Shown piece after piece: positions 1 through 25,832 of a stretch of DNA of 25,832 nucleotides. A program made the position numbers and the translations under genes. The DNA is from a virus. Location of the stretch: the IMG/VR virus record IMGVR_UViG_3300042891_001275, positions 1 to 25,832 of that record, one strand, 5' to 3'. The notes under the pieces were generated by a model. It was given only the letters and a program-made list of their open reading frames with translations. It had not been told where the DNA came from and did no database searches. Numbering within the stretch: position 1 is the first letter of the stretch; the number at the start of each line of letters is the position of its first letter.

Positions 1-1
1 A

Positions 2-1384
2 AACCTTTCAATGACTGATATCAATCTTCGTAAATCGATATCTATATTTGATAAATCATACCCAAAGAAAAGAGAAGATCTTCGTAAATTCGCTATTCAA
101 GATGAAATTGAAGAAATCCTAGATACATTATGTGATGAATGTATTGTGTATGATGATAAAAATTATTATTGCTTTCCTCTTGCTTTTGATGATGAAACAT
201 TAGAACCGGGAACATTAGAAGCAATAAAAATTGCATTAGAAACAAACTTTAAAAGAATATACCAATACTTCGGTTTCAATAATGATATTGCAGCTTGGTC
301 ATATTTTCGTAAGTGGTTAGTTGATGGATATCTTGCATTTGAGATTATCTACAACAAAAACCAAGATAGAATCATAGGTTTTAAAGAGCTAGATCCAGTA
401 TCATTAGAACCAGGTCTTGACAAAGAAGGTAAGAAAATTTGGAAGCAATTCAAAGGAATGCCTAACAAAGAAAGAATCCTTTATGATTCACAAGTAATCT
501 ACATTTCTTATTCGAACGTTAACACCGTTAATCGTGTTTCTTATGTTGAAAGACTTATACGTTCATTCAACTTACTTCGTATCATGGAGCATTCCCGAGT
601 AATTTGGGCTACAGTAAATGCTTCTTTCAAAACTAAATTCGTTATACCAGTTGGTGGTAAATCTAAAACTAGAGCACGTCAATCATTGGGTGTTCTTATG
701 CAGAATTATCGTGAACAAATTGACTTTGACACTGATAGTGGTGACTTAAAAGTTAATGGTAAGCCGATGATGCCATTTAATAAAGAATATTGGTTACCTT
801 CAGGTGAAGCTGGAGAACCAACTATCGAAACAATTGGTAATGATGGTCCCGATCTTTCGGATACAGATGCTCTTAAATATTTCCGTGAGAAATTAATTAA
901 AGTTTCTAAAATACCTCTTTCTCGTTTTGATATGGAATCACCACCTTCATGGGAAATGAATGCTGAAGGTATGACTCGTGATGAAATTAAATTTGGTCGT
1001 TTTGTTACTCGTTTACGTTCAGTTTTCCAAGAAATTTTGGTTAAACCTTTATGGATTCAGATGTGTCTTGACTTCCCAGAATTAAAAGAGGATGATGCTT
1101 TTAAAGCACAAATAGGTATCAAATATAACCGATACAACATCTTCGAAGAGATGAAAGAAATTGAAATCTTACAAAAACGTCTTGATTTCGTTACATCTAT
1201 GAAAGATGGTCTTGTTGAACAAGATGCTAATATGAATGAAATCAAATATTTTGCATCGGAATTCCTTATACAAAGATTCTTAGGATTATCACCAGAAGAC
1301 TTAAGATTGAACAAAAAATTAAAAGAAATCGAGGATCAAGAGAAGTTAGAAGCTGCCAAGAAATCGGCTGCAGTGGGAATGTAA
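2..1384 (+). CDS. 20: Portal vertex protein, T4 gp20-like (5' end probably outside window)
   Basis: Portal protein: forms the dodecameric ring at the head vertex through which DNA is packaged and to which the neck attaches. The match to T4 gp20 is visible by eye along the length: an early stretch reading ECIVYDD (T4 DAIVYEDD), FRKWLVDG (T4 FRRWYVDS), KELDPVSLEP, a central EYWLPSG block (T4 EDYWLQRR), then KYFREKL..VSKIPLSRFD (T4 RWFRQAL..ALRVPLSRI), and a TRDEIKFGRFVTRLRSVF block near residue 320. The frame is open to the left edge and the first ATG is at 11 (457 residues). T4 gp20 is 524 residues, with about 70 more residues before the first aligned block, so the true start is probably upstream and this entry 5'-partial. 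Next come the protease-scaffold and capsid genes, as in T4. Confidence 0.9.
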   Translation, partial: NLSMTDINLRKSISIFDKSYPKKREDLRKFAIQDEIEEILDTLCDECIVYDDKNYYCFPLAFDDETLEPGTLEAIKIALETNFKRIYQYFGFNNDIAAWSYFRKWLVDGYLAFEIIYNKNQDRIIGFKELDPVSLEPGLDKEGKKIWKQFKGMPNKERILYDSQVIYISYSNVNTVNRVSYVERLIRSFNLLRIMEHSRVIWATVNASFKTKFVIPVGGKSKTRARQSLGVLMQNYREQIDFDTDSGDLKVNGKPMMPFNKEYWLPSGEAGEPTIETIGNDGPDLSDTDALKYFREKLIKVSKIPLSRFDMESPPSWEMNAEGMTRDEIKFGRFVTRLRSVFQEILVKPLWIQMCLDFPELKEDDAFKAQIGIKYNRYNIFEEMKEIEILQKRLDFVTSMKDGLVEQDANMNEIKYFASEFLIQRFLGLSPEDLRLNKKLKEIEDQEKLEAAKKSAAVGM

Positions 1385-1418
1385 TCTCATACTCATATAA
1401 TAACTTTTCATTCGGAAC

Positions 1419-1438
1419 CTTGATATATAATTAAAATA
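1419..1438 (+). promoter_or_regulatory. Putative phage late promoter (GATATATAAT)
   Basis: TTGATATATAATTAAAA lies 20-odd bases before the protease-scaffold start. The same 10-mer GATATATAAT recurs before the capsid gene (3428) and the gene after it (5184), each time in a short intergenic gap. It resembles the T4 late box TATAAATA in composition and size and has no host-type TAnnTTTG next to it. Function is inferred from repetition and position only. Confidence 0.5.
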
Positions 1439-1452
1439 TAGACCCGCCAAAA

Positions 1453-3342
1453 ATGAGCAATAACAAATATCTATTAGTATTAGAAAGATCTGAGGGTAAC
1501 CTTTCGGCTTCTAAGGACGGAGATAAATATGTGTTGGAAGGTGTTTTTACCGAAATCGGTGTAAAAAACAAAAACAATCGTATTTATGACGAGAGAGAAT
1601 TGATGCCACATATCAATGAACTTAAGGAAAAACTTAAAGGCAATAAATTGTTAGGTGAATTAGATCACCCGAAATCTTTCGATATCTCTTTAAAAAATGC
1701 ATCACACGTAATTGAAGATATTAATTACGATCCTGCTTCTAAAAAAGTAATGGGACGTATTAGACTTCTTAATACCGATGCTGGAAAACAAGCAATGGCT
1801 TTAGTCGATGCAGGTGTTCCTTTACATATTTCTAGTCGTGCTGCTGGAGTTGTAGAAAATAATGGTCACGTTAAAATCAAAAAAATGTTTACTTATGATT
1901 TAGTTGCAGATCCTGGATTTGCTAATGCTGAATTAAAAAGAGTTAACGAATCTTTTGGATTTGGTGATGACGATACAGTTGCAATTTATGAAACTGATAT
2001 CGATCTACGATTAGAAGAATCAACTATTGAAGAAGAAAAAACAGTAGTTGCTGAAGTTGTTGATACAGAAGATAAAACAAACACATCTATAACAGAAAAA
2101 CAAAACAACGCAATGGATCCTAAAAAATACATTACCGTTGAAGATTTTAATGAGTATTCTAAAATCGTTAAAAACGAATTTGAAAATCTTAAAAAATCTT
2201 TAACTGAATCCAAATCAAATGAAACCGCTTCAGTTAACGAAGGTCTTGTAAAATACACCGAAACTGTTGCAAAAAGAGTTAATCAAGTACAAGAATACGT
2301 TGAAAGATTAGCTGAATCTGTTGATGGTCTTATTTCACATAATGACTACATCATCGAAAACCTAGAAAAGGTTAAAAATTATGCTGAATTAGTTGGTGAG
2401 AAAACTAGCCAAGGAATTAACTACGGTGAGAAACTTGCTGAATCAGTTGACCACTTAATTGAATACACTAGATTAGTTGCTGAAAAAGCTGATCAAGGAA
2501 TTGAATTTACAAAATATGTTGCTAATGAATCTAACAACCGTTGGAAATATCAATCTTATATGAATGAGCAATTAGACAATGTAATCTCACATAACGATTA
2601 TATCGTTGAAGGAACTTCTTCAGTTATTGAGTACACTGAATACTTGAAAGAACAAACTGAAAACCTTTCTAATTACATGAACCACATCGTTGAACAAATC
2701 AATGAAGGTGCTATCTTCAAAACTGAAGATAAATCAAATGAAGGTGAAGAAACTAAAGCAACTGAAACTACTGAGGTAAATGAAGGAGCTAAAGCAACCG
2801 AAACTACACTTTCTTTTGAAGAAGATCTAACTAAGAAAATCGATTCTATCGTTGAAGCTGCTAAAGCTGAAAAACAAGCTTCTATCGTAAATAACAAATT
2901 ACACTTCTTAAATTTCATTTCTGAAAGTAAAAGAAATCAATTTGCTTCTTTAAACCCTGAAGTAAAAGATAAAGTAATCGCTGCTTTTGAAGGAAATAAA
3001 TTCTATGGTTCAGTTGATGCTGAAAGAATTTATGAATCAATTTTCTTAACTGAAATCGTTCCTCTTAACTGGTTATCTAATATGCCTGAGAAATATAAAG
3101 CTACTTGGAATGGTTTGAATGAATCACAAAAAACAGCTATTAAAGCTCAAGCTTCAGTTAAAGTTCTAGATTCACAATATAAAATCGATGACTTCTGGGC
3201 TACCAGAGATTTAAGAGATATTAAAGTTGAATTAAACGAAAGCACTGAACCTATCGTTATTAATGAATCAGCTAAATATGAATCTCCAGCTAATTACATG
3301 GAAACTGTTGAAGCTGAATTGAGAAGACGTTTCAAAAGATAA
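1453..3342 (+). CDS. Prohead protease (gp21-like) fused to capsid scaffold (gp22-like)
   Basis: Residues 1-166 form a T4 gp21-type (peptidase S77) prohead protease: GELDHP with His72, a second conserved His85 in ASHVIE, and HISSRAAG with Ser127/Ser128 as the nucleophile region. Residues 167-629 are acidic, Lys/Glu-rich and largely helical like a gp22 scaffold, with eleven consecutive 14-residue repeats (268 to about 420) and a conserved-looking C-terminal domain (FWATRDLRD near 590). In T4 these are separate proteins of 212 and 269 residues; here one 629-residue frame carries both. The junction reads VNE-S (164-167), and further [ILV]NE-[SGA] sites occur through the scaffold part, so the precursor may process itself. 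An internal ATG at 2113 (Met221) could give free scaffold as well. Domain calls are from sequence; self-cleavage is inference. Confidence 0.88.
   Translation: MSNNKYLLVLERSEGNLSASKDGDKYVLEGVFTEIGVKNKNNRIYDERELMPHINELKEKLKGNKLLGELDHPKSFDISLKNASHVIEDINYDPASKKVMGRIRLLNTDAGKQAMALVDAGVPLHISSRAAGVVENNGHVKIKKMFTYDLVADPGFANAELKRVNESFGFGDDDTVAIYETDIDLRLEESTIEEEKTVVAEVVDTEDKTNTSITEKQNNAMDPKKYITVEDFNEYSKIVKNEFENLKKSLTESKSNETASVNEGLVKYTETVAKRVNQVQEYVERLAESVDGLISHNDYIIENLEKVKNYAELVGEKTSQGINYGEKLAESVDHLIEYTRLVAEKADQGIEFTKYVANESNNRWKYQSYMNEQLDNVISHNDYIVEGTSSVIEYTEYLKEQTENLSNYMNHIVEQINEGAIFKTEDKSNEGEETKATETTEVNEGAKATETTLSFEEDLTKKIDSIVEAAKAEKQASIVNNKLHFLNFISESKRNQFASLNPEVKDKVIAAFEGNKFYGSVDAERIYESIFLTEIVPLNWLSNMPEKYKATWNGLNESQKTAIKAQASVKVLDSQYKIDDFWATRDLRDIKVELNESTEPIVINESAKYESPANYMETVEAELRRRFKR
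2254..2715 (+). repeat. 42-bp (14-residue) tandem coding repeat in the scaffold
   Basis: From Tyr268 the protein repeats exactly every 14 residues for ten full units and a partial eleventh. Each starts Tyr, Phe or His, has a hydrophobic residue at position 5, usually Glu or Asn at 7, and a hydrophobic residue at about 12. Two units are nearly the same (HNDYIIENLEKVKN and HNDYIVEGTSSVIE). Fourteen residues equal two heptads, so a long continuous coiled coil is expected. DNA copies have diverged, so this is an old protein-level repeat. Confidence 0.85.
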
Positions 3343-3366
3343 TTTATAACCCATACAATAACACTT

Positions 3367-3398
3367 CAATGAACTTACTTTGATCGGTAAGTTCATTG
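3367..3398 (+). terminator. Hairpin after protease-scaffold gene, probable terminator
   Basis: Perfect 12-bp inverted repeat, CAATGAACTTAC and GTAAGTTCATTG, around an 8-base loop, 25 bases after the stop codon. The T tract after it is weak, so termination may be partial or the hairpin may serve as an RNA-processing or stability element. Confidence 0.6.
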
Positions 3399-3424
3399 CT
3401 AATATTAAAATAATCTAATACTCT

Positions 3425-3440
3425 TAGATATATAATGTAA
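3425..3440 (+). promoter_or_regulatory. Putative phage late promoter before major capsid gene
   Basis: TTAGATATATAATGTAATAA carries the second copy of GATATATAAT (3428-3437), 76 bases before the capsid start and just after the 3367-3398 hairpin. Hairpin then promoter would let the capsid gene be expressed separately and at a high level. Confidence 0.5.
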
Positions 3441-3513
3441 TAAACGCTATCATTGCTAAGACTCAAAAAGCAAAAATGCGTAACTATAAAACAATAAAAA
3501 CAAACATTAAAAA

Positions 3514-5112
3514 ATGTACTTAATTAACGAATCTGAAATTTTCGGTAAATGGGCTCCAATCTTGGAATCTAACACTGGAATCACTGAGCGTTCTAAAGTT
3601 GAGTGGATGTCAAAATACTGTCATTACCATGAACTTTATGAAAACAACTCTTTAGCACAACTAGGAGCTGTAAACGGTATGGGAGCTACTCGTTTCCCAG
3701 GTAACCCTGGAACACAAGATGCTTTCTCTACACAAGCAACTGGATCTGGTGATAAAGCTCACACACTTCTTCCATTAGCAATGCAAGTTGCTGCACAAAC
3801 TGTAGGTCTTGACCTTGTACCAGTTGTTCCAATGCCTGGTCCAATGGGTGTATTAACTTACCTTGACTTTGTTTATGGTGGTGGTCAAACTTCTGGAACA
3901 GGAGTTAACGTTCCTCTTTTAATCAAAGCTAACGTAGGTTCTACTGCTGCTGTAGGTGCTTCAGCTGTTACTAACGGTGTTACTTTCTACTATGTAGGAG
4001 CTTCTCGTTTAGATGGTAATGCTATCTACCGTATCGATGGTTCTCTTTCTTCTGGAACTATCTTAACTAACCTTGCTGGTGCAACAGCGGTTGCTGCTTT
4101 CTTCGGAACTCCAACTTCAGTTGAATTAGTAAAAGCTCTTGAAGATCACATCACTGGTTTCTCTGGTCAAGCTTTAGCTAACAATGACTACACTGGAACT
4201 GATATCAACGATCCTTATTCTAGAGCTCAAGGTGAGTCTACGACTGACAACGTAATGAACTTAAGTTTATTCAACAAATCAGTTGAAGCTAAGACTTTCC
4301 AAGTTGCTGCTGCAGTAACTCGTGAGCAAGTTCAAGACTTGAAACAATTTGGTATCGATGCTGTATCTCAAGTAGAATCAGTACTTATCAATGAGTTAAC
4401 TCAATCAATCAACAAAAACATCCTAGGACGTTTATTCGCTTTAGGAGAAAGAAACCACGCTCAAGTTATTACTACTCAAGGAACTAACTTCTTCGTAAAC
4501 TTAGGAGCTACTGCATTAACTGTTACTGCTTCTGCTTCTGCTAACACTGCTACTGCATTCGGTGGATATATCCAAACTACTTCTTTATTGAACGCTTCTA
4601 TGGCTCCTACTGAAATCTTAAACAGTGCTTCAGAAAACTTACACACTCGTCAACGTAAGATCATGTCTAAAATCTTAGCTATCGCTAACTTGATCGCTAT
4701 TAGAGGTCGTCGTGGTCCAGCTACTTTCGTAGTAACTAACGGACAAGTTTGTTCAGCTTTACAAGATGTTGCAGGTTTCGTACCAGCTCCAATGGCTAAC
4801 ACAATCAACCAAATGAGTGGATCTCTTTACCCAATCGGTACTCTTGCAGGTCTTGCTATCTACAACGATCCAAACATGGCTTGGAACGATACTCGTATGT
4901 GTGTAGGTCGTAAAGGTGACGGTAACTCTCCAGGACTTGTATTCATGCCTTACTTAATGGCTGAATCGGTTCAAACTATCGCTGAAGGTACTATGGCTCC
5001 GAAAGTTGCTGTAAAATCTCGTTATGCTTTAGTAGAGGCTGGTTTCCACCCACAAACTATGTACTTTACTTCAGGTGTATTTATGTCTTCCGATTTCGGT
5101 TCATTGGTATAA
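3514..5112 (+). CDS. 23: Major capsid protein, T4 gp23-like
   Basis: Main head shell subunit; 532 residues against 521 in T4 gp23. The N-terminus SEIFGKWAPILES lines up with T4 AELLNKWKPLLEG. LDLVPVVPMPGPMG is the conserved block present in T4 as IAFDICGVQPMNSPTG, and the segment near 255-300 (VEAKTFQVAAAVTREQVQDL, then FGIDAVSQVESVLINELTQS) matches the gp23 block on the E-loop side. The product opens MYLINE-S, the [ILV]NE-[AS] site seen in other leaders here; a LYE-N site at 41-44 is an alternative nearer the T4 maturation position. Codon choice is strongly biased to a few codons, as expected for a very highly expressed gene. It has its own putative promoter and a strong terminator. Confidence 0.95.
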   Translation: MYLINESEIFGKWAPILESNTGITERSKVEWMSKYCHYHELYENNSLAQLGAVNGMGATRFPGNPGTQDAFSTQATGSGDKAHTLLPLAMQVAAQTVGLDLVPVVPMPGPMGVLTYLDFVYGGGQTSGTGVNVPLLIKANVGSTAAVGASAVTNGVTFYYVGASRLDGNAIYRIDGSLSSGTILTNLAGATAVAAFFGTPTSVELVKALEDHITGFSGQALANNDYTGTDINDPYSRAQGESTTDNVMNLSLFNKSVEAKTFQVAAAVTREQVQDLKQFGIDAVSQVESVLINELTQSINKNILGRLFALGERNHAQVITTQGTNFFVNLGATALTVTASASANTATAFGGYIQTTSLLNASMAPTEILNSASENLHTRQRKIMSKILAIANLIAIRGRRGPATFVVTNGQVCSALQDVAGFVPAPMANTINQMSGSLYPIGTLAGLAIYNDPNMAWNDTRMCVGRKGDGNSPGLVFMPYLMAESVQTIAEGTMAPKVAVKSRYALVEAGFHPQTMYFTSGVFMSSDFGSLV

Positions 5113-5134
5113 TCCTAACTAGTATCATAACATT

Positions 5135-5166
5135 AAAGGAGTTCTCTTTCGAGGACTCCTTTTTTT
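5135..5166 (+). terminator. Rho-independent terminator after major capsid gene
   Basis: AAAGGAGTTCTC pairs with GAGGACTCCTTT (12 bp, one G-U pair) around a TTTC loop and runs into a T7 tract. It lies 22 bases after the capsid stop and would insulate the very strong capsid transcript. Confidence 0.88.
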
Positions 5167-5171
5167 ATGCA

Positions 5172-5196
5172 GTTATATTTGTTGATATATAATAAA
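5172..5196 (+). promoter_or_regulatory. Composite promoter region: TATATTTG box and GATATATAAT box
   Basis: TATATTTG (5174-5181, the Bacteroidota -7 form TAnnTTTG) is followed directly by the third copy of GATATATAAT (5184-5193), between the capsid terminator and the next start at 5227. No convincing -33 TTG is seen at 17-23 bases upstream of the host-type box, so the phage-type box is the better candidate. Confidence 0.5.
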
Positions 5197-5226
5197 ACTA
5201 CAAGTGTAAATAAACATATAAGAATT

Positions 5227-5769
5227 ATGATGTTCATAAAACCAACAAATGTTCTTCGAATTCAAGAAGAACTAAAAGAATACCAAAGGTTGTGTGCTGA
5301 GTTTAAACACTCTCCTGCAAAAGAGGAATTTGAAGATATCGTTAAATTTATTTTGATGCAAAGTGGATCAGCAACTGGTGCATTAGCAGAATCAATTTCC
5401 GAATCTGATATGAATTTCCTATTTGAAAATTTCAATGAAAAACTAGAGCCACTTTTAGAAGCTCACGTCGAAACTGACGGTGAAGCAGAATTCGATACTG
5501 CGGTAGGAGCTGTTAAAACTGCTGCAAAAACTGCTGGTGCACTAGCAATAGGTACTGCTGTAGGTGTAGGAGTTTGGATTGCTTATATGTTTAAGAAGAA
5601 TAAAGTTAAATCTGCTATTAAAGAAGAAAATGCTGCTGCAATGCAAATCCTAGATGATTATTCAGCGTTGTATCAAAAGAAAATTCAATTAGCAGAATTG
5701 GAAGGTAAGGAAATGCCTAAAGCGGAATACCCTGCTTATCCAACATATACTCCAGCATCTAAAGAATAA
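5227..5769 (+). CDS. Small single-pass membrane protein, function unknown
   Basis: About 180 residues. The frame opens 60 bases earlier at 5167, but that start would put the putative promoter at 5172-5196 inside the gene, so the ATG at 5227 (or the adjacent one at 5230) is preferred. The N-terminal 85 residues are charged and helical. There follows an Ala/Gly-rich hydrophobic segment at about 102-122 ending in WIAYMFKKNK, probably one membrane span with the Lys-rich flank inside. The tail is helical, then Pro/Tyr-rich (PAYPTYTPA). It lies between the capsid gene and a candidate core protein, so a head-assembly or initiation role at the membrane is possible, but I do not recognise the family. 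Confidence 0.75.
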   Translation: MMFIKPTNVLRIQEELKEYQRLCAEFKHSPAKEEFEDIVKFILMQSGSATGALAESISESDMNFLFENFNEKLEPLLEAHVETDGEAEFDTAVGAVKTAAKTAGALAIGTAVGVGVWIAYMFKKNKVKSAIKEENAAAMQILDDYSALYQKKIQLAELEGKEMPKAEYPAYPTYTPASKE

Positions 5770-5779
5770 AATACTGAAA

Positions 5780-7174
5780 ATGAAAGACAACCAGATATTC
5801 GAATCCCATCTCATTTCGTTGTATGAAAATACAATAAATGAATCCGATGAAAAGAAAGAAAAGAAAGAAAATCCTGAAGTAGAGAAATTCAAAGAATCTA
5901 CGGTAAAAAATCCAAAGACAGGAAATAAAGTTAAAGTTTCTACGGTATTGAAAGATCCTGAAAATCCTTTACATGATAAAGTGAAGAAGGAATTAGATAA
6001 AGTGAAAGCTTCAGCTGAGGGTGGAGAAGACAAAGAAGATAAAGAAGAGGAGGAAAACCCAGAAGAAAATATCAAAGCTCTAACTCAAAATATTGAAGAT
6101 GAAAGAGTAGCTATCGAAGCTTCTAAGAATAAAATAAAGGACTTAGAAAAGCAGAAAAAAGCTTCTACGGATCCTGATTCTTTTGATAAAGCTATCCAAA
6201 AGGAAAAAACTCGTATAGAGCAAGGAGAAGAAGATATTAAAGAAATGAAAGCTAAAAAAGAAGCAGAAAAGAAAAAAATTGCTTCTGCTCCTGAAACTCC
6301 TTCTAAAACTGAAGAAAAGCCAGAAACAACTGAAACTCCTGAAGAAAAACCTGAAACAACTGAAACTCCCGAAGAAAAACCTGAAAAGGGTGAAGGTGAT
6401 GAAGGTGAAGGCGAAAAAGATACAGCTAAAATCGAAGCTCTTAAAAAAGAAATTGATAAGCTAGAATCAGTATATGATTCTAAGAAAGAAGCTACACAAA
6501 ACAGATTTGGTAGTTTAGCCGAAAAAACTGATTCCCTAGCGACCAATGGTCTTCTAGAAGAATTTGTTAAAAAAGAAAGAGCTAAAGCAAAAGCTGAATT
6601 TAACGAAAAAATACTTTCTTTCTTGGTTGATGCTGAGCAAAAGACTGAAATTCAAGACAGAATAAAAGAGGAAAATGCTCGAGCTAAAAAGATTGAAAAT
6701 GAATTAGATCAAGCTCAAAAAGCAGCAGATGAAAAAAATGCTGACGATCCTAAATATCAAGAAGCTAAAGAACAAACTGCTGGAGCATCAGGTGAAGATG
6801 TTGATATGACGGTTTCTAAATCAGAAGATAAACCTAAAGGTAAATCCGAAGAAGGAGAGAAAACAAAATCTCCCGAAGAAGCTGCAAAAGAACAAAAGAA
6901 AAAAGAGATTGATTATAATCTAGAAGTTCTTACTACTAAAATCGAAAAGGTTAAATCTGCTGCTGATAAAGCTAAAGCAGATGGTAAAGACGAGAAAGTT
7001 TTAGCGGCCATCAATAAGAATTATGAAGATATGAAGAAAGCCATCGATGATCTTAAATCTCAAAAAGAAAAACTTGGTGAATCTTTTGATTCGATTGAAT
7101 TAGAAATTTGGGCTTTAGATGTTGCTGTAACTTCACTTCTAGAACAAATAGAAACCGGTTATCTTTTTGAATAA
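5780..7174 (+). CDS. Highly charged coiled-coil protein with capsid-targeting-like leader, candidate internal head protein
   Basis: 464 residues, dominated by Lys, Glu, Asp and Ala with long predicted coiled-coil stretches and a Pro/Glu/Thr linker of repeated PETTETPEEK near 180-205. The N-terminus reaches NTINE-SDEK at residues 18-25, the same [ILV]NE-[AS] junction as in other leaders in this window. The last 40 residues turn hydrophobic (LEIWALDVAVTSLLEQI), so a small folded C-terminal piece is likely. Its position after the capsid gene and its composition recall T4 prohead core proteins, but I see no alignable homologue. It overlaps the next gene by one base (TAATG), suggesting translational coupling. 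Confidence 0.78.
   Translation: MKDNQIFESHLISLYENTINESDEKKEKKENPEVEKFKESTVKNPKTGNKVKVSTVLKDPENPLHDKVKKELDKVKASAEGGEDKEDKEEEENPEENIKALTQNIEDERVAIEASKNKIKDLEKQKKASTDPDSFDKAIQKEKTRIEQGEEDIKEMKAKKEAEKKKIASAPETPSKTEEKPETTETPEEKPETTETPEEKPEKGEGDEGEGEKDTAKIEALKKEIDKLESVYDSKKEATQNRFGSLAEKTDSLATNGLLEEFVKKERAKAKAEFNEKILSFLVDAEQKTEIQDRIKEENARAKKIENELDQAQKAADEKNADDPKYQEAKEQTAGASGEDVDMTVSKSEDKPKGKSEEGEKTKSPEEAAKEQKKKEIDYNLEVLTTKIEKVKSAADKAKADGKDEKVLAAINKNYEDMKKAIDDLKSQKEKLGESFDSIELEIWALDVAVTSLLEQIETGYLFE
6311..6385 (+). repeat. 30-bp tandem coding repeat (2.5 units)
   Basis: Two and a half units encoding EEKPETTETP, nearly identical at DNA level (last-unit changes are silent except at the end). A flexible, acidic linker; copy number may vary among relatives. 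Confidence 0.8.
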
Positions 7175-7662
7175 TGATTGAATTAAAAAGGCAAAATAGA
7201 GGTAAAGCTCCTACTAAATGGGGAATACTTCTAAAAGGACTTCCACCTAGATATCGAAAGATTTTATCAAATAATCAGATATTTAAGAGATACTCTGAGG
7301 ATGATAGATTCATTCTAAGCATATTTAAAATGGAAGATGCCAATATAAAGGTATCATATTTAAAGAGACCGTTCATCAATCCTGAATCAAAAGAGGTGTC
7401 TACGTATTCAAACGTGATAGGACAATATAAAATTTTCGATTGGACATGTGCTTATTGTAAGACCCCAATTAAATCCAGGATAGATAATTATAAAGCAAGC
7501 AATTTTACTTGTCAAAAATGTTTTAACTACTACATTAAGGATTCTCAAACGTATAATCAAAGAATCGTAGATGCATCAGTTGAATTTACTACATTTTGTA
7601 AGAGATTAATGCTAGATAACCAGAAAAAATTTATAAAATACATAAAGAAAAATGAAAACTAG
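7174..7662 (+). CDS. Small zinc-ribbon protein, function unknown
   Basis: 162 residues, basic. Cys92-x2-Cys95 (CAYC) and Cys113-x2-Cys116 (CQKC) are spaced as in a four-cysteine zinc ribbon. The N-terminal half (LPPRYRKIL, RFILSIFKMED) looks like a small mixed alpha/beta domain, and the C-terminus is Lys-rich. The start overlaps the previous stop (TAATG), and the end overlaps the ATP-grasp gene by 11 bases, so it belongs to that operon. Zinc-ribbon proteins in T4-like late regions can be late transcription factors or assembly factors, but nothing here decides between these. Confidence 0.75.
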   Translation: MIELKRQNRGKAPTKWGILLKGLPPRYRKILSNNQIFKRYSEDDRFILSIFKMEDANIKVSYLKRPFINPESKEVSTYSNVIGQYKIFDWTCAYCKTPIKSRIDNYKASNFTCQKCFNYYIKDSQTYNQRIVDASVEFTTFCKRLMLDNQKKFIKYIKKNEN

Positions 7663-9136
7663 ATTCTCATATTTTAGTGACTTCGTTTTAAACGAAGCAA
7701 AGAAATCTCCTTCAGCTCCAAAGGGAAAAATAAAAGTTATTTTGCTATCTAATGTTAGTGAAGAATCTAAAACGGTTCCTAGCATTAAAGCTGAATGTGA
7801 AAGAAGAGGTGTTAAATTTGCTGTAATCAATATTGATAAAGCAAAACTTACTAAGAATCCAGACGGAGAAACATTCACTATTTATGATAATGAATCTAAG
7901 ATGAAAATATCTTCTGAGGACACTGCTATCTTAACCAGAAGAGGTGTTGTTAAAAACACTTACACTAGAGATCTTGTTGAACAATTAGAGAGTGCTAATT
8001 TCTTTGTTGTAAACACTTTAGAATCTATTATTGCTTGTGAAAACAAATATGTTACATCTAAAATTCTTATGGATGCAGGAATTCCTGTTCCGAGAATGGC
8101 ATTGATTGAAAATGAAGAATCTATCGACGATGCTGTTAAAGCTATAGGTGGACAATTTCCAGTGGTTCTTAAAATGCTTTCAGGTTCACAAGGAATTGGA
8201 GTTTCTATTGTTGATTCAATAGGTTCATTGAAATCAGTTATGCAAACAATTTGGAAGGCTAATTCAAGTGTTGAATTGCTAATTCAAGAAAAAATCGAAT
8301 CTGAATATGATTTGAGAATTCACGTTTTAACTCGTAAATTCAATTCACCTACACCTGACGATACTGATTCGGTTCTTCTTGGATATATGAGACGTAACCG
8401 AGTTAAGAAAGACTTTAGAACTAATTACTCATTAGGTGGAACCGTTGAAAAAACCAAAGTAACTCCTGAACAAGAAAAAATTGCAATTGAATCTGCAAAA
8501 GCTATTGGTTGTAATTGGTGTGGTGTTGATATCATCGTTGATAAGAAAACAGGTAAAAACTACGTATTAGAAGTTAACGCATCACCGGGAACTGAAGGAC
8601 TTAAAAAAGCTACAGGAGTTGATGTTGTAAAAGATATTATTGACTTTATTTCTGATAAACAAAATTGGATTCGTTCTCGTAAAACTATCGGATTCCGTGA
8701 AGTTGTTACGATTCCTGGTCTTGGAGATTTCGTTTCTAAATTTGATACAGGAAACGGAGCTCTTTCATGTTCATTAACTTATGACGAGGCTAAACTTGCC
8801 GATGATAAAAAGACGGTTTCATGGGAATTAGGTGGAAAAAAATTCACAAATAAAGTTATTGGATTCTCTAATGCCGAAGTTGGTCATGTTGTTCAAGAGA
8901 GACCAATCATTACAATGGATATTGTTTTTGCAGGTAAAACTTACAAAGATGTACATGTTTCATTGGTAGATAGAAAAGAGAAATCAACTAAATTCTTGGT
9001 CAATCGTAAATTTATGGAAAGAATTGGATGTTCGGTTAGTCCATTCAAAACATTCGTAATAACTTCTTTTGACGGAGAATACAACGTAGGAGAAGCAAAA
9101 GGAAATAATCATATAGGAATCAAATTCGAAAAATAA
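7652..9136 (+). CDS. RimK-like ATP-grasp glutamate ligase with retropepsin-like C-terminal domain and capsid-targeting-like leader
   Basis: 494 residues. A leader, MKTRFSYFSDFVLNE-A (cut expected after Glu15), is followed by a RimK-type ATP-grasp enzyme: FPVVLKMLSGSQGIGV (nucleotide-binding loop, about 168-183), YDLRIHVL, DFRTNYSLGG and LEVNASPGTEGLKKATG (Glu307 and Asn309 as Mg ligands). The family adds glutamate to protein or peptide C-termini, such as ribosomal protein S6. From about 345 a second domain carries FDTGNGALSCSL (Asp365-Thr-Gly) and a downstream SLVDR...FLVNRKFM segment, the pattern of the RimB/COG4067 retropepsin-like proteases often encoded beside rimK. Both activities in one chain could be writer and eraser, or one domain could recognise substrate. 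The leader suggests the enzyme is packaged and injected. Domains are seen; packaging and substrate are inference. Confidence 0.88.
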   Translation: MKTRFSYFSDFVLNEAKKSPSAPKGKIKVILLSNVSEESKTVPSIKAECERRGVKFAVINIDKAKLTKNPDGETFTIYDNESKMKISSEDTAILTRRGVVKNTYTRDLVEQLESANFFVVNTLESIIACENKYVTSKILMDAGIPVPRMALIENEESIDDAVKAIGGQFPVVLKMLSGSQGIGVSIVDSIGSLKSVMQTIWKANSSVELLIQEKIESEYDLRIHVLTRKFNSPTPDDTDSVLLGYMRRNRVKKDFRTNYSLGGTVEKTKVTPEQEKIAIESAKAIGCNWCGVDIIVDKKTGKNYVLEVNASPGTEGLKKATGVDVVKDIIDFISDKQNWIRSRKTIGFREVVTIPGLGDFVSKFDTGNGALSCSLTYDEAKLADDKKTVSWELGGKKFTNKVIGFSNAEVGHVVQERPIITMDIVFAGKTYKDVHVSLVDRKEKSTKFLVNRKFMERIGCSVSPFKTFVITSFDGEYNVGEAKGNNHIGIKFEK

Positions 9137-9137
9137 T

Positions 9138-9407
9138 ATGAAAAATCTTAAATCTTTATCACAATACATTAACGAGGCATCCACTAGCATAATGGCTGGG
9201 GACCGTACTATTAATGAACCAAAAGAATATATGTTCTTTGGTAATCTTAAAACTATCAAATCCAGAATTGATGAAATGTTAGCTATGGACCCTGTTAAAG
9301 TTGAAGCTATGTTGCAAGATGGACATGCTTGGGCGGTGGATCATATAGCAACATCAAAGGATGATATTGAAGAAGTTGCTGATTTTCTAAAGAATAACGT
9401 AAAATAA
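9138..9407 (+). CDS. Small protein with capsid-targeting-like leader
   Basis: 89 residues. The leader [14 protein letters not shown] closely resembles T4 internal-protein leaders (MKTYQEFIAE-A) and the leader of the protein at 12578. After it come a short acidic region and a helical C-terminal domain ([31 protein letters not shown]). A second INE at 25-27 is followed by Pro and is less likely to be cut. One base separates it from the ATP-grasp gene, so the two are probably co-expressed. Trimmed, it would be about 76 residues, the size of T4 internal proteins. No family recognised. Confidence 0.8.
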
Positions 9408-9414
9408 ATCTCTT

Positions 9415-9720
9415 ATGCCATCATTATCTCAAGCAGTATATCTTATTAACGGAAGATTGGTTGATTATATAGGTAATCCTATAGACCTTACACAAATTGG
9501 TCTTTTAGGTCCTACTGGACCTACAGGAGCAATAGGGTCTCAAGGAGCTACAGGATTAAGAGGTGCTACTGGACCTACTGGACCTACTGGACCTCAAGGA
9601 GTTGTAACGGTTGTAACTGTTAGTGCTACTGGTGGAACTTCAACGGTTACTTATGGAAGTACTGGAGGAACCGGATCTACTCAAGGTGGTGGTGGAATCA
9701 ATCCAAGTGGAGGAAGCTAA
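9415..9720 (+). CDS. Small collagen-like virion protein
   Basis: 101 residues. An N-terminal domain of about 30 residues ([19 protein letters not shown]) precedes eleven Gly-X-Y triplets, mostly GPT, GAT and GPQ, then a Val/Thr-rich segment and a Gly/Ser-rich tail. Gly-X-Y runs of this sort trimerise in phage fibres, and short collagen-like proteins are common phage surface proteins, so a head or tail fibre or decoration role is likely. Its place at the end of the packaged-protein operon, just before a strong terminator, fits a late virion gene. The near-identical GGACCTACTGG repeats could change copy number by slippage. Confidence 0.8.
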
Positions 9721-9750
9721 TATTATAAAACTACATACAAAACTATACAC

Positions 9751-9782
9751 AAAAAGGACAATCGAAAGATTGTCCTTTTTTA
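9751..9782. terminator. Bidirectional rho-independent terminator between convergent genes
   Basis: Perfect 13-bp stem, AAAAAGGACAATC and GATTGTCCTTTTT, closed by a GAAA tetraloop, with A and T runs on both sides. It serves the collagen-like gene on the + strand and the SpeD-like gene on the - strand. Confidence 0.92.
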
Positions 9783-9800
9783 TTTTGAACTAATTTCTAA

Positions 9801-10244
9801 TTAATTATTACAAATACAAGCTTTTTCAGAAATTGGTTTAGAAACGAATTCAGTTCCTTTCCCAGAACCTGAATCAGAAACTCTAAGTCCTTCATTTCTA
9901 TCAATTGCCATCCAATCAAATTCAACTAGATCCATTTCATTTAAATGATCTATAACAATTTGTATGTCATATTTTTTACAAGAATAGATGTCAAATTGGA
10001 ACATAGGTACCTCATAAGCATCCCAAATATGGATTGATGAATGTGAAGTTGCCAAAGTTACGGTTCCAGTTAAACCTTCATTTCCAATTTCGTCTACATA
10101 TACAGAAGTAGGTCCGGCCACAACGACCATACCAACTCTCTCTACCAAACGTTTGAACCAGTTGTTAAGGTCTTCTGCTGACTTGAAAGGTTTTTTACAA
10201 TAACCTTTAATGAGCAGGTGTTGATGATAAGGTACAAATCCCAT
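9801..10244 (-). CDS. speD: S-adenosylmethionine decarboxylase-like pyruvoyl enzyme (SpeD homologue)
   Basis: 147 residues and the only minus-strand gene in the window. The SpeD core is clear: HLLIKGY near the start (usual HLL/HLV), then GLTGTVTLATSHSSIHIW, matching the bacterial pattern GVSGVVVISESHLTIHTW. Ser67 would become the pyruvoyl group after self-cleavage, His72 matches the catalytic His, and Cys89 in DIYSC matches the catalytic Cys. The residue before the cleavage Ser, normally Glu, is Thr66. SpeD makes decarboxylated AdoMet for spermidine synthesis. Some phage and bacterial SpeD homologues are reported to act instead on ornithine or arginine, so substrate is open. T4-like cyanophages also carry speD, which supports an auxiliary metabolic role. 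It ends at the shared terminator and is divergent from the next gene. Confidence 0.82.
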   Translation of the reverse strand: MGFVPYHQHLLIKGYCKKPFKSAEDLNNWFKRLVERVGMVVVAGPTSVYVDEIGNEGLTGTVTLATSHSSIHIWDAYEVPMFQFDIYSCKKYDIQIVIDHLNEMDLVEFDWMAIDRNEGLRVSDSGSGKGTEFVSKPISEKACICNN

Positions 10245-10316
10245 TAGTTAATAGTTTTTTGTTTATTTATCTAAAACCGACCAAATTTCAACGATATAAA
10301 AGGATGTTAATAAAAA

Positions 10317-10397
10317 TGTTAATAACTTTTTTCAAAAACATTGTTTACTTTGAGGAATTTGTTTTATATTTGTAATATCAAATTAAAAATAAACAAT
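10317..10397 (+). promoter_or_regulatory. Phage promoter module, copy 1 (GTTAATAAC box and TATATTTG)
   Basis: TGTTAATAACTTTTTT at 10317, a TTG at 10341-10343, and the Bacteroidota -7 box TATATTTG at 10365-10372 (21 bases between), then an A-rich leader to the ATG at 10398. The whole 81 bp recurs at 14143-14223 with four mismatches. GTTAATAAC is a near-palindrome (GTTA-N-TAAC), so may bind a dimeric regulator. A further partial copy, TGTTAATAA, lies at 10304. Confidence 0.85.
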
Positions 10398-10613
10398 ATG
10401 ACTAATCAAAATCAAAAAGAAACGAAAACAACCACTTTTCAACGTACAAGCTACCTTTTAGGAATGCTATTTTTTGGATTCGTTACTTATTTCACTTTAA
10501 CCGGAGATCTTCAAAATCACATACACTTTGCCGGTATAGGAAACGAAATTGGATTTGCTACAATGGGTATGTTACTTACTGCAATCTTTTTTTATCTAAC
10601 TGTCTCTGAATAA
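10398..10613 (+). CDS. Small two-span membrane protein, function unknown
   Basis: 71 residues. The frame extends up to 10341, but the promoter module occupies 10317-10397 and the ATG at 10398 sits directly after its A-rich leader, as in the copy before 14225, so this start is chosen. A polar N-terminus of 17 residues is followed by spans at about 18-35 (LLGMLFFGFVTYFTL) and 50-69 (IGFATMGMLLTAIFFYL), with a short HIHF-containing loop. Its own host-type promoter suggests early or middle expression. Small early membrane proteins of phages often act in exclusion or host takeover, but no family is recognised. Confidence 0.75.
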   Translation: MTNQNQKETKTTTFQRTSYLLGMLFFGFVTYFTLTGDLQNHIHFAGIGNEIGFATMGMLLTAIFFYLTVSE

Positions 10614-10646
10614 CATATAAAATTTATAAACTTTAAAAATAAAAAA

Positions 10647-11060
10647 ATGTCTAAATCGCAGATCAAGAGGAAATTAAAGCTATTTTTCGGTAAAACTTGG
10701 AGATACGCTAGTAGAATAGTAAATCCAGAAAAAAGAATTCCCGATCTTTCCCCTATGCAATCAAAAACAGTATCTATTATCCATAGGATAATTAGGAATC
10801 CGGAATCAACATTAATAAGAGACTATGATACAGGATTTTACTATGCCGAGTTAAACCACTACTTCATCAAATTTTCGGATAATACGGCAATCATAACAAA
10901 CGGCAAGTTTTCTTATTACGTCTCTTTACCTTATGCAACATGCACAAGATTGAGAACCTGCTTTGAAGACTACATATCAAAAAGACGTAAGGTATTAGAA
11001 AATAAATATGATCTGAATACTCTACAAAACTTTGACGAAATCCTTAATTCACTTTCATAA
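10647..11060 (+). CDS. Small basic protein, function unknown
   Basis: 137 residues; strongly basic N-terminus (KSQIKRKLKLFFGKTWRYASR) then a mixed alpha/beta region with several aromatic residues (DTGFYYAELNHYFIKF) and a helical C-terminus. There are 33 AT-rich bases between it and the membrane-protein gene, with no clear terminator, so both are probably on the transcript from the 10365 promoter. I do not recognise the family. Confidence 0.7.
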   Translation: MSKSQIKRKLKLFFGKTWRYASRIVNPEKRIPDLSPMQSKTVSIIHRIIRNPESTLIRDYDTGFYYAELNHYFIKFSDNTAIITNGKFSYYVSLPYATCTRLRTCFEDYISKRRKVLENKYDLNTLQNFDEILNSLS

Positions 11061-11065
11061 TCATA

Positions 11066-11076
11066 CATATAATAAA
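11066..11076 (+). promoter_or_regulatory. Possible phage promoter box CATATAAT before clamp loader gene
   Basis: ACATATAATAAAAAATC lies 16 bases before the clamp loader ATG and resembles the late boxes at 1422, 3428 and 5184, but lacks the leading GAT. Weak evidence in AT-rich DNA. Confidence 0.25.
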
Positions 11077-11089
11077 AAATCAATAAAGA

Positions 11090-12043
11090 ATGAATCCGAA
11101 AAAAGCACTGTGGACAGAACGATACCGACCTTCGAAGCTAGATGAATTAATCTTACCTGATCGAATCAGTCGTAAATTGGAAAATGGTTTGTATATGAAC
11201 TTCTTATTTTATGGAAGTCCAGGTACAGGAAAAACATCAACTGCAAAAGTTCTTGCAGGTGACAATCCTTATATGTACATCAACTGTTCTGTTGAAACTG
11301 GTGTTGATACTGTAAGAACCAAGATTATGGAATTCTGTTCCACTCTATCGGTTATGGATGGACAGAAAAAACTTAAAGTTGTAATTCTCGACGAGTTCGA
11401 TGGTGTATCAGATCAATACATGAAAGCTCTTCGTGGAACTATCGAACAATTCGAAAAAACTGCTCGATTCGTTGCAACATGTAATTACATCAATAAGATT
11501 CCCGATAACATTCAATCTCGTTTCGAATGCTTTAACTTCGATTTTTCCGAAGAAGAAGAACAAGAAATCGAAAAGAAATATTTCAAACGAGTTTACGATA
11601 TCATTAAAACCGAAGGTATGGACATCGAAAAAGATGCTCTTATCGAATTGGTCCGTCGTAAATTCCCTGACTTAAGATCTATTATTAATGTTCTTCAAGG
11701 ATATCATGCCGAAGGAAAGACAAAAATTACATCGGATGATGTTAAGAAATTCCATGGTGTATTTAAAGATCTTTACGAACACATTTTTAATTCCACAAAC
11801 GATGAAGTAAAAAATTACCAATACTTGGTATCGAACTACTCATCTAAAGTAGATGATGTAATTCAATCTCTAGGAACCGACTTTATTGATTATATACAAA
11901 CAGAAAAACCTCAGTTAATGCGTAAAGCAGGTGAAATATGTTACGAAACAAACAAACATTCATATGAACTTCGTTTCGTAATTGATCCGGTTGTTACTAT
12001 GCTTTCTTTGGTTTATAAAATACAACAAATCGTAAGATCATGA
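11090..12043 (+). CDS. 44: Sliding clamp loader large subunit, T4 gp44-like AAA+ ATPase
   Basis: 317 residues, close to T4 gp44 (319). It opens with the clamp-loader signature LWTERYRPSKLDELILP. Walker A is GSPGTGKTS (42-50), Walker B is VVILDEFD (97-104), sensor 1 is FVATCNY (127-133), and SRFE (143-146) holds the arginine finger. The C-terminal third is the helical collar domain. In T4, four gp44 subunits with one gp62 load the gp45 clamp for DNA synthesis and late transcription. No clear gp62 is present beside it; the small genes at 12040 and 12270 are coupled to it by overlaps but are too short and not alignable by eye. Confidence 0.93.
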   Translation: MNPKKALWTERYRPSKLDELILPDRISRKLENGLYMNFLFYGSPGTGKTSTAKVLAGDNPYMYINCSVETGVDTVRTKIMEFCSTLSVMDGQKKLKVVILDEFDGVSDQYMKALRGTIEQFEKTARFVATCNYINKIPDNIQSRFECFNFDFSEEEEQEIEKKYFKRVYDIIKTEGMDIEKDALIELVRRKFPDLRSIINVLQGYHAEGKTKITSDDVKKFHGVFKDLYEHIFNSTNDEVKNYQYLVSNYSSKVDDVIQSLGTDFIDYIQTEKPQLMRKAGEICYETNKHSYELRFVIDPVVTMLSLVYKIQQIVRS

Positions 12044-12270
12044 GACAAATAACCCAAGCCGATCTAGACCGATTAATTGAGGTCTATAAAAATGGAATTG
12101 ATAAATGGTTCCGTGACGAATTATTCCAAAAAGATTGTGCCTATTACGAAGGTGCAATTAAAAGAGGATCCGAAGCCTTAGGTATTGAAGTTCCTTTTAC
12201 TTTCCTTCAAATTACCGAAGAATTGAAGAAAGACTTCGATTCAGGCTATAACAATTTTTGGATTGGATAA
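12040..12270 (+). CDS. Small acidic protein coupled to clamp loader gene, function unknown
   Basis: 76 residues, beginning with ATGA overlap on the clamp loader stop and ending with TAATG overlap onto the next gene. Mostly helical, acidic and aromatic (KWFRDELFQKDCAYYEGAI). The overlaps imply coordinated translation with the clamp loader. A replacement for a clamp-loader accessory part is conceivable from context but not from sequence. Confidence 0.7.
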   Translation: MRQITQADLDRLIEVYKNGIDKWFRDELFQKDCAYYEGAIKRGSEALGIEVPFTFLQITEELKKDFDSGYNNFWIG

Positions 12271-12554
12271 TGAAAGATCTACTTAAAGCACATAGAGAGA
12301 TAACCGAAGCTATATTCTTAGCTTTCGGTATTGAAAATGGATATGGAGATATCGACGATAAGACAGATGTGAAATGGGATGCAACCGAGGATTCTATTCA
12401 TTGGTTAGAGGATGATGAAATCTATGCTAATGATGTTCTACGAGGTCCTGCACAATTTGAAAATTTCATTCTGTATTACGTCGATAATGGTGCAGGTGAC
12501 GAATTCTATCAAATCTTTGATACCACCCTAAGGGATGAGAATCTCGAAGGATAA
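12270..12554 (+). CDS. Small acidic protein, function unknown
   Basis: 94 residues, rich in Asp and Glu. A TTG at 12258 would extend it by four residues, but ATG at 12270 forms the TAATG overlap used repeatedly in this genome and is preferred. It starts MKDLLKAHREITEAIFLAFG and continues with aspartate-rich segments (GDIDDKTDVKWDATEDS) and LRGPAQFENFILYYVDNG. Strong acidity might suggest a nucleic-acid mimic or regulatory partner, but no family is recognised. Confidence 0.7.
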   Translation: MKDLLKAHREITEAIFLAFGIENGYGDIDDKTDVKWDATEDSIHWLEDDEIYANDVLRGPAQFENFILYYVDNGAGDEFYQIFDTTLRDENLEG

Positions 12555-12577
12555 ATAAAAAAAACATAAAGAATAGA

Positions 12578-13048
12578 ATGAAAAATTTACCTTCTTTTGA
12601 GCAATTCGTAAATGAGGCTCAAGATTTTAGTGATATAACTAAATATTTCTGTATAAATCCTGAAGATTCAGGGGTTATAAGAAAAAATTCTAAATTCCGT
12701 CAATCTCAAGGTATGTATGTAGATACTAAATTCGGGAGAGTTGAAAGACAAAAACTAATTAATTATATTTTTGAAGGGATTAAGAAGAAATATAAAGACG
12801 CAGAATTAATTCCAAATGATCAACCTTATTCAGCTTTTACTGATGTTATTAATTACGCAGGAAATAAATTACGATTTTCCGATACTCATATGAATATCGA
12901 AGAGGCTAAAGATTTTCAATTGAAATTACCTAAAATCGAAAAACATATTAAATATATTCATAGTTCTATAACTACGCTAGATAAAACAATAAACATTGAA
13001 TTTGGTGATCTAGATCGTATCATAAATTATATTCTAGAGGTGATCTAA
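12578..13048 (+). CDS. Protein with capsid-targeting-like leader, function unknown
   Basis: 156 residues. The leader MKNLPSFEQFVNE-A (cut expected after Glu13) is of the same form as in the proteins at 7652 and 9138 and matches T4 internal-protein leaders. The remainder is a basic alpha/beta protein (GRVERQKLINYIFEGIKKKY, DKTINIEFGDLDRIINYILEVI) without a recognised motif. It lies among replication genes rather than head genes but is followed by its own terminator at 13069. If the leader is functional, this is a packaged protein encoded away from the head cluster, as with several T4 internal proteins. Confidence 0.75.
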   Translation: MKNLPSFEQFVNEAQDFSDITKYFCINPEDSGVIRKNSKFRQSQGMYVDTKFGRVERQKLINYIFEGIKKKYKDAELIPNDQPYSAFTDVINYAGNKLRFSDTHMNIEEAKDFQLKLPKIEKHIKYIHSSITTLDKTINIEFGDLDRIINYILEVI

Positions 13049-13051
13049 AAA

Positions 13052-13110
13052 TTGTTAATAACTTTTTGACCCGAGATTTTTTTATCTCGGGTTTTTGTTT
13101 TATATTTGTA
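13052..13110 (+). promoter_or_regulatory. Phage promoter module, copy 3, with a terminator between its boxes
   Basis: TTGTTAATAACTTTTT (13052-13067) and TATATTTGTA (13101-13110) match the other two modules, and the distance from GTTAATAAC to TATATTTG is 47 bases in all three. The DNA between is unrelated to the other copies: here it is a terminator hairpin. No TTG lies at the -33 position, so the upstream box probably matters most. The ATG is at 13145. Confidence 0.75.
13069..13096 (+). terminator. Rho-independent terminator after the 12578 gene
   Basis: ACCCGAGAT and ATCTCGGGT form a 9-bp stem with a six-T loop followed by a T run. It is the most GC-rich hairpin in the region and lies inside the promoter module of the next gene. 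Confidence 0.88.
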
Positions 13111-13144
13111 TATCTAATTAATATTAAAACTTAAATCAAAACGT

Positions 13145-13627
13145 ATGGCAACATTCTTTATCAATCGATTTCCAATTTGTACTTTAGTCTACAAAGAAGC
13201 TGCAGAAATGCAAGGTCACAATTCAGATTTTTCTAAATCTCTTGCTTCGGCTCGAGCAATATTCTTTGCAGCCGCAAAGAAAGGCTTTAAAAATAAAAAT
13301 GGTAAACACTACAACGGTCTAAATTCTCCAGACCTTGAAATGCCACAAATCTATTCTATCGATTTTGCTGGAATCGATGCATTTTGTATCGAAACTGAAA
13401 ATGGAACTAGATCATGTCTATTAGACGGTAAAATATTCGAACCTCAAGATTACGATAAAATCGAAGCAAAAATCATATCATTAGTAGGTGAATCCGGTTT
13501 TCAAAAAATGCGAGAAGAAATCCAAACTAGATTATCTAAACTAGCAGATATCAATTCTTCTAAAGTATTTGATGTATACGCATCATTAAGAGATAAAATA
13601 CGTTCAACCGAATTCATCAACGCTTAA
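13145..13627 (+). CDS. Conserved-looking protein of unknown function
   Basis: 160 residues, expressed from promoter module copy 3, one base before the ligase-like gene. Segments include an Ala-rich helix (SLASARAIFFAAAKKGFKNK), a beta-rich middle (IYSIDFAGIDAFCIETENG) and a helical C-terminus. It ends EFINA, which is not a leader. I do not recognise a family. Coupling to the adenylation-domain protein suggests a possible shared nucleic-acid role, but only by context. Confidence 0.7.
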   Translation: MATFFINRFPICTLVYKEAAEMQGHNSDFSKSLASARAIFFAAAKKGFKNKNGKHYNGLNSPDLEMPQIYSIDFAGIDAFCIETENGTRSCLLDGKIFEPQDYDKIEAKIISLVGESGFQKMREEIQTRLSKLADINSSKVFDVYASLRDKIRSTEFINA

Positions 13628-13628
13628 T

Positions 13629-14141
13629 ATGCTAACATTTCCACCTAAACCAACTGCAATACTCCCACACGAATCTCACATTGAAAATTACATCATTCAA
13701 CCCAAGTGGAGAGGATGGAGAATTGCAATTCATAAAAATCAATCTTGGACTAGGAAAGGAGTTTCAATTCCCGTTGAAACTTCTTTCCCTGAAAAGGAAT
13801 ACGACTATCAATTAGATGGTGAAATTATTTCTATCGATAAAGAAGTAGAACATCAAGTTCGAACTGCAATTAAGAATGGTAGATATCAAATAAGAATTTT
13901 CGATATATGGGTTCCTTCAAGACCTAGTATGACTATCGAAGAAAGACTGCAATTATTAAAAGACGATTTTGGTATAGTCGTAGAAACTCATTCAGCAAAA
14001 ACCGGTAAAGATGTGGAAGCTTTATTTAAGATGTTTACTACTCGAGGAAATGAAGGTCTTGTAATGAAGAAAAAAGGATCGGTTTATTTGTCATCCGAAA
14101 AAGGAAATAAGATCGATACTAATTGGTCTAAAATCCGATAA
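13629..14141 (+). CDS. Minimal DNA-ligase-like adenylation domain protein
   Basis: 170 residues holding the nucleotidyltransferase motifs of ATP-dependent DNA ligases: motif I QPKWRGWRI with Lys26 as the adenylated lysine and Arg31; motif III LDGEI (Glu65); motif IIIa RIFDIW; motif IV EGLVMKK (Glu142, Lys147); and a motif V-like WSKIR near the end (Lys168). The Asp of the usual KxDG is Arg28. The chain stops right after motif V, so the OB-fold domain that closes over nicked DNA is missing. The usual catalytic core is about 300 residues or more. It may be a working minimal ligase with a partner, or a deadenylating or end-modifying relative. It follows 13145-13627 by one base and is near RNase H, which fits Okazaki fragment processing. 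Confidence 0.8.
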   Translation: MLTFPPKPTAILPHESHIENYIIQPKWRGWRIAIHKNQSWTRKGVSIPVETSFPEKEYDYQLDGEIISIDKEVEHQVRTAIKNGRYQIRIFDIWVPSRPSMTIEERLQLLKDDFGIVVETHSAKTGKDVEALFKMFTTRGNEGLVMKKKGSVYLSSEKGNKIDTNWSKIR

Positions 14142-14142
14142 T

Positions 14143-14223
14143 TGTTAATAACTTTTTTCAAAAACATTGTTTACTTTGAAGAAAATGTATTATATTTGTA
14201 ATATCAAATTAAAAATAAACAAT
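14143..14223 (+). promoter_or_regulatory. Phage promoter module, copy 2 (GTTAATAAC box and TATATTTG)
   Basis: 81-bp near-identical copy of 10317-10397 (four mismatches, all between TTGA and the -7 box). GTTAATAAC at 14144-14152, TTG 21 bases before TATATTTG (14191-14198), and an A-rich leader ending one base before the ATG at 14225. Confidence 0.87.
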
Positions 14224-14224
14224 T

Positions 14225-14464
14225 ATGATTAACAATGCAGATTATTTAATTCAGAAATACGCTGAAGCACGAGAAAAATCTATGGAATATGGAAATCATG
14301 ATCCAGGTCATTCCTATTGGAAAGGTGTAATGGACACATACCATTCCTTACTCATCCTCGGTTTCAACGATTGGGCAGAACATGGAACTACAGGTTACTT
14401 CGTTTTCACGGAAGGAATGTCTTACGATGAAGCCCTAAATGCAGTTAATCAATTTAATGCATAG
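14225..14464 (+). CDS. Small protein of unknown function
   Basis: 79 residues from promoter module copy 2. Helical N-terminus (YLIQKYAEAREKSMEYG), a His-containing middle (NHDPGHSYWKGVMDTYHSL) and FVFTEGMSYDEALNAVNQF at the C-terminus. Family not recognised. Two genes placed behind almost the same promoter (this and 10398) encode unrelated products, so the promoter, not the gene, was duplicated. A 28-base gap leads to the RNase H gene, so the promoter probably also serves that. Confidence 0.72.
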   Translation: MINNADYLIQKYAEAREKSMEYGNHDPGHSYWKGVMDTYHSLLILGFNDWAEHGTTGYFVFTEGMSYDEALNAVNQFNA

Positions 14465-14492
14465 TACATAAAATAATAAAATCATAAGTATA

Positions 14493-15764
14493 ATGACTGG
14501 TAAATACTCTCTTATTTTCGATGGTAACTTTTGGTTACACAAAACATTTTTCATCGGACAAAAGATAAAACAAGGTAAGCCCTTCAATTTTATCGACGAA
14601 CCTGAAGCAGATAAAAATCTGTTACTTTGGAAATTATCTGTAGACTTTGCTGCAGAAATTAAACGATTCGAAGGAATCACTAATCGAATCGTCTATACGA
14701 TCGACTCATCTTCATGGCGTAAAACTGTTCAAGGTGAAGCATCTTATAAAGCCAACCGAGTTAAATCTAACGATATCGATTGGAATGCAATCTATCAAGT
14801 TCATGATGAATTCGTCAAAGCATTGGAAGCACTTGGTGTTACAATCTCACGAATCAAAGGTGCCGAAGCCGACGACTTAATCTTCGCTTGGTCTTCTTTC
14901 CTTAATCAACAAGGACAAAATGCTCTTATTATCTCAGGTGATAATGACTTACTTCAATTAACAAATATGGATAAGTCTTCAGGTGCAAACACTCTTTATT
15001 ACAATAAATTCGATAAGGATCTACACGTTTTCCCTGGATTCAAAACTTGGTTAGATCAAGAAGATATGCAAACTACAAACGATATCTTCAATCTTCCATT
15101 GGATCTAGTATCTAATACTAAAATCCACTTACGAGATATTATCAAAGCTAATAAAATGAAATTAGATGAAGTCAATACAAACGAATTCATCTTCAAGAAA
15201 ATTCTTATTGGTGATGCTGGGGATAACGTTTCACCTTTGGATCTTAAAGTAAAGGAATCTAAAGATGGAAAAACTCGAGTATTCAAAGTTACTCCTAATC
15301 ATGCAAATGCAATTCTCGATGAATTCAAAAAGGACAAGGTTTTCATTAATCAATCCCACTTATTCAACGAGGAAAACATTCTACAAATTTGTGAAATTGC
15401 AAAACGAGTAATTAAAATAGAAAAGGATCTTCCTGAAATCGTTGCTAAATGGGAACTTAATCGTAATCTTGTTTATCTACATAAAAAATGTATCCCCGAA
15501 AATGTTACTTCCGATATGCTTAATCAAATCGAAGAAAAACACGCTGCATCTCTTTCCGGTTCAGGTTTACATTCAATCATGGATAAAGATCAAATCCTTA
15601 AAGGAACAACTTATTCAAAAGAAAAAGCTGAATTCAACGATTCAACAATTTTTAGAAACACAATGCCTAAAACCGATCATGCTAAGCCTGTAGGTGAAGT
15701 AAAAATCACATCGACTGGTGGTTCAGGTTTCGATGATAAAATGTGGGCAGATCTACTTAAATAA
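14493..15764 (+). CDS. rnh: 5'-3' exonuclease / RNase H of FEN-1 family (T4 rnh-like)
   Basis: 423 residues. The metal-binding acidic set of FEN-like nucleases is complete: Asp10 (LIFDGNFWLH), Asp71 (YTIDSSSWRK), Glu125/Asp127/Asp128 (GAEADDLIFAW), Asp150/Asp152 (SGDNDLLQL) and Asp241/Asp244 (LIGDAGDNVSPL). In T4 this enzyme removes RNA primers from Okazaki fragments. It is longer than T4 RNase H (305), with a C-terminal extension of about 100 residues ending GFDDKMWADLLK, which might contact the clamp or single-strand binding protein. The stop overlaps the next start by one base (TAATG). With the clamp loader and ligase-like genes, it forms a lagging-strand set. Confidence 0.9.
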   Translation: MTGKYSLIFDGNFWLHKTFFIGQKIKQGKPFNFIDEPEADKNLLLWKLSVDFAAEIKRFEGITNRIVYTIDSSSWRKTVQGEASYKANRVKSNDIDWNAIYQVHDEFVKALEALGVTISRIKGAEADDLIFAWSSFLNQQGQNALIISGDNDLLQLTNMDKSSGANTLYYNKFDKDLHVFPGFKTWLDQEDMQTTNDIFNLPLDLVSNTKIHLRDIIKANKMKLDEVNTNEFIFKKILIGDAGDNVSPLDLKVKESKDGKTRVFKVTPNHANAILDEFKKDKVFINQSHLFNEENILQICEIAKRVIKIEKDLPEIVAKWELNRNLVYLHKKCIPENVTSDMLNQIEEKHAASLSGSGLHSIMDKDQILKGTTYSKEKAEFNDSTIFRNTMPKTDHAKPVGEVKITSTGGSGFDDKMWADLLK

Positions 15765-16162
15765 TGGAAGACAATAAAACACTTATTCTTCGAGAATTTG
15801 AAGAGTTAAAAGGACAATTCGTCATCAATGCTAGCTGGGATATTGAAAGATTAGTAGCAATAGGTGAAGATGATATGGACTACTATTGGATAACATATGA
15901 TGGTAGAAGATTAAAGTGGAATACTTGTGTCGGTGGATTGATGCCTTTAAAAGGATATCTTAGAGATAAAGACTATAACGAATTAGTTCGTTTAGCTCTT
16001 CTTAATCACTTCGATCAATCTACTATATGGGGAAATAGAACACCTGAAGAAGCCGAACAATTTAATCGTCAACACAAACACGAATTAATGCAATTACCTG
16101 AAAATGAAAGGTTTCTAACCGATCTTTGCTGGGACTTAAATAAAATAGAAAACAATGGATAA
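15764..16162 (+). CDS. Small acidic protein, function unknown
   Basis: 132 residues, TAATG-coupled to RNase H and overlapping the next gene by eight bases. Tryptophan-rich with segments NASWDIERLVAIGEDDMDYY, WITYDGRRLKWNTCVGG and LLNHFDQSTIWGNRTPEE. The first half looks beta-rich and the second helical. No family recognised. Tight coupling on both sides suggests co-expression with replication and repair enzymes. Confidence 0.7.
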   Translation: MEDNKTLILREFEELKGQFVINASWDIERLVAIGEDDMDYYWITYDGRRLKWNTCVGGLMPLKGYLRDKDYNELVRLALLNHFDQSTIWGNRTPEEAEQFNRQHKHELMQLPENERFLTDLCWDLNKIENNG

Positions 16163-16382
16163 CGAATTTGCAAAATCAAGAAATGGTAAAAAATTCTTAG
16201 AGAATGATTTGCCACAATTAATTACCGTTATAGGTAAGCTAACCGAAGCACTTGTCGAATCGAATAAGATCGAAGAAAAAAGACTCTTAATCGAGCAAAA
16301 AAGATTTTTGAATGAATCTAGAGAAATCCGAAGTGCAACAGGAGATTTTAGAGATAATGCCGAAGATTTTTCATCAAAATAA
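16155..16382 (+). CDS. Small coiled-coil protein, function unknown
   Basis: 75 residues, charged and helical throughout (LPQLITVIGKLTEALVESNK, then KRLLIEQKRFLNESREIRS). LNE-S occurs at about 52-54, inside a helix far from the N-terminus, so is not taken as a leader. It overlaps the previous gene by eight bases and precedes the glycosylase gene by six. A small dimeric coiled coil is likely; role unknown. Confidence 0.65.
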   Translation: MDNEFAKSRNGKKFLENDLPQLITVIGKLTEALVESNKIEEKRLLIEQKRFLNESREIRSATGDFRDNAEDFSSK

Positions 16383-16388
16383 AAAAAT

Positions 16389-17207
16389 ATGCCTGAATTA
16401 CCAGAAGTAGCTAGGACCGCATTGTCCTTAAACGCCGCAATTCAAGGAAAGAATCTAAATGAAGTTATTATCCATTCGGGTCGCTATGTTAGACATGGCG
16501 ATCCTTTTGGTTTAGACAGATTTAGAGAAGATCTTCCTGCAAAAGTCGAAGAAGTTAGTTTTCAAGGAAAGCTAATTCTATTTCAATTCATTGGAAAGAG
16601 TGGAAAAAGATGGTGGGCTTGGAATACATTAGGAATGTCTGGTGGTTGGAGATACGACCACACAAAACACGGACATGTCGAATTTAAGACGGATGCCAAT
16701 TCAGTATTCTTTACCGATGCTCGTAACTTTGGAACTCTTAAATTTATCGATGATGAAAAGGAAACTTTCAAGAAAATGGCTTCGATAGGACCTAATCACT
16801 TAGCTCAAGATATTCCAGACGAGCTGTTTAAGGAACGTCTAATGAAATATCCTGAATCAACTATGCCAGAAGTTCTAATGAATCAAGCTTTGATTGGTGG
16901 CATAGGAAACTATATTAAAGCTGAAGTTCTTTATAGAGCAGGTGTATCACCTCATCGACAAGTAAAAACACTTTCAGATCTCGAATTTTCAAAATTAAAC
17001 GAAGCAACTCGAGATGTTGTAAGATCTTCTTTTGCTAATCGAGGTGCATCAATTAGCACATATAAAGGAATGGATGGTGAAGACGGTGACTTCGTATTCT
17101 CATTCAAGGTCTATGGAAGAAATATATGTGAACAAGGATACCCGGTTGTCAAAGAAGTTACTCGTGAAGGACGTATGACTCATTGGGTTCCACAAATACA
17201 AAAATAA
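16389..17207 (+). CDS. mutM: Formamidopyrimidine/endonuclease VIII DNA glycosylase (Fpg/Nei family), zinc finger lost
   Basis: 272 residues, full length for the family. The N-terminus PELPEV gives the catalytic Pro2 and Glu3; Lys61 in FQGKLILF matches the active-site lysine of the beta hairpin; LGMSGGW and FTDARNFGTL are typical; the H2TH motif is MNQALIGGIGNYIKAEVLYR with Asn174. The C-terminal finger keeps its shape and arginine (GRMTHWVP, Arg262) but only one cysteine (Cys247) instead of four, so it cannot bind zinc as usual and resembles zincless fingers of NEIL1 and plant Fpg. Base-excision repair of oxidised purines or pyrimidines is expected. TAATG overlap with the next gene. Confidence 0.92.
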   Translation: MPELPEVARTALSLNAAIQGKNLNEVIIHSGRYVRHGDPFGLDRFREDLPAKVEEVSFQGKLILFQFIGKSGKRWWAWNTLGMSGGWRYDHTKHGHVEFKTDANSVFFTDARNFGTLKFIDDEKETFKKMASIGPNHLAQDIPDELFKERLMKYPESTMPEVLMNQALIGGIGNYIKAEVLYRAGVSPHRQVKTLSDLEFSKLNEATRDVVRSSFANRGASISTYKGMDGEDGDFVFSFKVYGRNICEQGYPVVKEVTREGRMTHWVPQIQK

Positions 17208-17605
17208 TGCAAAAGAAAAAACCTGACTTAGTCGTTTGGAATGAACAAGATGGATATGATGCAAGACTAAAACCATATCCAACAAACATAGGTAGTCAGG
17301 GTTTTGATCTTCCTAATATACCACAATTTAGAGAACAATCATCTAAAAAAATGATGGATGTTTTTAACAGAGAAAAGGAAGAGATAAAAGAAAGAATAAA
17401 AAAGTTGTATGATGAATACAACACATCTATAATGGTTTGGGAATCCAAAATATCATTCGAACCGATAATTGGTAAATCTTACTATCTATATAATTTTAAT
17501 GGTCAAAATACTCTATCATTAATAGGACCAACCGAATGGAATCGAGGAGAAGATTTTGTAGGTGAATTCCTTCTAAATTCAGAAAACAAATGGATAAAAA
17601 AGTAA
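17207..17605 (+). CDS. DUF2452-like protein
   Basis: 132 residues, starting at the TAATG overlap (an upstream TTG in frame at 17183 is rejected). It opens KPDLVVWNEQDGYDARLKPY and ends with ISFEPIIGKSYYLYNF, LSLIGPTEWN and DFVGEFLLNSENKW. From memory this order matches the DUF2452 proteins of Bacteroidota, which have an N-terminal strand region, a central coiled coil and a C-terminal SFEP.GKTYYLY..LSLI.P.EW block. Function of the family is unknown. A Bacteroidota-type gene here supports the host assignment and may have been acquired from a host. Confidence 0.72.
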   Translation: MQKKKPDLVVWNEQDGYDARLKPYPTNIGSQGFDLPNIPQFREQSSKKMMDVFNREKEEIKERIKKLYDEYNTSIMVWESKISFEPIIGKSYYLYNFNGQNTLSLIGPTEWNRGEDFVGEFLLNSENKWIKK

Positions 17606-17808
17606 AAAAAAATTACACACTCAATTTAGAATTGAGCGATAAAGAACAAAAGAAATATGATAAATTCCTTAGTCACATTAAAGCGCTATACGGTGAGTAT
17701 GGTTTATTCACCTGGAAGCTTACCCCTAATGGAATTGGCATGGGCATATCTGTCTTTAGTCATTTAGCAAAAGTAGAAATAGATTTGACAGATATTGACT
17801 CTTGGTAA
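17590..17808 (+). CDS. Small protein of unknown function
   Basis: 72 residues, starting 16 bases inside the DUF2452-like gene. Lys-rich N-terminus, then LNLELSDKEQKKYDKFLSHI and a C-terminal beta-rich part (GIGMGISVFSHLAKVEIDL). It looks like a complete small alpha/beta domain. No family recognised. The overlap indicates translational coupling. Confidence 0.65.
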   Translation: MDKKVKKNYTLNLELSDKEQKKYDKFLSHIKALYGEYGLFTWKLTPNGIGMGISVFSHLAKVEIDLTDIDSW

Positions 17809-17827
17809 TTAAAAGCATATAATAAAT

Positions 17828-18238
17828 ATGGAACTATTCGATTTTACAAAAGTTCTCTTCGGAAATCCAAGAGAATATCAAAAACTCAAAACCGTTGAAA
17901 AGGGAAAACATTTCTTTATGATACAACGTTTTTTCAGTATCAAATTCCCTGCAACTGCACAACAGCTAAATCGAAATGGAATTAATGGTGCAGCAGTTGT
18001 AGACTTATGGCAAATCGTAGGACAACGTTTTGGCAGAGTCCCAGGTTGGATATATACTAAGACGAAAAAAGTAGCTACTGAAAAGGTTTGGAAACCTAAC
18101 CCCGAAGTATCTACAATTTGGATGCAACGACATGGATTAGGCGAACGAGATTTAGAATTAGCAATCAAATTCAACCAAGAAGAAATGAAAAAATACTTCC
18201 AAAAGTTAGAAAAACAGATTGAGGTTTATGACCGATAA
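17828..18238 (+). CDS. Small basic protein, function unknown
   Basis: 136 residues, basic. Motif-like stretches are KGKHFFMIQRFFSIKFPATA, AVVDLWQIVGQRFGRVPGWI and ERDLELAIKFNQEEMKKYF. CATATAAT lies only four bases before the ATG, so is unlikely to be its promoter. The end overlaps the next gene by 11 bases. The strongly conserved-looking aromatic core suggests a structured replication or recombination accessory protein, but I cannot name it. Confidence 0.7.
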   Translation: MELFDFTKVLFGNPREYQKLKTVEKGKHFFMIQRFFSIKFPATAQQLNRNGINGAAVVDLWQIVGQRFGRVPGWIYTKTKKVATEKVWKPNPEVSTIWMQRHGLGERDLELAIKFNQEEMKKYFQKLEKQIEVYDR

Positions 18239-18902
18239 CACATTTGGAAATGATTTTGTCACGGGTCTAATTGACCCTTTAATTTTAGAAATCTACTTAA
18301 ATAACAATAACTACAAAGATCGGATCTTAATTTCTGATCTTAAGAAGCGTGCACATATAGTTAAATTACAAGACCTAGACGAGAATTCCTTTTTTGTTAA
18401 AGCCGAAGAAATGGAATCAATTTTGGCTACTAAGTTCCAATCGGATATCCGTGAATTTAATACCCTCCCTAGTTCATCTTTGCCTTCAAACGTTACATCT
18501 ATTTACTTCCTAAATTCTATGTTAAATGAATTTAGGAATGTGAAGTATTTCAGAATTTACGTTTCAAATTCACAAAATTATACAAGAAAAGTTAACGATA
18601 AGATAGTCTTCGATTACCGTATCATGCATAGTCAGATTGACCTAGCTAATAAATGTACTCCTGAATTTTTAGCCGTGTGTGAGAATATTTTCTCTAAAAT
18701 AGGAGTTTATCGTGAGGATCTTTTCTTCGAAAAGCCTTATTTCGAAATATATGCAAAGGATCTTTTTAATAAGCTAAATTATTATCGAGCAACACTAGAT
18801 CCGGAAAGTGATGAAAACTTCGATATTGCCGAGATTCTCCTAATTTTAGGTTCTAAGCTCGAAAAAGACAATAGTACGTTGCTTATTATCATGAAACGAT
18901 GA
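18228..18902 (+). CDS. Protein of unknown function
   Basis: 224 residues from ATG 18228; a TTG nine bases upstream in frame is less likely. Mixed alpha/beta: an N-terminal segment FVTGLIDPLILEIYLNNNNY, DLKKRAHIVKLQDLDENSFF, a beta-rich centre (VKYFRIYVSNSQNYTRKVND) and helical C-terminus ending KDNSTLLIIMKR. No signal peptide or membrane span. It overlaps the upstream gene by 11 bases and is the last gene before the palindrome at 18902, where the virion/envelope part begins. No family recognised. Confidence 0.7.
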   Translation: MTDNTFGNDFVTGLIDPLILEIYLNNNNYKDRILISDLKKRAHIVKLQDLDENSFFVKAEEMESILATKFQSDIREFNTLPSSSLPSNVTSIYFLNSMLNEFRNVKYFRIYVSNSQNYTRKVNDKIVFDYRIMHSQIDLANKCTPEFLAVCENIFSKIGVYREDLFFEKPYFEIYAKDLFNKLNYYRATLDPESDENFDIAEILLILGSKLEKDNSTLLIIMKR

Positions 18903-18915
18903 GAATATATATTCT
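18902..18915. promoter_or_regulatory. 14-bp perfect palindrome, possible operator or promoter element
   Basis: AGAATATATATTCT reads the same on both strands and sits at the stop codon of 18228-18902, 22 bases before the next ATG. It contains a TATATAT core like the putative late boxes. Chance is possible in AT-rich DNA. Confidence 0.35.
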
Positions 18916-18936
18916 AATAAAAGAATCAAAAGCAAT

Positions 18937-19311
18937 ATGAGTAGCGATCCTAGAATAGAGGAAATTTTAAAAGCGTTGGAAGTTATTAAAACTAAACTTC
19001 CGAATGGAGAGTTAGAAGTTATTAAACGATCTATCCAATCTCTAAGCGAAGACCAAAAAAGTATAAAGGAAGATCTTGAATATTTCAAGAAAAGACTATT
19101 CAATCCGGATGATGGTGTTATCGTAAGGATCAATAAGAATACTGATGCCATTATGCGAAATGAGGAAATGATCGAAGAAATCCCTCAATTAAAAAATCGT
19201 ATCGATAACATGGAAAACTGGCAAAGCGGAGTTAATAAGGCCCTTTGGTTTGTTTTCACCACAATTGGAGGTATTATCATTGCTATGATATTCGCAATGT
19301 TATCAAAATAA
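18937..19311 (+). CDS. Coiled-coil protein with C-terminal membrane anchor (XhlA-like architecture)
   Basis: 124 residues. N-terminal coiled coil (about 5-50), then FNPDDGVIVRINKNTDAI, a second helical segment, and one C-terminal membrane span at about 100-122 (WFVFTTIGGIIIAMIFAML). The order of coiled coil then single C-terminal anchor matches XhlA/hemolysin-like phage proteins that work with holins, and it is the first gene of the virion/envelope group, eight bases from the next. A lysis accessory or membrane-tethered assembly role is likely; alternatives remain open. Confidence 0.7.
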   Translation: MSSDPRIEEILKALEVIKTKLPNGELEVIKRSIQSLSEDQKSIKEDLEYFKKRLFNPDDGVIVRINKNTDAIMRNEEMIEEIPQLKNRIDNMENWQSGVNKALWFVFTTIGGIIIAMIFAMLSK

Positions 19312-19318
19312 TAAATTT

Positions 19319-21169
19319 ATGCGTTTCGAATTTAACGTAGAGTCTAACAATATAACATACAACTCAGGAGACACCCTGCTTGTAGACTTCTCACAACCAT
19401 TCTATTATGTTAAGTCAGTAACTGACATTTCCTTTGACTTTTCCCCTATCGACACATGGGAGGATGGTCATGACATTTCTATGAGATGGTCTTATGATAC
19501 ACATCCAATTGATAATGCTACAGGAAAACCTCATGTAGTTTTCTCTGGTTGGGTTGATGTTGTTAAAGATGGTGTTAAAAACGTAGATTTAGATACGACA
19601 TTCGAAAAAATTATCGACAAAAACGATACATTCTTACTTCAATTTAGATTAGTAAGAAGAGGTCCTAATAGTGGAGCTAGAGCAATAAACAGAATTGTTA
19701 TAGATTATGTTCAAGGATCTGCACCTGAAAAACCTGCAATAAGTCCTTATGGTTCAAATGGTTGTAAAGCTAATGTATGTCCAACAACAAATTTCTCATC
19801 TGGTATTCGAGTAAATGCTGATCCAGCATTGTTATTTAGACCTTATGATGTAATGAGTCCTGCGATAAAAATTTATCAAGAGATGTCTATGGCAGTTTCT
19901 GAAATGTTCGGTCATTGCGTTAGATATTTTAAGACTCAGGCAAAAGTTGAATCAGCAGATTCAATCTTAAAGGAATACTCTCTATTTGAGGTAACCGATG
20001 TTAAAGATATTAAAGTTCTTGTTCCTGACAATCAATTTCCAGATAACGCTATTAAGTTCTTACCTTATGATATGGACTTTGGGGATGGATTAGAAGTTCA
20101 TATTGTTAGAGAACATTTCGAAAGAGCTTTTGGTTGTGATGATCTACCTGAGCAAAAAGATTATATGTACTTCCCTCTTATCGATCGTATATTTGAAGTT
20201 CACTCTGCATACCTTTTCCGTGATTTCATGGCAGCTGAATCTTATTATAAAGTAATGCTATACAAATGGCAAGATAAGCTTAATGTTATGCGTACTAATC
20301 CAGAAATTGATGAGTATGTTAACGATCTACATGAAAGTTTAGATGAGGTTCTTGGAGCTGAAATGCAAAGAGAATTTGAAGAAATTACAAAACCTATGCA
20401 ATATCAAACTATTGCAATTGGTGGATTCGATCATGTACGTAGTCATATCAATGAAAATCTTGTTATCGAAACAAAGAACCTTTCAAACTACTTTACGATC
20501 GTTGGAAAATACTTCTATGATATGCCAAGAGTTATGAATTGGGGAGATATTGCAGTTCAATATAAATTAAAGGTTGATAGAACTGTAACTGATAATACTG
20601 CAATTTCTATGTGGTTTAACACAAGAAAATCTACGTTACCTAACACAACAAATACTTATGATATTCTTATCGATGGTTATAATTCAACTGAATCAAAAGG
20701 AATAAGAGCTACTCTAAATTACACAAATGGAGTAACAACAAGTATGACTCTCCTTTCAAATGGACAAACTTTAACCTTCGATAAATCATTCCCTGTATTA
20801 GGAGCTGATGATTGGTATGCTGTTGTAATTAATCATATGAATGATTATTCGCAAGCTTCGGTTCATCTTTGGAAAATGAAACATAATCCTAATTTACCAC
20901 AAGCTAATCAACCAAAAACAACGGATCTACAATTAATATTCACTCAAGTTGTTGATATGACTCCTACTGAATTAAAACCTACAAACACTACATTTACATT
21001 AAGAGCAGGAACTACAAATATCACAAACGTTAGAGTTTGGAAAGAATCAATGGAAGAAGAAAAACAACCGGTTACACTCAACCAATACGTTGTCCGTGAT
21101 AATGATATGGCACTCTTAATAGACAATGCTATACCACCACTTAGAATGGTTAAAGAGTATGTACGATAA
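19319..21169 (+). CDS. Probable virion (tail or fibre) protein with lectin-like C-terminal half
   Basis: 616 residues. Residues 1-140 look like a beta-sandwich (MRFEFNVESNNITYNSGDTL, then FSGWVDVVKDGVKNVDLD). Residues 170-370 are helical with conserved-looking DMDFGDGLEVHIVREHFERA and YFPLIDRIFEVHSAYLFRDF. From about 407 on, the pattern is of a concanavalin-like/LamG domain (AISMWFNTRKS, DILIDGYNS, GIRATLNYTNGV, WYAVVINHMNDYSQASVHLW), often used for glycan binding. Size, domain mix and phage setting point to a tail or baseplate component that recognises host surface sugars. No T4 counterpart is evident and there is no signal peptide. Confidence 0.72.
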   Translation: MRFEFNVESNNITYNSGDTLLVDFSQPFYYVKSVTDISFDFSPIDTWEDGHDISMRWSYDTHPIDNATGKPHVVFSGWVDVVKDGVKNVDLDTTFEKIIDKNDTFLLQFRLVRRGPNSGARAINRIVIDYVQGSAPEKPAISPYGSNGCKANVCPTTNFSSGIRVNADPALLFRPYDVMSPAIKIYQEMSMAVSEMFGHCVRYFKTQAKVESADSILKEYSLFEVTDVKDIKVLVPDNQFPDNAIKFLPYDMDFGDGLEVHIVREHFERAFGCDDLPEQKDYMYFPLIDRIFEVHSAYLFRDFMAAESYYKVMLYKWQDKLNVMRTNPEIDEYVNDLHESLDEVLGAEMQREFEEITKPMQYQTIAIGGFDHVRSHINENLVIETKNLSNYFTIVGKYFYDMPRVMNWGDIAVQYKLKVDRTVTDNTAISMWFNTRKSTLPNTTNTYDILIDGYNSTESKGIRATLNYTNGVTTSMTLLSNGQTLTFDKSFPVLGADDWYAVVINHMNDYSQASVHLWKMKHNPNLPQANQPKTTDLQLIFTQVVDMTPTELKPTNTTFTLRAGTTNITNVRVWKESMEEEKQPVTLNQYVVRDNDMALLIDNAIPPLRMVKEYVR

Positions 21170-21206
21170 ATTTACACGAGTGGCTACTTACTAGTATTTT
21201 TCACAC

Positions 21207-21246
21207 ATTTTGTCGAATAAATAATAAAAACACGTTCGACAAATGT
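21207..21246 (+). promoter_or_regulatory. Hairpin enclosing the start codon of the T9SS cargo gene
   Basis: TTTGTCGAA (21209-21217) and TTCGACAAA (21235-21243) are perfect inverted repeats around a 17-base AT-rich loop. Pairing can extend through the ATG (ACAAATGT with ACATTTTGT, one bulged T). The RNA stem would hide the initiation codon. It lacks a T run, so is not an ordinary terminator. Confidence 0.55.
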
Positions 21247-23162
21247 TTAAACTTTTCAAAGTGTGCTTGTTGGCTATGCTTCTTGCTTTGCCATCTTTGA
21301 TCTTTGCACAATCAGGACCTCCTGCCCCTGGAACTGGGGTCTATGCTATTATTGATACCACATATCAAGTTGGTACTCATACACAAGGCAATTCAAAAGC
21401 TAAAATAACTCTTAAAAACACAACAGGAACTCTTATAACAGGGGTTCAATTTCGTGTTTTCTACGACAAAAATGCCTTCTCTTCGGCAACTCCTGCTTTG
21501 TTAGGTAGTACAACAAACTTAGATCTTCAATATGTAGATAATAATGCTAATGGTCATTTGACTATTACTTTAGTTTATACAGGATCTTCTTCTACTTACA
21601 CATTAGCAAATGCTGAAACTTTCGAAGTTACATTCAATCACGTTGGAGCTGCATCATTCTATGCTCTATCTACAATCACCGATTTGACTTGGACTGGAGT
21701 AAACACATTCCCTCAATTAGCTTCTACAAACCCCGGTTTAGATACTACTTTAAACTTACATAGCTATGGTGGTGTGTGGGAAAAACCTGAACTTAATTTT
21801 CATGGTACTTTCACAAACGTAACTGGAACTGGTGCTAAAAACCTAGCTTTATCTCTTGAGAAAAAGGTTAAGGTTGGTGGAACTTGGGCTCAACACTCTT
21901 CTTACACAACTGACATTAATGGTGATTTCGCATTTACAGAAATTATCGATACAACCTACTATGATGTACGTTTAGCAATTAAAGGAGATACAATGACCGT
22001 TGGTAACGTTATCTCTACCGCTGATGCACAATTAATTAATCAATGGGTTCTAGGTTCTTCTACTCCATCAGGTTGGGATTTTTATAGTGGTGATGTTAAT
22101 GGATCTAATGGTTTATCAATTACCGATGCTTATGGTGTATTTGGTAGAATTGCTGGTAGATTCTCAGTTTGGCCAAATAACGTAAAAGATGTTAAATTCT
22201 TTACAGTTGCTGAAAAGAATACAATCACCGGAACACCTTCAACTAACTACACATCTACTATTCCAGGTGTAACTAATTTCTATTATGATATACTTCCAGG
22301 ACAACCTGATTCAGTTCAATTCTATGTACTTGTACCAGGTGATGCTAACGGAACAGGATATCACATGGCTCGTGTAACGCCAATTGATGTTGTAATCAAT
22401 CCTCTTCCAGGAACTCCAGCTCAACAAGAAAATGTTATTGATACCAGAGTTGAATATGATTTTCCTACTTCATCTATAGAAATTAACGTTCCTTACCTTT
22501 CAGTTAAAGAAGGTAATTTAGTAGAAGTTCCGGTTACTGTTAAATCTAACGGATTAGATATTTCATCTTTACAAATGGGAATGTTATATGACAACGACAT
22601 TTTAGAATTTAAAGATGTTTATAACTCACCAAAATCTATGTTTTGGCTTTCATCGGTAAATCCAACCGGTGGTATTATTGAATGGGCAGGATTTGATCCT
22701 TCTGCTAATAAAGCTTATTCCATTCCAGATGGATACAATATATTCACAATAAGATTTACTGCTAAATCACCACAAAATGATTGGTCACAATCACCTCTTT
22801 ATACAACTCGTAAATTTTCTGGAGATATTAATTCTAAAGATCTTACTATTAATCCAGCAAATGGAATACTTATAGTTGCAAAAATGGCTAGTGGATTCGA
22901 TATAATTGAAGATGCTATGAAAGTATTCCCTAACCCTACAACGGGTGAATTTTCGGTTGACTTTACGGTTAAAGAAACTGGTCTTGTTAAATTATACGTT
23001 ACCGATCTAAATGGGAAAATTTTATCGGTAATATTAGATAAAAATATGCCTGCAGGAAATTACGTATATTCATCAAACATAAATAACGTTTCAACCGGAA
23101 TTTATTTTACAAATCTACAAACTGAAGATAAATTATCTTCTTCAAAACTAATCAAAAAATAA
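21243..23162 (+). CDS. Secreted cohesin/dockerin-like protein with type IX secretion C-terminal sorting domain
   Basis: 639 residues. Sec signal peptide at 1-22 (FKVCLLAMLLALPSLIFAQ). A cohesin-like beta domain at about 33-180 is followed by a small beta domain (185-250) with a DINGDFAF turn. A dockerin-like pair of calcium loops spans about 252-305 (NVISTADAQLINQWVLG and GDVNGSNGLSITDAYGVFG). A second cohesin-like domain lies at about 420-550 (LSVKEGNLVEVPVTVKSNG). The last 80 residues are a type A T9SS sorting domain (VFPNPTTGEFSVDF, KLYVTDLNGKIL, LPAGNYVY-like MPAGNYVY, STGIYF, SSSKLIKK). The product should be exported by Sec, then moved to the cell surface by the host T9SS. It may be captured from a host gene. 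Role is open: surface masking, exclusion, or adhesion. Confidence 0.88.
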   Translation: MFKLFKVCLLAMLLALPSLIFAQSGPPAPGTGVYAIIDTTYQVGTHTQGNSKAKITLKNTTGTLITGVQFRVFYDKNAFSSATPALLGSTTNLDLQYVDNNANGHLTITLVYTGSSSTYTLANAETFEVTFNHVGAASFYALSTITDLTWTGVNTFPQLASTNPGLDTTLNLHSYGGVWEKPELNFHGTFTNVTGTGAKNLALSLEKKVKVGGTWAQHSSYTTDINGDFAFTEIIDTTYYDVRLAIKGDTMTVGNVISTADAQLINQWVLGSSTPSGWDFYSGDVNGSNGLSITDAYGVFGRIAGRFSVWPNNVKDVKFFTVAEKNTITGTPSTNYTSTIPGVTNFYYDILPGQPDSVQFYVLVPGDANGTGYHMARVTPIDVVINPLPGTPAQQENVIDTRVEYDFPTSSIEINVPYLSVKEGNLVEVPVTVKSNGLDISSLQMGMLYDNDILEFKDVYNSPKSMFWLSSVNPTGGIIEWAGFDPSANKAYSIPDGYNIFTIRFTAKSPQNDWSQSPLYTTRKFSGDINSKDLTINPANGILIVAKMASGFDIIEDAMKVFPNPTTGEFSVDFTVKETGLVKLYVTDLNGKILSVILDKNMPAGNYVYSSNINNVSTGIYFTNLQTEDKLSSSKLIKK

Positions 23163-23170
23163 ATAAAAAC

Positions 23171-23497
23171 ATGTCAGAAGAAACAAACGTTCCAGAAAAT
23201 GACGGAACATGGTCAGGTCTTAAGAAGACTTTAATAGGGACTCTTTCAACAGCAGTATTAGCTGGTGGAACCTGGTTAACTACAACTCTATTTAATGGTG
23301 GTAGTGACGATAAAGAGGAAACTAAAACAGAACAAGTTGCTCCAGCCCCAGTTGTAGTTAATGTTCAACAAAATCAAGAAAATACTCAACAACAAAAATC
23401 AGGAGGTACTAATACTATCATCCGTGAAAGAGTTGTAGAGAAACCTGTTGAAAAGAAAGAAGAAAAGAAATCAGAATCTGAGGATGCTCCTTGGTAA
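23171..23497 (+). CDS. Small single-span membrane protein with extended polar tail
   Basis: 108 residues. A short polar N-terminus (19 residues), a membrane span at about 20-41 (TLIGTLSTAVLAGGTWLTTT), then 65 residues of Gln/Asn-, Lys- and Glu-rich low complexity (VVNVQQNQENTQQQKSGG). It has eight bases to the preceding gene. This outline (inner-membrane anchor with charged periplasmic tail) is seen in some spanins and in membrane adaptors, but no lipobox partner is visible nearby, so lysis is only a suggestion. Confidence 0.72.
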   Translation: MSEETNVPENDGTWSGLKKTLIGTLSTAVLAGGTWLTTTLFNGGSDDKEETKTEQVAPAPVVVNVQQNQENTQQQKSGGTNTIIRERVVEKPVEKKEEKKSESEDAPW

Positions 23498-23515
23498 AAA
23501 ATAAAACAAAACAAA

Positions 23516-23809
23516 ATGGCTAAATTAAAAGACACAAAACCTAATTTCTTTAAAAGAATGTTCATGGATGATAACGATATTAATGAAAAATCTATCGTTG
23601 GATTCGGAGCTTTCTTAGTGATGGTTATAGCATTCGGAGTTGATATTTACACTGGATTCAAAGGAATGAAATTTGAAATCAATGAATTTATTTTCGACGG
23701 TTTTATGGTTATTACTTTAGGTGCTTTTGGTATCGCTTCGGTCGATAAATATCTAACGGGTAAAAATAAACCTGGAAGTTCATCTGATGAAGAATCTCCA
23801 ATGGAATAA
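23516..23809 (+). CDS. Two-span membrane protein, candidate holin
   Basis: 97 residues with spans at about 26-45 (SIVGFGAFLVMVIAFGVDIY) and 58-77 (FIFDGFMVITLGAFGIASVD), a basic N-terminus (KPNFFKRMF), and a short polar charged tail (KNKPGSSSDEESPME). Size, two spans and charged tail fit class II holins. No endolysin gene is adjacent in this window, so lysis function is unproven; an alternative is an inner-membrane partner of the CsgG-like protein just downstream. Confidence 0.65.
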   Translation: MAKLKDTKPNFFKRMFMDDNDINEKSIVGFGAFLVMVIAFGVDIYTGFKGMKFEINEFIFDGFMVITLGAFGIASVDKYLTGKNKPGSSSDEESPME

Positions 23810-23820
23810 AAATTAAAAAC

Positions 23821-24540
23821 ATGAAAGCACTTATAACTTTTATAATGCTGATATTTTTTGCTCAAATTAGTATTGCTCAGACTGGTTCTATCAAGACTGA
23901 GCAATACCAAGCTGGGTTTGAAAAGAAGCAATCAATTGATTCTCTCCCTGAGTACACTGATACAATTAAAATTCCTATTCAAATTTTGAAAATTGGAATC
24001 AATGAAGAGTTGTATGAAATGTACCCAGAATTGAAGGATAAAAGAGTTGGTCTTGGAGTAACAAATATCGTTTTAGAATACTTAGAATACACCAATCGAT
24101 TTGTTTTTACTGAAGATAAACTCGAAATCAAAGAGAGAATGATTCAACAATTTAAAGCTTCAGATAAAGGGTTTACTGAAAATAAAGTAGACGGACGAGG
24201 TAAAATTAAATTAGCAAAATACTTCGTTTATATAGAAGTCTATGATTTTTCTGTATCTGAAGATGAAGTAGTTCGAATAAATGGAGAATCTAAAACAACT
24301 CAAGTAACAAGACTTGGTCTACAAGTAAAATTTATAGATGCTGAAACAGGGGAAATTCTTATGGGCTCTGGGTTAGGTGAAGCTACAACAATTAAGACTG
24401 TTTCTATCTTAGACGGAGTTGATGATACAGAAATTAAATTCAATCAATCTACTATAGGTATTACAACAAAAAAATCCCTAGAAACAGCATCATCTAGAAT
24501 AGTTTCTAGAATGATTAAAAAGGGAATTTTTAAATCATAA
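23821..24540 (+). CDS. CsgG-like secreted protein (curli-type secretion pore family)
   Basis: 239 residues with a Sec signal peptide (KALITFIMLIFFAQISIAQ). The body follows the CsgG family: GLGVTNIVLEYLEYTNRFVFTEDK (usual A..L...L..TGRF.V.ER), a central AKYFVYIEVYDFSVSEDE, LGLQVKFIDAETGEILMGSG (usual RL.D..TGEI) and a helical C-terminus. CsgG forms a nonameric outer-membrane pore for curli fibres. Here no lipobox Cys follows the signal peptide, unlike E. coli CsgG, so anchoring may differ. CsgG-like genes are known in T4-like cyanophages. The stop is directly followed by the next ATG, so it is probably translated with the large Gly/Ser-rich protein. Confidence 0.82.
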   Translation: MKALITFIMLIFFAQISIAQTGSIKTEQYQAGFEKKQSIDSLPEYTDTIKIPIQILKIGINEELYEMYPELKDKRVGLGVTNIVLEYLEYTNRFVFTEDKLEIKERMIQQFKASDKGFTENKVDGRGKIKLAKYFVYIEVYDFSVSEDEVVRINGESKTTQVTRLGLQVKFIDAETGEILMGSGLGEATTIKTVSILDGVDDTEIKFNQSTIGITTKKSLETASSRIVSRMIKKGIFKS

Positions 24541-25832
24541 ATGCATGCTAAAAAGATCACACTTCTTTTTATTTTTTGGTTGGTTACGTTATCTGCTTTT
24601 TCACAAACCTTTAGCTATTCTTATACCGACCCTTGTACAGGAGCTGTAAAAACTTTACAAGTTCCTCAAAATGGTGTGACTGTTACTTATTATGGACAAG
24701 TAAATACTTTTCAACCTACAGATTTTTATAATGGAGGTTTTGAAAATTGGGCTCAAGGGGTTTATGGATCTTTTGGGAACAATAATCCTTGTGCTAGTGT
24801 TGTTGGGCTTCCTGCTGCAGTAACTGTTGCACAAAATTCGGCTATTAATTTTCTATCAACGATTAATTCTCTTTCTGCATTATCCGATATGGCTAATATC
24901 GGAGGATCCACAAATATGTTATCGGGAACCGTTCAAAGTACTCAGAATTCTTCAGGTAATGGTAGTAAAAAAGACAAAGGAAATCCCAAAACAAATAACG
25001 GAACAAATGGAAGTACATCAAACGGAAGCACTAGTACAAATAGCCAAGGTACTAATACAAATGGGAACTCCAATGGAGGCAGCAATGGAACGAGCCAATC
25101 AAATCCTCCAGGCTCAAATCAAACTTCAACAGGGTCTAATAACAGTTCCTCGGGATCTCAAGGAAATACGAATGGATCTACAACCAGTTCAGGGACTACT
25201 ACAGGTTCAGGGACTACGACAAGTGGAAATCCGAATGGATCCGCAACAGGTTCAGGGACTACAACAGGTTCAGGAAACACAACTGGTTCAGGGACTACAA
25301 CAGGTTCAGGAAACACAACAGGTTCAGGAAACACAACAGGTTCAGGAAACACAACTGGTTCAGGGACTACAACCGGTTCAGGAAACACAACCGGTTCAGG
25401 AGATCCTGGTAATGGATCATCTTCAGGGAGTGGAACACCTACCCAAGAAAATACAACTCCAACTCAAACCGAAGAAGGTGGAAAAACCAACTTAGTAGGA
25501 TCTTCAGTTGGTTCCGTACAAAATTCTACATCAAGCGGAGGGAGTGTTAATAATAAAACAGGAAATAACAAACCAACCATTTTAGCTAGTTCGGATTTTG
25601 TAGGATTCCAATTTAAAAATTCAGACGTTGCTCAAGGTGGTAAATTTACCGGTGGTTATGCTTCTATGCGATGGGATGGAGCTAGATCATGGGGTATAAA
25701 TATGGATTATACGACAGCTTTAAGAGGTCCTAATATCACCGGATATTATGCTTTTATGAAGCCAAAAAGAATCGATCTTATTTCGGTTACTGGAACTATC
25801 GGATTCGAAGCTAGACCAACAGCATATGCAAC
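24541..25832 (+). CDS. Secreted Gly/Ser/Thr/Asn-rich protein with probable outer-membrane barrel, 3' end outside window
   Basis: The frame stays open from ATG 24541, directly after the CsgG stop, to the right edge (430 codons, no stop). It has a Sec signal peptide (ITLLFIFWLVTLSAFSQ), an N-terminal domain with two Cys (DPCTGAV and NNPCASV), then from about 135 to 310 a low-complexity linker of Gly, Ser, Thr and Asn with a perfect hexapeptide repeat (TGSGNT/TGSGTT). After it come alternating amphipathic strands (FVGFQFKNSDVAQGGKFTGG, YASMRWDGARSWGINMDY, NITGYYAFMKP) typical of outer-membrane barrel strands. Linkage to CsgG suggests secreted and pore parts of one envelope machine. Function is unknown; the barrel call is by pattern only. 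Confidence 0.82.
   Translation, partial: MHAKKITLLFIFWLVTLSAFSQTFSYSYTDPCTGAVKTLQVPQNGVTVTYYGQVNTFQPTDFYNGGFENWAQGVYGSFGNNNPCASVVGLPAAVTVAQNSAINFLSTINSLSALSDMANIGGSTNMLSGTVQSTQNSSGNGSKKDKGNPKTNNGTNGSTSNGSTSTNSQGTNTNGNSNGGSNGTSQSNPPGSNQTSTGSNNSSSGSQGNTNGSTTSSGTTTGSGTTTSGNPNGSATGSGTTTGSGNTTGSGTTTGSGNTTGSGNTTGSGNTTGSGTTTGSGNTTGSGDPGNGSSSGSGTPTQENTTPTQTEEGGKTNLVGSSVGSVQNSTSSGGSVNNKTGNNKPTILASSDFVGFQFKNSDVAQGGKFTGGYASMRWDGARSWGINMDYTTALRGPNITGYYAFMKPKRIDLISVTGTIGFEARPTAYA
25243..25404 (+). repeat. 18-bp tandem repeat, nine units, coding
   Basis: Nine consecutive 18-base units of the form ACAACAGGTTCAGGAAAC encode T-T-G-S-G-[N/T]; copies alternate between GGA-AAC and GGG-ACT types. Similarity is high at DNA level, including silent sites, so expansion is recent and slippage or recombination could vary linker length. 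Less regular copies extend upstream to about 25180. Confidence 0.9.

Follow-up and report, generated by a model that had tools for sequence, protein, structure and literature searches.

The window, a 25,832-nucleotide stretch of viral DNA (IMG/VR record IMGVR_UViG_3300042891_001275, positions 1 to 25,832), contains four genes (5780, 7652, 9138 and 12578) whose proteins open with a leader of 13-21 residues ending in [ILV]NE-[AS]. This raises the question of what such a peptide does on proteins that also share a genome with a gp21-like protease. A first-pass annotation had compared these leaders with the capsid-targeting sequences (CTS) of phage T4, and had proposed a narrow [ILV]-N-E cleavage rule and the delivery of a diverse protein set to the host. 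Our analysis makes it probable that the leaders are T4-type capsid-targeting sequences, cut by a gp21-like protease fused to the scaffold, and that they bring a payload into the head. The window phage and its relatives probably infect Bacteroidota.

Features of the window

The reported leader ends (TINE-S, VLNE-A, YINE-A and FVNE-A) and the capsid start MYLINE-S are all present in the sequence (Table 1). Among the 35 genes called in the window, [ILV]NE[ASG] occurs 13 times: seven times in the protease-scaffold protein, four times in the leaders and twice elsewhere. The capsid N-terminus adds one further occurrence, the capsid gene having been called from an internal Met.

Table 1. Features of the head-gene region and of the leader genes; all are on the + strand, and a slash marks a putative cut.
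Feature	Position	Remarks
gp21-like prohead protease domain	1453..1950	residues 1-166, ending at RVNE/S; Pfam, PHROG
Scaffold half of the fusion	1951..3342	coiled-coil-like repeats (by eye); basic C-terminus RRRFKR
Scaffold site SVNE/G (E263)	2233..2241	
Scaffold site QINE/G (E418)	2698..2706	
Scaffold site EVNE/G (E444)	2776..2784	
Scaffold site GLNE/S (E557)	3115..3123	
Scaffold site ELNE/S (E596)	3232..3240	
Scaffold site VINE/S (E605)	3259..3267	
Major capsid protein, gp23 family	3514..5112	Pfam Gp23, E 5.7e-37
Capsid N-terminal INE/S (E6)	3523..3531	conserved
Predicted capsid maturation site LYE/N (E43/N44)	3634..3642	aligns with PAU LME-64/N65
Leader MKDNQIFESHLISLYENTINE/S, 21 aa, end ...SLYENTINE/S	5780..5842	464-aa K/E-rich protein, gene 5780-7174
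Leader MKTRFSYFSDFVLNE/A, 15 aa	7652..7696	RimK-type ATP-grasp ligase + RimB/retropepsin-like domain, gene 7652-9136
Leader, 13 aa, ending YINE/A	9138..9176	89-aa protein, gene 9138-9407
Leader MKNLPSFEQFVNE/A, 13 aa	12578..12616	156-aa orphan protein, gene 12578-13048

The leader across related phages

The N-terminal enrichment proposed in the first-pass annotation was measured on nine contigs (eight relatives and the window), counting a motif as N-terminal at offsets 4-26. [ILV]NE[ASG] was found there 120 times, where the internal rate would predict 21.3; counted by genes, and leaving out the window and its near relative G004, the figures were 94 against 17.9 (seven contigs). Controls stayed close to expectation, both with N and E swapped (8 vs 5.2) and with Q (2 vs 3.5) or D (7 vs 4.9) at P1.

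Most often the leader has 13 residues, in the form MK-N-[IL]-x-[ST]-[FY]-x-x-F-[LVI]-N-E/[SA]. In a set of 120 strong leaders, 82 are 13 residues long, inside the 7-20 aa range of a T4-type CTS, and end in [LVI]NE; P7 is F/Y in 117, P4 is F/W/Y in 114 and P3 is L/V/I in 119, figures to be read knowing that the set was selected partly on P4 and P7 and has NE by construction. Asn occupies P2 in 108 of 139 N-termini matched by geometry and in 141 of 170 tagged proteins. Its alternatives are S, L, F, T and others, several of them within clear leaders; at N-termini Leu is in excess at P2 (41 vs 10.7) and Gln slightly so (10 vs 4.2), while the others of the 16 residues tried at P2 lie close to expectation or under it. 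Asn at P2 is preferred, not obligatory, and the strict [ILV]-N-E rule has to be abandoned: some orthologues of the RimK-type protein have leaders ending in ITE-A, the homologues of the 9138 protein vary at P2, and the predicted capsid site is LYE.

Profiles built leaving out one contig at a time gave 152 N-terminal matches against 8.2 expected, with 9-28 matches on each large relative contig. The tagged set is larger than had been supposed; this number of tagged genes per contig is new here, and exceeds the three internal proteins (IPs) and Alt of T4.

By their mature parts, 170 tagged proteins from ten contigs (8 expected by chance) fall into 129 BLAST families, 105 of them singletons, a grouping that would miss remote relationships. 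In six of the 170, P1 is not E. For further scans 144 were used (170 minus 5 tagged genes lying across 20-kb cuts and 21 from LR756500); the sole consensus in their alignment is MKxIxxFxEFLNE, and no more than 34 of them have a Pfam match when all families are added up. Enzymes are among the tagged proteins (RimK-RimB, nucleotidyltransferases), and some Pfam-matched entries, such as a DegT aminotransferase with a 'leader' lacking NE, are probably false leaders. Known defence-system families were considered as an identity for the tagged genes and rejected, PADLOC returning three weak matches only over the 144 proteins.

On six contigs, DNA identity between leaders is 0.62-0.71, as against 0.28-0.39 in their flanks, and synonymous codons inside the leaders coincide at roughly the rate predicted from codon usage. 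Since conservation goes no further than the cut and the choice among synonymous codons is random, selection acts on the leader peptide.

The leader proteins of the window

The 7652 protein matches Pfam RimK (E 8.1e-37); Zn_protease (PF05618) was matched in six of 12 aligned orthologues, the window's own copy being without a match. E15 and A16 of its leader are invariant across these 12, which exclude the near-identical L034 and L082, two distant phages, and the copies of G010 and G002, called respectively from MLTE/A and from an internal Met. The ITE-A ending occurs in L033, L040 and L043. In the predicted structure of the window protein, residues 1-24 have pLDDT < 50 and the first strand spans 28-33, so the leader is modelled as a disordered stretch before the folded enzyme. 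A rough search for a phage-encoded bS21 gene gave nothing convincing. The 'structural protein' annotation in phage YerA41 was considered as proof of packaging and dropped, since the homologue, YerA41_066, is without a leader and the virion preparation was not clean; according to PMC7354516, it also contained polymerases and helicases.

Homologues of the 9138 protein keep a leader-like N-terminus, with N, K, G, T or F at P2, while the linker after the leader diverges. The mature part of the 12578 protein had no other tblastn match at 1e-3 among the loci compared, and its best PHROG match has E 0.041. The 5780 protein gives mostly partial matches in relatives; being K/E-rich, with the capsid gene nearby, it is probably a prohead core protein rather than cargo, and so probably stands outside the set proposed for delivery.

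Protease, scaffold and capsid

The protease domain was identified by Pfam Peptidase_S77 (PF03420; E 1.4e-13, 51.3 bits against a curated cut-off of 27) and by phrog_207 (E 1.4e-40). Its GELDHP and HISSRA blocks are conserved, its fusion to the scaffold is retained across the aligned orthologues, and R-[VI]-N-E-[SAN] stands at its end in 40 of 40 non-redundant orthologues. The RVNE/S site is predicted to release the protease from the scaffold, and the conservation of sites suggests proteolysis with L/I-x-E specificity.

At least seven [ILV]NE-[SGA] sites had been reported in the scaffold; seven were counted in the ORF at 1453-3342 (Glu at 166, 263, 418, 444, 557, 596 and 605). The first of them, E166, is the protease-domain end. 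Past residue 166 the window scaffold contains six [ILV]NE[ASG], against 0.18 in shuffled sequences, none of 2000 shuffles reaching six, and over 40 scaffolds the count is 138 against 7.5. In these phages the leader motif clusters in the scaffold, in line with the first-pass annotation, and shows no excess in the protease domain (1 vs 2.0) or the portal (0 vs 3.7). In eight of eight large contigs, with one tie, the protease-scaffold is the called protein with most [ILV]NE sites. With any residue at P2, [ILV]xE is about two times as frequent as in shuffled sequences, in both scaffold (1020 vs 434) and protease domain (319 vs 146), and the scaffold enrichment of [ILV]AE (196 vs 27) matches that of NE, partly owing to scaffold repeats.

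Leaders and scaffold agree at P2 in some phages: MA9V-2 has Asn in its leaders and in 14 of 19 scaffold sites, and in T4 the gp22 scaffold has A, F, T, S or V at P2 and no Asn. In LR756500, however, the leaders mostly have Asn at P2, yet only one of 12 scaffold [ILV]xE[ASGN] sites is [ILV]NE[ASGN], so the preference cannot be explained by the taste of the protease alone.

The capsid N-terminus had been taken for a cut site after MYLINE-6. [LM]INE-[SAQT] is present there in the window and in 14 aligned IMG/VR capsids (down to 54% identity), and absent from the capsids of PAU, PTm1 and pT24. The mature capsid of PAU comprises 520 of 585 residues, as established by N-terminal protein sequencing, and in the alignment its start lies no more than one residue away from LYE-43/N44 of the window. 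[LI]-x-E-[NS] occurs at the equivalent place in 21 of 23 aligned capsids, T4 and the Lak ORF used being the exceptions. On these alignments the probable capsid cut is at LYE-43, not at MYLINE-6, and INE/S at E6 is probably no more than a second site within the propeptide. The predicted site shares [LI]xE with leaders and scaffold, but has Tyr at P2 in the window. It should be noted that the published mature length of PAU (520) implies a start one residue beyond LME-64.

Comparison with other phages

A profile made from these leaders alone ranked IPIII first and IPII second among 270 T4 ORFs, although their E value against internal T4 windows is 0.30 and one internal window outscores both. The T4-like character claimed for the leaders was thereby recovered independently of T4; the count in T4 itself by a generic pattern is weak (4 vs 1.2 expected). 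As in IPI, IPII and IPIII (and Alt), the peptide is N-terminal and one peptide is carried by unrelated proteins; the spacing [YF]-x-x-F-[I]-x-E/[AS] is common to IPII, IPIII and these leaders. The conserved columns P7, P4, P3 and P1 are spaced like residues 4, 7, 8 and 10 of the T4 CTS, of which 4 and 7 are assigned to targeting and 8 and 10 to processing (PMC9026906). As in T4, too, an L/I-x-E cut motif is common to leaders and scaffold and the protease is of the gp21 family. Unlike in T4, the protease is fused to the scaffold, the leader has usually 13 residues instead of 10 (three extra at the N-terminus), and Asn is preferred at P2 where the T4 CTS has A/T.

In PAU, 16 ORFs start with MKT[LI]xxL[YF]E/[ASG] (11) or a close variant (5), including the scaffold gp152 and gp154 ('internal capsid protein'). 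PAU differs in having mostly Tyr at P2, in missing the F-x-x-F geometry (1 vs 1.3 expected) and in having protease and scaffold annotated as separate genes. In Tenacibaculum phages PTm1 and pT24 and Chryseobacterium phage MA9V-2, one ORF of 527-1207 aa replaces gp21 and gp22; MA9V-2 has few leaders of this geometry (3 vs 0.8 expected). No leader expansion was found in S-SSM7 (0 vs 0.4), Mosig (2 vs 0.7) or YerA41 (1 vs 1.4). In phiKZ and SPN3US, according to PMC5694885 and PMC9026906, several head proteins are processed and, as predicted here, a gp21 relative cuts after Glu and also on its own C-terminal side. Their motifs are S/A-x-E and A-x-E, respectively, whereas it is [LVI]-x-E here, and their propeptides often exceed 100 residues, whereas here one short tag is found on many proteins.

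Proposed mechanism and alternatives

We infer that the aromatic residue at P7 ([FY]) and Phe at P4 would dock the tagged protein on the prohead core, and that [LVI]-x-E/[SA] would then be cut by the gp21-like protease borne on the scaffold, which would release itself at RVNE/S and shred the scaffold. Since the tag stands on many unrelated proteins, each head would carry a payload of mature cargo, most of which probably enters the host alongside the DNA, as T4 IPI and Alt do. Some of the tagged proteins may belong to the core and not enter the host at all. No virion proteomics for any phage of this clade was found in the literature searched.

The tagged proteins might instead all be core or accessory scaffold proteins, imported to act in head assembly and not injected. 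The 5780 protein would fit this, as would the most widespread tagged family (7 of 10 contigs), which has an acidic K/E-rich stretch and whose copy in G002 lies near a head-closure gene. We regard it as unlikely, because 129 families, 105 of them singletons, are unlike scaffolds, as are the enzymes, and the longer tagged genes are less often shared between contigs than untagged ones (27/52 vs 316/434 at 150-300 aa; 13/20 vs 322/391 above 300 aa), even if there is no difference at 80-150 aa (29/57 vs 225/420) and the reverse holds at 50-80 aa (6/12 vs 101/302).

It is very improbable that the N-termini resemble each other simply because genes were recently duplicated or a start region (promoter/RBS cassette) was copied, with no working signal. 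Tagged genes do run together (adjacent pairs: 10 vs 1.7 expected in G001, 8 vs 3.0 in G010), but the mature parts are without similarity, and recent duplication of the leader is largely refuted by the flank identity and codon agreement given above; our main reading is that the duplication is old and that selection has since acted on the peptide. It is also very improbable that the leader is read by another system, for example as a RiPP-type leader for the phage ATP-grasp ligase or as a tag directing proteins to some other compartment. The leaders bound by graspetide enzymes are rich in F, and the weaker fold matches of the RimK-type ATP-grasp enzyme of the window include graspetide ligases. 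However, the profile retrieves the known CTS proteins of T4, and LR756500 has 21 tagged proteins (400 kb scanned) but no tblastn match to the ligase in its whole record (E 1e-5), which makes a ligase-read leader unlikely.

Implications

For head import by a T4-type tag, a wider claim can be put forward, with about even chances of being right: large T4-like Bacteroidota phages would use one cleavable tag as a general loading code, and each virion would deliver with its DNA some two dozen unrelated effectors, mostly orphans and largely phage-specific, that can be listed from protein N-termini. If so, one member of the first-wave payload would be a RimK-RimB-type enzyme with which the host ribosome could be edited immediately. 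Proteins that a phage injects together with its DNA can counter host defences ahead of all phage gene expression; in T4, IPI acts against GmrSD and IPIII is required for one E. coli strain (PMC9391042). As the tag closely matches the head-loading tag of T4, the genome alone may reveal which proteins are carried into the host, and a readable tag would allow the injected set to be predicted for uncultured phages, as with the 170 candidates above.

Among papers with 'capsid targeting sequence', no title concerned Bacteroidota or metagenomic phages (the search covered few subscription journals and no bioRxiv preprints), and the jumbo-phage papers PMC13282480 and PMC7824862 gave no match for 'capsid targeting'. 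A direct prediction can be made within T4 itself: gp61.1, a hypothetical protein of 54 aa starting with MKTFKEFIKE/D, came third in the profile scan after IPIII and IPII (score 9.0 vs 11.6, E 0.60) and is a candidate leader protein.

The window and its relatives

The window, a 25,832-base IMG/VR fragment, contains T4-type head genes (see table). In the phage collection, the nearest match of its capsid protein was the huge phage LR756500 (54%), followed by the Lak phages, PAU, MA9V-2, PTm1 and pT24; for comparison, the best 80 of 585 IMG/VR loci were used. The hosts of PTm1, pT24 and MA9V-2 are Tenacibaculum and Chryseobacterium, and the host of PAU has been reassigned to Sphingobacterium (PMC3738902). 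We infer that the host of the window phage belongs to the Bacteroidota.

Features of the window and of related phages (a slash marks the proposed cut; L numbers are related loci, G005 is a large related contig)
Feature	Location	Observation
gp20-type portal	window	Pfam Portal_T4, 1.1e-72
gp21-type protease fused to scaffold part (protease-scaffold)	window, 1453-3342 (+)	Peptidase_S77, 1.4e-13; one 629-aa ORF together with a long scaffold-like part
gp23-type capsid protein	window	Pfam, 5.7e-37
Capsid-site residues	same column, 23-capsid alignment	L047 LNE-S; MA9V-2 LNE-S; PTm1 INE-S; MaF61 IYE-S
Leader protein 7652	window, 7652-9136	RimK-type ligase
Collagen-like protein	window, 9415-9720	GPTGPTG repeats (by eye)
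ORF amid plus-strand genes	window, 9801-10244 (-)	may resemble a SpeD-type decarboxylase; a similar protein also on opposite strand in G005
639-aa protein	window, 21243-23162	signal-peptide-like start; C-terminus resembling type IX secretion sorting domain (by eye)
Long repeat protein	window, 24541-25830	rich in N/G/S/T (by eye)
T4 gp61.1	NC_000866, 18966-19130 (locus L227)	hypothetical, 54 aa; starts MKTFKEFIKE/D
PAU leader ORFs	JQ362498, e.g. 112151, 112994, 113313	16 ORFs open MKT[LI]xxL[YF]E/[ASG] (11) or a close variant (5)
Related tagged proteins	LR756500, e.g. 13446-14282, 180972-181730	four; mature parts leucine-rich-repeat-like (by eye)
Tagged nucleotidyltransferase-like proteins	L117, 10639-11217; L105, 9679-10257	GRFQPxHxGH or similar

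The N-terminal motif

The first-pass annotation had described four proteins (5780, 7652, 9138 and 12578, named by gene start) with leaders, i.e. short N-terminal peptides ending in a proposed cut after Glu (P1; the residue after the cut is P1'), a capsid protein starting MYLINE, and seven [ILV]NE[SGA] sites in the protease-scaffold; all of these were found in the window. The N-terminal enrichment that it proposed as a check was also borne out: across nine contigs, namely the window and eight relatives, [ILV]NE[ASG] occurred 120 times at offset 4-26, against 21.3 expected from the rate at internal positions of proteins. The gene sets came from a simple custom ORF caller, which sometimes chose a later start (for instance in many capsids), so these counts may miss leaders. 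With N and E swapped, the count was 8 (5.2 expected). Among 16 residues tested as alternatives at P2, L was clearly above expectation (41 against 10.7) and Q slightly so (10 against 4.2), while the others were close to expectation or under it; all non-N residues pooled gave 151 against 129. The N-terminal excess of [ILV]LE[ASG] in these nine contigs could represent either another type of leader or additional cuts beyond the leader. Counted by gene, and without the window and G004 (a near relative of contig G001, median identity 86%), the motif was found 94 times against 17.9 expected; the same count was 2 in T4, 2 in YerA41, and 0 in both S-SSM7 and Mosig (0.4-1.4 expected).

A simple score selected 120 leaders, of which 82 are 13 residues long. 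Their consensus is MK-N-[IL]-x-[ST]-[FY]-[ED]-E-F-[LVI]-N-E/[SA], and information drops to 0.1-0.3 bit from P2' onward. The P4, P7 and NE columns arise partly by construction, because the selection score used them, but three checks reduce this concern. When P2 was left free in [FYWL]xx[FYW][ILVM]xE near the start, it was N in 108 of 139 cases, and P1 left free after [ILVM]N was E in 108 of 129. Leave-one-contig-out profiles for nine contigs gave 152 N-terminal matches of at least 8 bits, where the internal windows of these contigs would predict 8.2. Finally, a profile built without T4 ranked IPIII first, IPII second and gp61.1 third among 270 T4 ORFs; in the list of the 14 best, IPI was absent and gp24 came last. 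The rank of IPIII and IPII is the stronger statement, because their E-value against T4's own internal windows is only 0.30. In the T4 IPIII leader MKTYQEFIAE the corresponding residues are Y4, F7, I8 and E10; in the typical new leader, [FY]7, F10, [LVI]11 and E13 are spaced identically but preceded by three additional residues.

It is possible that gp61.1 is an unrecognised T4 internal protein. The leaders of the relative PAU are of a different form, with P2 mostly Y, and several are followed by KLNE/[AS].

Modularity and selection

The mature parts of 170 leader proteins (at least 8 bits, ten contigs; 8 by chance) fell into 129 BLAST families, 105 of them singletons. A MAFFT alignment of 144 of the 170 gave the consensus MKxIxxFxEFLNE and beyond it only x. 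For some leader families a homologue without the tag was called in another contig; perhaps wrong start calls account for part of these. Outside the motif, likeness between leaders was 0.344 within a contig and 0.282 between contigs, a difference reached in none of 500 label shuffles (without G004). Tagged genes adjoin each other above expectation (10 pairs against 1.7 in G001), although this is weak in contigs G007 and G008, where it was reached in 115 and 173 of 2000 shuffles.

At the DNA level (39 bases), 13-residue leaders of unrelated genes were 0.62-0.71 identical in the six contigs compared, against 0.28-0.39 in the 60-base flanks, and where a leader pair has the same amino acid, codon agreement was 0.57-0.73, against 0.56-0.79 from codon usage. 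Selection therefore keeps the peptide, in genes that have not recently copied it from one another.

Cut sites in the scaffold and the capsid

All 40 non-redundant protease-scaffold orthologues have R-[VI]-N-E-[SAN] where the protease domain ends, and each has at least one further [ILVM]NE in the scaffold (a single one in locus L091). Leaving out this junction site, [ILV]NE[ASG] occurred 138 times in the scaffold part against 7.5 in shuffles and once in the protease part against 2.0; portals had 0 against 3.7, and whole capsids 44 against 4.0, the orthologues in all four counts not being independent. The scaffold was also strongly enriched in [ILV]AE (196 against 27, in part owing to repeats). 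With any residue allowed at P2 ([ILV]xE), the excess over shuffles was about twofold in scaffold and protease parts alike. Among all called proteins, the protease-scaffold had the most [ILV]NE sites in eight of eight large contigs (with a tie in G002). The fused scaffold of MA9V-2 has 19 [ILV]xE[ASGN] sites, 14 of them with N at P2 where 0.5 would be expected, and the clear leaders of this phage finish in INE or VNE. In T4 gp22, P2 is A, F, T, S or V, never N. LR756500 does not fit, having N (and some L) in its leaders but in only 1 of 12 scaffold sites. By eye, the scaffold half in the window and its relatives contains YxEYVAEN-like repeats in varying number, which is possibly linked to head size.

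According to PMC5646251 (Table 1), the PAU capsid protein has 585 residues, and 520 in the virion from N-terminal sequencing, which places the cut after residue 65, one past L-M-E-64; an off-by-one in the published table is a possible explanation. The alignment counterpart in the window is LYE-43/N44, and the column reads [LI]-x-E-[NS] in 21 of 23 capsids. It does not do so in T4, where the alignment does not put the known cleavage site in this column, or in the Lak ORF, which was called from a later start. Relatives closer to the window share MYLINE, which may mark an additional cleavage inside the capsid propeptide.

Proposed function of the leaders

Many unrelated proteins carry a selected, modular N-terminal peptide with the geometry of the T4 capsid-targeting sequence (CTS), and its cut motif is also concentrated in the scaffold. 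By analogy with T4, a tagged protein would dock on the core, its leader would be cut by the fused protease, and the mature protein would stay in the head and be injected. That the leaders serve capsid targeting with cleavage is very probable, while the chances are about even that they mark a head-loaded set of proteins delivered to the host. CTS tags and their cargo are already known from T4; in the portions of the CTS literature available to us, we found no tagged set this large, no N-rich 13-residue form and no spread across uncultured phages.

The leader proteins of the window and other features

The ligase assignment of 7652 rests on Pfam (8.1e-37) and on its best fold matches, which are RimK, including RimK with its substrate RpsF. 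The domain after the ligase matched a RimB-type Zn_protease in 6 of 12 orthologues, but the copy in the window gave no such match at E 0.01; RimB itself is described as a retropepsin-like protease (PMC11957791). Across the first 31 residues of the 12 orthologues aligned, nothing is invariant except P1 and P1', namely E15 and A16, and pLDDT in the predicted model is below 50 up to residue 24. As its leader is one residue longer than the consensus between F and NE, 7652 falls short of 8 bits, a score attained by three window proteins. In Pelagibacter phage Mosig a homologue begins with MQVQPFKNYLEE/A, whereas that of YerA41 is without a leader. With a RimB-like domain and a proposed head-import leader, 7652 could possibly be a poly-glutamate writer and eraser in one protein.

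Homologues of 9138 in relatives have a leader-like N-terminal peptide with varied P2 and a divergent linker, and 12578 is an orphan. Protein 5780 is K/E-rich and probably a core protein; its matches in relatives are mostly partial, the N-terminus being common to one, L016 (same contig as L125).

Among tagged proteins elsewhere, CTP_transf_like was matched in 4 of 144, and the nucleotidyltransferase-like ones possibly supply NAD+ as infection starts. Could the 639-aa product of the window be secreted via a Bacteroidota-type route? Its two ends, listed in the table, raise the question.

What the first reader, a model, noticed from the sequence alone, without database searches (positions are those of the whole stretch)
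7652..9136. RimK-like glutamate ligase plus retropepsin domain likely carried inside the virion
The ATP-grasp motifs (SGSQGIG, FRTN..LGG, EVNASPG) and the DTG motif of the RimB-like protease family are intact, and a capsid-targeting-like leader precedes them. T4 packs and injects the enzyme Alt to modify host proteins at once. A packaged protein-glutamylating enzyme with a possible eraser domain would be a new means of host takeover, perhaps aimed at ribosomal protein S6 or another C-terminus.
Basis: partly seen in the sequence, partly recalled or inferred. Interest (0 to 1): 0.82.

Follow-up and report, generated by a model that had tools for sequence, protein, structure and literature searches.

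The report
Phage glutamate ligase with head-packaging leader
A large T4-like virus of bacteria carries an enzyme that probably adds and trims glutamate tails on proteins, and the enzyme bears the same kind of removable address tag that T4 uses to load proteins into its head, so it is probably injected into the next host with the DNA.

Summary
ORF 7652-9136 encodes 494 aa: a 15-residue leader, a RimK-type ATP-grasp ligase (27-340) and a retropepsin of the RimB/DUF785 family (341-494). All tested catalytic residues are invariant in 49 relatives. Models match RimK crystals (Z 31) and bacterial retropepsins (Z 15.7). The fusion itself is not new: RimK with C-terminal DUF785 was reported from marine T4-like phage contigs in 2008, and bacterial RimBK hybrids, in the opposite order, in 2025. 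What is new here is the packaging evidence. The leader is a T4-type capsid-targeting sequence ending in a gp21-type site (L/I/V-x-E|A/S). It occurs in 40 of 48 non-redundant relatives against 44 of 893 other genes in the same loci. In a 294-kb relative, near-identical leaders head about 33 proteins whose remaining parts share no detectable similarity. The motif picks only ipII and ipIII from 63 genes of T4, and the ligase is the only clear hit in Pelagibacter phage Mosig. A Yersinia phage homologue was found in purified virions by others. Packaging is therefore likely; ejection, activity and target are inferred. S6 is not supported as the target. New variant of a known kind.

The parts
7652..7696 (+). 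Capsid-targeting-like leader, residues 1-15 MKTRFSYFSDFVLNE; predicted prohead-protease cut after Glu15
   Evidence: conserved leader in relatives; disordered in model; T4 ipII/ipIII leader MKTYQEFIAE|A
7730..8671 (+). RimK-type glutamate ligase (pre-ATP-grasp and ATP-grasp, residues 27-340)
   Evidence: PF08443, TIGR00768; fold match to RimK 7qys/5zk6, Z 30-31
8672..9133 (+). RimB/DUF785-type retropepsin domain, residues 341-494
   Evidence: profile match to 9g59/9g58/2pma; model Z 15.7 to RloA2; PF05618 in 31/49 relatives
8744..8752 (+). Asp365-Thr-Gly catalytic motif of the retropepsin domain
   Evidence: D and G invariant, T 48/49
1453..3342 (+). Prohead core protease (gp21 type, peptidase S77) with long C-terminal extension; the expected leader peptidase
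   Evidence: PF03420 1.4e-13, phrog_207; 11 [LIV]xE|[AS] sites against 2.2 expected
3514..5112 (+). Major capsid protein gp23
   Evidence: PF07068 5.7e-37
5780..7174 (+). Charged coiled protein, probable scaffold (gp22-like by position and composition only)
   Evidence: sequence and position; no family match
9138..9407 (+). Next gene, 89 aa, with leader [14 protein letters not shown]: second candidate packaged protein
   Evidence: conserved beside the ligase in part of the close clade
12578..13048 (+). 156-aa protein with leader MKNLPSFEQFVNE|A: third candidate packaged protein

Best explanation
A head-packaged, probably ejected RimK-RimB enzyme. Made with the head proteins, it is drawn into the prohead core by its N-terminal leader and the phage's gp21-type protease cuts the leader off after Glu15 (inferred from sequence). 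The mature 479-residue enzyme stays in the head with the DNA and enters the next cell (inferred). There the ATP-grasp domain uses ATP to add glutamate to a protein end or peptide, and the retropepsin domain, working as a dimer because it has one DTG, trims glutamate chains or stimulates the ligase as RimB does (inferred from family biochemistry). The target is probably a host protein; which one is unknown.
For: Family and fold of both domains with invariant active sites. Leader: 40/48 non-redundant relatives against 44/893 other genes of the same loci; site composition P3 L/I/V, P2 mostly N, P1 E, P1' mostly A/S; strict motif finds only ipII and ipIII in 63 T4 genes; one clear hit, the ligase, in the Mosig genome. 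In the 294-kb relative about 33 proteins carry the leader and their mature parts show no pairwise homology; one of them matches PHROG 'internal head protein'. Head-gene order portal-protease-gp23-...-ligase kept in the close clade. T4 biology: 10 leader residues suffice for targeting into the head and gp21 cuts after L/I-x-E (PMC9026906). YerA41 homologue detected in purified particles (PMC7354516 Table 3, g112*; record product 'structural protein').
Against: No virion of this clade has been analysed. YerA41's homologue has no clear leader of this type and its particle list of 63 proteins includes many enzymes that could be co-purified. Four of 48 relatives lack the cleavage site altogether. 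Counts are not independent because sequences are related and genes were called naively. RimBK of Desulfotalea showed protease but no RpsF glutamylation (PMC11957791). Activity and target are untested.
Confidence: 0.6

Rival explanations
1. Packaged, but works on the phage's own head proteins: it glutamylates or trims core, scaffold or capsid proteins during head assembly and is only incidentally ejected.
For: Gene lies in the head gene cluster shortly after the probable scaffold gene in the close clade; RimB cuts internal polyglutamate (PMC11957791) and the scaffold-like protein is very Glu-rich.
Against: In other clades no head genes are found beside it within the fetched flanks, yet the leader is kept; T4 heads mature without such an enzyme.
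Confidence: 0.15
2. Packaged or not, it makes something other than a modified host protein: free poly-glutamate, a small peptide, or a modification that defeats a host defence.
For: RimK-fold relatives make many different amide products (LysX, MptN, CofF); RimK makes poly-alpha-glutamate in vitro (PMC11957791); T4 IPI is an injected anti-restriction protein (PMC3012670).
Against: No biosynthetic partner genes noticed nearby; nothing in the sequence selects this over protein modification.
Confidence: 0.15
3. An ordinary cytoplasmic takeover enzyme made after infection; the leader is a chance or has another use.
For: Cyanophage RimK homologues lack both leader and protease domain; YerA41 gene peaks in the middle phase.
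Against: Leader enrichment in the family and on unrelated proteins, T4 and Mosig controls; cleavage-site match to the prohead protease's own sites.
Confidence: 0.1

Closest known systems
Marine phage RimK homologues with C-terminal DUF785 (Monier et al. 2008, PMC2530865)
   Same: T4-like phages; RimK ATP-grasp followed by DUF785/PF05618; proposed role in modifying translation
   Different: In the passages read, no capsid-targeting leader, packaging or retropepsin nature was described
Bacterial RimB/RimK and RimBK hybrid (PMC11957791)
   Same: Same two activities predicted: glutamate ligase and polyglutamate-cutting retropepsin with DTG
   Different: RimBK has the protease at the N-terminus; here it is C-terminal, in a phage, with a removable leader
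T4 internal proteins IPI-III and Alt (PMC9026906, PMC3012670)
   Same: Leader with aromatic-x-x-aromatic then hydrophobic-x-Glu before the gp21 cut; packaged and ejected
   Different: T4 cargo is an ADP-ribosyltransferase and small internal proteins, one an anti-restriction protein, not a glutamate ligase
Yersinia phage YerA41 g112/YerA41_066 (PMC7354516)
   Same: RimK plus retropepsin with FDTGN, about 32% identity; found in purified particles
   Different: Different N-terminus without a clear leader of this type

Membership tests
RimK family alpha-L-glutamate ligase (TIGR00768, PF08443) | Score over curated cut-off and RimK fold | tested here: met
   164.6 against 143.4 bits; PF08443 127 against 21; Z 30-31 to RimK crystals
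RimK family alpha-L-glutamate ligase (TIGR00768, PF08443) | ATP-grasp catalytic and Mg/ATP residues | tested here: met
   K174, D293, E307, N309, R222, R256 invariant in 49 sequences
30S ribosomal protein S6--L-glutamate ligase (PRK10446 equivalog) | Score over the equivalog cut-off | tested here: not met
   102.1 against 331 bits
RimB/DUF785 retropepsin (PF05618) | DTG motif and retropepsin-like fold | tested here: met
   D365 and G367 invariant; profile hits 9g59, 9g58, 2pma; Z 15.7 and 15.2
RimB/DUF785 retropepsin (PF05618) | Cleaves polyglutamate | not testable with these tools
   needs protein assay
RimBK hybrid as described in bacteria | RimB domain at the N-terminus of RimK | tested here: not met
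   order here is RimK then RimB
T4 capsid-targeting sequence | Short N-terminal leader, aromatic-x-x-aromatic then L/I-x-E before Ala | tested here: met
   F8-x-x-F11, L13-N-E15|A16; one extra residue against T4 spacing in this protein, exact spacing in many relatives
T4 capsid-targeting sequence | Shared by otherwise unrelated proteins of the phage | tested here: met
   3 genes in window; about 33 in G002 with no homology in mature parts
T4 capsid-targeting sequence | Removed by prohead protease; protein in virion | not testable with these tools
   protease present; needs virion proteomics

The most novel reading that the evidence does not exclude
Jumbo T4-like phages of Bacteroidota load their heads with a large set of leader-tagged proteins, among them a glutamate ligase joined to its own trimming protease, which is injected to put glutamate tails on host proteins at the first moment of infection.
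Probability: 0.5. Interest if true: 0.78.

Novelty: new variant of a known kind. Interest (0 to 1): 0.6.

Why it matters
If right, injected host modification by tailed phages is not limited to ADP-ribosylation (Alt): protein glutamylation joins it. The leader also offers a simple sequence rule to list the packaged cargo of many uncultured jumbo phages, most of it of unknown function, which makes the question of what these phages inject directly testable.

Tried and rejected
Pfam scan of the window protein alone gave no retropepsin hit; the family scan, profile search and separate domain model settled it. The whole-protein fold search listed only ATP-grasp structures among its best PDB rows, so the C-terminal domain was modelled alone. 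S6 as target: C-termini of S6 from a sample of the Saprospiraceae contig's phylum vary, some ending in Glu runs and others in Lys-Ala; 8 of 31 loci gave no central ORF and a few picked ORFs are clearly not S6, so this is only a hint. Genome-wide bacterial search gave four loci, two of them small contigs, and no clear cellular source. Looking for a leader of the same type in YerA41 virion proteins found none. Searching the literature for RimK with virion, and for polyglutamylation with phages, found no report of a packaged RimK beyond YerA41.

Full report
What is there. The ORF at 7652-9136 is intact and encodes 494 residues. The window is a 25.8-kb IMG/VR virus record with a T4-type head module: portal-position gene, prohead protease (PF03420), gp23 (PF07068), then further head genes and the ligase. 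A phage ORF at 21243-23162 carries a T9SS sorting domain over its cut-off (38 against 23 bits), which points to a Bacteroidota host; this is one line of evidence only.

The enzyme. Residues 27-340 are a RimK-family ligase by HMM and fold (7qys Z 31.0; 5zk6, RimK with RpsF, Z 30.0). Residues 341-494 are a RimB/DUF785 retropepsin: a 44-sequence profile matches 9g59, 9g58 and 2pma, and the domain model (pLDDT 91) matches them at Z 14.7-15.7 and HIV protease at about 8.5. One DTG per chain implies a dimer, as for RimB. Active-site residues of both domains are invariant or nearly so in 49 relatives down to 43% identity, so both activities are probably kept.

The leader. Relatives begin with varied sequences that keep a hydrophobic/aromatic patch and end in L/I/V-x-E|A/S. 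40 of 48 non-redundant relatives match the longer motif against 44 of 893 other ORFs in the same loci (Fisher 8e-39, to be read as descriptive because sequences are related and ORFs were called naively). The strict motif finds exactly ipII and ipIII among 63 genes in a 49-kb T4 stretch. In Pelagibacter phage Mosig the ligase is the only clear hit in the three stretches that cover the genome. In the 294-kb relative G002 the strict motif heads 28 of 411 genes, 6.8%, against 0.26% in internal windows; with a looser motif about 33 convincing cases, whose parts after the cut share no homologous pair at E<=1e-3. One of these matches the PHROG 'internal head protein' (6e-4), others weakly match ART-PolyVal, RNA 2'-phosphotransferase and cytidylyltransferase families. 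In T4, ten leader residues suffice for incorporation into the head, residues 4 and 7 direct targeting and 8 and 10 processing, and gp21 cuts after L/I-x-E (PMC9026906). The window's prohead protease is itself rich in such sites, 11 against 2.2 expected.

Independent evidence. The YerA41 homologue (L001, YerA41_066) is annotated 'structural protein' and corresponds by gene order to g112, 'Ribosomal protein modification protein', starred as found by LC-MS/MS in purified particles (PMC7354516). The g112 to 066 match is my inference from order beside the ribonucleotide reductase genes. Its N-terminus is not an obvious leader of this type, and co-purification is possible.

What is already known. 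Monier et al. 2008 (PMC2530865) reported phage RimK in T4-like marine contigs, several with DUF785 after the ATP-grasp domain, and suggested modification of translation proteins. The 2025 JBC paper (PMC11957791) showed RimB to be a retropepsin that removes glutamates from RpsF and stimulates RimK, and described RimBK hybrids with the protease first, mostly in Flavobacteriales and Rhodobacterales, with protease activity but no RpsF glutamylation seen. So the fusion is known; the capsid-targeting leader is the new part.

Shown, and inferred. Shown: both domains, conserved active sites, a conserved leader shared by unrelated proteins, synteny with head genes in the close clade. Inferred: cleavage, packaging, ejection, activity, and a host protein as target. 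S6 is not favoured (as a hint only).

Noticed in passing
L114-L128 (record of locus L009, 294 kb): About 33 leader-tagged proteins in one jumbo phage, mature parts mutually non-homologous: a probable list of packaged cargo, mostly of unknown function.
   Followed up: partly
L119:9748-10218 and L119:10218-10610: Leader-bearing proteins weakly matching ART-PolyVal (0.0011) and RNA 2'-phosphotransferase (0.00025): possible Alt-like injected enzymes.
   Followed up: partly
window 9801-10244 (-): S-adenosylmethionine decarboxylase-like ORF (TIGR03330 4e-8, below cut-off) on the opposite strand, conserved beside the head module in several relatives.
   Followed up: no
window 21243-23162: Phage-borne protein with a T9SS type A sorting domain, suggesting secretion through a Bacteroidota host system.
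   Followed up: no
L095, L101, L103, L104, L107 N-termini: A subclade has an N-terminus of another kind (..DFIFQG, ..FVFKG), in most of them without the Glu site; either not packaged or a different protease specificity.
   Followed up: no
window 1453-3342: Prohead protease carries a long C-terminal extension full of its own type of cleavage sites, as if protease and core protein were fused.
   Followed up: partly
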